Shown one piece after another: positions 1-64,000 of a stretch of 64,000 nucleotides of DNA. Each line of letters opens with the position of its first letter. The stretch's first letter is position 1. The DNA is taken from positions 909,338 to 973,337 of the forward strand of contig CAUJNA010000513.1 in assembly GCA_963377175.1 (NCBI GenBank). The letters are read 5' to 3'. The DNA is from Effrenium voratum. Taxonomy: Eukaryota; Sar; Dinophyceae; Suessiales; Symbiodiniaceae. The position numbers and the translations under genes were made by a program. The notes under the pieces are model-generated. The model saw only the letters and a program-made list of their open reading frames with translations. It ran no database searches and was not told where the DNA came from.

Positions 1-798
1 TCGAATTTCAAAGTTGAATTGCCGGAAACATTACAAACAGACAACGGAGTTCATTGCTACATTCACGAAGTAACATTACCTAACTCGTGGTATTCAATTC
101 AGTCAGGATTAAATAATATATTATACTTTTATTCTTCTCCACTAGTTCCAGATGAAGATAACACAAATGTCCATTATTTAGCGTTACAATTGGACGAAGG
201 AGTATATACTGGCACAGAACTAGCGACAGAATTCAAGTCAAAAATAAATGGTGTTGTAGATAATACTAATTTCTCAAATACTTATGAAGTTACTTACAGT
301 GTGAAAACTAATAAAATAACAATTTATTCAAACTATGCCGATAGAAAGTTCGCTGTGTTAACTGATGAACAAATGAAACTAACATATGCGGATTATATAT
401 GGAATGGAACTTTTGATGCTAATAACTTGCAATCTGCTAATGAAGTTTTAGGAAATTATCAAATGGTAGTTTATCAATATAATAATCCTTATGTTTCTAG
501 TTTCGTTAATCTTCAACCCATTAGAAATATTTATATTCATTCTTCTCAATTGTCTAATTATAATCAAGTAAATTTAAGAACCGGCGATAGCACAGTTGTT
601 AAGAAAGTACCAGTCACAGCACCACACGCGGGAATTGTCTTTGATTCGGAATTAAACCCTCTGGATTACTTGGATGTATCAAATAGAAGCTTTAAACAAT
701 TAGATTTTTGGATTAGTAATTCATTAGGAAATGAAATTAATTTAAATGGGGTAAATGTATCCCTGTCATTATTGTTTGTGAAAAGCGATATTATTTAA
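1..798 (+). CDS. Penton-like minor capsid protein, 5' partial
   Basis: The frame is open from the first base, so the true start is outside the window. The visible N-terminal stretch reads NFKVELPETLQ...GVHCYIHEVTLPNSWYSI, which resembles the F-x-V-x-LP-x-x-(I/L) ... E-(I/V)-x-(Y/L)P-x-x-W-x-x-I pattern of a capsid-associated protein found in adintoviruses and Polinton-like viruses. The C-terminal end (ending LDYLDVSNRSFKQLDFWIS, then GNEINLNGVNVSLSLLF) also fits that family, where a predicted beta-strand pair closes the protein. There is no signal peptide or membrane helix; the composition is Asn/Tyr/Ser-rich beta-type. It is the leftmost of a run of closely spaced plus-strand genes. The assignment to the penton rests on recalled family patterns, not a search; another virion structural role is possible. 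Confidence 0.5.
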   Translation, partial: SNFKVELPETLQTDNGVHCYIHEVTLPNSWYSIQSGLNNILYFYSSPLVPDEDNTNVHYLALQLDEGVYTGTELATEFKSKINGVVDNTNFSNTYEVTYSVKTNKITIYSNYADRKFAVLTDEQMKLTYADYIWNGTFDANNLQSANEVLGNYQMVVYQYNNPYVSSFVNLQPIRNIYIHSSQLSNYNQVNLRTGDSTVVKKVPVTAPHAGIVFDSELNPLDYLDVSNRSFKQLDFWISNSLGNEINLNGVNVSLSLLFVKSDII

Positions 799-845
799 AT
801 ATATTCTTTAATTTTTCCATATAGAAAATATATAGAATATATTAT

Positions 846-1340
846 ATGTCAAGTATTGAGGTAGTAGATGTTAATAATGAAACTAAAACAGAAGAAGCAC
901 CTGTTAATAATGAAGTCGTTGAACAAAATGAAACAGTTAATGAAGAACCAACGCCAGAAGAAGTTAAACCTGAAGAAGTCATTCCTGAACCAAAAGCGAA
1001 AGCAAAAGCATTACCAAGAACTAAAAAAGAAGTTGAATTAGTAGAATGTGAACAATGCTCTAAAAAGATGACATTGAAAAGTTTGAGACACTCACATCCT
1101 AAAAATTGTAAAGGGGCAAAAACCGAGATGCTCCCAGTCAATCCACAAAAGAATATTAGAAAGATAAAACCAGAAGTAAAAGAAGAAATTAAGAATGAGA
1201 TTAAACAAGAAGTGATTAAAGAAACTATTAAGAAACCCACGGCAACAGAACTATTAAGCCAACATTATGAAGAACTTAAACAAAAGAAAAAACAAGATAA
1301 ACAAGAAAAAATAAACAAATTATCTTCATCAATGTTTTAA
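846..1340 (+). CDS. Acidic-basic protein with a C2HC zinc-binding motif
   Basis: This 164-residue protein starts at the first ATG after an AT-only leader (48 nt after the preceding stop). Residues 1-60 are very acidic (Glu-rich, many EE and PEE steps), the middle holds a compact metal-binding motif, CEQCSKKMTLKSLRHSHPKNC (Cys-x2-Cys ... His ... Cys), and the last 60 residues are Lys/Glu-rich, likely helical or coiled. Similar short Cys-x2-Cys ... RxSH ... Cys knots occur in small proteins of algal large DNA viruses and PLVs; their role is unknown. It lies in the capsid-side gene cluster, and its upstream sequence lacks the CTACTTAAAG box, so it groups with the structural-type genes. No function is assigned. 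Confidence 0.7.
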   Translation: MSSIEVVDVNNETKTEEAPVNNEVVEQNETVNEEPTPEEVKPEEVIPEPKAKAKALPRTKKEVELVECEQCSKKMTLKSLRHSHPKNCKGAKTEMLPVNPQKNIRKIKPEVKEEIKNEIKQEVIKETIKKPTATELLSQHYEELKQKKKQDKQEKINKLSSSMF

Positions 1341-1370
1341 ATAATAATCTAATTATATTATATATTAATC

Positions 1371-1703
1371 ATGCTTATGAGAAGTCATAGAAATGTAGAA
1401 TTTAAAAGGGCGCCACAAGTAGAACGTCATTATAATGTTTCAGATTTATGGGGAGTTGCTTCAAGAATGAATTATTTTAAACAGTTGAAGGACACACTGG
1501 AAGCGAGACAATCACAGGGAGCATTAATAAAGTATAGAAATGATTTAGCTGAAAGCAACAGAACCGAAAGTTACAGAAAGGAATTAGACAGAATAAGAAA
1601 CATATTAGACAACACACGGTCACCAGACGGAATACAAACAAAGGAACAACTAACTGTAAGAAAGAAGCATTTAGAAGAAATGATTAAGAATATCTCTGAT
1701 TAA
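1371..1703 (+). CDS. Small hypothetical helical protein
   Basis: This 110-residue plus-strand ORF has its ATG 30 nt after the preceding stop, behind an AT-only leader. There is a possible second start two codons in (MLM). The N-terminus is basic (RSHRNVEFKRAP), and the remainder is charged and predicted alpha-helical, ending in KKHLEEMIKNISD. There are no Cys or His clusters and no membrane segment. It is not recognised. Its position inside a tight co-directional cluster with virion-type genes, and the intact frame in an otherwise decaying element, are the reasons for calling it real. Confidence 0.6.
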   Translation: MLMRSHRNVEFKRAPQVERHYNVSDLWGVASRMNYFKQLKDTLEARQSQGALIKYRNDLAESNRTESYRKELDRIRNILDNTRSPDGIQTKEQLTVRKKHLEEMIKNISD

Positions 1704-1730
1704 TTTATTTTTCTAAATAATTAATATACT

Positions 1731-2654
1731 ATGATTAAATCAATTAATAGATTGAATACAGTAGGACCGGTAAAAGTAGGGTCATTGAAATCACAATTAC
1801 ATTTGAGACCTTCTTATGATGAATTGTTGAAAGAAACATTAGTAGGAGATGAGAACCGTCCATCAATTGAAAATGTGATAGACAGAAAAGCGACAAGATA
1901 CAGATTAAACCAATACGGTAGTCAGTTTGATAATAAGGAAGCCTTAGACATTCAAAAGAAACAAGAACTAGACCGGAGAGGAGAAGTTATGAAAGGAGCA
2001 ATGTCGGACGATGGTAGTGTAAGAGCTAAACTTAATGATGAATTGAAACTTGCTGACACACTGAAACAACACCAGTCTTTCATTCAAGAAGGATTGGCGG
2101 AAACAAACAAACAGAAAGAAGAACTTGCTGAACGAATGAGACGTTGGAGAGAACAACACGAAGAAATGGCAAGTGCTGTTTCAAAGAGTTCATATCCTGC
2201 CGGTGTAGAAGTTCATTCAATGGTGTCCGCTGATGAAATGCCAGAATTAGAACCATTAGAGGAAGGCGAAGAAGAAGATGAACGAGAAGACGACCCAGTT
2301 GTTGAAGTAGAATCAAAAGCAGAAGACGCTTATGGTTACAACGAGTTTAAGAAAAGAGCGTCTGAACTAACACCCGCTTATCTTGCAAGCAGACCAGAAG
2401 AGATGAAAACAGTCATGGACAAACTGAAAGGATTTAGAAAGATTAAAGACAGTGTTCATGAAGAATTCACTGAGTTATATAATGCTTTAATTAATAGCGA
2501 TGGTGATTTTATCAAGAAGGAACACAGATTGAAATTAGTAAGGTTTTACAATGATAAAGTGTATTACTCAGTTTTCCACCCACGACCTAAGGAAAAAGAA
2601 GATAGTCCAACCGTGATGGATGGTTCAGTTAAAGAAATACCTGCGGAAGTTTAA
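1731..2654 (+). CDS. Hypothetical coiled-coil protein with an RPSYDELLKE N-terminal motif
   Basis: This 307-residue protein starts 27 nt after the preceding stop, behind an AT-only leader. Near residue 27 it carries LRPSYDELLKETL, which reappears in a diverged form (RRPTFEEMLKEAM) at the N-terminus of the next gene. Residues about 60-150 are Lys/Glu/Gln-rich and likely form a coiled coil; residues about 175-200 are a strongly acidic stretch (EEGEEEDEREDD). The last 100 residues look like a small folded helical domain. There is no metal motif, signal or membrane helix. It is not recognised. By position and leader type it belongs with the structural-type genes. Confidence 0.6.
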   Translation: MIKSINRLNTVGPVKVGSLKSQLHLRPSYDELLKETLVGDENRPSIENVIDRKATRYRLNQYGSQFDNKEALDIQKKQELDRRGEVMKGAMSDDGSVRAKLNDELKLADTLKQHQSFIQEGLAETNKQKEELAERMRRWREQHEEMASAVSKSSYPAGVEVHSMVSADEMPELEPLEEGEEEDEREDDPVVEVESKAEDAYGYNEFKKRASELTPAYLASRPEEMKTVMDKLKGFRKIKDSVHEEFTELYNALINSDGDFIKKEHRLKLVRFYNDKVYYSVFHPRPKEKEDSPTVMDGSVKEIPAEV

Positions 2655-2674
2655 TAAAATATATAATATTTAAT

Positions 2675-3550
2675 ATGACTGTTAAATATTATGGATTACG
2701 CCGACGCCCTACTTTTGAAGAAATGCTAAAGGAAGCGATGACGCACAGATTAAAAATTGAAATCATCCCCGAAAGACAGGTAATTGACTTGTCAATCAAC
2801 AATATAGATTTTGATGATTTTGACCTTTCAAAATACGATAGGAGACTACGGTTGAATGCTAGGGTTCAAACTGATGAACAAGTTCTTCAACACGAATTGT
2901 TCCCTGATATGTTTGATGAAGTAGCGCCAACATCACAGTTTTATGAAAACAACGAGGCAGACGCACAAACAACACGATATATAGCAAAAGATTTTACTGA
3001 TGAAATTTATAGTAATGCAACTTCAGGACCAAAAGATGAACCAAAAGATGAACCAAAAGATGAACCAAAAGATGAACCAAAAGATGAACCAAAAGATGAA
3101 AAGCAGGAAGATTTACAAAGTCTTCATTTAACATCAACATCGTCATCAGCATCAACCGAAAAAGATAAGAAAGAGGAAAGCCGAGAAATAAAATCGTTAA
3201 GAAACATATTTTTAGGTGGAGAAGACAAGAGCGTATTTGAACTATTCAAACGTGACAAGAAGACATCCACACCATCAGAACAATCAAGGGAACAGGAAGA
3301 AGAACAACCGAGGGCATCATTCTGGTCAAGACGACAGGTAGAAGCAAGAAGCAGAAGCCACTCACCAGAAGAAAGAGCAAGAGGTAATCAAATGAACAGA
3401 AGACAATTAGAAACAAGAAGCAGGAGCAACTCGCCCCAAGAAATAGCTAGAGGTAGTGAATGGACGAGGGAACAAATGGAAACAAGAAGCAGGAGTAGAA
3501 GCCCAGAAAGCATAAATACAAAAAGTAGCCGAGGCAAGAAGAAAAAATAA
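2675..3550 (+). CDS. Repetitive PKDE / Arg-Ser-rich hypothetical protein
   Basis: This 291-residue protein starts 20 nt after the preceding gene. Residues about 8-22 contain RRPTFEEMLKEAM, a diverged copy of the motif in the preceding gene. The middle has six exact PKDE repeats (12-nt DNA units at about 3030-3100), followed by a Ser/Thr patch. The C-terminal third has three imperfect repeats of about 23 residues carrying RSRSxSPE cores, ending in a polylysine tail. SR-type repeats of this kind are classic phosphorylation and nucleic-acid contacts in capsid or nuclear proteins, so a role in DNA condensation or nuclear delivery is possible but not shown. The frame is intact. Confidence 0.6.
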   Translation: MTVKYYGLRRRPTFEEMLKEAMTHRLKIEIIPERQVIDLSINNIDFDDFDLSKYDRRLRLNARVQTDEQVLQHELFPDMFDEVAPTSQFYENNEADAQTTRYIAKDFTDEIYSNATSGPKDEPKDEPKDEPKDEPKDEPKDEKQEDLQSLHLTSTSSSASTEKDKKEESREIKSLRNIFLGGEDKSVFELFKRDKKTSTPSEQSREQEEEQPRASFWSRRQVEARSRSHSPEERARGNQMNRRQLETRSRSNSPQEIARGSEWTREQMETRSRSRSPESINTKSSRGKKKK

Positions 3551-3586
3551 AAACTACTTAAAGACAAAACGCCCTAATATAGTAAA
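3550..3586 (+). promoter_or_regulatory. Early-type viral promoter box (copy 1)
   Basis: AAAACTACTTAAAGA lies at 3550-3564, followed 8-9 nt later by CCCTAATATAG and the start codon at 3587. The same pair of elements stands before the genes at 4059, 9370 and (weaker) 10013. Recurrence at the same distance from four starts is the evidence; the function is inferred. Confidence 0.6.
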
Positions 3587-3910
3587 ATGACAGGAATTTT
3601 TATTAACGGTAATAGTAAACAGAGAATAACGAATGATGAATTTGATATGATGGTTGAACTGATGAAAGCAGAAAACGACTTAGTCTTACAGATGATAAGC
3701 GAACAGAACCAGACTTCGAGCGATGGAAATGAGCAACCCGTGAGATGGAGGGACGACCAGAAGAACTACCACCAGAATTACTACAACAATAACCTAAAAC
3801 AGTCTTACACTTGTGAGGACTGCGGAAGGACGATATCAAGCAAATCAAATTTATCTAAACACAAGAAATCTAAAATTTGTTCGCAAGCTTCGCAACAATG
3901 CACATTATGA
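3587..3910 (+). CDS. Small zinc-finger protein (C2HC)
   Basis: This 107-residue protein has an acidic, predicted helical N-terminal half (residues 1-45), a polar Asn/Gln/Tyr linker, and one classic zinc finger at residues about 76-98: YTCEDCGRTISSKSNLSKHKK, then C. The last ligand is Cys instead of His. It is preceded by the CTACTTAAAG box and stands just upstream of the polymerase genes, which suggests an early DNA-binding or regulatory role. The family is not named. Confidence 0.6.
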   Translation: MTGIFINGNSKQRITNDEFDMMVELMKAENDLVLQMISEQNQTSSDGNEQPVRWRDDQKNYHQNYYNNNLKQSYTCEDCGRTISSKSNLSKHKKSKICSQASQQCTL

Positions 3911-4010
3911 AAAAATAATAATCATTCATCTTATTAAAAACACTTAATGAGATTAATGCGTTCATTCACAACCCGAAACCCATTTTCTCCAACAGTCAAC
4001 CCCAGCCCGA

Positions 4011-4058
4011 AAAACTACTTAAAGAGAAAATACCTTATATTATATAGAGTATAGTATT
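4011..4058 (+). promoter_or_regulatory. Early-type viral promoter box (copy 2)
   Basis: AAAACTACTTAAAGA at 4011-4025 is followed by TACCTTATATTATATAGAG at 4031-4049 and the start codon at 4059. This is the clearest copy of the two-part element and probably drives both the small ORF and the overlapping polymerase. Confidence 0.65.
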
Positions 4059-4394
4059 ATGGTTACCATGACAGAAGGAAAAATTATAGATTTCATTTTA
4101 AACAGCCAACAAGGCGAACTAATACAAAAAGAAGGGAGGCAAACACAAAAACTCAAAATAGGTGATAAGACCTACAGATATGATAAGAACAAACCAGTTT
4201 CAAACGTATTGAACACGAAACTAAAGGAAGTGGCAAGGAGTGACGGATATAGAAAGCATGGCCTTTTAATGAAAGGTGCTAATTATCTAAAACTAACGAG
4301 AGGCAGACCCTTACAGGATTATGTCAAGCGATTCAAGTCCAAATCACAGACGAGCAACAAGCGTTCAAGGGATACGCCAACACCTACTCGGTAA
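4059..4394 (+). CDS. Small basic hypothetical protein overlapping the polymerase 5' end
   Basis: This 111-residue Lys/Arg-rich protein starts at the first ATG after promoter copy 2; a second ATG lies three codons in. The core (residues 20-85) mixes predicted strand and helix, and the tail is Arg/Ser/Thr-rich and probably disordered. Its last 25 codons overlap, in another frame, the apparent beginning of the polymerase reading frame, which is open without an ATG from 4283. It may be a real early gene, or its 3' end may result from a frameshift that separated the polymerase from its start. It is not recognised. Confidence 0.45.
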   Translation: MVTMTEGKIIDFILNSQQGELIQKEGRQTQKLKIGDKTYRYDKNKPVSNVLNTKLKEVARSDGYRKHGLLMKGANYLKLTRGRPLQDYVKRFKSKSQTSNKRSRDTPTPTR

Positions 4395-7300
4395 GTGATA
4401 TAAGATTAAAGGGGTTGAAAGGTTTATCCTACTTAAAATACCAGAAGCAACGACTGGCCGAATTCCTGAACAGAAACCCGAACATGAAAATAATCGTGGA
4501 AACTGATTTATCATTCAAAAATCCCGACAACGAACTTATTCAAAGGCGGTTAAGAAGCAGAAGATACAATATTCATAATCCCGATGAGTTGAACAACGTC
4601 TTAAACAACATTGGTCATGACATTGAGACACAAATTGAAGTAGTCGAAGACGTTCAGTCGAGTTTGGTTCTTGTCCAAGTTGAAAAGTTAGTCATCAGTT
4701 ATGATAGGTACAATCCTACCCGTGGTTCATCCTTTATTCCATTGCCCGACTGGGTGGCAAACAAAAAGGCTTGTATTAACATTAAAAATGAGGATGACTT
4801 ATGTTTTAAATATTCCGTTCAATGTGGATTTTATGAGTTATTCAAAAAAGACCATCCCTGCGACATGTATCATTATAAGAAATATGTAGATGACAAATTT
4901 ATCAAATGGGACGGAATAGACTTTCCAGTAGGTAATGATGAGATTGAACTATTTGAAGAACAGAACAAACACATATCGGTCAATGTTTATTACATAAACC
5001 CCGATACGAATAGTAAAACTATTTTATTATACAAAAGAAGCAACAACCCACAAGCACAACACAAAATCGATTTAATTAAATTGACTGATGAAGTTAAATC
5101 GCATTACGCTTATATCAAAAATTACGATAAGTTAATGAGTAGTCAGACTAACAAAAAGAAAGTTAAAAAGTATCATTGTAGAACCTGCTCTCATGGTTTT
5201 CAATCAGAAGAACTTTTAAAGAAACACGAAGAACAGGGATGTCTAGCAGTTGAGGGTCAAAAAATAGAAATGCCAAAAGCAGGTGAAACAATAGCATTCA
5301 AAAACCATTTCAAGAAACTTAAAGCTCCATTCGTAATCTATGCCGACTTTGAATGTTTAACTGTGCCAATTGATGTTAAAAGCAAATCGGCAAAAGCTAA
5401 AACTACATCATATCAAAATCATCGTCCGTGTGGTTTTATGATTAATGTAGTCAATGCTATAACCGGAAGTAGTGAGCCTTACTTATACAGAGGTGAAGAT
5501 TGTATGGATGCGTTTGTAAAAAGAATGCATAAAGTGAAATGGGATGTTTTTGAGAAAATGAAGGAGGTCAAAGACCGTATTGAAACCGAGGAGGACTGGG
5601 AGGACTTCAATAATGCCACTAACTGCTTCATTTGCGGAAACAAGTTTGAGGAAGGTGAAAAGAAGTGTTGGGACCATTGCCACTTTACGGGACAGTATAG
5701 AGGTTGCGCCCACGAGGACTGCAATCTACGATTTAGTATGAGATATTATAAAATCCCTGTGTTTCTTCATAACCTTAAAAACTACGATGCCCACTTAATC
5801 ATCAACAAGGCTCACGAACTGAACAAGAATTCTAAAATAGAATGTATCGCTCAGAACAGCGAAAAGTTTATAACCTTCGGTTTTAAAAATCTTTGTTGCA
5901 AGGACAGTTTCAGTTTCTTATCGTCTTCGTTGGATAAGTTGGTGAAGTTGAGTAAATATGAGGATGATAAAAAGCGTGAGAATTGGAAGAACAATTTCAG
6001 ATACAGCGTTAGAAACCCGTATGTTAAAACCGATGAAGATTTGGATTTATTGACTGATAAGGGTATTTATCCCTATGACTACTTTGATGATTTTGAAAGA
6101 TTTAAGGAAAGGGCTTTACCACCGAAAGAAGCGTTTTACAGTAAATTGAGTGAAGAACATGTAAGCGATAAAGATTATGAAAGGGCACTGAAAGTATGGA
6201 AGCACTTCGGGATTAGAACACTCGGGCAGTATCACGACTTGTATTTAAGAACTGATGTTTTACTACTGACCGATGTATTTGAAAACTTTAGAGACTTGTG
6301 TATGGAATACTACGGTTTAGACCCCGCTCATTATTACACATTGCCAAATTTCGCATGGGACGCGATGCTTCTAAAAACTGGTGTTGAAATAGAACAATTG
6401 CATGACCAAGAAATGTTTGAGATGGTTGAAAAGGGAATGAGAGGTGGTATGTGTCAGGTTAGTCATAAATTAGCGGTGGCAAATAATAAGTATATGGGGG
6501 AAGCATATGATGAGAACAAGCCATCAAATTATATTAGTTACTTAGATGCAAATAACTTGTATGGTTTGGCAATGTCCCAGAAGTTACCGCTAAAAAATAT
6601 CAAGTGGGCAAAGAAAACGCCCAGTGTTGAAACATGGAATGAAAACGATGAGTTTGGTTATATTATGGAAGTTGATTTGGAATATCCCGAAACATTGCAC
6701 GACTTCCACTCTGACTATCCACTAGCGCCTGAAATAATGAATGTAAATGTGAATATGCTTTCTGATTATCAAAAGCAAGTCTACAAAATATATTATGATG
6801 GCAAAAATCCCAAGGACGAGAAAACAAGTAAGTTAATATTAAATCTAAATAAATAAAGAAAATATGTGGTTCATATCAAGACTTTACAGTATTATTTGAA
6901 AATGGGAATGAAAATGACCAAAGTCCATAGGATAATAAAATTTCAACAGAGGGCATGGTTGAAACCGTGGATTGACTTCAACACCGGTAAAAGGAAAGAA
7001 GCCAAATGCGACTTTGAGAAAGATTTATTCAAATTAATGAATAACGCGGTGTACGGAAAAACCATGGAAGACAAACGAAATCATATGGACTTTGAATTAG
7101 TTGATAATGAGGTAAGATATCAAAAATGTGTGAATAACCCAACATTCAAAAACCGATTTATTATAAATGAAAATCTGGTAGGAGTTGAAAAAACTAAAGC
7201 AAAACTGAAACTGGATAAACCGATTTTTCTGGGAATGAGCATTTTAGATTTAAGTAAATTACATATGTATCAGTTCTACTATGATGTCCTTAAGAAGAAG

Positions 7301-7804
7301 TATAACGAAAACATCAAACTGGTTTATACTGATACTGACAGTTATGTAATTCAAACAATGACTGATGACGTCTATAAGGATTTCAATGATATAAAGCAAC
7401 ACATGGATTTTAGCGACTATCCACCTGAACATCCATGCTTTGACAAAACTAATAAAAAGGTCTTAGGAATGTTTAAGGACGAAGTGAATGGAAAAATCAT
7501 TACTAAATTCATTGGATTAACACCTAAATCATATGCCTTCACAATTCATGGTGAGGGTGATGAACATAAGAAATCAAAAGGTGTAGTGAAACACAAAGTG
7601 AAAAAAGAACTGTCGTATCAGAACTATCACGAAGCATTATTTCAAAACAAAAAGCATGAAATCACATATAACTTCATCAGAAGCAAGTCGCATCAAATAT
7701 ATTCAATGTCTCAAGTCAAGCAAAGTCTGAGTAATTATGAAAACAAAAGGTTTTATATAGATGCTTTCAATTCACTGCCTTATGGGCATTACAGCATTAG
7801 GTAA
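4322..7804 (+). pseudogene. polB: Protein-primed family B DNA polymerase (PolB), interrupted by one in-frame TAA
   Basis: The frame runs from about 4322 (no in-frame ATG; nearest start-like codon TTG 4415) to 7804, with a single TAA at 6854-6856. N-terminal motifs are those of Maverick/adintovirus polymerases, including a C2HC finger near 5179-5242. The exonuclease has Exo I (YADFECLT, about 5340), a Cys/His cluster with DHCHFTGQYRG (5626-5733), Exo II (HNLKNYDAHL, about 5770) and Exo III (YLRTDVLLLTDVF, about 6241). Polymerase motif A is SYLDANNLYG (about 6537), motif B LMNNAVYGKT (about 7034) and motif C YTDTDSY (about 7325). The C-terminus ends with the family's LPYGHY. The stop falls between motifs A and B in the region before KYVVH with no frameshift, so it is a nonsense change. 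Motif A and motifs B/C would be separated, so the gene is dead unless the stop is read through. Confidence 0.9.
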
Positions 7805-7807
7805 AAT

Positions 7808-7852
7808 GATACGTCCCTAAAATGGGTGTTTGGGGACATATCATTTGAGGAC
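7808..7852. repeat. Hairpin-forming direct repeat, copy 1
   Basis: A 45-bp sequence starts GATACGTCCC and ends TCATTTGAGGAC, with GTTTGGGGACATATC in the middle. The two arms pair around a short loop; this copy has two extra mismatches. It begins four bases after the polymerase stop codon. Confidence 0.7.
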
Positions 7853-8025
7853 GGTTTGCGAAGAGCTCCCTTGAAATTGGGGTTGGTCTAAAACATTGAA
7901 ACAAAAAATCGGCGAGAGTTTAACCTTACACAACGGTTTAGGGTTGTAAGACAAAACGCCCGACCCACCCGCCCGATAGCTTGTAGTCGCCGAGGGAGGT
8001 GCCTTCTGACAAACAGGACTCACAC

Positions 8026-8070
8026 GATACGTCCCCAAAAGGGGTGTTTGGGGACATATCATTTGAGGAC
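8026..8070. repeat. Hairpin-forming direct repeat, copy 2
   Basis: This is the second copy of the 45-bp repeat, 218 bp downstream in the same orientation. GATACGTCCCCAAA pairs with TTTGGGGACATATC (13 of 14 Watson-Crick, the other a G-T pair) around AGGGGTG. The 173 bp between the copies (7853-8025) holds nothing I recognise. Confidence 0.75.
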
Positions 8071-8105
8071 ATTTTCAAATAAAAAATCTAAATAGTTCTA
8101 ATAAT

Positions 8106-8240
8106 ATGAAATTACTAGAATTATTTTCATGCACAGGGTCGGTTGGTAGGGTTGCTCGGGATTTGGTTTTTAGTGTTATTTCCCTTGATTTGAAAAATGC
8201 AAATATCAATACTGATATTTTGAGTTGGGGTTGTGGTTGA
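8106..8240 (+). pseudogene. 5' stub of a DNA cytosine-5 methyltransferase
   Basis: This is a 44-codon ORF. It begins MKLLELFSCTGSVGRVAR and continues with VISLDLKNANINTDILSW before TGA. In the small viral methyltransferase family the first motif reads LELFSGTGSVGK and binds S-adenosylmethionine; here FSGTGS is FSCTGS, so even the glycine loop is altered. The following SLDLKNA-x-INTDIL is the second motif of that family. The catalytic Pro-Cys motif and everything after it is missing, and the bases downstream do not continue the protein in any frame. It is a truncated relic lying between the hairpin repeats and the minisatellite. Confidence 0.7.
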
Positions 8241-8460
8241 AACTTGAAATGACCTAATGTCAGGCTCTGTAGGTAAGCTCGGCAAACTCGCTCCCTTCAT
8301 GCTTTGTTTGAACCCTCTCCTCAACAGAAAAGGAAAGAAAAAAGGACACGACAAAACACCCCTAAAAGACAACCCTGTGTCAGACGAACCTAGAACAGGA
8401 CAGTCTCGTAGCGGACGTTCAGCGTGACTTCATAACCTCAGGTCAGGCACATGGTGGACA
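8241..8460. other. Non-coding spacer
   Basis: I see no gene or repeat here. The sequence is less AT-rich than the viral genes on either side and leads into the minisatellite. Confidence 0.5.
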
Positions 8461-9091
8461 TACCCAAAAGGGGGACAGCCTACCACCCAAAAGGGGGACA
8501 GCCTACCACCCAAAAGGGGGACAGCCTACCACCCAAAAGGGGGACATCCTACCACCCAAAAGGGGGACAGCCTACCACCCCTACCACCCAAAAGGGGGAC
8601 AGCCTACCACCCAAAAGGGGGACATCCTACCACCCAAAAGGGGGACAGCCTACCACCCACCACCCAAAAGGGGGACACCCAAAAGGGGGACAGCCTACCA
8701 CCCAAAAGGGGGACAGCCTACCACCCAAAAGGGGGACAGCCTACCACCCAAAAGGGGGACAGCCTACCACCAAAAGGGGGCCTACCACCCAAAGGGGGAC
8801 AGCCTACCACCCAACCACCCAAAAGGGGGACAGCCTACCACCCAAAAGGGGGACAGCCTACCACCCAAAAGGGGGACAGCCTACCACCCAAAAGGGGGAC
8901 ATCCTACCACCCAAAAGGGGGACAGCCTACCACCCAACCACCCAAAAGGGGGACAGCCTACCACCCAACCACCCAAAAGGGGGACAGCCTACCACCCAAC
9001 CACCCAAAAGGGGGACAGCCTACCACCCAAAAGGGGGACAGCCTACCACCCAAAAGGGGGACATCCTACCACCCAAAAGGGGGACAGCTAC
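8461..9091. repeat. 23-bp minisatellite
   Basis: The unit is ACAGCCTACCACCCAAAAGGGGG, with an ACATCC variant and several truncated units, repeated roughly 27 times. It has no stop codon in one frame, giving an artefactual long ORF. The core CCCAAAAGGGG also occurs in the nearby hairpin repeat at 8034-8044. Confidence 0.95.
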
Positions 9092-9328
9092 TGGTTTATC
9101 AGCTTTTTTCACGGTCATCCTGGTTTCTGATGGCAATCACGAAACAATGCAGTTGTGAGACTGAGGAGCAGGACTGATAACAACGCCTGCCTCTGTCAAA
9201 TTAACTTTTGTTTATTAATATTATTATTTCATAATATGATTAAACATTGTTTTATAATCTAACAAGAAGGTTAAGACAATTAAATTTAACATGAAACCCA
9301 GACCAGCCGACCAGCAACCCCCTAGCCA
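9092..9328. other. Non-coding spacer
   Basis: This is AT-rich sequence between the minisatellite and the next promoter box. I see no ORF or structured element. Confidence 0.5.
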
Positions 9329-9369
9329 AAACTACTTAAAGAAATATTACCTTATATATTAAGAGAAAA
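9329..9369 (+). promoter_or_regulatory. Early-type viral promoter box (copy 3)
   Basis: AAAACTACTTAAAGAAATA starts at 9328-9329 and is followed by TTACCTTATATATTAAGAG and the start codon at 9370. It is nearly identical to copy 2 over both elements and in spacing. Confidence 0.65.
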
Positions 9370-9896
9370 ATGAACGGTGATGGAATCAATAATTATATCG
9401 ATCAAAAATGCTATGATTGTTGTCACTTCAAAAAAGAAAATATGGAATTGTATAAATTGAATTTGCCTAATGAAATAGTGAATAATATTATTAATTATTC
9501 AATGGATGGTGAAGAAGACATATGTACAAATTGTAGAAATTGGAGATATGATCAAGAATTAATCAAATGTCTGTTGGGAATAAAATTAATAAATAATAGA
9601 AATGTAGAAGATGATATTTTAATATTTCTAACTGTAAATAAAATACCACCTTACGATTATGTTAAACAGATTCTTAAAATCAGTAAGAAAAATATGACAT
9701 GGTTTATGATATATTATGGATGTTGGGTTATAGTCAAGAGAAAGGAGAAGATGTTAAAGAAAATATCAAATTATTTATTGAAAGTAAAAAGTTTAATATT
9801 CAAAATACATTGAGAGATGTTAATATTATTTTTAAAATGATGTATGAAAGAAGTAAGACAAACCAATTAGATTATTATCCTGAACTGAAATTATAA
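9370..9896 (+). pseudogene. Hypothetical Cys-containing protein with LPNEI motif, frameshifted
   Basis: The first frame (9370-9813) begins MNGDGINNYIDQKCYDCCHF and contains LPNEIVNNIINY near residue 35, which looks like the first helix of an F-box (LPxEI/LxxxI), and a second CxxC (CTNC). From about 9695 a different frame (9699-9896) gives the better protein, with the natural-looking continuation MLGYSQEKGEDVKENIKLF; the first frame there turns into Lys/Ile-rich filler. A single frameshift around 9690-9720 in a gene of about 175 codons explains both. The F-box reading is weak; it could instead be a zinc-binding viral protein. Confidence 0.5.
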
Positions 9897-9969
9897 TCAT
9901 AATATAATAATAACATGTAAAATCTTATATGTTATAATTATACTGAACTTTTAACCTATAACACCCCCT

Positions 9970-10012
9970 TAAACTTATCTAAAGAAATAACCCCTTAAAC
10001 ATATAGAGACCA
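9970..10012 (+). promoter_or_regulatory. Early-type viral promoter box (copy 4, diverged)
   Basis: AAACTTATCTAAAGAAATAA is followed by CCCCTTAAACATATAGAG and the start codon at 10013. It matches the other three copies less well but has the same order and spacing. Confidence 0.45.
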
Positions 10013-10514
10013 ATGACAGACAAAAAGCAATGTTCCAAATGTAAAGTCTTTCAATTGTTAGAAAAGTTCAACGAAGGAAGAAAACAATGTAATGTATGCT
10101 TGGAGAGCAAACGACGGTATAGAGAAGCACACAAAGAACAACTACAGCAAAAGTCAAAGGAGTATTACGAAAACAACAAAGAGCAGATTGTAGAGAAGAA
10201 AAAGACATATAGAGAGAATAACAAAGACACTATAACTGGAAAAGAACAAGATTTATCGTGAAAAGCATAAAGACGAAATAAAGCAAAAATCAAAAGAATA
10301 TAGAGAAAAGAACAAAGAAGACATAAATGAACAACAGAAAGACTATAACAGATTGAAAGTAGAATGTCCTTTATGTAAATGTATGGTAGGAAAATACAGA
10401 ATGAAAAAACACCAACAAACAAGTAAGCACCAACTAAGAGTGAAAGGTCAAGAAAACAATAACGATACTGTGAGAGATTACATGGAAACAACAAGTGACT
10501 TTGAACAAGAATAG
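10013..10514 (+). pseudogene. Zinc-ribbon / coiled-coil / C2H2 viral protein, frameshifted
   Basis: The N-terminus carries two CxxC pairs (CSKCKVFQLLEKFNEGRKQ, then CNVC), followed by a Lys/Glu/Tyr-rich repeat (KSKEYYENNKEQI type) likely to form a long helix. The first frame ends at 10261. From about 10238 another frame continues the same repeat without a stop to 10514 and adds a C2H2 finger (CPLCKCMVGKYRMKKHQQ, then TSKH). The protein was therefore about 165 residues and is split by one frameshift near 10230-10240. This arrangement is common in proteins of algal giant viruses and PLVs; it is probably nucleic-acid binding. Confidence 0.6.
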
Positions 10515-11346
10515 GAATAAACAAATGAACCACCAACACCCCAGAACAAAACAACTACTAAAAGGGCCAACTCTTTCAAATGAAAAAAATGTCGGCCCCC
10601 ACAAAATCCACCCCTAACACCTTACAACAAAATATAGGATGAAATCAAACAAGGGTGTTAAAACGTTGGATAACAACATTTGACCCAATAACCCCAACAC
10701 TCCTCCCTCTTCCCCTCAGGGCCCCCCTTTTCTCCATTTTCCTACCCCCCCCCCCCCAAAAACCTACGTAATAGACGTCGGGCGGGGGGGGGGTTAGGGG
10801 GGGGGTTATCCTCTATCCTCTCTTAGGTGTCCGACACGCCGAGCAATGTCGGCGGATATATGTGTTATGTATATCTGACTTTACCCTCTACTAAAATGAT
10901 GATTTTAGTAACAGCAGAAATCTAGCAAAGACTTACACGTTGAGTCAGGCTGATGGTTTATGGCTGAAGGTTGGCCAAAGTTTGGTGCGGTTCAGGTCAG
11001 AGCACTCTAACAGTTTGTAGCTGAGCTTGACCCAACGAGCCTTCCACTAAGCCCTTGGCCCCCTCAAAAAAGAAATACTGCAACAGGTGGGAACATCGGC
11101 CCCGTGAGCCACCAAAAAAAAGGAAAAACAAAGGAACCGGCCAAATATGATGACCCCCCCCCTACCAAAAGTGGACAACCTAGCCCACAAAAAGAAACGG
11201 CCGTATCATTACCCCTAGAACAAAAACTCAACAACAAACCGATGGGTTAACCCCATGAGCCTGAAAGCGGACACCAAAACCCACCTCTGCCCGTGGACGC
11301 CTCCGCCTCCGCCTCCTGCCGATCGCCTCCGATCGCCGATCGCGAG
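10515..11346. other. Junction between viral block and host gene
   Basis: Coding sequence stops and composition rises from AT-rich to GC-rich. The stretch holds C- and G-runs (about 10746-10758 and 10784-10808) and a motif (ACCTACGTAATAGACGTCGG and following GTGTCCGACA) that recurs near 57780-57820. I see no exon in it, so the upstream exons of the fumarate reductase gene must lie beyond the viral block. Confidence 0.6.
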
Positions 11347-13317
11347 GCCATCCCGGGGCTCTACGCGGCCGGGGAGGTGGCCGGCGGCGTGCACGGCAAC
11401 AACCGCCTCGGGGGCAACTCCCTGCGCCTCGACTCGAACCGACTCGAACCAACCAGCGAAAAGCACCGCGCATGGCTCTTGTTTTTTTTCTTCTTCTTTT
11501 CTCTTCTTTTCATTGCATGAGCATGTGGGTGTTTTTTGTCAGTCAAAAAGTAGGTGGTCAGCCCCAAATGGGTTGCCCTGATGAATGGGAAAGAAGGACG
11601 GATAAATATGCGGTCCAATTCCTGGTGGTTTGATTTTTGGACCCACAGTTGACCCCGCATTAAACCAACCAGAAAATCCGCTACCCTAATTGGTGGTTTG
11701 GATTGGTGGCTTGGAGGTTTAGAGGCCAGGGGTGGTTTCTCATCAACCCACAAGAGCCATGGGTTCAAATCCAAATCCAATCCACACCCGGCAAAACCAT
11801 AAAAACCATACGTAGATGACCTTTTGGAAGAATAGATGGGTGTCCCTGGCTCATGGACCAAACCCCCTTGAAACCAGAACCACATTCCTGTCCCCAAACT
11901 CACCGACCAGGACACCAAATGCTGCCCGGATTCATAAACCCATCCTACTAGGGACTTGTGCCCCAGTGATGATTCCCCACGAAGTTCAGGGACGCTCCCG
12001 TTACGTCAGGCGTCACCTTTTCGCCCGCCTGATGTAACAATCGCCGTGCGTTGACCTGGGCATGACTTTGGCAGCTTGCATGAGTGTCACGTAATTAAAG
12101 CACCTGGGTAGCCCCCAGTGTCCAAGCAATAGCTCCACAATTGATAACTCACCCACAACTCAGGGTTCACCAATCATGGGGTCACCCACAAAGTGCTTTG
12201 GGAGTCCCAACACCCCCGAATCAAAATCAATTACGGGGTGAACTTGGCTGTTCTTGTTTTCTATTGCTTCAAAGGGCAGAATCCTCCACTTGAAAGGTGT
12301 CTGTTAGTTTCTTGCAAAGTTTCGGTTCAAGCCATTGTGTTCTTCTGGTTGCTTGGTTTCTTCCAGTTCTTCCAACTGAAATTCCAGTCCGTTTGGAGCC
12401 ATACGAATCCTGTGGTTCTTCCAACCTGCTACTCCAAAAAAATCCTCCAAAACAGCGGGTTCCGAAACATCAGCTGGTTTTCAGAGGAGGTTTTAACCTG
12501 GGCTTCAAAAAGCATGCGGAAATTTTCCGGGTTTCGACTACCTGGCGCTGAAATGCACCACGTCACTTTGGTTTCGGTTTCTCTCAGCTCACTTCGGCGA
12601 GGCTGGACTGCGTGGTCTTCGGGCGCGTGGCGGGCCAGGCAGCCGCCAAGTGCCCACAGCTCGAGCCGAAACGAAGGTTCGAACGTTGGACGCCGACGTG
12701 GGGGGGTTGTTTTTTAGAGGTTGGACCCCTCAAGCTGACGGCCTACAAAGAAAAGAGGCGACATGTCTTGTTTCTTTTTGTTGAGCCCCCCAAACTGGTG
12801 GTTTTGCTTGGTGTTTCCCTTTCAGAACCACCCAAAGAGATGGGTAACCTCAAGCAAAGATACACCCACATGTTGTCATTTGGCCCCCTGTTTGGCTTTT
12901 CCAGAATCAAGCCAGAAGTAGTGGTCAATTGCCCAATCTGGGATTTCCTACCAGCTCTTGAACGGACCTCGACCTTTCATGTTAACGCACCCCCCCTTCT
13001 TGTAGGTAGAGATGCCGACAGCGGCTGCAGCCACGCTTCACTTCACTTTCGGCAAAAGTCCACTTTTGGCGGATTCAACCCCCAAAAAGGAATCGATAGT
13101 TCCTTTTTGGGACCTGAACCAGCCTCGCAAAGGATTCGGAAGCGCGAAAAGGGTTTCACTGGGCAACTCGGGCTTCAGAACCCCCCGAAAGGGTGGTTTT
13201 TCTTGGCGAGCGGGCGGCGAGTGGCGAGGTACATGCTGGGCGCGGACGTGAAGGCCGTGGATCTCATGGAGCTCACGGGGGGCTTGACGGGCCAAGTGCA
13301 GAGCTCCAAGCTCGCAG
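11347..13317 (+). CDS. Module: C-terminal end of FAD fumarate reductase domain
   Basis: Exon 11347-11423 encodes [19 protein letters not shown] followed by RLGGNS, the FAD-contacting signature of soluble fumarate reductases (Osm1/FrdA/flavocytochrome c type). Exon 12602-12649 continues with [17 protein letters not shown], exactly the next block of the family; the split falls inside the LL pair. Exon 13229-13317 adds [19 protein letters not shown]. The Arg in HGNNRLGG is conserved in the family for flavin contact. Only about 70 of some 450 residues are here, so substrate-site residues cannot be checked. The donors after 11423 and 13317 are GC, and the one after 12649 is GT. Confidence 0.75.
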
Positions 13318-15604
13318 GCGCGGAAGCGCGTAATCGGCTCACGGGGGAGGGGGAGGGGGAGGGGGAGGGGGGGGTGTGAAGGTTCATGGGTTTGTTGTGA
13401 ACTCGAACAGAATCATCAAACGAGAGACATGTGTGGGTCTTGTTTGTTTTCGGGCCCAATTTCTACCTTGGGCCTTCAGAGCACCCCACTTTATAAAGTT
13501 TGAGGCCTGAGAAGTGTCTCCAGGTGGATCCTATGAGGACAAGATGAACTCCGCGCCCGCGGCCACTGCCAATGGAACTGGCGGCGGTGGTGGCGGCATC
13601 ACCATGTCAGATGTGTCCAGACACGCAAATCTTCTGGCTGCTCTGCTCCCCTTTTCGCCTTTCCTTTTAGGGCGGTGTGCCCCACCAGCAAAGATGGTTG
13701 TGATTCTATGGTCACTTCAGTGGACTATAATCGTTAGTTTCTGATTTCCCCAAAAGACAACCCAATGGATTCTTACTTTGCCCACCCGTGTGACCTTTTG
13801 CGGGGTTTCTGGCAAAACTACCTTTGTAGGTGTCATTTTGTTTGAGTGGTTGTCTAAATCAGTTCACTTGTTCTGGTTTCCTTCATGTTGCCCTTTATGA
13901 TTTCCCTTCATGTCCAGCTTGCTCAGCAAAGTAAAGTATTTGTTTGTTTGGACGCTCAGATTTCGTTGTTTGTCTCTCTTTTTCTTCTGTTTTCTTTTAG
14001 GTGGCCAAGCACAACTCGAAGAGCGACTGCTGGGTGGTGGTGGACGGCCAAGTGCTGGACGTCACCTCCTTCCTCTCGGAGCACCCGGGAGGCGAGCTGG
14101 CGATCCTGACCTTCGCCGGCAAGGACGCCACGGAGGAGTTCAACATGAGACTCGGCGTGGGGCAAAAGTTGTTGAAAGGAAACCCGTCAGGTTGGGGTGG
14201 AGTGGTGGTTTGGATTTGGATTATTTGGATTTGGATTGGTGGATTGGTGGTTGGTTAAAACCTCGGGGAACCCGTCAGGTAGGTTGTTGGGTGGTTTGGA
14301 CTTTAACCCCTGCTTCCTGAGGGAAAGCTACCCATGTTTGGTTGGGGGGGAATTTGAATTTGAGCCCCTGCTTCTTGTAGAGGGGGAAACTACCCCGTAA
14401 CCTCCAAACCACCAACTAGAGGCAAGCTGAAAACAAGCATATCTCCTGGTTCTTTAGACAGGGAAAAAGAGAGTAAAAACTGTCGTGTCTTCGAGGGTAC
14501 CTTGGTGTGTTTTGCGCAAAGTGAAGGCAAAAGGACGAACACCATTGTTGGGGGCCCCTGACCCACCTGGTTAAGAAGTGAATCCAGATAGGATTCAAGC
14601 CGCCACCCCTCACCTGCCTTCCCCTGATTTGTTGGATGTTACTTCACATGGCCTGTTCAGTTTGCCAGATTTCAACTTGTGGTAGCAAGTTGAAGCGCTT
14701 CGGTCTGCGCTCTAAGCTCTAAAGGCACACAGATTGAGAAGCAGCCTCCCTGATCCTCTTGCTGGTTTCCGCGGCACTTCGTCCAAGCTGACCTTGCAAC
14801 CTGCTGGTTGCCGGCGTTGGCTCGACTCCAAGCTTTTTGCTTAATTTCGGGACAAAGAGGAAGCTGAATCCTGGTTGTGGAACATAGGGTTTAGGGTTTC
14901 CAGTTTGTCTGATACCAAGGCACCCCCGTCAACAAAGATAAGGTACATAGTCTTGAATCAACCATAAAACGTTGCAGAAAAGGTTATGGTTCACAACCAT
15001 GCTGGAGTGGGTTTCTCTCCACAACTACGAAAGCATGAACCCCAAACAAAAACAAAACTTCAATTTAAGATCAACGGACCCAGCTGAGCGCTTAGGATCC
15101 ATCCCCCCGATGTCATCGGCAAGTACGCCCCGGACTCCATCGTCGGCACCCTCGGCGGCGGCGGCGGCGGCGGCGGCGCTGTGGCCAACGGAGGCGGCGG
15201 AGGCGGAGTTGCGGGCGGCATCCCCATGGAGGAAGTGGCTCGGTCAGAGAAATCAGTTGGGCGGCTTGTCCCTTTTTGGGGAGAACACCCTTTTAGTTTG
15301 GTTTTGGGGAAACCACCTCCAACATCTTGTTATTTTCATTTTGCCTGCATGAACCTTCTTGGATTCTTGCTAGCTGCCTACAGGAACCCTCAGCAGCTCA
15401 TTTGTAGGTTCCCTGTGAGTCTCCATAGAAATGTCGGCGAAAAGGATGTCTCCTATTCCAGGTCATGAATGCCTGCAGAATGCAAGACACAGTGGACTCA
15501 GAGGATCTTAGAGGATTTCCAGGCCGTGTGTTCCCACGTGTTCGGGTGTTTGGTAGGTCTTAGGAGGTCATTGTTCATTGCAACCCCAACGGCAGTGCTT
15601 CTAT

Positions 15605-15635
<31 letters not shown>

Positions 15636-18600
15636 CTCGAATTGGGTTTTGGTTTGGTTGCCCTTTGCATCAAAGGAGGGGTTCGGCTGGTACAAGTTTG
15701 CCCATGTTGGCGGGTTTTATATTTATTTGGCGTGCAGCGGGTTGTTGCAGCATTCCCTGTGCAGTTTCTAGAAAAGTTGATCCCCTTGGAGTTTCAGCTG
15801 TGTCTCGTTTATTGCAAAGAAGGCGGGTTTCCATGCGCAGAGTTTCCTGTGGATTGGTGCAGGTTGCCAGTCTTCAATCAGGCCATACTGGAAGCCCTGC
15901 CTGCGGGGTTCCTGGGAAGGGCAAACCTCGCTCCAAATGCAGACCCCTTGCGCCTGTTTAACTCTGCCTCTCTGCCAAACTCAATTTTGACGCATCCCAC
16001 ACGAGTTGCCTTCCTCAGTTGCCCTTACTCCACAAGCACACCCTGCAAGGTTATTGGAGAGTTTGAAGCTGATGGTAGCCGACGACAAGATGGTGCTCGT
16101 TTTTGCTTGGTTTTCCTTTACACCCATCTAAATCGGGAGGAGGGTAGTTTCAAAGAAGACACGCCCCTTGTAACCTCTTTGGATTTCCAGAAGTTTCTAG
16201 CGTGTTTTATTCCACGCCTTTGTTTGCAAATCTGCAATCATCGTTTTCTTCAAATCCATGTGCAAAGTTGTTCCAACCAGCTACCCACCGTGCTTTGCTC
16301 TTCCCCGCAGTAAGAAATCAGTTTGCGGAGTTTCCGTGGTGACTTGCCTCTCTTACTTTTACGCAGGCGATCCTCTAATAGCAAAGCGCAACTCGAACAG
16401 ATGGCTCGAACAACTGCCTTTTGGAAAAATCAACTCTCTTTCTCTTCTGAATCAACCTGGTTGTTTGTCTCCTTTTTTGTCTGTTTTTTCTTCAGGTGGC
16501 CAAGCACAACTCGAAGAGCGACTGCTGGGTGGTGGTGGACGGCCAAGTGCTGGACGTCACCTCCTTCCTCTCGGAGCACCCGGGGGGCGAGCTGGCGATC
16601 TTGACCTTCGCCGGCAAGGACGCCACGGAGGAGCCAATCGGTAACGCACGCGTGTCCTTTTTGTTGAGGACTGCTTTAAGGGGAAACCAAAGCGAGAACC
16701 ACACATTTGTAGGTGATCCCTATTTTGAGGCACACACACACATGTTGGTATAAGATGGTGATTCAAATGGATTGCGCCGTTGCGGAGAGCATTTGGACCC
16801 GCCCCCCAGAAATCCATGTTTGGACCTAACCCCCCTCATTCCCTTGAATTATGAGGGGGTTCCTTCTAAATTACTTTTTATGAGGTTGTCTTGAATTGGA
16901 AATCGGAGCCCCCACAGCATCGTGCTTTCCCCTTTGGTTTGACTTTTCAACCAGCCCCAAAAGGGGTACCCTGGAAAAGGGGACAAACCCATGAAATTCA
17001 TGGTTGACTAAACATGAAACAGACTCTAAAACTGATATCCCAGATGTGGGCGAATGCTTAGATCTGGCGAGTGTTCCCTGCCTTCACTTCGAATGGTCTC
17101 AGAGAAATGCTTTCCAAAAAGGCATTGAGTGATCCTCTTGACGGGGGGATATCCATCTATCCCTATATGTATGTACATATATATATATATATACATATGT
17201 ATATCCACATGTGTATGTCTATATATACGTTTGGATCTATGAGTTGCACAATTTTAAACCGGCAACACTTTGCCACGACGTTTAGGCCATTGTTCCCCCT
17301 CGCTCCTTAAGAGAGGCTGCGAGGAGTGGCTTCAAACTCCCGAGCCCGGAATGTTGTTCATGGCTTGAATTGACAAACAAACAACATACACAATGTTGGC
17401 GAGTCCCCAAAAAGAGAGAGAGAGAGAGAGAGCGCCTCAAGAAATCCACCCCCTTCTGAAAAGGCAGATTCCCTCAACGAAACATGTTGGCGGGTCAGAG
17501 AGCAAACAAACATCCACCCCCTTTAAAAAGGGGGGGTCCCTCAACCAACAAAATGGAACATGGTTTGAGTCAGGAGTTCAACATGATCCACCCCCCGGAC
17601 GTCATCGGCAAGTACGCCCCCGACGCCGTCATCGGCGCGGTGGGCGCCCCCGGCGCCGCGGCGCCCGCCGCAGCCGCGAAGGCCGGCGGGGCGCCGGCGC
17701 GAAAGGACCGGGGGGGGGGGGTCTCAAAATAGGAGTGTCGCTGTGGCGTTCTTTTTGTGGAGGTTGGGGCAGTTGTTAAGGAAACCCAAAGAGAAAACAC
17801 GTTTTGTTTGGGGGGGTTACCTGAAAGCAGACACACCCAAAGAGTGGACCCTTAAATGATTGGTTTTCGATTGGTTCCAAGCAAATACCCATCAAACGGG
17901 TCCACCAATACTCGAATGTGGTTTGGTCCACATCGCGAGAATGGAGTTGACCTCATGGGCTTCCATGTGAGGATCTAGGAGCATTGAACTATTCGGGGGG
18001 TTTCTCAATCTGGTCAAATGGTGGACCCCTGTTTGGTTGGTGTCAAAGGGAAACCAAAAACCGTTTTTCTCCATCCCAGCTGTGAATCCATCTCCCATTT
18101 TGGGTTGGCAGAGAAACCCGAGGACAAGGGTGGGAAGTTGGCGAACCACCACGCCTGGGGCCACTTGGACGGCGACCTGCAGCCCAACTGGCGGGTGGAT
18201 TTGGAGGACAATCCAGGCCCGACACGGTGGGGGTTAGCTTCAAAGAAAAACACTGGCTGTAGGTCTAGGGGCACCTTCCCCATTCTTTCCAGGGATCCTT
18301 CTTTCTGGAAAACCACCAACAACCATTGGGAAATGGCTGGTTTTTGAAAAGAACGATGGCTGAAAAGAATGGGGAATCAACCCTAGAATAGCTGTCCTTT
18401 TTGGTTGGTTTGGTTGAAAAAGTAGAGGGCCCTGGTTTACCTGTTGGTTCAATCATGTACCAGGGCCAAAAAGGACACCTATGCTTAAAAGAGACCCCCA
18501 CAATGTTTTCGCAACGGCCGGCCCGGTGGGGTTGTTTGATGTCGGATGTCGGTGTTCCTGTTGGAATTCCCCTCAACACCCAGCGGTGCGCTCCCCCCAA

Positions 18601-21600
18601 AAATACACTCCCGTGCAAGGTTTGGTCAAGTTCTCCAGATTTGTTTCTGGTTCGGTTGAGACGGACTTGGGGGAGACTCACTAAATGTCCGCACAAAAAC
18701 CCGGGGACTCACCAAATGGTCCGAGCTTTACGTCCTTTTCGGTCACCCCATTTGACTGTGAATCATTTGAAGGTTCCGAACCTCAACGCTCCCCACGACA
18801 TATTTGGGACCCCGTATCCCTGTTCGCTGACGGTTTTATTTGATCATTCTCCTTCGCAGTACTCGCATCTTAAGGTTTCAGCGTGTGGTTCCGGCAAGTT
18901 GAGACGTATCCACCGAAGACGTTTCCTGCCTAAAGATCTTACTTGGAAGCCGCCCAAAATATCAGATACAGACCCATGTTCTTGGAGTCCTAGGGCCCCT
19001 ATTGAAGGTGGGCAAAACAGAATCTATGCTTTTGGGCATACAGATGCGTTCCAAGAAATTGAGTCTACTTTGACTCAAAAGGTGCGCTGCTGATCAACGT
19101 GAAGTCGTACTTCAACGCCACCTGGTTCCTGCTGCTGTCCGTCCTCTACGAGGTGAGAACCGATCTCGCCGTTGCTCTCAGGTCCCGATGGTTTGGGAAA
19201 GAATGAAGCAACACGCTTAAGGGACGTGTACTGTATGTGTGGAAATGTGCACAACTCACTGCCACGCAAATCTTGACATTTGTGCAGCCATAGCCTCCCA
19301 AAGTCCTTCGAAAACCCGCCGAAACCCTATAGCGACGGAACTGGGAGGTTTGCACCACCATCCTCAGGTCATAGCCCGTTCCAAGAACCCTCCTGACAAC
19401 CCTGCTTGCGAGGCAGGAGGCCCACATTGGGAGATCTGCACATCCAAATCTGAAATGGAGAAAGCTGAGCTGTGTATGGGCGTAACCTGAACGGACACTT
19501 CTTCCGCATGTTGGGGGAAATGTCCGCGACCAACCAAAGCAAAAAAACAATCAAGGGCGAAAAAGGGGGATCGAAACGAGCCGAAACGAGCCGGGGATCG
19601 AGCCGAAACGAGCCGAAACGAGCCGAAACGAGCCGCAACGTTTGGGAGGTCTGCGCCACGATCTTCACGGCCAAGAACATCAAGATCTCCAACGACCGGC
19701 TGGGCCTCACCCGCAGCGCCATTCTGCTGATCCTCTTCATCGTGATCCACGCCGTGGGGCAATCTGGCCGAGAGGACGGGCTGGGAACCGAGGCCCTCTT
19801 GGTGTCCGAGAAAGAACCACTCTAAAACGAGTATCTTCAAAAAGACACCCTCAAATGCGACCTAGTGTGGGTGTGTCTTTTGTGAGCCTACCCTTGTGGG
19901 AAGCAAACTGATGAACTTGCTTTGCCGTCCATGTCTGAACTTCTTTGGCTCACAGGTCAGCTAGGTCCCTCATATGAGCCGCAGCTCTGTTGCTACCCAG
20001 AAATCGGGTTTCCGTTACGGGCTGCACAAGCTCATCATATGTGTCATTTCTTTCACAAAGTGCTGGACTGTTTGGACAGTGACCCAAGTTCGCCTCACTG
20101 ATAGGCACGAGACAACTTCTCAACAAGGTGTTTCTCAAACTTGGGTGTCATCCGGGCTGATTGTCTTTGGGTTTCCCTTAAAGACCAGCCAAGAACGGGT
20201 CACCTTAGAGACAGATCCATTCACCTGGAGGGTACGAGCCGTGAGACCGAGGAATCTCCACGTCTTCAAGGGCCCGGACGACTTCAACGGCTACGGCTAC
20301 TTCTACGTGCGCCTCTACTGGACCGGCTTCGGACTGCCGGCCAACATCGTGGAGGAGTGGAGGGGTCTTAGAGTCGCCAAGTTGCAACGAAGGGTTTAAG
20401 CCACACCCCAAAAAAGGGGCCTAAACGCAGCCTCTTTGTCAAGCCAAACACACCCCCTGCCAAAACCGTTTCAAACGTAAGAGGGTTCCTCAGGTTTCCA
20501 ACCGCAATGGTCATGGTCACAGAAGCCTTCTGCGGGGCCTTTCAAATGGATCTCAAGACAAGTTTTCGAATTTGACGTGGCATCTAATTGTTTGTTTGGA
20601 ACCCCGCCTTTTGGGATCCAAAAAGGCGTGGTTCTAGCAATCCGATGAATCCCTTCAAGATGGATCAGCGCCCAGACGTTCTCAACAGATGAACCCATAG
20701 CGGTGCTTCTCAAGTCGAGTCTTGGAGATAGTGGTCGCATTTGGTGTTTGGGAGGGGTGGTTCGGATGTCAAGGCAGCAGGCTTCTAAGATGTCAACCAC
20801 TTCAACCAGGTTCATTTCAAACAAATGTTGGCTACAGTTGGCCCTCAGCATCAAGAAATCCATGGTCCACTCGGGCAACCGCACCTGTGGACCGCCTGCG
20901 GGAAACTGGATATCCCGACTAGGTGGCTTTAGGTATCGCCTGTTGATTGCTTGCTTGCTATTGTGTTTTGTCCCCGATGAAGACTCATATGGGATGGTCA
21001 TCAACCTCTGAGCCAGGGGTTAGACAACCCCTGTACAGGTTCCTTTACGGCAACCATGCGATGGTGGAACGCACATACAGCCTCACAAGGAAGAATGAAG
21101 GGATCGCCCAAAAACTCCTCGGGTGGAGGGAGCCTTGCGTTCATTTGTTTCCTAAAACGAAAGGGCAAACCCCAGCGTGTTACTGCAAGCCTTCCTCAAA
21201 AAAGACGGGGCTCCTCAAAAAGATACACGCTGCCCATTCAAAGCAGTCCGTCTTTGGGGGGGGGGCTTCAGGTGGACAATCTAAGAACCCCCTCTACACA
21301 ACTCTCACCGCAAAAAGCAAACCTGTTCTCAAAGGAGGGACCAAAACAAGCAAAACACAGTCACAAAAGAGAGAGAGAGAGAGAGAGAGAGATGAGGATA
21401 CCCAAAGACAGAGGCCATGTGGGGCAAATGTCCAGATAACAGTACAGAAGCAATCCTAAAGGGATGCCATCAACACAAACCCACCCACCCACACAAAAAG
21501 CACACACACATCCATCTATATACCGCCCATTTTTTTGCCATTAATTATACCCTCAAATTCATTCACTCCTTTGTAGGAGTACATTTTGCTGAGCGTGCTG

Positions 21601-24600
21601 CTGCACGTCTTCGTGGGTTTGAAGCGCACCTGGGACATGAAGCTGGCGCTGGTGAACTCGCAGGGCATCAACGTGCTGAACTTGGCCATCTCCGGGCTGA
21701 TGCTGCTGACCTTCATGACCATCCACCTCTTCCAGCGCCTTGGAATTTGAGCCGGTTGAAGCGTGGTGTTCAACCTAAAAGCGGGTGGGATGGATTCGGT
21801 TGAAGCCAAAGAGAGAGGAATGGGGTGGTGTTCAACCTAAAACCGGGTGGCGGCCCTTACCTCAAAAGCTTTCAACGCAACAAATTGCCAGGGGGGCATC
21901 CCAAAAAGTTGGAGGGCGTGGATGTAGGAAAGCCCGGCCCCTTGAAAGTAGTGGAATCCGCTTGAAAGTCACCGAGTGGTCATGAGATCAACTACCTCTT
22001 CAATGGGTTGGTTGGTGCTCAGCCCAAACAGGGTGGAGTTATGCCCCAAAAAAGCTTGCATTCCCCCAACTTAGAAAGACCGGGGTTCCCCCACCTTCTC
22101 TTCCGGAGACTTGGAGGTCTGTGAAAATGGTCAAGGGTCAAAATTGGAATTTGGACCCCAAAACGGTGGTTGTCCTTTGGGTCTTCCTTGGAACCAAGGG
22201 TGAAAAAGGCTGCGCACCCTTTTTCTCTTTGTGGTTTGGTTTCCCCTAAGATGCAGAGGCAACCAAAGACGATCTTTGGAGAAAACATCCAGGAACGTGG
22301 GTCCCTAAGGGAAACCAACGCTTTGCGAGGTTGTTTAAGCAAGAATATGGCGGAAGATGTGGTTTTCGGTTGTTAGTTTCTGTGAGTGGCCAAGGGAAGC
22401 CCCTTGATTGTGACAAAGTCCTGGGGGGGTGAATCACGGGGATTTGTGTAAAGTCAATCCAGGAACAGTCGCGAAAATCGGATCTTTTGAAGGCCAAAGC
22501 CCGTTCTCAAGCAGACCTTCAGGAAACCCAAGCCATTCACCCAGTTCTTGCAACACAGGGGGTACCTTCCACGACAAGACTTCAATAGCGACGAAAACAA
22601 AAATAGCAGCAATAAATAATTGAGCTTCATACCACGACAAATAAAAAAGGTTCATACCACGAAACAGATTTTGGTCCATACGGCTGTTCCAAAGAACATG
22701 TGTTTTGCATTCTTGGGGTCCGAAAAGTACAAAACACACGTTCTTTGAATCAAGCGTCCATTGTTGGAAGAAGGGAAGAAGGAAGAAGGAAGGAAACAGG
22801 AGAAGGAGGGAGGCCTGTTTCAAAGAAGGAATGATCCGCTTTTTGAGCTTATCGTGATTATTATTATTTGTTCGTAGTAAGAAAAATAATTCCGAGTCGT
22901 GGTAGGAACAATTTCTGTCGTGGTTGGAAAGCTGTTGTGAAGCGTGGTTGGTGCACCCCCTCATTCTTGCAAGGATGTTACAATTCGGAAGGACACAATC
23001 CCCATAGCTGATCACTATACCCGTTTTCCAGGTGAAGCTGCTTCTTTGGTGGGCTACCCACCTAGTGCCTCACTTGGGTATGTGACGTCATGTGAGTGTG
23101 GCTTAGGGAACCCTCAAAAAGGGCGGTGTCCCTTTAGTTTTCAATTCAAAATAAGCCCCAAAACAGGCGCCCTCCGCCCCAAACAAAAACCAACCAGCCG
23201 AGTGGCGCGAGCGGAGGTTCCGCTTCGGTGACACGGATCAATTCGGGCCTTACTACGTGCGCCCACCTCCCTACTTGATCAACTTCTGGGGCATTTTGTC
23301 GCTGAACCTCTTCTGGACCCAGGCGTGATCTTAACAAAAAGCCTCTGTTTAGGTATTAGTTGGTTTGTTTGGGGAATTCGAACCCCTTGTTCTTGTGGTT
23401 AAATGGAAAAACACCCCAACCAAGCCACCAAACCAAACCACTTTGGGGTAAGGTCATTTGTGCGGCACGTTTAAGATGTTGTTCTTAGCGGGGTCGATCG
23501 CTTGCACCAAAGCATGTGGAATTTGGGGGTTGATCAAAAGGTCCTTCCATTACATGTAGTAATTGAGGAAATCCACAAACAAGATGATATTTCTCACTAA
23601 ATCGGAAGCATTATCCTTGGTCGTTTGGGGGCCAAGACCGTACGGCTTACCCAACCTAAGGGGACCATCAGGACATTCTGGGCGACCAGACCCCATATAG
23701 AAACCTCACAGATTTGGGCTGAAGCACCTCTCATGCTTCGATAAACGGCCCAAGCTGAGCCTTGCTCCAAGTCCATTGAGATAAGAAACACATGGTTCTT
23801 GCACGGACCAAATTTCGACCCCGAGGTCTCTGGAGAAACCGTTTTCTTTGCTTTGGCTGCATTCAGTTCATGGTTGTTCTCTTGCGACCTTGAGAACACG
23901 TGGGGCCATCCTAGGGAATGCTCAGAGAGCTTTCATGGCGAAGGTCCCAGAAAGTCGGATTGATCGGACATTGGAAATGCAAAGCAACCGCCTGCCTTTC
24001 CCTTGGCAGCTGGCAGGACACATCCATCGAGCCGGTGGGCGTCAGAGACATCTACGCCTTTCGTCCAGGGTTCTGCGCATGCTTCAAGACCGCCAGGCTC
24101 TGCCACATATTGAGTGGTCGTTTTAGGAGGCACTCCAAAGGGGGGGGGTGATCGCTTAATTAGATCGACACTGCGATTGTCTTCAGGGCGGACCAGGAAG
24201 CCAAGAAGCCATTCTGACGAGTGGGTGGTTTACAAAAAAGTCGTCAAGAAAGTTGTCCAGGCCTTGGTGTCATGTTCTCTCTCGACCAGCTATTGGAGCT
24301 TGCCACGGGGTCGGATCAGTCGCTCCAACGGATCGTTTTATTTTGAGTTGAGCCTTCCAACTTGGCATGCTCTGATGGTACCCTTGTTCAATATTTGCTT
24401 CATGGGAAGCCAGAGGGGAATGGTATGGGCTTTGACCTTGCTTGCCCCTTTGTGGGTTCCCATGTTTTTGTTAAGGTGCTTAAAAGTATTCAACCTGTGA
24501 TTTCTCATTCCCAGATCAAACTTTCGCTTTGTTTGGACCATGTTTTGGCCAGGCTCTGCCGGTGATCCCTTCGATGTATGGTTCCCTAAGTTGGGCCACT

Positions 24601-27432
24601 GAGTGCGTGGCTCTCCATCACTTTGAGCGAAGGCAGCCGTTGGAAATCCGAGGCCTTAGAGTTCCAGATCTTCAAGAACCCCCTGCGCCCTGATCGGATG
24701 CGAGAAGCAAAGGGCCCTCGTTGATGGTTGTTCTTTTTCCCGAGGCATGGGCATGTGTTCTGTTGTTTCTTTTTTTGTAGCTTGTTCCACGATGTAAACG
24801 GAAACATGGGCTGGGCTTTGTGTTTTCTTCCATGGTCCAAACGGAAGAAGGACAGCCACAATGTATTTTGGGGGGGCCCCTAATTCGACGCATAGAATCC
24901 AAATGTTTGTGTCCGAAGTGGTCACTGTTCCTTTTTTGAGCATGACACGAGTCCCCTTTAAGCGCGCAAATTTCCATCCTGGGAAAGGAATGCGCGAAAT
25001 GATTTTATGTTTCCCTGTGCCCATCAAATTAGCCCTTCGAGTTTGATCCGCCCTTTTCAGAAGCTGATTTGGCGGAGACGTGTTCTCCATTTAGTTGATT
25101 CCGCGTATTCTGGTCGTCCTTTTTGTCTCCCCAATTGTGTTTGGTTTTGAGTTGACTCTGTACCACCAAGAGGAGTTTTCTTGCCAGGTGGTCCTTGTTC
25201 TACATCTTCTACAACAGAAAGCTATTGGAAGCTAAGGTTGCAACTGGTTTGAAAGGGCAGCCTTCCAAACAGATCGGATTTCCTATGCCATTCTTGAAAA
25301 GAATCACATGGCTGTGGGTCAAATCTAATGGTACCATTCCACCCATTTTAGTCTATTTTAGTGGGGATTGGGATGTTCACTGGGGGTACTGATTTTGACT
25401 CATGGCCACATGGGTAAGAACAACATCCAAGAATTCCCATTCGCTGACCTGCGGCAACCATCCCTAGTGATAGTTTCTGCTGGCCAAGTTAGACGAACAG
25501 TTTGGGATCTAAAAACATCCCCTTAAGTTTTGAGCTTTTCCGGGCTTAGTGGTAGTTTCTACTACACTACCCTCACTCCCACTAACATGGCACTTGATAG
25601 AGGGTCCCTTGAAAAGAAAATTGATCTTCCAGGTGCCCTCCCACAGATGCTATGTTTGTGGGAGGAAGGCTAGGGGATCCATGGGTTGCAAAGATGTGAG
25701 GTGGTCCATGTTCTACATCTTCTCGGTGGTGATCTTCATGATCCACGCCTGCCTGGGCTGGAAGAAGGTGACCCCGGTGCTGGGCATCCCGCGGGGCCAC
25801 ATCGCAAAGGTGGAGATGATCGGCTACGCCATCATGATTGCCACACGGTTTCAGCAACAAAAATCCAGTCGGGTAGATGAAGGTTAGTAAGGGACAACCA
25901 AGATGCCTTGATTCTTTACATGGTAAAATGGTGCACCATTTTAGTATCAGGTTTTGCTGACTGCCGTGAGGTGGGTATCGCTCATGTCTTTCGGTTTCTT
26001 GGGGGCTCGGCAGTTCCCGGTGGTTTGGCGAAGTGTCCAAATTGGAAAGCCCCCAAAAGGAACGCCTCAACTTCCATGTTGGAGGGGGTCCCATACCCCA
26101 AAAAAGACGAGCCCATTTGGGTTTGGTCATGGGGGGTTCTCTGGATTTCCATCGGACACATCGCACAAGGGAAAACGAGACTCGGACCTTTCCTTGGGCT
26201 CCTTCTGGCTTCCGGTCCCACAGAACGAAGCAGGGCGGTTGCCCGGTTGCCTCGGGGTTCTTGGGTGTAGCTCCTTTTTCAGGCTGGACCTCCCCAAAAA
26301 AATGGATTTCTTCGGGGGGTTTTCCTGTTGGTGGCCCTGTAAAACCACCAACAAAAAGGGGGGTACCGAGGCTCAAGAAAAGATGAGCCAGCCTCTTAGG
26401 GAAAATCATCTCCGGGTTGCTTCGGGATTTGGGTGTTCCTTGCTCCTTGTGGTTTTCTGAGGATTCCTTGGCTCGATGGTTTGCTGAGAGGTTTCTTGCT
26501 GGGATCGTCCTTGGTGTGGCTTCTTGGATTCCTATCTCAGATGGTCTTTGAGGATGGGTCCGGGCTTAAATTCCTGTTGCTTTCAGGCTTCCATCATGCA
26601 GAGCACATGCACACATTCCTCGGAATTCATATCGCTTCCACTACCAGAACCATTGAAGCTGCTATAATTCGATATAATTTGTCAAGTATATGCCAAGTTC
26701 CGCTGATTCTTAAAATAAAATCTCCAGCTGCGGTTTTTGTATCCCTTTGGTTTTCCCCTTTAGTTTACAACATTATAGCGGAAAGCGGACTACTTCTTGC
26801 ATGGCCCCTCCAGATCTGATCTATAGAAGAGGGATCATAGAGTGCCCCGTATTTTTCATGTTTGAAAGGGAGGTGAATGTAGAAACACGAACATGTTCTT
26901 TAAGCTGTCCCTTTCAGAAATGTATGTTTCATCTTTGAAAATGATGTGAATAGAAGAACTCATATTCTTTAAGCTGTCCCTTTAAGGATGTGAATAAGTC
27001 TGCCTATGTTGTGGCGCGAGCTCACCGATCCGGGGTATAACGAGCTAAAGCCATGATAAAGGTTCTTTACTCGAGGATCCACTTCTTAATTCAACTTCTA
27101 CATTTTTAGGCAACATTCACGGAGCTTGATTTGTTTTGTATGAAGCACATCGCAGATGGCCCTTACTGCTCGGCCCATTGTTTTTTTCTCTAGCCTTTCT
27201 AATCTTTGAAAGGGAGGTTAATATATTTAAACAACAAATATAGAACTAAAAAGGAACAACCACATCTTCTTCAAGCTTCCCTGTCATTCCGATGTTTTGG
27301 TTTCACCTGCTCAGCCCGTTTCTTGTTGTTGTTTTTTGAGAAGCCGAGGTCATGGGCCTGGTCTACATCTCCTTCCCCCTCTACGTCATGGCCACCTCCC
27401 CCTTCAGCGGCTACGAGGACAGCATCCAGGCC
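11347..27432 (+). CDS. Fused fumarate reductase - cytochrome b5 x2 - cytochrome b558 gene (3' part, about 18 exons)
   Basis: Exons joined by protein continuity: 11347-11423, 12602-12649, 13229-13317, 13524-13612, 14001-14146, 15096-15234, 16496-16630, 17574-17705, 18123-18216, 19082-19152, 19649-19758, 20252-20354, 21577-21734, 23218-23322, 24017-24055, 24653-24684, 25701-25839 and 27349-27432. All are in frame across each junction. Order of modules: the end of a FAD-binding fumarate reductase, a Gly-rich linker, b5 domain 1, a long Gly/Ala linker, b5 domain 2, an Ala/Pro linker, then five membrane helices of succinate dehydrogenase b558 type. The likely reaction is electron transfer between a membrane quinol pool and fumarate in a mitochondrial or other organelle membrane. 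The 5' exons are not in the window, and the 3' end may include one more exon. I do not know this domain order from a described enzyme. Confidence 0.75.
14001..15234 (+). CDS. Module: cytochrome b5 domain 1 plus Gly-rich linker
   Basis: Exons 14001-14146 and 15096-15234 give a b5 domain starting [18 protein letters not shown], with the first heme-ligand motif EHPGGE and, across the intron, the second ligand in [15 protein letters not shown]. The HPGG ... IHPPD layout is that of the b5 domain of flavocytochrome b2. The preceding exon (13524-13612) supplies a Gly-rich linker ending ITMSD. The tail of 15096-15234 is a run of Gly, Ala and Val residues ending GGIPMEE, leading directly into the second b5 copy. 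The donor after 14146 is GA. Confidence 0.8.
16496..17705 (+). CDS. Module: cytochrome b5 domain 2 plus Ala/Pro linker
   Basis: Exon 16496-16630 repeats the first b5 exon with two synonymous base differences over about 135 bp (a third-position A/G before the GE of the heme loop, and CTG/TTG). Exon 17574-17705 repeats the second half ([17 protein letters not shown]) but then diverges to an Ala/Pro/Gly linker ending APARK. Both heme-ligand histidines are present. The polypyrimidine sequence before the acceptor also resembles that of copy 1, so the duplication included intron flank. The donors after 16630 and 17705 read GA. Confidence 0.8.
18123..27432 (+). CDS. Module: cytochrome b558-type (SdhC-like) membrane domain
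   Basis: An entry segment (18123-18216, with [17 protein letters not shown]) leads to a hydrophobic stretch (19082-19152). Helix I ends [20 protein letters not shown] (19649-20354), helix II contains [14 protein letters not shown] and helix [20 protein letters not shown] (21577-23322), helix [20 protein letters not shown] (25701-25839), and helix V runs from MIGYAIMI into [13 protein letters not shown] (27349-27432). The b558 family of succinate dehydrogenases has five helices with two b hemes held by four histidines in helices I-IV and the motifs HLxGNL, HLxxFRFG and DIY...NPxxxxFY; all are matched here, including VRDIYA. This is the membrane anchor and quinone-side domain. It normally is a separate subunit. 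Confidence 0.75.
25188..25213 (+). other. Duplicated exon start (decoy exon)
   Basis: GTGGTCCTTGTTCTACATCT and the next bases, preceded by TTGCCAG, match the first about 24 bases of the real helix IV exon at 25701 with one mismatch, then diverge. It looks like a partial exon duplication with its own acceptor. Confidence 0.55.
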
Positions 27433-30400
27433 GAGGGCTGGCCGCATCTGAGGGAAACCGAGGAAACGGGGAGCAGCAACGAGGAGAGGCAACAAGGCAC
27501 CAAGGAAATAGGTCACTCAAGCAAAATGACAACAAGAGACCAAGCGACCTAAGGCAGCAAACAAAGTTCAAGCACCAACCAAGCAACGAAATGGCTGACT
27601 CACCAGCGAACGAAAAAGAACCAACAGCCCAACAGACAATTACACACAAACAATCAAAAAGCCCACCCGTCAGTTTGTGGAAAAGCACTCACCCAAGCTC
27701 GGAATCTTCTGGGGAGGGTCCCAGGTGCGGGTGAGATCCCTCGGGGATTGTCTGCGCAGGGCTGCTTTTTTTGTTTCTTTGGGGTGGAAACAAAAGGGGA
27801 AGCGAAGGCCATGTTGCGGGTGCCCCTATGTGAAGACCGACCAATGTGTAATCATTGCCAAATATCGGCTTGACGACTGCAAAGGATGTCCCCTCCTGCG
27901 TGTTTTCAACATCGCCCTTTTCAAGTTGAAGGGAGCTTCCTCTGAGGATGTTTAAGGGGAACGGGGTAACCTGATGAAAGAGAAACCAAACGGAGGTTGT
28001 TTGACCTTGTTTAAGCAGTTTGGCGGTTTGCAGAATCCATCTTCCTTTATTGCATGCTCTATTTCACATTCAAGGTTCGTCAGATACATAGGGTTGCCGG
28101 AATCAAAACATATTCCTAGCTGGGGTTAAAAGATGATGGGGCAACATTTGGCGCCCACCAGAAGCGTCCCCTCAAGAACGGTCTTCAAGCTACCTCCCGC
28201 CATAGGTTCCATGTTCATTGGCGGGGCTTCCGTGTTTTCACCGCGATCCAGGCTCCCGGAAGGGTCGAATGAGACCCGACGAGACGAGTTGCGACCTGCG
28301 AGCGGCATGTAGCTTTCGTCAGCTGTGCCGATCAACGGATTTCAGGGCCCTTGGGCTGTTGTGAGCTGGGGGCGTGGATGTGTCCGAACCGGGGAACCAC
28401 CTTTAACAATCTAAGGCAGGTCTCGGAAGAAAACTCAGTGTTGCAGTTGCCCCTTATGGTGCAATGTTTAGGTGGGAAGTACGCTGAGCCCTGAAAAAGG
28501 AGGGGTGGTTTGCCCGTTTTGAGACAGACCCACTTTTTGGAGGAGACTCCAAAGGCAGCCTCGGTTTGAGCGAACCGCTCGCTTGAAGCGGCGGCGCTCG
28601 CGTCTTTGCGAGAGACGTCTCTCGCATGCCGAAGGCATGGCAAGCAAGTTCTGAGAGCACATGACTTATGTATCCGCCAGGAGAAATGATGACAAGGAGT
28701 CCTGCGGGTGCTCTAAAATTCCACTGGAAGCCGCGAGTTGGATCAGAGGTTTCCCCGAAGGACCCAGGAAAAGAAAGGGAAGCAGTTCGCTGAAATCAGA
28801 GGCTGGTGAGCCACAAGGCAATCATTCTGAATGGTCCTGGTCACTGGATCAACACCGTAAGATCTGGTCAAAATGACGGTGGTCGGCGTTTTTGTGCTGG
28901 AAGCTTCCCCGGGAGTATCCCAAGAATCACAACCCCAGAGCTCAACCTTCCAAGCCTTGACAATATCAGGATTCAAGGGTAAAAGCTTGTGGAACAGTTT
29001 CCCGTGATTTCCGTTTCCCTTTCAGGGTGGCATTTTTCTACCTTGTGCCGATAAGGCCAAGTTTGGGAGCAGCCATATTCCATATGAAACCAACCACGAC
29101 AACCCGACAGAACCATCGGTTACCCATAGGATCACCTCTCACGTCCAGATTCGCTGTGGGGTTCGAGGGACCACCTTGGTTTGGGACCTTTGTTGAATTG
29201 TTTGGAACCAAACATAGGATGGAAAAGGATCACTTGTTGGACCATTTTGGTGCGATTTTTTTCGGCGTGATTTCAGTTGGCTGACAAAAGTTGGGCCAGA
29301 AACCAAACAACTAGGCGGTCCAATTTTGCGTGTTCCCCCAAGGAGCCCCTCCAAGGGTTGTTTTCAACATCACCTTGTCGCGTGTTTCTCAAAACAAGGA
29401 AACCGCCTCCCCTTTTGGCATGCTTCTAAGCCAAAAGCAAGCCACCTGAAGGGCTTCCGCTTTCGCTGAGTTTCCCTGGGGGGTTTGCGCCCACCGAGCC
29501 GAGCCGCCTGGCCGCAGGCCCCGATGCCCGAGAACTTCGGGGAGGAGGCGCCGGACTTCGACGCCGGGGAGGCCCCCACAGGCGCGCTGATTGAGCCGCG
29601 GATCTCCCGCGAGCCCGGAGATGGGCCGAGCGAGGGAGACGAAAAGAGCAGGGAACAGGGGCACACGAAGTTCCCAAAAGAAACTGGGGGATGGTGACCA
29701 GGTAATTAAGACACAAAGCCGAAGATGGCTAGTTGAGGGGTTCCGACCCGCAAGCCAAGGGGTGCTGCAGCAGCCACCATCATGTTGCCACGAACCACAA
29801 GACCCAAGGGTTACAGGGTTACTTGTGCGGGTTCTTTGTGCCCGGGAAAGTCCAACTCAAGTTTGGGGAATCGTGTACTCCGCTGATGTCTCTCTTGACA
29901 TGATTTGATGAGCTGAGGTCCACCAAAGATGGACCCCAATGTTCAAAACAAATGCAGCTTAGTTGAGGCCAATGGCGGAAGTACATGTCCTCTTTCCCAC
30001 AATCATGGACATGGAATCTTTTCAAGAGGATGGTCGTCTTCCAAAATCCTCCTGTCAGCTTCTTTTGTTGCAACCGGGTCGCCACACACGGAAGTGCACA
30101 GGAACACTCACTAAGAGGGAAAAAGGTCTTTCACAGTGGGGCGTGTGCACAAAAAACATATTTTTTGGTTGGAGGCTAGTCCAACTGGGCTTGTCTGTGT
30201 TTAAGCCCCAGTATTCCCTTTTGTGCACACAAACCATATAGGCCATATAGGTTTTCCGGTTCTTTTGGCTGGCCTCGGGACACCAAGTGGAACGCCGAAA
30301 TTTAGTTCTCCGAGCTCCAAAGCTACAAAAGCGCCAGGCGAAGTGGAGCCGGAGTCGGACCAGTCCGCAGGGAAGCCTCAGCATCGCTCGCAAGTCTCAC

Positions 30401-32750
30401 AAATTCTCTAGGTCCCCCAAGGTGCCCTTTTAAACCCGTTTTTGGTTGGGAGGGTTCCCCTAGAATAGACTACAGAAAAGGGTAGCCTTATTCTAACCTC
30501 TTTAGTAGAGGACCTAGTCGCTCTGGGGTTGCAGTGCGCTCGGTAATAAGTTGTTTTCCTTTTTTTGGGGCTCAGTGGAAAAAAGTCGTGGATTCTCTCC
30601 GAAAAGTTGAAGGCCTGAAGATCCAATCAAGTCACACATTCTAGAACCCTTGTGTTTCCGACCTCATTGATCAATCTGCAATGGTGTCACACGGGTCCCT
30701 TGTGGTTTTGCACAGCAAAAGATTATTTTGTCAATTCAGGTGACCCTTAGTTTATGGTTTGGAGGTTTGAACCCCTGGCTTCTTGTAGAGGATAAATGGG
30801 AGACCCCTCCTTATCAACGAGGGAAGCTAATCAATCGTTTCAGATCAAGTGAGTTCAGCCAAAACTTCATAGGACCCATTGTTGGTCAGCTTGAACCTGT
30901 TGGTTTTTTGGCTGGCCCATTCTGCCCTGCAAACGTCCTTTGAGCAACATATGTTCAGATAACCAGACCCTGGACCCATAAGGGCAAGAAAGAGATTTGG
31001 TGAAACAAGCATAGTTGACTTCACTGTTGGCATGTTTTTAGGTTTGTAGGTGTTTTTTGTTCTATTCATTTTTGTGGGGGGGTGGGGGGGGGGGGGGGCG
31101 CAGAAAGCAAAAAGTGGTTGGCCACCATACCAAGGGTTGTAGTAGTCATGTTCAGTCAAGTTGGCCCAAACCTGGAAGCTATCCGAATCTTGAAGCTCTT
31201 GGCAACTGGTGACAGTTTCCGACTGATAGCTGATCGGCTCAGTCGTGGCCTCAGTTAAATAGGTACCTGCGATTACCTGCGCATTGGCCCTCAAACTGAC
31301 GCATCACCTTCCGGGTGGATTGTCCTTTTCCAGATGTTTCGGGCGGCTCTGTGTCTCCTTAGCCTGGGGGGAAGTTGCCCCCAAACTGGTTGCGTCAACT
31401 TTAAAGCGAACCAACACATGTCATCTATAGATACTGGAGACATCAACCCAATGGGGCCACTTGGCCCCATTGGTGTGCCACAATCAAAGTTACCGCCCTG
31501 AGTGGTAGCTTCACGACTTTTATCATCCCCAGAAAGTCATTTGACTATCAGGTGAGTGCGACTGAGATGAGAGTCAACAATCAATAGCGTTGTCCTCCAG
31601 AACATGACAAACTGACAAACCCTAGTTTGAAAGGGGCGACAACAACCCCATGCTCTTGATTCAGGCGTTTGTCTCGCTTGGTCACTTCTCATGATTGCCC
31701 AACCCCTGCTGTATTCGCAACCAACTGGCAGTTCTTTGCCGCAAAGGAAACGCCCACAAAACCAAGCAAAGACAACATGAGAAGTGTCGACTCAAGCTTT
31801 GACAATTCTGATTCCCAACAAATTACCCAAACCGATTCCCAACATCCGCCGATTTCAGCGCCACGAAGCTTGCCCGTCGATGTCCAGCGGGGCTCAAGTT
31901 CGTGCTGCTTCGCGCACCCTCACATTCGCGTGCCATTTGCGTCAGGCGATTCGCACGGGTCGGAACCAGTGTGTTGAAAGAATCAGCTCCTGGTCCCACG
32001 GAAAAACACGTGTCTGAATCAACTAGTTGGTGGTTTGCTTGAAATGAAAACCGCAAGAAGGTTGTTTTGAAGTGTTTCTCACTTCTGCCAATGTCGTGTG
32101 CAGCTTGGAACTCACTTTTTCTTGGCAAGGATGTCCCGGCGGCTTTGGTGAGATTTACCAGGTACTTAATCAGTTGGTTGGCCAGGTCACCTGGGTGGGC
32201 AATAGTTCCAGCAGAACGCTGCCTCAGTTCCCCCCCCCCCCCCCCCCAGAGTGGTCCAAAGGGTCAGTTTCCCTTCCCCGTTGGGACGTCCATGGTCACT
32301 AAGTGTTCCCACTGTGCCATAGCACCTCCCCTAGGAGTTTGTCTTTGCCAAGGCCCCTAATGTGGTAGGAGGCATTTGGCAGCGCCTACAAGCCCTTATG
32401 GCTTTTGTGGTAGTTCATCTGCTAAAGATATGGTAATTCCGATTAAAACCTGTATAACCTATCACCATGTTGGTAGAACCCAAAGTCGGGCAAAACGGGC
32501 GCTGCTCATTTGGGTTTGTTGTCTGACCACAACTCCAATCAGAAATCTCTCTGCTCTTTAAGCCCACAAGGCGGACCCCGCATCAAAGCGCACTGGGCGA
32601 CCCTTGGGCCCCTAGGATCACTCCATTTTCCCGAGAAGCCAGAAGACGATGGAGATGCTTCTGGCAAGACCACATGTCTCCTTTCGGGGCGGATGATTTG
32701 CGCCCACAGTCCTAGAAACGGGGATCGTAGGGGCGCACCCGGCAGGCGCG
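27433..32750. other. Intergenic region between the two host genes
   Basis: Apart from the candidate exon at 29518 I see no coding sequence. It contains a sequence near 30765-30800 (GAACCCCTGGCTTCTTGTAG) similar to the direct repeats in the intron at 14.35 kb, and a G-run at 31076-31099. No promoter element can be named; dinoflagellate promoters lack a usable TATA signature. Confidence 0.5.
29518..29600 (+). CDS. Candidate last exon of the fused gene (uncertain)
   Basis: After a CCGCAG acceptor a GC-rich frame reads APMPENFGEEAPDFDAGEAP. It has host-exon composition and can be joined in frame to the end of exon 27349-27432 (donor GA) as an acidic C-terminal tail. It could instead be the first exon of another gene (the GEEAPDF string resembles the start of peroxiredoxins). 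I could not decide. Confidence 0.3.
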
Positions 32751-35700
32751 ATGAGGTTTGGCCGGAAGTTGGCGCTGCAGGCGGGGGCCGGAGAATTGAT
32801 TCAGTGGCTCAGGCTCAGATGCCGAAGATGAGGCAAAACGGGTGGATGTGGGGTCCAACTGGTTTCCCCTTGTTTGGTGGGATGTTTGAGTTCAGCTTAG
32901 GAACATATGGGGAACTCTGTTTGACTCGGGATCTGGGAGTGATTATTGAGTATGACGCATCTGGGTGAGGCTTGCCAAGCACGGAAGGAACCCCACCCCC
33001 TCCCCGACCGCCCGCAGGTCACCTCCGACCAGACGGGTGCGCCGTACCTTTCGCACAAGGCCATGAAAGAGGCTGGGTCCAAATTTCAAGGCGATCCGGC
33101 GCCATCCGATTCGATGTCAGGTCTTCGTTTGGAGTTTGAATTCGCACCCGAGCCCGTCCCGGGTAAACAGGAAACCGGCACACCTCCAAGGGATCCAAAG
33201 ATCGTGCCCAGGGGGTTGGCAGGCCCATATTACTCATTAATAACTTGCGTGCTCTTCACCCTTGGTTCTCTGTTTTGTGTGGTCTCTTGGTAGCAGAATG
33301 TCCAAGCTTAGGGGTTTTTGGGCTTGTGTTCGTCGGGTCGTAGGTTTCGACGCGGGATTCGGGCTTTGGCTCGCGCCGATTGAGTCGCGAGGCCATCAAC
33401 AAGACGGTTCGTGACCTCCGACTGTACCAAGCAAGATGGCAGAGCCTCGAAACCCGCCAGGCGCGGATTTTTTTGGGTTTGGAGCCTGTTTTTGCCGGTG
33501 GTTTCCCTCTAACTAGAAGGAAAAAAACATGGGGAGCCTGAGAAACAGAGCCCTCTTTTGAGGGAACCGGGTTTGTCTTTTGGTTGCCCTCAGGCAAGAA
33601 GGGGTACCGAGCCTCAAACGCAGACACACCCATGTTGGTTTTTCGGATTCGGGAGCCTGCGCGGTTGCATGCCAGTGGGAAGGGTGTTAGACTTGAATGG
33701 GCCCAAACCTGGGTGTAGCTTTGAATCAGGCAACCCTTCATTTGGATCTGAACCCTAGGTTGCGGCGCTTAGGATACTCCGAAGTTTCTTCTTTTTCCTT
33801 TTGGAAGCCTTGCTCCCTGGTAACCCTTCATTGGAGGTTTTGGATTGACGGTTTGGATTTCGAGGTAAATGGGAAACTGCCTCATCCAAGAACAACTGGG
33901 CTCCAAATTGGAGGGAAGTTGATTTAATGGTGCCTGTCTCGTTGAACATAGAGGGATCCCTTGAGGCAAGCTTGGGCTTGACCTAGTTTGTACCACACTA
34001 ACAGGGATCTCGCACACAGCCGAGCTCGAGCATCCTGATTCCATAGTATATTTGTGTGAATTGTAATTTGCCCCGACATGACAAGAGGCAGTATGACAAG
34101 GGCGCTGGTTTTGGGTGGGCCCCGATTGATAGGTCGATAGGTACCAACTATGGGTAGTCCCCTATCGTACTATTGTCGAGTTGCAATATGTCACACGTGG
34201 GAACAGCAAAGGCGTTAACCCCGTCGTGGGCTAAATGCAATGGCCCCCCGTCTTCATGGAAATCCATGGTGTAAATCAAAGGGTTCAAGATTCAAAGGAG
34301 TCATTTGCGCTATGCTTCCAGGTAGACTTCCTTTGGTCGTAAAAGATTAGGTTCCCCTTCGTTGCCCTTGTTGGCACAACGTTTCTCGTGGCAGAAGCAG
34401 AGCAACCCTGTTCCACGTCAAGACCCATGGGACCCCACACCCTTTCTGTAGGTTTATGCGACTCATTCTCCGAAACATATGAGTCTCTCATTTTGTTTTG
34501 TTGTCGATGCTTTGTCTTTGTGACAAGTGGGACCTGGGCGAGCCACACCCCCTTGCTGGGCTCGTCCTTGGCTGTATGAGTTTGGCAGACTTCCCAAGAT
34601 GGACTTCGGCGTTCCCTCGGTTTTCCGCTAGCAAACCAACCAACAGAGGGTGGCCCAAGAAACAGACGGCCGCAGATGTGTGTCGCACGCCAATAGAAAG
34701 ACCCCCAAAACTTTGGGTTTTCCTTTAGTTCCTTTTCTAGACCAACCTCAAACAAGGGTCCCTATGGTGGCTCAAAAAATCAAAAGGAGAACGCAGCGAC
34801 TCTCAGGCAGCGCCTCCAGAAGAGGCGCGGCTCGATGAGCCAATCCAAGAAGCTCCAGGTTTGGTTCAACCCTAACACCCTATAGATAACAATTCTGGTC
34901 GTCCCTTTAAAACGAAACCAACAGGTGGTGTGAAGCATTGCTGGATTCACAGCTGCATGGGTCGTCTGGGCAAATGGTTCCCTCCCCTCCGATTGGGGAA
35001 TAGTAGTCCCACACGCTCACAGCTCAATCGCTGTTGGTGGATTTCTTGCCAGAGGGCCCCCATGTTTGAGCAAGCTGTCATGCAACAGAGCCAACTCGTC
35101 ATTCCAAGGACCGCTCCCTGCAAACAAATGACCAAGTTACCCACAAGGGTAAAAACATGGTCGCCTGGATCCTTTCGTGTTCCTTTTGAGCCCGAATTTC
35201 CATCCCAACTCTTGTCGATCGGGTCTTATGGGGAGCAACCCACCCCTCAAAAGATCTCCAAATTTGGCCTCAGTTCCTCCCGCAAAAAGCCTGCTACACC
35301 TTGGCCATTGTGGGGGAGGCTCTCCCTTAAATAGAGGCCATTGCACCGACCCCTTTGGGCGCCCAAATGGTAGAGTACGAACTCGCCATATCTGCTCGGC
35401 GAATCAGGAGCCCCGAGACCATCAACATGTCAAAGGCTTGGGTTACAGAACGAATCTAAAGGAAATGGCAACCCAAAACACCCACGGCAAAGATGCTGTT
35501 TTTCTGTAGAATTTCCTGTAGCCCAAACTCTTTGATGGCAGACGCTTCCCTTGAAATGGGTGCGTCTGTTTGTTGTTGGACAGCCCCAACATCAGAAAAG
35601 ACGACGCGCAAATGCCAACGAACAGTGGATCCATTTTGAGAACCTCCCGCTTGGATTCTCATCCACTCGCAGGCGTGGTGTGAGGAGTTGGGGAAGCTGG

Positions 35701-38700
35701 AGCAGCAGATTAAGGCCGGCACTGGCGAACCGTGTCTATGGGGTTTCTCCCTTTTTGCTGCGATGGGTGGGGGATGTGGGAATGAACCCAAAACATCCCC
35801 GCAAAGGAAACCACCAGCTGGATGGTTTATAAGGATCATTCCGTTTCTCATTCCCTGCAGAGCACCAGCAAGTTTTTAGGTTGGACCCCAGACAGCTTTA
35901 CGGTTTGTCCTTATGGTGTCCCAAATAAACACCAAAGAAGGGGTGTCCTCACAGACAGACCCAGCCGTATGTGCTTGGGGTGTGTTTGAGGGCGCACAGC
36001 CGTTCAATCGAAAATGTCTTAACTCTAAGACTGGCAATGAATTCCTTCAAGGTGTCCATCAAAAGGACAGCCCTGCCAGGCTCTTGTTTGCTTTTGTTCC
36101 AGTGCTTTTCTGGCAGAGTCTTGCAGGGCAACGGCAAGGAACCCACATAGAACGCCCAAACAGCTACCACACGAAAGCAAACCCACTCAAAAGGTGGTTG
36201 GGGGGTTCAGGGTATGCATATGAATTGCAGATTGTACCAAAGGAAAACGGGGCTTAAATTCCTTTTACTCGGTTCCCCGTTTCGTCTCCCCTTAATTTCG
36301 AAGTTGCTCTGTCCAGGACTTAGACCGGGAGCTCTTCGCGATTGTCGACGAGGAGGGGAAATCGGAAATCGAATTGCCCAAATCGATCCGAAGAATTCGC
36401 ATGTGCCCAAGGTTTGAGTGACCCTTTACCAACCACTAGTGGACTTTAGCGCGGAACGGGTGGGGGGTCATTCCCATATTCCCTGCTGAGAACGAAGAAG
36501 AAGGTACGGTTCCAACTGGGTCCCTTAAAGTTGTTGTGCATTGGCATTTAGAGGCAAATTGTCAAGATGTCACATGGACCCGGCACAACTCTCTTTCCAC
36601 TCCACCCTGAGGCTTCCAAATACCTTCTCACTCTCTAAGTGGCGACCAGATTCCGTTTCGACTTGTTGTGGCCAATCTACACAGCCAGTGAGACTATAAA
36701 TAGGTGCAACATGATGTTGCCCTTGGTTTGATGGATGCCCGGGATAAGCTGAGGTGATTAGCAACCCATCTCACCGTTTCAGATTGGTTTGAAGGGAAAC
36801 CACCAGGCCAATTGTGGGGTCCGAAATCCTATGCACTAACTGACAAAACGGAATCCCCAACCGTCCAAGTCCTGACATGCGAATGATTCAAGGACATGTC
36901 AAGCATGAATTAATGTTGGAGGTATGGATGCTTGTATACCACCTGCAGAAGCTTGTGGGGCGGTATATCCCTCATATAAGTGGTGTACAACCTGTATACC
37001 CTCCATACCTCCAAACACCATTGAACATGCCCTTGATTGATATATCAGAATCCGAATCCTCGAATTTGCAGGATCTGGAGAAGATCCATTCCCACATTCG
37101 GCAGATGGAGGCTGCATGCTTTTTGGAAGCTTGCTAGCGGCTACCCGGTGGATGGCAAGACCCGATTTTTCTAGGCAACTCCTTTTTTTTTTGGTGAAGT
37201 GGAGTGGCCATTTTGTTTTTGGGGCCTTTGCTCGAATTCCCCTATTGGACACGTGGTGAAATGGTGGCTGGTGGTGAAATGGATGCTGCAAGCTTGCTCC
37301 TAGAGCCGAGTGCCAGAAATCGTGGAGTTCCCTTTCAAACCCCGAGCCTTTTGCATGACTGTTTACCTCAATCAGAAGTAATAGGGAAAGAAAAGAAGTG
37401 GAATCCTCACCCAAACGACTCAAATAGGGCTCCAAATACAATTAGAGGAAATGAAAGTGATTCCAAAGAGATATGAACTAGGGCAGGCATTTTCCCATCA
37501 AAAGATAAAGGGCTTCTGAGCAGTTCCCTTCCAAAATAGGGGCCCTTTGGTGCTCTGTTTGGTTTTCGAGCTCGTCCAAATTGAGGGGGGGGGGGGTGAC
37601 AGGGGGTTGGGGAAAGGGAAGCTCATTGAGTGGGGTGCCCAATTGGGGAACCAAAGAGAAACCCGTTTTGAAGAGTTGCCGCTCTTGCAGCTGGTGTTCA
37701 ACTTGGGGAAAACTTAAAATGGTCGACGTGGGAATGACTCAGATCCATGTCCTGGGGCTGGTTCACGAGCGAAGGGCAAAGTTCACTCGGGAAGAGAGTT
37801 GTGGGATCACTCGGGGTGTATCCCCACTGTGATACAAGGGAATTGTCCTCTTATGTGGGTGGTTCGTCTTTGGAAGGGTATTCTTGTTGTACCACAGAAG
37901 TGGTAGTTTCCTACAGCCTGTGGGGCGCTCACTTTGGACGACAAGCCGCTTGCGCATCAATGGAGCTTCGGAGAAACGTCTAGGACATCCAACTGGACAA
38001 AGGGCCTTCAAATGGGTGTTTCTCCAAATGATTTCTCCCCTCAAATGGTTTGTTTCCTTTTCCCTTTGAGCACCAACCACAAAATGAGTCACTATGCTGG
38101 TACCTCCCAGCTGTCCCAAATTCTTCGCCTTCGCTTGCCGCTTTCGCTTTGAAAAGAGCGAGCGGTGAGGCGAGTCTGGAGCCCAGCCTCTGCCAGCTCC
38201 AAGACATGTCACTTCGCTGCGGCCTGCTCCTGGAGGCGCGGGAGCTCTGCGCCTCGAGGGAAGGTACCAAATACACTAGGGGAGGATGCAAACTTATATA
38301 TATATATATATTATGTATATATATATATATATACATGCTCAGTGTAAAACGACTTCAAGATGCAAAAGGTGGATGGGACGGGGTCTGACCATATAAAACC
38401 TCCCTCTAAAACCTACCTCGATTTTTATATATATATATATATACTAGCTCTGTATATATATATATATACATATAGTATCTACACTAGAGGGGACAAACCC
38501 ATCCCCCTTTTGCATGAAAGGGTTTCTTAACAAATCCTTCGGAGAAACCAAAACCAAAGTTTTGCCATCATGTACATGATGAAAGGGGCCGGTGCGCAAT
38601 GGCAGCGCCATAGTGTCCCGCGGAGCGCTTCCTAAACGCGCTTTTCGGGGGGGGTCCCCTTTGAAGGGTCAGTGACCGGAACCAAGCTGGTTTTATGTCC

Positions 38701-39663
38701 AAATGGACGAACTTCAATAATATTCCGATATGCGAACCAATCGATGGACCAAGACCTATCCATATTCCAGGTGGTCTGACCTTCACAAGAACTGCTTCCA
38801 GCCATTTGAACGCCAGCAGAATCCAGCCGCTTTTCCAAAATGACAGGCCCTCTATTTCGTGGCTGCAATATCTCACAAGCCACGGACCCCAAAAGCCCCT
38901 TGGATGGGAAAGGCTGCAAGTGGAAAGCTTATGGGCTGGGAGTCTCAAGACAGGCATCCCGTGCATCGAAGCCATGAGAACAATGACAAAGCGTTTGCCC
39001 CAGTTTAACTGGAGTTCTTGGTACAAAAGTTCGAGCCTTGGGTCTTTGGAGCAACACTGTGAACGAATTGTATTGCGCGCCACCTAAGAAGCCATGCTTC
39101 AAGCCATCACGTGTGTTAGCAAATACCAGGGGCATCGATCCATGGCGCGAAATGGATTTCGCCACCAGCCACAGTAGGTCTTTCATATTCTTTTGGAGTC
39201 CCTTTGACAATTCGAGACAAAACTCCCGGAGTTGCTGTTTCTCCCGAATGGACCGCAGCCCCACCTTCTCTCCCTGAGGTGGTTGGCCGTTCGACCCCTG
39301 GAAACCGCCATTTGCTGTTGCCCAACCCCGACCTTTTCACCTTTTAGTTTTGCCATCTTCCCATTTTCAGTCATGGCCGTCAGGGCCCTAAAAGGTGAGC
39401 GAGCACCTTTGACTTCCAGGTTTTTCACAGGAGGGCAAGTGAGACAAGCATGGAGGCCATTTGTTTTGAGGGGTTTGGATCTGTTTGGCTGCCATGTTGA
39501 TCAGGAGGGTATGCAATTTATGTTCATCACCTCCTGTCTCCTTGAAAGGGGGACGTGGTTTCTGGCAAATGCTGCTTCTCGTGGCAAGCGTTGGACATAT
39601 TTTTGGGGCTTGGGGGTTCGCGAATGGCTGATTTCGGGAAAAAAAGAAGAAAACAAGAAACAT

Positions 39664-39695
<32 letters not shown>

Positions 39696-40177
39696 CTTTA
39701 GAGCCTCCGGCTCAGTCCGCCGACATTGTCCTCTCCCTTTTCTCCTTCTTCCTCTCTCCCTTGTCTCCCTTGTGTGTTGTGTCGTCCTGTCTCCCTCCCT
39801 CTGCTCCCCATTCTCCCCATCCCCCCAAGCCTCTCTCTCCCCAAGCTCCCTCTCTCGTATGTATGTATGTATGTATGTATGTATGTATGTATGTATGTAT
39901 GTATGTATGTATGTATGTATGTATGTATGTATGTATGTATGTATGTATGTATGTATGTATGTATGTATGTATGTATGTATGTATGTATGTATGTATGTAT
40001 GTATGTATGTATGTATGTATGTATGTATGTATGTATGTATGTATGTATGTATGTATGTATGTATGTATGTATGTATGTATGTATGTATGTATGTATGTAT
40101 GTATGTATGTATGTATGTATGTATGTATGTATGTATGTATGTATGTATGTATGTATGTATGTATGTATGTATGTATG

Positions 40178-40209
<32 letters not shown>

Positions 40210-40223
40210 TGTATGTATGTATG

Positions 40224-40254
<31 letters not shown>

Positions 40255-40324
40255 TGTATGTATGTATGTATGTATGTATGTATGTATGTATGTATGTATG
40301 TATGTATGTATGTATGTATGTATG

Positions 40325-40355
<31 letters not shown>

Positions 40356-40434
40356 TGTAATGTATGTATGTATGTATGTATGTATGTATGTATGTATGTA
40401 TGTATGTATGTATGTATGTATGTATGTATGTATG

Positions 40435-40465
<31 letters not shown>

Positions 40466-40507
40466 TGTGTGTATGTATGTATGTATGTATGTATGTATGT
40501 ATGTATG

Positions 40508-40538
<31 letters not shown>

Positions 40539-40616
40539 TGTAATGTAAAGTAATGTATGTAATGTATGTATGTATGTATGTATGTATGTATGTATGTATG
40601 TATGTATGTATGTATG

Positions 40617-40647
<31 letters not shown>

Positions 40648-40665
40648 TGTATGTATGTATGTATG

Positions 40666-40696
<31 letters not shown>

Positions 40697-40840
40697 TGTA
40701 AATTAATGTAATGTAATGTAATGTAATGTAATGTAATGTAATGTAATGTAATGTAATGTAATGTAATGTAATGTAATGCAATGTATGTATGTATGTATGT
40801 ATGTAATGTATGTATGTATGTATGTATGTATGTATGTATG

Positions 40841-40871
<31 letters not shown>

Positions 40872-41008
40872 TGTATTGTATGTATGTATGTATGTATGTA
40901 TGTATGTATGTATGTATGTATGTATGTATGTATGTATGTATGTATGTATGTATGTATGTATGTATGTATGTATGTATGTATGTATGTATGTATGTTAATG
41001 TATGTATG

Positions 41009-41039
<31 letters not shown>

Positions 41040-41142
41040 TGTATGTAGGTATGTATGTATGTATGTATGTATGTAATGTATGTATGTATGTATGTATGTA
41101 TGTATGTATGTATGTATGTATGTATGTATGTATGTATGTATG

Positions 41143-41173
<31 letters not shown>

Positions 41174-41581
41174 TGTAATGTAATGTAATGTAATGTAATG
41201 TAATGTAATGTAATGTAATGTAATGTAATGTAATGTAATGTAATTAATGTATGTATGTATGTATGTATGTATGTATGTATGTATGTATGTATGTATGTAT
41301 GTATGTATGTATGTATGTATGTATGTATGTATGTATGTATGTATGTATGTATGTATTTATTGTATGTATGTATGTATGTATGTATGTATGTATGTATGTA
41401 NNNNNNNNNNNNNNNNNNNNNNNNNNNNNNNNNNNNNNNNNNNNNNNNNNNNNNNNNNNNNNNNNNNNNNNNNNNNNNNNNNNNNNNNNNNNNNNNNNNN
41501 TGTATGTATGTATGTATGTATGTAATGTATGTATGTATGTAATGTAATGTAATGTAATGTAATGCAATGCATTTATGTATG

Positions 41582-41612
<31 letters not shown>

Positions 41613-44600
41613 TGTATGTGTGTATGTATGTAATGTACGTATGTATGTACGTATGTATGTATGTAATGTATGTAATGTATTTATGTGTGTATGCATGCAT
41701 GTACGTATGTATGCATGTATGTATGCATGTAATGTAATGTAATGTAACGTAATCTAATCTAATGTAATGTAATGTAATGTACGTACGTACGTATGTACAT
41801 TGAGGGCGCGCCGATGTGTCCAAAGGTTCCAAGTCATTTCAAGGCCCCAAGCTGGGCCCCCACAAGTGGGATGCCACAGTCAGATTTGAGCACTCGTACA
41901 AGTGAATTGAAAATCTTGCGTTGCAAAGTTTGCGCCCAGCTTGTAGCCGCCAGATGGTCTATGTTTAGAGCAGTCTGTGTTCGCGTTTTTTTTTTCAGAT
42001 CACTCAATCTTTAGAGCATCGCTGCGCGTTGAGCCATGTCTGCTTCAGCAGAGGCCAGGCGACACATGTGCGGGTAGGTGGGGGTTTCTGTGTTGTGTTT
42101 GCTATTCTGGCAGGCGCTGCCGTCGCCAGATGAGCCAGGCATTGCCTTGACCACGCGCATTGCCCGCCTGAAGGCTGTGAAGCAGGAGGCGTTGGCGAAG
42201 AAGAAGGCGACGGCGAAGTCTTTGAAAGTCGCGCGGAAGAAGCTGAAGAAGGTTAAAGCTGCGCTGACCATGTTGTCTGACGAGGACTTGACGCACGCGG
42301 TGACTGAGCGTCAGGCCGCAGCCAAGGCAGCGGCCAAAGCTTCCGCTCGCCCGTAAAGCTGCGAAGCGCAGACTGCGCAGAACGCGTTTTGAGCTATTTG
42401 TGAACAGGGCTCAAAGCGCAAGACTGACAGCAGGCTGACTTTGTACATTTAGAGACCGCGCCGGCAGGAAAAGGCGGCAAAGGCAAGAGCGCCGCGAGAA
42501 GCGCGAGAATAGGTGTTTGCGAAGGGCACGCTTGCTTCTGCAGTGTTTCAGCTCCCATAGTCGACGTTGCGAGGGTAGATTTGCTCTCATGGCCAGCGTG
42601 TCCGGAGAGGTAGCAGCGGCGCTCACTCAGGCTGAGGACAGCAAGCTTGAGAGGGCAGTTTGGGTGTGCGCAATGGGTTGGACTGGTTTGTGCTGGATTG
42701 GCTTGCGGTCTTTGGGGTGCAGTTGCAAAAGACGGCCGACACGCTTTTCGTTTCGGGCTTGGGGTGAGCCGTTTCAAATGCATTTTCACGTTTCGCAACC
42801 CAAACAGTTGAAAACATGTAGACAGTTGTCGCTTGAAAGAGAAAGAGAGAGAGAGAGAGAGAGACAGAGAGAGACAGGCGTGATTGTGTGCAGATGTTAC
42901 AAGCCGTGTGCAGTTTTCCGATTTACAGTTACAGTCCTTTTTGCAGCTGGCAACCTATAAGCGCAGGGTAGAGGGAGCGTTCAAGGGTTTTGCAGCAGAT
43001 GTGACAGACGGACTTGATGTGACAGAGTGTGTGACAGACAGCTGCACCTGTTACAGATTTGTTAGAGTTGGGCTCAAGACCATGCCGTACAGGCAAGGGT
43101 TGCAGGAGGCTTTACAAACCGGGCGACAAAGCCTGAAAGAGGTTGTTGCAGGCAGCCAGTGTGAGGGAGGGCAGCAAAGAATGGTTCTCGCTGCAATCGC
43201 AAGACTTGTTGGGAGGCATGCGCTTGCTCTTCATTTCAGGCTGTGCGGGTTTTGGGGAGGCAACGGGAGCTCTTGATTGAGAGGTGTAGAAATTCTTAGG
43301 GCTTGCGCCGTTGTGTTCATGCACTTGGTCATGTTAGGTAGCGCCTCACCGACATAGACCTTGATCAGCAGCGCAGCGCCGGAGTGGTGTTGGAGGTGCG
43401 AAGGCAGTTTTTGCAGGGAGACGGCCTGCGGAGGAAAGTGTGGGTGCGCAGCAGCTCCCGAACGAGGCCGCCCGCTCCTTTCCTGTTGACCGGGGACTTC
43501 TTTTCTTTTCACCTCGGAACATCGGTAAGCCCGGAGCGAGGGACCCTCACGCTGAGTGGTGCATTTCTTGCACTGGACGTAAGCGAGCAAGGGCGTGGGA
43601 GCGTTTCAAAAGTGTTCGCTTTTCTGCAACTATGGAAGAGTCGTTGCGAAGTGATGATGTTGACAGGGTCCACATACACGAACAAAGGGAAGTGTGCAAA
43701 CGGCTGACCCAGGCAAGCTTGGACCCTTTTGTGTACGCCACTTTGTCTGGACATGCAGTTCGACCAAACTGTGCCACCAATTACATGAAGCGCGGTCAGA
43801 ATTTACCGAAAAGGAAAGTAGTCTACACTTGGACATCCATATAGCTCAAGGTGCTTGAACCCATGGAAAACGATAGGGGACTCTCAAAAAAACGATACCT
43901 TTAGCTTATGCTTGTTTCGTTTTTATTGCCAACATATGCTTAGTGCTGTGTGCTTGAGAGTGAACGTGCCAAACACACAGAGCCATTTTCGGCCCCGCGA
44001 TGCCTTTCGTGAGCTGGAGCGAGTACCGGATCACCAATGGCGATGTCCGGGAGACGTTTGTGCTGAGTCTGGCTGCTACCCGACTTGCTTTCATTTGAGA
44101 TTTGTGTGTGGGGGGGGGGGGATTGCGCACGCGCGCCCCGCAAATTGCCCATCTAAGGGTCCGACCGGAAAGCGCGGCGCCCGGGTGGCTTCCCAGCAGA
44201 GTCAGGAGGAGCTGGCAAGTCTGCAGGCGACTCTGGAAGCTTCGGGGCTCACTTCTGCTGGCGAGCTGAAAGAGTTGGCCAAGTCTCAGCGTGGGCAAGC
44301 ACCGTGTCTTTGAACGAGTGGAGAGGTGCGGTGGTGGTGCGGTGGTGGTGTGTTTGGTGACTGGTGTTCGTTGGCTAGTTCCTGGTGTTTTGCTCTTTCT
44401 TTCTGGTCTACTTGGTTTGCCCGTTTCTCCCCGCAGCTAAGGTCCTACCTGCTGATGGAGCTGGGCGCCGAGAAGCTCCAGACGCTGGGCTGGGTTTAGT
44501 TTTTTCTTTTGGGGTCGGCTTTGTTGTTGTTTTGCTTGTGGTTGTTGTTTTTTTTTGTGGTGGCTGTTGTTTCGTGGTTGTGTTTGTGTTTGTGTTTGTG

Positions 44601-47600
44601 GTGGTGGTGGTGGTGGTGGTGGTGGTGGTGGTGGTGGTGGTGGTGGTGGCTCCAGCACGGGCTGTTTGCGACCGCAACCAGTTGGATCCCCAGAGTGAGC
44701 AGGCCATGGTCGCTACTGCAGAAGATCAGGCTGAGCAGAACAAGGCGGCGCAGGGCCAGCCAGACAAGCCGGAGCAAGCCACGCTTAGTGCTGCAGAAGT
44801 TCAGGCTGAGCAGAACAAGGTGGCGCAGGGCGAGTTAAGCAGCTTGGGCCAGCCAGACAAGCCGGAGCAAGCCACGCTTAGTGCTGCAGAAGTTCAGGCT
44901 GAGCAGAACAAGGTGGCGCAGGGCGAGTTGAGCAGCTTGGGCCAGCCAGACAAGCCAGAGCAATCTGCGGTCACTACTGTGGGAGTTCAAGAAACCACTC
45001 CGGGCAAACGCCCGAGCAGCGAGGTGGAGCCCGACACGCCAGAAGACTTGAAGCAGCTTCCGTTCACAAAGCGTCTCCGAGGTAAGCAACGTGTACATGT
45101 GAGCGTGCCAGAGGATGCTCGCTTGCGCTTGAAGCTGATAGCTTTTCGCAAAGGTCCCGGTAAAAAGGGGAACCCTGACGGGACCACATACAGCGAACAC
45201 CAGACTGAGCGTTGTGTGTGCTGTCAAGCCGGCCGCCATAGTGTGAAATGGGGTGTCCGGCTCAATGACAGTTGTAAGCAAAAGACGCAAGGATCCTGGT
45301 GCTATAGCTGCATCAGAAGTTGCGCTTTGTTGAAAATCACCAGAAGCAAGGAGTTGCTTCAACAAGTTCCAGAAGCTTGGCAAGCCGTGAAAGCACGGAG
45401 TGCGCAGCTGCGGCATGAGCTTAATTTGAGAGACGGAGACTCTTGTGAGTGTGTGGACTGCTCCTTGTAAGTCCACGTGGGGTGCTAGAGGCAGCTCTGT
45501 GGGGATAAGTGCTGCAACGGGGTTTGATTCGTTTGTGTGTGTGGCAAGATCCTTTCATTTCAAAGCCATGCACGCTTCCATGCGCTTATAGCACATGGCT
45601 CAGGTGTTATCACAGAAAGCCAGCCTTGAAAAGAAAGACGCTGCGAACTTGGGCAGAGCTGTTGTAGCAACCAAACATTGAAGTTGTATAAACCCGCAGG
45701 GCGCCCAATTGCATAGGGTATCACAGGGTTATCCTTGCAAGGCGACCGTTTTGGCAAAACAAAGCGCAAGTTTCCCGTTTCCCTCTAAATATGGAAGTTG
45801 ATTCCGTTGTGCTACTTTTAAGGCTACCCTCTTCCTAGCATCCATGGGTTTCCCTCTGAAAGTGATATATTTTGTTGGTTCCTTGTGGGATTGGTTTAGA
45901 ACCCAAATACCAAGCCCTAGGAGGGACATGAGGGTGTTACGCTTTGCTGGTCTGCCTGGAGTGCCCTGGATGAAGAGAATCCCCGTCGAACAAGAAACGT
46001 GATTACGGTGACAGCTAAGCCACTGGTCAGGGGTCGACGCTGCCTGCTTCCACTTGGGTTCGACGGAGTTTCTTCTCACTTGCGTCAGCCAGTAGCATGC
46101 TTGAGGCCGCGTGCCTGCTTGCATGGAAGCGCTGCAACACGAGAGTGTCACGCCCTGCTGATCTGCCGGGCCCGCTTGTATGAGTGCGGCGCAGCTGGAG
46201 GATGTCACGCGCTGCTTGCAGCTGAAACTGTCTCCTTGTAGCTTGCCTGAACGAATTTTCCAAAATAGACGGGAATTTAAACGATACCTTGAACGATACG
46301 TAAACGATACCCTGAACGATACCTCCAGGCGCCGATTGTGACCGGTTGCCGATTTGCAGCTCAAGGAGTGCTTGAAAGTTGCTGCGGGGCTCTTCGGCGG
46401 GCAAAGATTCGCCATGGGCCGCACTGCTGCGCAACAGGCAGGCATCCGCCAGCTCCTGAAAGAGATGCTCAAAGATCCTGCAGTGGCATCTGACCTTCGC
46501 GCCAGGGCACAAGAGGCAGTGCCAGGCGCCGCCTGTAGCTCGAGAGGGTCGCGGGAAGCGGGCTTAGTGACAGTCACCACTGACCAGCGCCGATGGATGG
46601 AACAGGAAGTGGCGACCAAGCACTGGAGTAAGCTCAGCAAAGAAGAGAAAAAGGCTTTCTGCGAGCAGGCTGAGGTGCACGCTGATGACGCTACAGTGCC
46701 CGCGGGAAGCGCCGGCAAGAAGCGCGGTGCAGATGCAGAGGAAGCCCCTGCACCAGCGGAGCCAAAGAAGCAAAAGCCTGCTTACCAACCTCTTGCCAAC
46801 GTTGTAGCCAAAACAAGGGCTCGTCGTGTCACTGCATTGGCAGAGGAGTTGCTGAAGCATGCCAGCGCCAACGATGCAGCTGAAACACTGGCAGCTGCTG
46901 TGAAAGCAGTGGGTGCAACTTGGCCAGATTTTGGAGCTGAGGCGCAGCAGCAAATCTTCAGAGCCAATGGCAGTCAGGAGTGCGCCAACTGCAGCGCGCT
47001 TCTTCGAGGGATTTGTGGCACACCTTGCTTTTCCAGCCCGAACCCTCCTGATGGAGTAAGAAGCGCCCGGAACCATATCGACCGAGTTGTGAGAGGCATC
47101 TTCCCTTCATTGCAAGCTGTGCAGAAGCAAGGATACAACATTGGAAGGATCCGGTGGGATGCCAGCGGACGTGATCGCATGCCAGAAAGAGCGCCCAGGG
47201 GAAGAAAGTCCAAGCAAGATGACGAGGTCCAGATTGCTCGAGTGCGCGCTGCTTTGGAAGAGCATTCCCAAGGCAGCAGCCGCTTGTGCTTCAACCGCCA
47301 AGCAGGTGAATGGATGCTTGTAAACACGCTCACTGCTGATAAGACCCACATTTTCAATCAGCAGGACGCTGTGAGCGCAAACATGAGCTTGTCAACCATG
47401 TCCCGCATCATGAGGAAGCATTTGGCGAACTACAAGCCTGCTTGGGTCGAATCAGATTGGTGCATCTACTGCCACGACCTTGATCGCAAAGTCATGCCGC
47501 AAGTGAAGGAGGCGGTTGCGCAGCACCGGCAGGTCTTGACCGGCTACATGGAGCACTACTTTGAGGCTTTTGACAACTACGTCACCTCTGCTTCCCTGAG

Positions 47601-50600
47601 CGAAAAGCAAGCCAGGTCTGCACTTGCGTGAGCTGCAACTACATTTGGCATCACTGCGAGCGACCCATGCAGAAAGCACCAAGGTGGTGATTTCCCATGT
47701 GGTCAAGGGCGCCTGCGTGCTCGAGGGTCTGGGTTCCCGCAAAGAAGGCGCACTGATCTGCATGGAGCAGAAGCAGAAGCGTGCAACCATTTGCGAGGAC
47801 TGAGCAAGTTGCTGGACTCCTACCTCTTCCACCGCTCGGCGAACGAGCACCAAAAGCCCGTTTTGGAGAGGAGTTCTACGCGCAGGCGCGCAAAGAGATC
47901 TCCGTGTTTGGCTGCGTTCTATCGGAGCGGAAGGCTCCAAGTTCTGCCGAGGTGGTGACAACAAGGATTTTGATCCTTAGCGACATATTGGACCACACGA
48001 GTGCCAGGGCCTGTCAGTGCATTGCTTTAGCTTTGCGGCAGCGAAGAGGAACCGAGCAGGTTAAAACCTACCACCTTGTCTCGGACGCCGGGCCCCATTT
48101 CCGAGCCTACGAAAACCTTTGGTTCAACTGCGTTGTCCTGCCGCAGAAGCTGAAGGCGCAGGTTATCACTCATTTTGGCGTCGAGAAGCACATGAAATCT
48201 GAGGCAGACAGATTGTTTGGCATGCTGGAGCAATACCTGGCGAAAGCGCGGACCCGCCGCATTGACATCATTGAGATGGAAGACTTGCAAAAAGTTGTTG
48301 AGTCTATGCACGCTGAGCAGAAAGCCAGAGACCCAACCACTTCGCCCTTGGTTGTCCTTCCAGATCAAACATCAAAGAAGATTCCAGCGGAGCAAAGGTT
48401 CAAGCTGATGGCGGAAGGCTTCCGAATTTCCAAAACATATTGTGTGAGTTCAACACCTTGGCCTGCCAATAAGAGATTTGGTGTCAAAGTATGCAACCAC
48501 ACATTTTCCTCCATGGTTGCCTCGACAGACATTACATCGCAGGCTTCCCTGGTGCCTGCCGAAGACAAACATCTGGAATACCGCAGAGGTTTCTGGAGTG
48601 ATGGCAGGAAGGGCTGGGACACTGCCCCAGAAGCTTTGGGCCGTCATGCCGAAACCGCTTTGACAAGGATGCAGAAGGTGCAGGAACACTTGTTGCCCGC
48701 AGGGGCTAACCAAGTGTACTCAGAGACTGTGACCCAGTCGCAGTTTGAAGCCTTGGTGCAAAAGCGCCAACACAGCGCAAGCAAAGGCGCGACCAGCGGC
48801 GAAATCCTGACAATGCCGCTCCTGCGAGCTCCGAAGAGAGCAGCAGTAGTAGCAGCAGCAGCAGCAGCGATACTAGCCGTGGCTAAAAAGCTCTTCTTGC
48901 TGACTTGCTCTGCTATGTGGGTGCAGCTGTGCACATATGCTTTCGCCAGTAGAAGGGATGACAACTGTATGTGTTACAGACCAAGCACTGGAAAACGATA
49001 GGGGACTCTCTAAATTCGAACGTACTTACCATCAACAGCAAATTTTGACGGAACCTCACATGGAAGCAGTGGGAAACAGCAGCGCAGACGGGCCATCTCG
49101 CGGGCGCGGTGCAGCTTACAGGACAGCTTGTGACCGAGCGCATTTCTACGTGCAAGCCAACAAGTACGGCACCTTGTTCACGGAGACAAACTGGCCCATG
49201 CAGACAAACTTCAGAGTGCAGGCGAAGTGGTTTGATGATTTGGTTGCGCGAGGAAAGCTCAGCCGAGACCAGTGGCTGCAATATGCTTTTGACGCCACAA
49301 TTGGGCTCAATGCCCGCAAGCGCAATTTTGATGCGTTGGAGGTCTACGAGAAAGAGCAGGCCATGGAGGTGGATTCGGCAAGCCTCCGACAGAAAATTGC
49401 AGCCACATGCCCAAAGAAGCCTTGGCGGAGCGACCTTGCTCGCCAGGCGCAGGCCTGGGTTCGCCAAAGTTTACGTGCGGGTTTGGCAGCGGTGTTGTTG
49501 TGGTTGTTGTTGTTGCCCCTGCGGAAAAAGGTTTCCAAACTTCTTGCCTTGCAGGTGTGGCTGCAGCAGTTTGAAACGGCCAACGACCGGGCCACTATCT
49601 TGGTGTTGTGGGGTCCTTCGCGGAGTGGCAAAACTCGCTTTGCTATGTCCGACGTCTTTGGCCCAAAGCCCTTGAAGGTGGACGTGGGCGACGGGCAGGA
49701 TTTGAACATTCAGGCTTGGGACCATCGAACGCACTCGCACCTGGTGTTGGACAATGTGAATAGCAGCGAGTTCATCATGCGGTGGCGCCACGTGCTGATG
49801 GGCCCACCCGAGCCAGTGCAATTAGGGCAAAGCAGCACCGGCATGTATGCTTACAATGTCTTTCTGGGACGCAAGCCCGTCATCTGTTCCATGGACGAAG
49901 ATGCCACATGGGAAACCAAGAAGTGGCTGGATGCCAACTGTGAGATTGTGTGGGTAGGTGACAAGTGCTTTGTCAGCTGAAAACAAGGCTAGCGCTTTGG
50001 CAGGACGCCGCCCACACAACGCTAAACAATGCTGGGCTCTGAGGTTTGGCGCCCCCTTTGTTGCAGCGTGTTGGGTAATACCTTTGTATACAGCCAAAGC
50101 GGCGGAAGGGTCCTAATCAGTGTCCTCCATGCGGGCTTGAGGGTCGTAATTTGCGAGCGGCAGGGTCGTAACAGCGCGTTGGAGGGTCGTAATCAGTGTC
50201 CTCCATGCGGGCTTGAGGGTCGTAATGTAAGAGTGGCAGGGTCGTAATAGCGCGTTGGAGGGTCGTAATCAGTGTCCTCCATGCAGGTTTGAGGGTCGTG
50301 ATTTAAGAGTGGCAGGGTCGTAATAGCGCGTTGGAGGGTCGTAATCAGTGTCCTTCATGCAGGTTTGAGGGTCGTAGTTTGGGTTTGTAATAGGGGCCCC
50401 CTGGGGGGGGGCGGGGGGGGTGTTGGAGGGTTTGTCGTTTCAGAGTTCGTAGTGCGCGCTGGAGGGGTCGTGTCTGCGTCCCTCCATGTAGCGCCCCCAC
50501 GCTAGGCGTTTGAGGGTGGTAGGGTCTGAAGTAGTTCGGTGTGTGTGTTGTATTTGTCTGTGTGGTTAATTACATGCAGCGGTTGCAAGGTTGTAGGTCC

Positions 50601-53551
50601 ACAACAGCGTGCCCGCGAACAGGACTCTCGTTTGGCTGTCAGAAACGCATTTCAGGCGGTTCTTGTTTTGAGGGTTTGAAAATTGTCCGACCCTGGCGCC
50701 GCGTGGGCGTACCCCTTGAGTTGTTGAACTGTTGAAGATTGAAGGCGCGGCAGGCTGGAGCCAGCGTCAAGAACACTTCCCTGCGTCTTGCCAATTGTCA
50801 ACACGCACCCCTCCCTTCCACGCGCTTGCCCAAGCCCCCCTCGTTTCCCTTGCCGTTCGCAAGGGCGTGTTTCCCTTTGCTTCCAGGACTTGGAGGAGCG
50901 CTTGCAGGGCTTGCAGCGGCAATTATCGCAGTTGCAGCGGGAGGCCCGTCGGCAAGGCAAAGACCAGCAGCTGTGCGGCTTAACTTCACGGGCGCAGCTG
51001 GTTTGCATGGCCGTCTACATCCTCTCTGGCTTTCACAAGGAACCAAGAAAAAAGCGAAAAAGACGTCTTGGGGATGACATCTTGGCAGCAGACGTCCCTA
51101 GCCAGATCAGCAAGTGGTTTCTAGAACTTCCCTTCGAACGCTTGTGCCAACTGCAGCTACCTGAGTCTGAGAAGGACAAGGCGGTGCACAACGAGGCTGT
51201 CAAGTATCTGCTGGGGCATTTGGGGCACCAACTGCGCACCTCCGCAGAAGGCCGAGACGGGAAGGCTGGCTGCGCTGGCCGTGCCGCTCGTGCATGGTGC
51301 GGCCGCTTTTGTAAGCAGTTCGCGTTCTCTCGTAAAAGCCTTCGGGAAAGCGTGCAGCTGTCTGCAGATGAGTTGGAGGAGAAGGCGACGTTACTCGTTT
51401 CCTCGTTTCTGGGCTGTCTGGGAAACCTGTTTTGGGGCCCGTTCTGGGGCCGGTTTTGGAGCCGGTTCTGGGGCCCAACGCATTCTGTCGCATAAGAAGC
51501 GGGAAGGGCTCCAAAAGGAGGGCCCCAATTTCAGGCATTGGCTTTCTCATCTGCAGCAAGTGGCAGCCTTGCGTGGCCGAGAGCCATTGTTTTTGAATTT
51601 TGACGAGACCTCAATTGCTCAATGGTGGTCGCAGCCAGTGGGATGTGTTGCCATGAAGAGGAGATGGCTCAACGGCGTTGCGCCGCAAGTGGCGGTGCCA
51701 ACAAATCGTCGGAGGGGTTCTGTGACACTGGGCGCCCTCATTACGCATCGCACTGACTTGCAGCCGCTCCTTCCACAGCTCCTTCTTGGAAACAAGCATG
51801 TGCTCTCAAGGGCCTTCTGCGCAGAGGTAAAGGCGGTTGTGTCACCGTCGCTGCATGTTTGGGCGGAGAAGAGCGGCTGGGTTAACCAAGATGTCTTGGT
51901 CAAGTATTTGTCCCTTGTTGCAGACACCTTGGATGGCTTTCCGGAGTGCCAACCTACTCTAATCATGGACTGTGCGCCCGCACACTTGGGGGAAGGTGTC
52001 CTACAAATTGCTAGAGATCGCGGACTTTTCTTATGCTTTGTCCCTGCTGGGTGCACAGCTCACGTCCAACCTTTAGATGTTGGGTGCTTTTCGCCCATGA
52101 AAGCCCTCCTCCGACGTGAAGCGCGAGAGGCTTTGTCCGCAAAGAGTGTCCGCACCAAGCTGGATTGGGCGTTGGCGATCAACAAGGCTGCAACGCAATT
52201 TTTGTGCAGCAGGCGGTGGGTTCATGTGTTTCAGCGGTGTGGAGTCATTGGAGACCGTGCTGGTTTGAGAGGGGACCGTTGGCAAGTGTGGCGGCCAAGC
52301 ACTTGGAGGTGGCGCCTGCTGCTGTTGCCCCGTCTCCAGATGTCATTGCAAGCCTTCTGCCGCGGAACCGTGCAGTGTGCTATCATGACCTTTTGCCGGA
52401 ACATTGAGGGCGCGCCGATGTGTCCAAAGGTTCCAAGTCATTTCAAGGCCCCAAACTGGGCCCCCACAAGTGGGATGCCACAGTCAGATTTGAGCACTCG
52501 TACAAGTGAATTGAAAATCTTGCGTTGCAAAGTTTGCGCCCAGCTTGTAGCCGCCAGATGGTCTATGTTTAGAGCAGTCTGTGTTCGCGTTTTTTTTTTT
52601 TTTCAGATCACTCAATCTTTAGAGCATCGCTGCGCGTTGAGCCATGTCTGCTTCAGCAGAGGCCAGGCGACACATGTGCGGGTAGGTGGGGGTTTCTGTG
52701 TTGTGTTTGCTATTCTGGCAGGCGCTGCCGTCGCCAGATGAGCCAGGCATTGCCTTGACCACGCGCATTGCCCGCCTGAAGGCTGTGAAGCAGGAGGCGT
52801 TGGCGAAGAAGAAGGCGACGGCGAAGTCTTTGAAAGTCGCGCAGAAGAAGCTGAAGAAGGTTAAAGCTGCGCTGACCATGTTGTCTGACGAGGACTTGAC
52901 GCACGCGGTGACTGAGCGTCAGGCCGCAGCCAAGGCAGCGGCCAAAGCTTCCGCTCGCCCGTAAAGCTGCGAAGCGCAGCCTGCTCTGATACGAGTTATT
53001 GAGAGCTATTTGGAACAGGTCAAGCGCGGAGATACAGCAGGCTGACTTTGCACATTTAGAGACCGCGCCGGCAGAAAAGGCGGCAAAGGCAAGAGCGCCG
53101 CGAGAAGCGCCGCGGAATAGGTGTTTGCGATGGGCCGCTTGCTTTCTGCAGTGTTTTAAGCTCCATAGTCGACGTTGCTTTTCGAGGGTAGATTTGCTCC
53201 TCATGGCCAGCGTGTCCGGAGAGGTAGCAGGCGGCGCTCATTTTTTTTTCAGGGGGGTGGCCTGAGGACAGCAATAGTCGACGTTGCGAGGGTAGATTTG
53301 CTCTCATGGCCAGCGTGTCCGGAGAGGTAGCAGCGGCGCTCACTCAGGCTGAGGACAGCAAGCTTGAGAGGGCAGCTTGGGTGTGCGCAATGGGTTGGAC
53401 TGGTTTGTGCTGGATTGGCTTGCGGTCTTTGGGGTGCAGTTGCAAAAGACGGCCGACACGCTTTTCGTTTCGGGCTTGGGGTGAGCCGTTTCAAATGCAT
53501 TTTCACGTTTCGCAACCCAAACAGTTGAAAACATGTAGACAGTTGTCGCTT

Positions 53552-53603
<52 letters not shown>

Positions 53604-56298
53604 GACAGGCGTGGTTACAAGCCGTGTGCAGTTTTCCGATTTACAGTTACAGTCCTTTTTGCAGCTGGCAACCTATAAGCGCAGGGTAGAGGGAGCGTTC
53701 AAGGGTTTTGCAGCAGATGTGACAGACGGACTTGAGTAACGGATGTGACAGAGTGTGTGACAGACAGCTGCACCTGTTACAGATTTGTTAGAGTTGGGCT
53801 CAAGACCATGCCGTACAGGCAAGGGTTGCAGGAGGCTTTACAAACCGGGCGACAAAGCCTGAAAGAGGTTGTTGAAGGCAGCCAGTGTGAGGGCGTGCCA
53901 GCAAAGCAATGGTCTCGCTGCAATCGCCAAGACTTGTTGGACGCATGCGCCTTGCCTCATTTCAGGCTGTGCGGTTTTGGGGAGGCAACGGGAGTTCTTG
54001 ATAGAGAGGTGTAGAAATTCTAGGGCTGCGCCGTTTGTTCATGCACTTGGTCAAGTTAGGTAGCGCCCTCCTCGACATAGACTTATCAGCAGCGCAGCGC
54101 CGGGTGGTGTTGGAGGTGCGAAGCAGTTTGCAGGGAGACGGCCCTGCGGAGGAAAGTGAGGGTGGCGCAGCAGCTCCCGAAGAGGCCGCCGCTCCTTTCC
54201 TGTTGACCGGGACGTCTTTTCTTTTCACCTGGAACATCGGAAGCCCGGAGGGCCCTCACGCTGAGTGGCTGCATTTCTTGCACTGGCGTAGCGAGCAAGC
54301 CGTGGGAGCGTTCAAAAGTGTTCGCTTTTCTGCAACTATGGAAGAGTCGTTGCGAAGTGATGATGTTGACAGGGTCCACATACACGAACAAAGGGAAGTG
54401 TGCAAACGGCTGACCCGGGCAAGCTTGGACCCTTTTGTGTACTCCACTTTGTCTGGACATGCAGTTCGACCAAACTGTGCCACCAATTACATGGAAGCAG
54501 TGGGAAACAGCAGCGCAGACGGGCCATCTCGCGGGCGCGGTGCAGCTTACCGGACAGCTTGTGACCGAGCGTATTTCTACGTGCAAGCCAACAAGTACGG
54601 CACCTTGTTCACGGAGACAAACTGGCCCATGCAGACAAACTTCAGAGTGCAGGCGAAGTGGTTTGATGATTTGGTTGCGCGAGGAAAGCTCAGCCGAGAC
54701 CAGTGGCTGCAATATGCTTTTGACGCCACAATTGGGCTCAATGCCCGCAAGCGCAATTTTGATGCGTTGGAGGTCTACGAGAAAGAGCAGGCCATGGAGG
54801 TGGATTCGGCAAGCCTCCGACAGAAAATTGCAGCCACATGCCCAAAGAAGCCTTGGCGGAGCGACCTTGCTCGCCAGGCGCAGGCCTGGGTTCGCCAAAG
54901 TTTACGTGCGGGTTTGGCAGCGTTGTTGTTGTGGTTGTTGTTGTTGCCCCTGCGGAAAAAGGTTTCCAAACTTCTTGCCTTGCAGGTGTGGCTGCAGCAG
55001 TTTGAAACGGCCAACGACCGGGCCACTATCTTGGTGTTGTGGGGTCCTTCGCGGAGTGGCAAAACTCGCTTTGCTATGTCCGACGTCTTTGGCCCAAAGC
55101 CCTTGAAGGTGGACGTGGGCGACGGGCAGGATTTGAACATTCAGGCTTGGGACCATCGAACGCACTCGCACCTGGTGTTGGACAATGTGAATAGCAGCGA
55201 GTTCATCATGCGGTGGCGCCACGTGCTGATGGGCCCACCCGAGCCAGTGCAATTAGGGCAAAGCAGCACCGGCATGTATGCTTACAATGTCTTTCTGGGA
55301 CGCAAGCCCGTCATCTGTTCCATGGACGAAGATGCCACATGGGAAACCAAGAAGTGGCTGGATGCCAACTGTGAGATTGTGTGGGTAGGTGACAAGTGCT
55401 TTGTCAGCTGAAAACAAGGCTAGCGCTTTGGCAGGACGCCGCCCATACAACGCTAAACAATGCTGGGCTCTGAGGTTTGGCGCCCCCTTTGTTGCAGCGT
55501 TGTATACAGCCAAAGCGGCGAAAGGGTCGTAATCAGTGTCCTCCATGCGGGTTTGAGGGTCGTAATTTGCGAGCGGCAGGGTCGTAACAGCGCGTTGGAG
55601 GGTCGTAATCACTGTCCTCCATGCGGGTTTGAGGGTCGTAATTTAAGAGTGGCAGGGTCGTAATAGCGCGTTGGAGGGTCATAATCAGTGTCCTCCATGC
55701 AGGTTTGAGGGTCGTGATTTAAGAGTGGCAGGGTCGTAATAGCGCGTTGGAGGGTCGTAATCAGTGTCCTTCATGCAGGTTTGAGGGTCGTAGTTTGGGT
55801 TGTAATAGCGTGTTGGAGGGTTGTCGTTTCAGAGTCGTAGTGGCGCGCTGGAGGGTCGTAGTCTGCGTCCTCCATGTTGCGCCCCCCACGCAGGTTTGAG
55901 GGTTGGTAGGGTCTGAAGTAGTCGGGGGTGTCTGTGTGGCTATGCAGTGGTTGCAAGGTTGTAGGTCCACAACAGCGTGCCCGCGAACAGGACTCTCGTT
56001 TGGCTGTCAGAAACGCATTTCAGGCGGTTCTTGTTTTGAGGGTTTGAAAATTGTCCGACCCTGGCGCCGCGTGGGCGTACCCCTTGAGTATGTATGCATG
56101 TAATGTAATGTAATGTAATGTAATGTAATGTAATGTAATGTAATGTAATGTAATGTGGTGTACGTACGTACGTATGTATGTATGTATGTATGTATGTAAT
56201 GTAATGTAATGTAATGTATGTATGTAATGTATGTATGTTTTTATGTAATGTATGTATGTATGTATGTATGTATGTATGTATGTATGTATGTATGTATG

Positions 56299-56329
<31 letters not shown>

Positions 56330-56857
56330 TGTATTTATGTATGCATGCATGCATGTATGTATGTATGTATGCATGTTATGTAATGTATGTATGTATGTAT
56401 GTATCTATGTATGTATGTAATGTATGTATGAATGTATGTAATGTAATGTAGTGTAATGTAATGTAATGTATGTATGTAATGTATGTATGAATGTATGTAT
56501 GTATGTATGTATGTATCTATGTATATATGTCTATATGTATGTATGTAATGTATGTATGTATGTAGTGCAATGTAATGTAATGTAATGTAACGTAATGTAT
56601 GTATGTATGGATGTTATGTTATGTTATGTTATGTTATGGTATGTTGTATGTATGCATGTAATGTATGTATGTATGTATGTATGTAATGTATGTGTGATGT
56701 ATTGTGATGTAATGTAATGTAATGTGATGTAATGTAATGATGCATGTATGCAAGTATGTAAGTAGGTAAGTAAGTAAGTAATGTAATGCATGTAATGTAT
56801 GTATGTATGTATGTATGTATGTATGTATGTATGTATTTGTGTATGTATGTATGTATG

Positions 56858-56888
<31 letters not shown>

Positions 56889-57015
56889 TGTATGTATGTA
56901 ATGTATGTATGTATGTATGTATGTATGTATGTACGTAGTGTATGTATGTATGTACGTACGTATGTATGTATGTATGTAATGTAATGTAACGTAATGTAAT
57001 GTAATGTAATGTATG

Positions 57016-57046
<31 letters not shown>

Positions 57047-57174
57047 TGTATGTATGTAGGTATGTATGTATGTATGTATGTAATGTATGTATGTATGTAG
57101 GTATGTATGTAATGTCTTGTAATGTAATGTAATGTAATGTAATGTAATGTATGTATGTAATGTATGTATGTATG

Positions 57175-57205
<31 letters not shown>

Positions 57206-57272
57206 TGTATGTATGTATGTATGTATGTATGTAATGTAATGTAATGTATGTATGTAATGTAATGTATGTACG

Positions 57273-57303
<31 letters not shown>

Positions 57304-60300
57304 TGTATGTATGTATGTATGTATGTATGTAATATATGTATGTATGCATGTATGTATGTATGTATGTAATGTATGTATGTATGTATGTATGTAATGTAAT
57401 GCAAAAAAAGTATGTATGTATGTAATGCAATGCAATGTAATGTAATGTAATGTAATGTAATGTAATGTAATGTAATGTAATGTAATGTATGTCTGTATCG
57501 ATGTATCTATGTATATATATATATATCTATGTATCTCTGTATCCTTGCACTTCCCCTTTGCTTCCCAGTATTTCCTGCAAAAAACACGGTTTTTCCTAAA
57601 CACATGGTTTTTCCAGATTTTTGGCAAAAGGATGCAGGAAGCCCAAGCCAGCAAAAAAAGCCGGCAGGGGGAATCGAGCCTGCGACCCCTGTTTTGCGAC
57701 ACCGGCTCCCCGAAGACTACGTTTAGTGGAGCGTCATCAAATTGCCGCGCGGCACGTGGAGACCCCCCCCAAAAAACAAAACTACGTATTTGACGTCGGC
57801 CTCTAGTAAGTATCCGACATGGGTTTCGGGTGGGTTGGGGTTTGGGGTTGGGGTTAAGGAGGGGTTGCAGGGTGGTTTGGTTTAGGGTAGGATGTTGCGA
57901 CAGCCGCTGGGGTGTGTTGGTTACGGGGTGAAAGGGGGAGTCTGGGACCGAAGCTGCAGTCACACGGTACTGGGCAGCATCCCCAGCATTGCCAGCATCA
58001 TCCAAGATGCAGATGATGCGGGGGAGCGGGGGGTACCCTACACATACCATTGGGGGGGGGACGCGGCCCAGAGACTGGTACATATATATATATATAAGAA
58101 AAATGTTGCCCATGTTGAGAGCCCCTTTGCTTTCAAGGAGTCCTCGGTTGGATCGTATCCCAGTCCCGGGGGAAGCCACGATGCAGTTCCCCGCCAGGAG
58201 ACACAGCTGAATCATTTACAGGCTGGGCCTCGCATTCGTCGTCCGTATGTGACCAGGGACCTGATGGACCCCCGAACCCACGCAGCAAGCCAAAGATGTG
58301 AATTGAGCCCATGGAACAAAACCAACACAGCCCCTTGGCCGCTCGCTCGTATGGTTATTGTATGTTATTGTAGTGAAAATCGTCGTGGCTGGCTTGGATC
58401 TGGGTTTGGTTTCCCTTTCAAGGCGATCGAATGTTTGGACTTGGGTTTCGCAGTTTGTTTCCTTCTAGTTTTGCCTCCGTTCATCCCATTTTGTTTGGTT
58501 CCTGCCATGGTTTCTCCCCTTGGTTTTTGTATTGAGATCCCCCTCGTCTTCCCCCGTTTTCCCCGTTGTCAGCCCATGGCTTCCCCACCCACGGCTTCCA
58601 CCCGCCCACAGCCATCTGCCACGAGGAGATCTTCCCGGTGGCCTTGGAGAGCCCGGCAGAGATGTGCCAACGCCTCATCGAGCTGAGGATGATGCGCCCA
58701 GCTGAGAAGCGAAGCGAAGCGGAGAGCGGTCGGGCCGAGGGGAGCCGAGACGTGTTTCCTGGCTTTTGGGTCAATTTGGTCCATTTTAGTGCTAAACAAA
58801 AGGTTATCAGGCTTGTTCTGGCCGATCCGCTCAGGAAGTGAGTACTGTGGAATGATCATTTCTCTATCAAAACCGACAAACGGAATGGTTTCAAGCATAG
58901 TTCTTTAGGTGGTGCGAAATGGATTTTGCAACCATCCACAGTAGGTCCGTCGCCGCCTCGTCTTTTTGGGACTTGGCCACCTTTTGGCTTGGTTTTTAAG
59001 CGACCACGGCAAGCCGAACTCCCTTAAAGAACAGATGCACCCCGGGTCTTTGCTTTCCGAGCCTCGAAGCCAGCAGATCTTGGAAGTGGAAGTGGCTTTG
59101 CGCGGATTGGGTGTTAAGTGAGGGACCACGAAATGGGGATGTTTTTGGACCGGGAGAAGAGTACTTGACGGAAGTGAGCAACAGAGTCGGGAAGGCGATT
59201 ATTTTTGCTAGGAGTGAGCGATCGAGTCTTCTACGCGAAGCAGAGTGGTTGAAGTTGATTGGAGGTGAAAATCTGTTGTTTTTTGCTTGTTTGTGTCCCT
59301 CCGTTTTTGGAGAACAATTAATTTGGTTTGTCAGGTGGGTGGGTGTGTGTGTGTGTGCTCTCCTAGGTTGCCACCAAGCAGGAATAGTAAGTATACCCTC
59401 AGAAACACGCTAACTTAGGTGGTTGCTAGGATTTCATTTCGCTTTAAAGCCAGCCAAAAACAGAACCCTCACCCATTCTGCATGGGTCGTGAACCAGAGG
59501 GAACTTGTGAGGCAAGATCCTGCTGGTATGGCTGGCGCGCTCGGGCCCCGGGCCGCCTTGCTCAGGTGAAGTGGCCCGCGTGTTCTGAAGGTATCCAAAG
59601 AGAAACCAAAAGAGGACGGGTATTTTCCGACATTGCTACCCGCTCAACCTGGATTCAAGGTCAAGCAAGATCCCCTGTGCCAGATCGTGGTGATTTTCCT
59701 TGTAGTGGTTTTACTACGTACTCGCTGATTAGGCTAGGGATCCCCCCTCACATGTTGAACAACCGCAGCTTGAGGACCGCTTTACTCAAGTTTTGCAGGC
59801 GCGTTTTAGGGAGGTACCCTTGGCAAGCCTCCGGGATTTTTTAGCCATGATTCTGAGAAGGCATGTTTTTTTCGGCGTATTTGCCAGAGAATCCCTAGAT
59901 CAGACACCCCTGTCCGTATGTGCGATATGTGCAAGCGGATGGGATCCCTCTCGCAATGCTTCCAAATGGAGCCATCATTAATTTGGGAAAGCCATGGCGA
60001 ATTCGCCAGTTGTCACTAGACGTTCATGATTTTTCACTGGTTGTGTTTGTAGTTGTCATTGCTTGTCGCTTTCATGAGCTGTCGGTAGTTGTCGTTCGTT
60101 TTCAGTTTTCAGGAACCTCTGTTGGTGTTTGTTCATATTTTTAGTTCGGCACAGGATCCACGAGCTCATCATCAAGTTTAATCAGCATCTGGAGGAGGTG
60201 GATGAGCACACCCAGTGCCCACCAAAGGGCGCAGAGTCGGCGCGTACCATGTGTCAGCTTTTTAGGTTGGGCAGTTTGGCTGGCCGCGAGTGTGGCCTCC

Positions 60301-60928
60301 GGTTGGCTTGACATGTTTGATAAGCGACTAAGTAATTAGATCATAGGAGAAGGATGCGTGCAATTCTTTGACCCGCACTCTACCGTTTTTCTCTCGTTAA
60401 AGGGTTCCTTCCATTTGAGTAGCTGCAAGTTCACACGGAGCCCGATACTTTTAGCGGTCCAGGCCGAAAGGAGGGGTTCTTCTAAACCCGTTCTTCAAGT
60501 TGCATGTGCATATCTAGGGGAGTTTGAGTTTTAGTTTGGGGCAGAGCTGAGGTAGAAATTGTCGATATTTCGTTTCCCCACTAAAAACAGGGCCCCGCCA
60601 TTTTCTCACGCGAATTATACGCGGAGCCGGAGGCCAAATGCCACGCTTACCCAGAGTTGGGTGTCTTGCTACATGCCGCCTTCTCTGTCAATTTGATGCC
60701 TTGTAAACTAGGGTTCATGGGAACCCAGAATCAATGATCCTGGTTGATGAATGAATACTTCACTCCCCCCTAGCATGCGAAAAGTTTCTTGATGAGGGTT
60801 CGGCATTCACAAAGCAAGACAAGTGTTGTCATGTTGCGTACAGCAAGTTTGGTCTAGGGCTGTGGGCAGTCTGTGCTTGGGGGAGGCTTAATATTTAAAC
60901 CCATCCAAAGAGTTTAACATGGAGCCCG

Positions 60929-60973
<45 letters not shown>

Positions 60974-63311
60974 TGGGGGGGGGACATCCTTTTGGGCCTG
61001 GGAAGCAGCCCTGTTCGGAACTCTTTGTAAGTACAGGGAACACCTTGAATCCTGGCACCGTGACAGGGTCGCATGCTGGCCCTGAAGAAGCTGCAGCAAA
61101 TCCCAAGAACGAGGTACTTCCAACTTGATGGGTGTGATCAGGGCAAGTTTAGCTTGCCAAGAGATCCAGCCTTGAAGGCCACTGCAGCTTTGGCCAAGTA
61201 CAACAAGCCCAGCTTGACTCCTCACGGAGTCTGGGCCTTTGGGCGAACCTTGCAGCTGCGGGTCCTTGATGAGCCAACTCACCACGACAGCAGTTGCATT
61301 GTCGAGGCGAGCGCTCACACGCATGAGGAAGGCACAGGCCCAATTGTTCAGCGGCGCCCGTTTTCCCTTCTTGTTTCCAAAGCATGGAATCAATAAAAAG
61401 GGCACCCTTCCCTTTTGCTCCTCTCGGCGTCACTGCTCATCACTTTAAGTTGCGGGGCCTGGCCTCAAGGTCTTTTCACCCGCACTCCTTTTGATTCGAG
61501 CTCAGCGGGCCAAGATTTCTTTGTTTGAGTGATTTGTGCAACCACTAGCAAGTCCATTCCCCTGGTAGGTCTGAACGGACATTGCGTAACCAATCTCATC
61601 GCAAAGTTCCGCGATTTGCTCAAAACGTGTTTCACCACCAACCACAAGCTGTCACAAACAGTTGCTCTAGCATTTATTTTGTTGCAACTGCCCATGTTGT
61701 TGGCAACACCTTATTCTTTTCCCAACCAACCGACCCAGGACCCAACCACCGCCGGGACGTCATGCGATGCGCTGAGCTGCCAGGTACCTGGAGATCAATG
61801 TGGCGGGCTTCAGGAAACTGCTGAAGCGTCACGAGAAGCAGGCGCATTGTGTCAAAGCGATGTGAGTGGGACGGATGCACTGAGTGCGCGACCTTTAGGG
61901 ACCTTGGAGGTGGCCAAGTAAGAAAGCACGGCAACAACTTGTGGGACGGGTTCCTGAGATGGGGGAAATACTTTACGACTGAAGGGCCCGAGGTGCTAAG
62001 ATGGGATGTGGTGCGCTTAGTTTTTAAAAGGCAAGGGTCGGTCCTTTAGGGCCCCTGAAAACGAGGAGTGTCCACGGGCCGAACCCATTGCCCCGGCCCA
62101 ACAACCACAACCAAAACCACCACCGCCACCGCCACAACAACAACAACACAAATCTCAAGAAGGTCGCAGGGGGCCATGGTTCCAGGCTCAGTTTCGTTTC
62201 AGACTTCCAATGCGGTTTCCCCATTTAGGAAAACGCGTGCCAGTTCCCAGTTGGGGAGGGTTGATGTGCTGGGGAACCCACCGGTTGAAAGTTCGAAGCC
62301 ACTGGTGTTTCGGTCGGAGCTCCCATGCGGGATTCCGGAGGTTCCGCACAAGTTTCATGCCTCGCAGACGCCCTGCTTAGGCCAGTCCGCAGGGTTGGGG
62401 CCAGGGGTCTTCTGGTGCATGGGTGGTTTGAGGTTACAGTATGGTTGAAAACCCCAAGCTATGCCAAAGGGACAGTCACAAGTTTCCTGAGAACCCCGTG
62501 TTTTGGTACAAACCCTTCTGGTTTCTGCGCAAAATCGTGGTCACCGATTGGAGTGTCTTTTTGAGGTCACCCATGTTCCTTTAGAGGGATCCCCTTACCG
62601 ACCGGGAGGCCACGGGTTTGTCTTGGGAGCTTTCCTCGTGGTTTCCCTTAAAAACCAGCTGAAAGCGGGTTCCGTGACACAAAGGCGTGGCCCTATGGTT
62701 GTTGGCAGCGGTGTTTGTGCGTCCCATCCAAAGGCAGGCTGTCTTTTGCGCATGCTGATTGGACACAATCCTGCAGTTGGTCAGTGGTTTAGTTCAGGAT
62801 TCAGGTGCATCTCAACTGGTGCAGTCCAGTGGCAAGCCAATTCTCACAAGTGACTTTGAGAGGGCCAGAACCTTCCAAAGTCCCTTTCTACTACTCTGTT
62901 GGATTGAAAGGTGGTTTTGGGTATTGGTTCGGCTTCCAACTATGCCTCTTTGGGATTCTGGTTTGCACCCCGGGTTGGCCACATCCAGAGTCCTTTTCGG
63001 GGGTCAACAAACGGAAGCTGCGCCCTTGGATGAAGCCAGGGGAAGGGTGACGAGATGACTCAAGGGGGTCGAGATATGTCGAGATCCTATTGGAAACACA
63101 TGAAAAACGCTAAAACGCAATACCATATTCTCCCCAAACACGGGTGAGAAAAAATATGTTCTTCGACACGGGCCTTTCTCTTCCTCCAAAAACGCCACAG
63201 ACCCCGCCACTCACCTCACCTCTGGGCAGCGCCTGGGGCGCGATCGAGGCTTCCATCGCCTCGTGACCCGCAGCTCCCGGCAGCTGGTGGAAATCACCAC
63301 GGTGCTGGGTC
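32751..63311 (+). CDS. Probable SPX-domain protein, multi-exon
   Basis: The start MRFGRKLALQ at 32751-32780 matches the M-(K/R)-FG-(K/R)-x-L start of SPX domains. Exon 33018-33077 continues TGAPYLSHKAMKEAG, like the YLDYKALKK helix. Further exon candidates are 34807-34858, 35673-35717 (WCEELGKLEQQIKA), 36317-36411 (DLDRELFAIVDEEGK), 37072-37116, 38170-38261, 58608-58700, 60155-60245 (IHELIIKFNQHLEEVDEH), 61067-61113 and 61784-61861. The last two join in frame, giving RYLEINVAGFRKLLKRHEKQ, which matches the lysine-rich LNxTGFRKILKKHDK helix that binds inositol pyrophosphates. A downstream exon (63251-63311) reads FHRLVTRSSRQLVEITTVL. SPX domains sense phosphate status and precede VTC, EXS or transporter domains; which follows here is outside the window. 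Middle exon borders are uncertain. Confidence 0.55.
39857..41796. repeat. TATG / TAATG hybrid microsatellite (left array)
   Basis: About 1.9 kb of tetramer ATGT/TATG repeats is interspersed with blocks of the pentamer TAATG. It includes the assembly gap. Long apparent ORFs on both strands (CMYV and HTYI repeats) are artefacts. Confidence 0.97.
41401..41500. other. Assembly gap (100 N)
   Basis: A run of exactly 100 N inside the microsatellite; the true length is unknown. Confidence 1.
42114..42356 (+). CDS. Basic coiled-coil exon, copy A
   Basis: After GGCAG, an 80-codon frame reads ALPSPDEPGIALTTRIARLK and continues as a Lys/Ala-rich helix (KKKATAKSLKVARKKLKKVK) ending KASARP and a stop. 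It is the last exon of a gene whose earlier part is the DDE transposase in the full unit; in copy A that part is missing, so it is a fragment. One residue differs from copy B (R for Q). Confidence 0.55.
   Translation, partial: ALPSPDEPGIALTTRIARLKAVKQEALAKKKATAKSLKVARKKLKKVKAALTMLSDEDLTHAVTERQAAAKAAAKASARP
42357..43383. other. Spacer between coiled-coil exon and Rep, copy A
   Basis: It contains a GA microsatellite at 42838-42875 and the segment matching 52965-54034. No convincing gene is seen, though short coding-like pieces with frame changes occur. Confidence 0.5.
43863..43886. repeat. Subterminal direct repeat, left
   Basis: TGGAAAACGATAGGGGACTC plus TC, about 77 bp inside the left end; the same 22 bp in the same orientation is at 48989-49010. 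Confidence 0.85.
44385..45470 (+). CDS. Transposon-encoded Cys-rich protein with 31-residue repeats
   Basis: The useful coding begins after a GGT microsatellite (44600-44651), near DRNQLDPQSEQAMV. It then has 31-residue repeats with core AEVQAEQNKVAQGELSSLGQ (93-bp DNA repeats, about 44742-44970), a basic segment, and a C-terminal cluster (CVCCQAGRHSVKWG ... CYSCIRSC ... CECVDC) that would bind zinc. Short coding-like pieces upstream (ATG near 44000, 44150-44310 and 44437-44490) may be earlier exons. Position inside a transposon suggests a DNA-binding accessory or the N-terminal part of the transposase. It is not recognised. Confidence 0.45.
   Translation: MFCSFFLVYLVCPFLPAAKVLPADGAGRREAPDAGLGLVFSFGVGFVVVLLVVVVFFCGGCCFVVVFVFVFVVVVVVVVVVVVVVVVVAPARAVCDRNQLDPQSEQAMVATAEDQAEQNKAAQGQPDKPEQATLSAAEVQAEQNKVAQGELSSLGQPDKPEQATLSAAEVQAEQNKVAQGELSSLGQPDKPEQSAVTTVGVQETTPGKRPSSEVEPDTPEDLKQLPFTKRLRGKQRVHVSVPEDARLRLKLIAFRKGPGKKGNPDGTTYSEHQTERCVCCQAGRHSVKWGVRLNDSCKQKTQGSWCYSCIRSCALLKITRSKELLQQVPEAWQAVKARSAQLRHELNLRDGDSCECVDCSL
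46279..46325. repeat. Cluster of AACGATAC motifs
   Basis: Four copies of AACGATAC in under 50 bp just upstream of the main transposase exon; further copies lie near the left subterminal repeat (43889). They may be binding sites; function is inferred only from clustering. Confidence 0.5.
46354..49001 (+). CDS. Putative DDE-type transposase of the inserted element (frames broken or spliced)
   Basis: Block 1 (46354-47631, 425 codons) has a Lys/Glu-rich N-terminal part and a Cys/His-containing part (ECANCSALLRGICGTPC; WCIYCHDLDRK). Block 2 (47781-49001) contains RFGEEFYAQARKEISVFGCV, then ILSDILDHT, then HLVSDAGPHFRAYENLWF and HFGVEKHMKSEADRLFG. The (S/D)D-x-G-x-x-(H/Q)-(F/Y)-(R/K) and H-x-K-x-x-x-D-x-x-FG blocks are typical of a poorly named eukaryotic transposase-like family with a DDE fold. 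Between blocks (47620-47800) the frame changes, by intron or frameshift. With the terminal repeats and ACAT duplication it is the natural transposase; catalytic residues cannot be assigned with certainty. Confidence 0.5.
48989..49010. repeat. Subterminal direct repeat, right
   Basis: Second copy of the 22-bp repeat, about 47 bp inside the right end of the transposon. Confidence 0.85.
50048..50104. promoter_or_regulatory. Candidate replication origin hairpin, copy A
   Basis: CGCCCCCTTTG-type left arm (50050-50060) pairs with CAAAGCGGCG (50095-50104), with 9 of 10 pairs near the loop. The loop carries GGGTAATACC (50073-50082), whose complement contains the TATTAC core of the CRESS-virus nick site. 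It lies just after the Rep stop codon and directly before the iteron array. Confidence 0.5.
50107..50385. repeat. 76-bp tandem repeats with GGGTCGTAA iterons, copy A
   Basis: About 3.6 units of 76 bp, each with three GGGTCGTAA-type boxes followed by TCAGTGTCC, TTT or AGCGCG. Eight boxes are exact. The array begins 3 bp after the hairpin. Confidence 0.85.
50386..50887. other. Spacer and 5' region of DDE transposase
   Basis: Degenerate iteron copies and a G-run (50402-50420) are followed by the sequence shared with copy B up to 50721; the rest is presumed leader or intron of the transposase gene, ending at a TTCCAG acceptor. Confidence 0.5.
50888..52345 (+). pseudogene. Pogo-like DDE transposase (Tc1/mariner superfamily), frame disrupted
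   Basis: After the acceptor, DLEERLQGLQRQLSQLQREA forms a coiled coil, followed by a helical region with FHKEPRKKRKRRL, a likely nuclear signal. The catalytic domain has NFDETSI (first Asp, about 51600), IMDCAPAHL (second Asp, about 51968) and QPLDVGCFSPMK (third Asp, about 52077): 35 residues separate the last two, i.e. a DD35D-type triad like the DDE_1 family. The coiled coil and the catalytic part are in different frames; the change falls in 51390-51490, a region of repeated GGGGCC-TTCTGG motifs, so it is a frameshift or an intron. After about 52260 the frame changes again. It may continue into the exons at 52401-52964. Confidence 0.65.
52401..52964 (+). CDS. 3' exons following the DDE transposase (CxxC segment and coiled coil), copy B
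   Basis: A frame from 52401 contains LKILRCKVCAQLVAARWSMF, then a T-rich acceptor-like tract (52590-52607, CAG) and, after GGCAG at 52717-52721, the Lys/Ala-rich coiled-coil exon 52722-52964 ending KASARP. Being directly downstream and co-directional, these probably are the C-terminal exons of the transposase gene. Copy A has the same segments without the upstream catalytic part. Confidence 0.4.
52965..54034. other. Spacer between coiled-coil exon and Rep, copy B
   Basis: It matches 42357-43383 but has an internal duplication of about 110 bp (a GTCGACGTTGC ... GTCCGGAGAGGTAGCAG segment occurs near 53168-53230 and again near 53279-53333) and a longer GA tract (53555-53595). Confidence 0.6.
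54041..55411 (+). CDS. rep: CRESS-type Rep-like protein (HUH-like endonuclease plus P-loop helicase), copy B
   Basis: This is an intact frame to 55411 (458 codons counted from a TTG at 54035; first ATG 54041). It has candidate rolling-circle motif I FLFTWN (residues about 62-67), motif II VHIHEQ (about 113-118), and motif III FYVQANKYG (about 180-188). The C-terminal half has a P-loop GPSRSGKT (about 337-344), Walker B-like HLVLDNVN (about 376-383) and a motif C-like block KPVICSMDED. This order is that of Rep proteins of circular ssDNA viruses and related plasmids, which nick an origin hairpin and unwind DNA. The motif II-III spacing is longer than usual and motif C lacks its typical Asn. 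A GTTG-rich stretch (54900-54985) ending TTGCAG may be a small in-frame intron. Related P-loop ORFs are, to my recollection, abundant in dinoflagellate genomes. Confidence 0.65.
   Translation: MHLVKLGSALLDIDLSAAQRRVVLEVRSSLQGDGPAEESEGGAAAPEEAAAPFLLTGTSFLFTWNIGSPEGPHAEWLHFLHWRSEQAVGAFKSVRFSATMEESLRSDDVDRVHIHEQREVCKRLTRASLDPFVYSTLSGHAVRPNCATNYMEAVGNSSADGPSRGRGAAYRTACDRAYFYVQANKYGTLFTETNWPMQTNFRVQAKWFDDLVARGKLSRDQWLQYAFDATIGLNARKRNFDALEVYEKEQAMEVDSASLRQKIAATCPKKPWRSDLARQAQAWVRQSLRAGLAALLLWLLLLPLRKKVSKLLALQVWLQQFETANDRATILVLWGPSRSGKTRFAMSDVFGPKPLKVDVGDGQDLNIQAWDHRTHSHLVLDNVNSSEFIMRWRHVLMGPPEPVQLGQSSTGMYAYNVFLGRKPVICSMDEDATWETKKWLDANCEIVWVGDKCFVS
55480..55520. promoter_or_regulatory. Origin-like hairpin, copy B (15-bp deletion in loop)
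   Basis: The same arms as copy A (CGCCCCCTTTG and CAAAGCGGCG) flank a shorter loop; the 15 bases TGTTGGGTAATACCT present in copy A are missing, including the TATTAC complement. Confidence 0.5.
55523..55875. repeat. 76-bp tandem repeats with GGGTCGTAA iterons, copy B
   Basis: Same array as copy A, with eight exact GGGTCGTAA boxes and six degenerate ones, starting 2 bp after the hairpin and decaying to the right. Confidence 0.85.
56089..57530. repeat. TATG / TAATG hybrid microsatellite (right array)
   Basis: About 1.4 kb of the same tetramer and pentamer mixture as the left array, more diverged. Its first 90 bp (GTATGCATGTAATG ... GTACGTACGTACGTATGT) matches the last about 80 bp of the left array. 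Long apparent ORFs here are artefacts. Confidence 0.95.
57531..58607. other. Intron sequence with tRNA-like SINE fragment
   Basis: After the microsatellite, the stretch holds the tRNA-like element below, a C-run with CTACGTATTTGACGTCGG (57765-57800) resembling 10757-10850, and a TA tract at 58083-58096. No exon is seen before 58608. Confidence 0.5.
57655..57762 (-). repeat. tRNA-derived SINE or tRNA pseudogene (minus strand)
   Basis: On the minus strand GGCTCGATTCC (57670-57680) is one base from a perfect pol III B box, inside GGTCGCAGGCTCGATTCCC typical of a T-arm. About 55 nt upstream, GCGGCAATTTGATGACGC resembles a degenerate A box and D-arm. The arms do not fold into a full cloverleaf, so it is a relic or a SINE head. 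Confidence 0.4.
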
Positions 63312-64000
63312 GGAGCATAGGCGATCCGATCCGATCGCCCGACCCACCCTTTGGCTTCCCGGAACAGCCTCCCTTTGGGGGGGCAAAACCCCAAAATGGC
63401 CAGCGAGGGAGGGCTTTGGCTTGAATACCAGAGCAACCTGGGTGGCTTTTGAGGCTTGGAACCCCTTTGTTGGCACCAAAGGGGTTGACATAGACAAGTG
63501 GGTTCGAAGAAGCAGGTTCTCATAGGCGAGTTCTAAGCCGGTTGGTTGGTCTCAGGTTGGTCGCTTGGTTCAACAACGAGGCATGTCAGGTAGCCGGGTT
63601 CTAACAAAAGGGGCTTAGCTCGGCTTGCACAGGACAATCTTGCGTGCAGCATCCGAAAGGGACCCGTTGGTGATCGAACCCATTCGACGGGCAAAATTGT
63701 TTGGATTTCGCTGGATGTCTCAGTTAAGTTTTTGTTGCAAAGACGGCGTTCCCTATGATTCGTTGATTGGGAAGAGAGGCCTGGGCTTTCAAACCATGGG
63801 ATGTTTTTCCATGGGTTCCGCAGGTTTCAAGCACACCAACCCCAATTCTTTTCCATGGATCCGTTTCACCGGGAGCTTTTCGCTCCCGTGATTGCTGGGT
63901 TTCCCCTATCATTTTGGTGCCCCAAAGAGGCCCCAAGGCGCTGGCAGGTTTCCCGGTTTTCCCCCCAAATGTGGGCGGCTCCTTGGTAAATCGCCCACCT
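63312..64000. other. Right-end sequence
   Basis: GC-rich host sequence, probably intron of the SPX-like gene. I see no exon or repeat I can support. Confidence 0.4.

Follow-up and report, generated by a model that had tools for sequence, protein, structure and literature searches.

To our knowledge, the quinol-fumarate enzymes known so far use iron-sulfur subunits or c-type hemes. In the quinol:fumarate reductase (QFR) of Wolinella succinogenes the b558-type anchor FrdC (PDB 2bs4, 1qlb) is a separate subunit and the electrons go through the iron-sulfur protein FrdB; similarly, the b558-family subunit of the Chloroflexus aurantiacus succinate dehydrogenase (PDB 9lay_C) is a separate subunit of a multi-subunit complex. 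The flavocytochrome c3 fumarate reductase of Shewanella (PDB 1qjd) is a related system, in which the feeding domain is a periplasmic c-type tetraheme domain instead of a cytochrome b5 and the quinol step takes place on a separate protein. Yeast Osm1 (fumarate reductase 2, PDB 5glg, solved chain of 471 residues) contains neither a b5 nor a membrane domain. A protein joining a fumarate reductase domain (FRD), b5 and a b558-type domain was not found described in the portions of the open-access literature covered by the search. Within these portions, a dinoflagellate fumarate reductase is reported to be upregulated 1.59-fold under an allelochemical (PMC13028991), a hypothetical fumarate reductase is listed among retrogenes (PMC12014239), and fumarate reductase is mentioned, there without this domain order, in PMC6439486, PMC10480425, PMC3660698 and PMC8611851.

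The window, i.e., the whole 64-kb stretch of Effrenium voratum DNA that was analysed, carries at 11347-28272 on the forward strand the 3' part of such a gene (Table 1). Splicing of 19 exons at exact boundaries yields one open frame of 602 residues followed by a stop codon, in line with the single joined frame that an earlier note on this DNA had proposed; 18 exons lie where that note had put them (11347-27429) and the 19th lies past its end. All 19 acceptors read AG/G, the 18 donors are GC (10), GT (4) and GA (4), and the introns span 206-1509 bases; non-canonical donors of the GC/GA kind are familiar from dinoflagellates. The upstream N-terminal exons lie outside the window, and in the annotated E. 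voratum protein P0001 442 residues precede the first residue of exon 1. The FAD-contact end of a soluble fumarate reductase claimed earlier is indeed found in exon 1, but no more than roughly the final tenth of the reductase domain lies in the window. In the two blocks compared, the spliced protein is identical to P0001 (150/150 and 355/355 residues). Between these blocks P0001 is without exon 6 and has 39 residues of exon 7 misframed (window 16516-16632, where identity in the wrong frame is 100%), and for this reason the public model conceals the second b5 domain. An Rfam search gave no match.

Table 1. Exons in the window and the parts of the protein that they encode (window positions; TM, predicted membrane helix).
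Feature	Position	Strand	Encoded part
Exon 1 in window	11347..11423	+	fumarate reductase, FAD/substrate-contact end (26 residues)
Exon 2	12602..12649	+	fumarate reductase C-terminal part
Exon 3	13229..13317	+	fumarate reductase C-terminal part
Exon 4	13524..13612	+	reductase end, glycine linker, initial residues of b5 domain 1
Exon 5	14001..14146	+	b5 domain 1 first half, HPGG (predicted heme ligand)
Exon 6	15096..15234	+	b5 domain 1 second half, second predicted heme His (IHPP), glycine linker
Exon 7	16496..16630	+	first half of b5 domain 2, nearly identical to exon 5
Exon 8	17574..17705	+	second half of b5 domain 2, followed by alanine-rich linker
Exon 9	18123..18216	+	linker preceding membrane domain
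Exon 10	19082..19152	+	bulk of extra helix TM0, which is not covered by the alignment to bacterial b558 anchors
Exon 11	19649..19758	+	TM0 end, TM1 with candidate heme-ligand His
Exon 12	20252..20354	+	highly conserved loop (21 residues)
Exon 13	21577..21734	+	TM2 and TM3, each with one candidate heme-ligand His
Exon 14	23217..23322	+	TM3-TM4 loop
Exon 15	24017..24055	+	TM3-TM4 loop
Exon 16	24653..24684	+	approach to TM4
Exon 17	25701..25839	+	TM4 with candidate heme-ligand His, TM5 start
Exon 18	27349..27429	+	TM5
Exon 19	28252..28272	+	final residues APGRVE, stop codon

Positions 1-10600 of the window are AT-rich, with plus-strand ORFs that resemble those of viruses or polintons; the ORF at 4283-6856 (+) encodes an endonuclease VII domain (PF02945, E 3.5e-05), and together with 6857-7804 it carries motifs that we take to be those of protein-primed polymerases. 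A tandem array with a 23-base unit (46 or 69 bases also fit) marks the edge of the virus-like stretch at 8462-9088. If gene and E. voratum model are colinear, this stretch belongs to an intron longer than 11 kb. Long GTAT arrays, strongly skewed in base composition, occupy 39857-41500 and 56088-57542, the first of them running into a 100-base assembly gap (41401-41500), and a 76-base tandem repeat is present in almost identical form at 50107-50380 and 55523-55796, 5.4 kb apart.

The same domain order is found in other dinoflagellates. Relatives were taken from the best 120 of 569, 120 of 165 and 120 of 177 protein matches in searches limited by length and shared words, and at least 236 distinct relatives are present among the matches listed. 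Full-length proteins, running from the FAD motif near the start (required within the first 120 residues) through to the membrane domain, account for 69 of the 236, 36 of them with two b5 domains. The fusion is also present in MMETSP transcript proteins (P0130, P0136 and P0169 with two b5 domains, P0207 with one), so that the search of dinoflagellate transcriptomes proposed earlier gave a positive answer. All named relatives listed are from dinoflagellates, according to taxonomy look-up for Effrenium, Togula and Amoebophrya A25, and presumably also for Durusdinium, Symbiodinium, Polarella, Cladocopium, Amphidinium, Prorocentrum, Amoebophrya A120 and entries whose names begin with 'Kryp' and 'Scripp'; both Amoebophrya are parasites. 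In a midpoint-rooted tree of 67 relatives, both Amoebophrya proteins fall, together with some others, into a first group, and each of the remaining two groups contains Effrenium, Durusdinium, Symbiodinium, Cladocopium and Polarella, so that each of these five genera has at least two paralogues. The single-chain FRD - b5 - b5 - b558 architecture is real and conserved in dinoflagellates. It has apparently been overlooked so far; relatives are currently annotated as osm1, succinate dehydrogenaase (an Amphidinium protein) or unnamed protein product.

The flavin domain is of the Osm1/flavocytochrome c kind: in the relatives it is homologous over its length to Osm1-type reductases with the catalytic residues kept, and the arginine of the NRLGG motif is retained in 59 of 59. 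Osm1-type reductases are soluble proteins, whereas this chain carries six predicted membrane helices. In the draft exon join, PF00173 matches both b5 domains in two stretches far above the cut-off (E 2.8e-50), and each contains HPGG and IHPP, which confirms two b5 domains with both heme histidines. HPGG is present in all 112 b5 domains compared and the second histidine in 110 of them, the window's two included. The b5 domains are here internal, duplicated and placed between reductase and membrane domain, and their first-half exons are nearly identical (2 mismatches in 138 nt).

The number of b5 domains varies. Next to the 36 full-length relatives with two there are 32 with one and one with none by strict count, the latter being the misframed P0001, and the fragment P0096 has three HPGG motifs. 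Forms with one and two b5 domains are intermixed across the tree. Of eight protein pairs compared, four differ little or not at all outside a module of 94-96 residues (P0004/P0124, 953/953; P0008/P0125, 952/952; P0178/P0180, 935/935; P0075/P0134, 946/947). Wider differences separate P0197/P0198, P0017/P0200 and P0152/P0154. P0003 is identical to P0124 at 852/852 positions but lacks 195 residues of the reductase, apparently through a modelling choice, a reminder that differences between models need not be real. Moreover, either of two distinct exon choices in the window would keep the frame and yield a one-b5 product of 507 residues. The presence or absence of the module in otherwise identical sequences suggests alternative splicing, and the near-identical pairs together with the in-frame options make a splicing that changes the heme number possible; gene copies or annotation choices could also lie behind these pairs.

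The membrane domain comprises six predicted helices (TM0-TM5), so that the five-helix anchor described earlier has to be extended by TM0. A further hydropathy peak at residues 703-721 of P0124 falls into an Ala/Gly linker and is spurious. The four helix histidines noted before are present in 235, 236, 234 and 231 of 236 relatives among the matches listed, and the loop after TM1 is highly conserved. The b558 assignment is supported at the level of profile, profile comparison and fold. All 29 members match TIGR02046 (sdhC b558 family; best E 2.3e-12), with the score of the first member (39.6 bits) lying below the curated cut-off of 96 bits. In common with that family the domain shows a diheme-type bundle with histidines on four helices, for which heme binding is predicted, but it is not a separate membrane subunit, as the frame continues from the reductase through the b5 to the membrane exons. 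A scan of bacterial genomes with the membrane profile, using two peptide patterns, gave 17 pattern matches and from these four Streptomyces loci. One of them (L001) has an sdhC-sdhA-sdhB-like gene row whose b558-type protein aligns over 191 columns (hhalign probability 95.8); there, three separate frames are used, including a flavoprotein and a cysteine-rich, iron-sulfur-type protein. Since the membrane profile found a single marginal match among PDB sequences (9lay_C, E 0.01), a fold search was used. The membrane domain was modelled by itself, because VIA-align of the whole-chain model hardly probed the residues beyond 795. The predicted fold matches b558-type anchors of succinate:quinone and quinol:fumarate enzymes, the match to Wolinella FrdC excluding the extra first helix.

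The start of the chain bears on its location. In 67 of the 69 full-length proteins the FAD motif starts no more than 5-13 residues into the chain, the remaining two having longer predicted starts. Neither a presequence nor a signal peptide would fit into so short a stretch, which does not support an ordinary matrix-targeted enzyme; the reductase side is probably cytosolic. The mean net charge is +0.25 before TM0 (57 proteins) and +2.19, -0.64, +1.08, -1.39, +3.63 and -0.78 after TM0 to TM5, respectively (59 proteins). In bacteria the positive loops would face inwards, to the side of the catalytic subunits. If TM0 crosses the membrane, reductase and b5 would lie on the opposite, acidic side. 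Either the b558 module may be turned round compared to the bacterial enzymes, or TM0 may not cross. Because there is no room for targeting and an extra helix precedes the b558 core, reductase and b5 would face the cytosol, docking on that face of the membrane domain which is the outer one in bacteria.

The reading favoured here, with moderate confidence, is a single-chain membrane quinol:fumarate reductase without an iron-sulfur domain. Its computed basis is the gene structure, the domain order, the conserved catalytic and heme-ligand residues, the fold match and the conservation across dinoflagellates; from these we infer heme binding, quinol as donor, a path from b558 via b5 to FAD and a direction towards succinate. 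The membrane domain, with five of its six helices forming a b558-type diheme bundle, would take up electrons from a donor in the membrane. This donor is most likely a low-potential quinol, a quinol being proposed because the domain resembles those of quinone enzymes. One or two b5 domains on glycine/alanine-rich linkers would carry the electrons onward, a b5 heme swinging on its linker from the b558-like domain to the FAD, where the Osm1-type domain would reduce fumarate. The b5 domain would stand in for the iron-sulfur protein: an iron-sulfur domain is absent from the window's chain in the domain search (25 of 33 families listed), and none was recognised in the Pfam lists of relatives among the matches listed. 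The earlier note had proposed a self-contained quinol:fumarate oxidoreductase with two b5 hemes in line, which might serve redox balance under anoxia; the single polypeptide and the b558 assignment agree with this, but two b5 hemes are not essential, as one-b5 forms are nearly as common. A fuller version is put forward only tentatively, namely an iron-sulfur-free single-chain QFR peculiar to dinoflagellates in which the extra helix turns the module, b5 docks on the formerly outer face of b558, and the number of b5 hemes varies from one to three, set by exon duplication and splicing.

Ubiquinol is on potentials a poor donor for fumarate, so that the electrons may in fact come from a low-potential quinol, or from NADH via a b5 reductase. 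It is rather unlikely, yet worth weighing, that the protein is NADH-driven, with a separate NADH-cytochrome b5 reductase feeding b5, FAD and fumarate and the b558-like domain serving mainly as anchor or second outlet. b5 domains in other fusion enzymes are supplied by b5 reductases, the missing presequence room in 67/69 proteins makes a cytosolic reductase side probable, and some annotators name relatives after osm1, a soluble reductase. However, four helix histidines retained in 231-236 of 236 relatives would be surprising in a domain that serves only as an anchor, and so would the strong conservation of the loop that follows TM1. Less probable still is a conduit in the manner of cytochrome b561, in which the diheme domain would move electrons across an endomembrane to cytosolic fumarate, with no quinone involved. 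The reverse direction, i.e., oxidation of succinate or another dicarboxylate with reduction of quinone, is very unlikely: b558 anchors occur in both succinate:quinone and quinol:fumarate enzymes, as the names of the fold matches show, and the Amphidinium annotation points the same way, but flavin domains of the Osm1/flavocytochrome c kind favour fumarate reduction. Moreover, Toxoplasma complex II subunits are reported to be shared with dinoflagellates, and myzozoans, including dinoflagellates, to possess complex II subunits of their own (PMC11285852), and a Perkinsus complex II is among the solved structures; an ordinary complex II thus probably exists alongside the single-chain protein. Finally, that two genes or a pseudogene merely appear joined, as the N-terminal exons outside the window and the virus-like stretch ahead of exon 1 might suggest, is highly improbable given the open frame across 19 exons and the identity to the annotated model over the blocks compared, and the two-gene reading is rejected because transcriptome-derived relatives have the join.

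If the single-chain quinol:fumarate reductase is confirmed, major marine protists would have a fumarate respiration of a separate design. The fusion of a flavoprotein like that of yeast with b5 and a b558-type anchor is shared by dinoflagellates ranging from Syndiniales parasites to coral symbionts, an architecture that the present names osm1, succinate dehydrogenaase and unnamed protein product obscure. The single-chain enzyme would be compact to express and study, and it would offer a natural system for asking how the heme number in an electron wire affects its rate.
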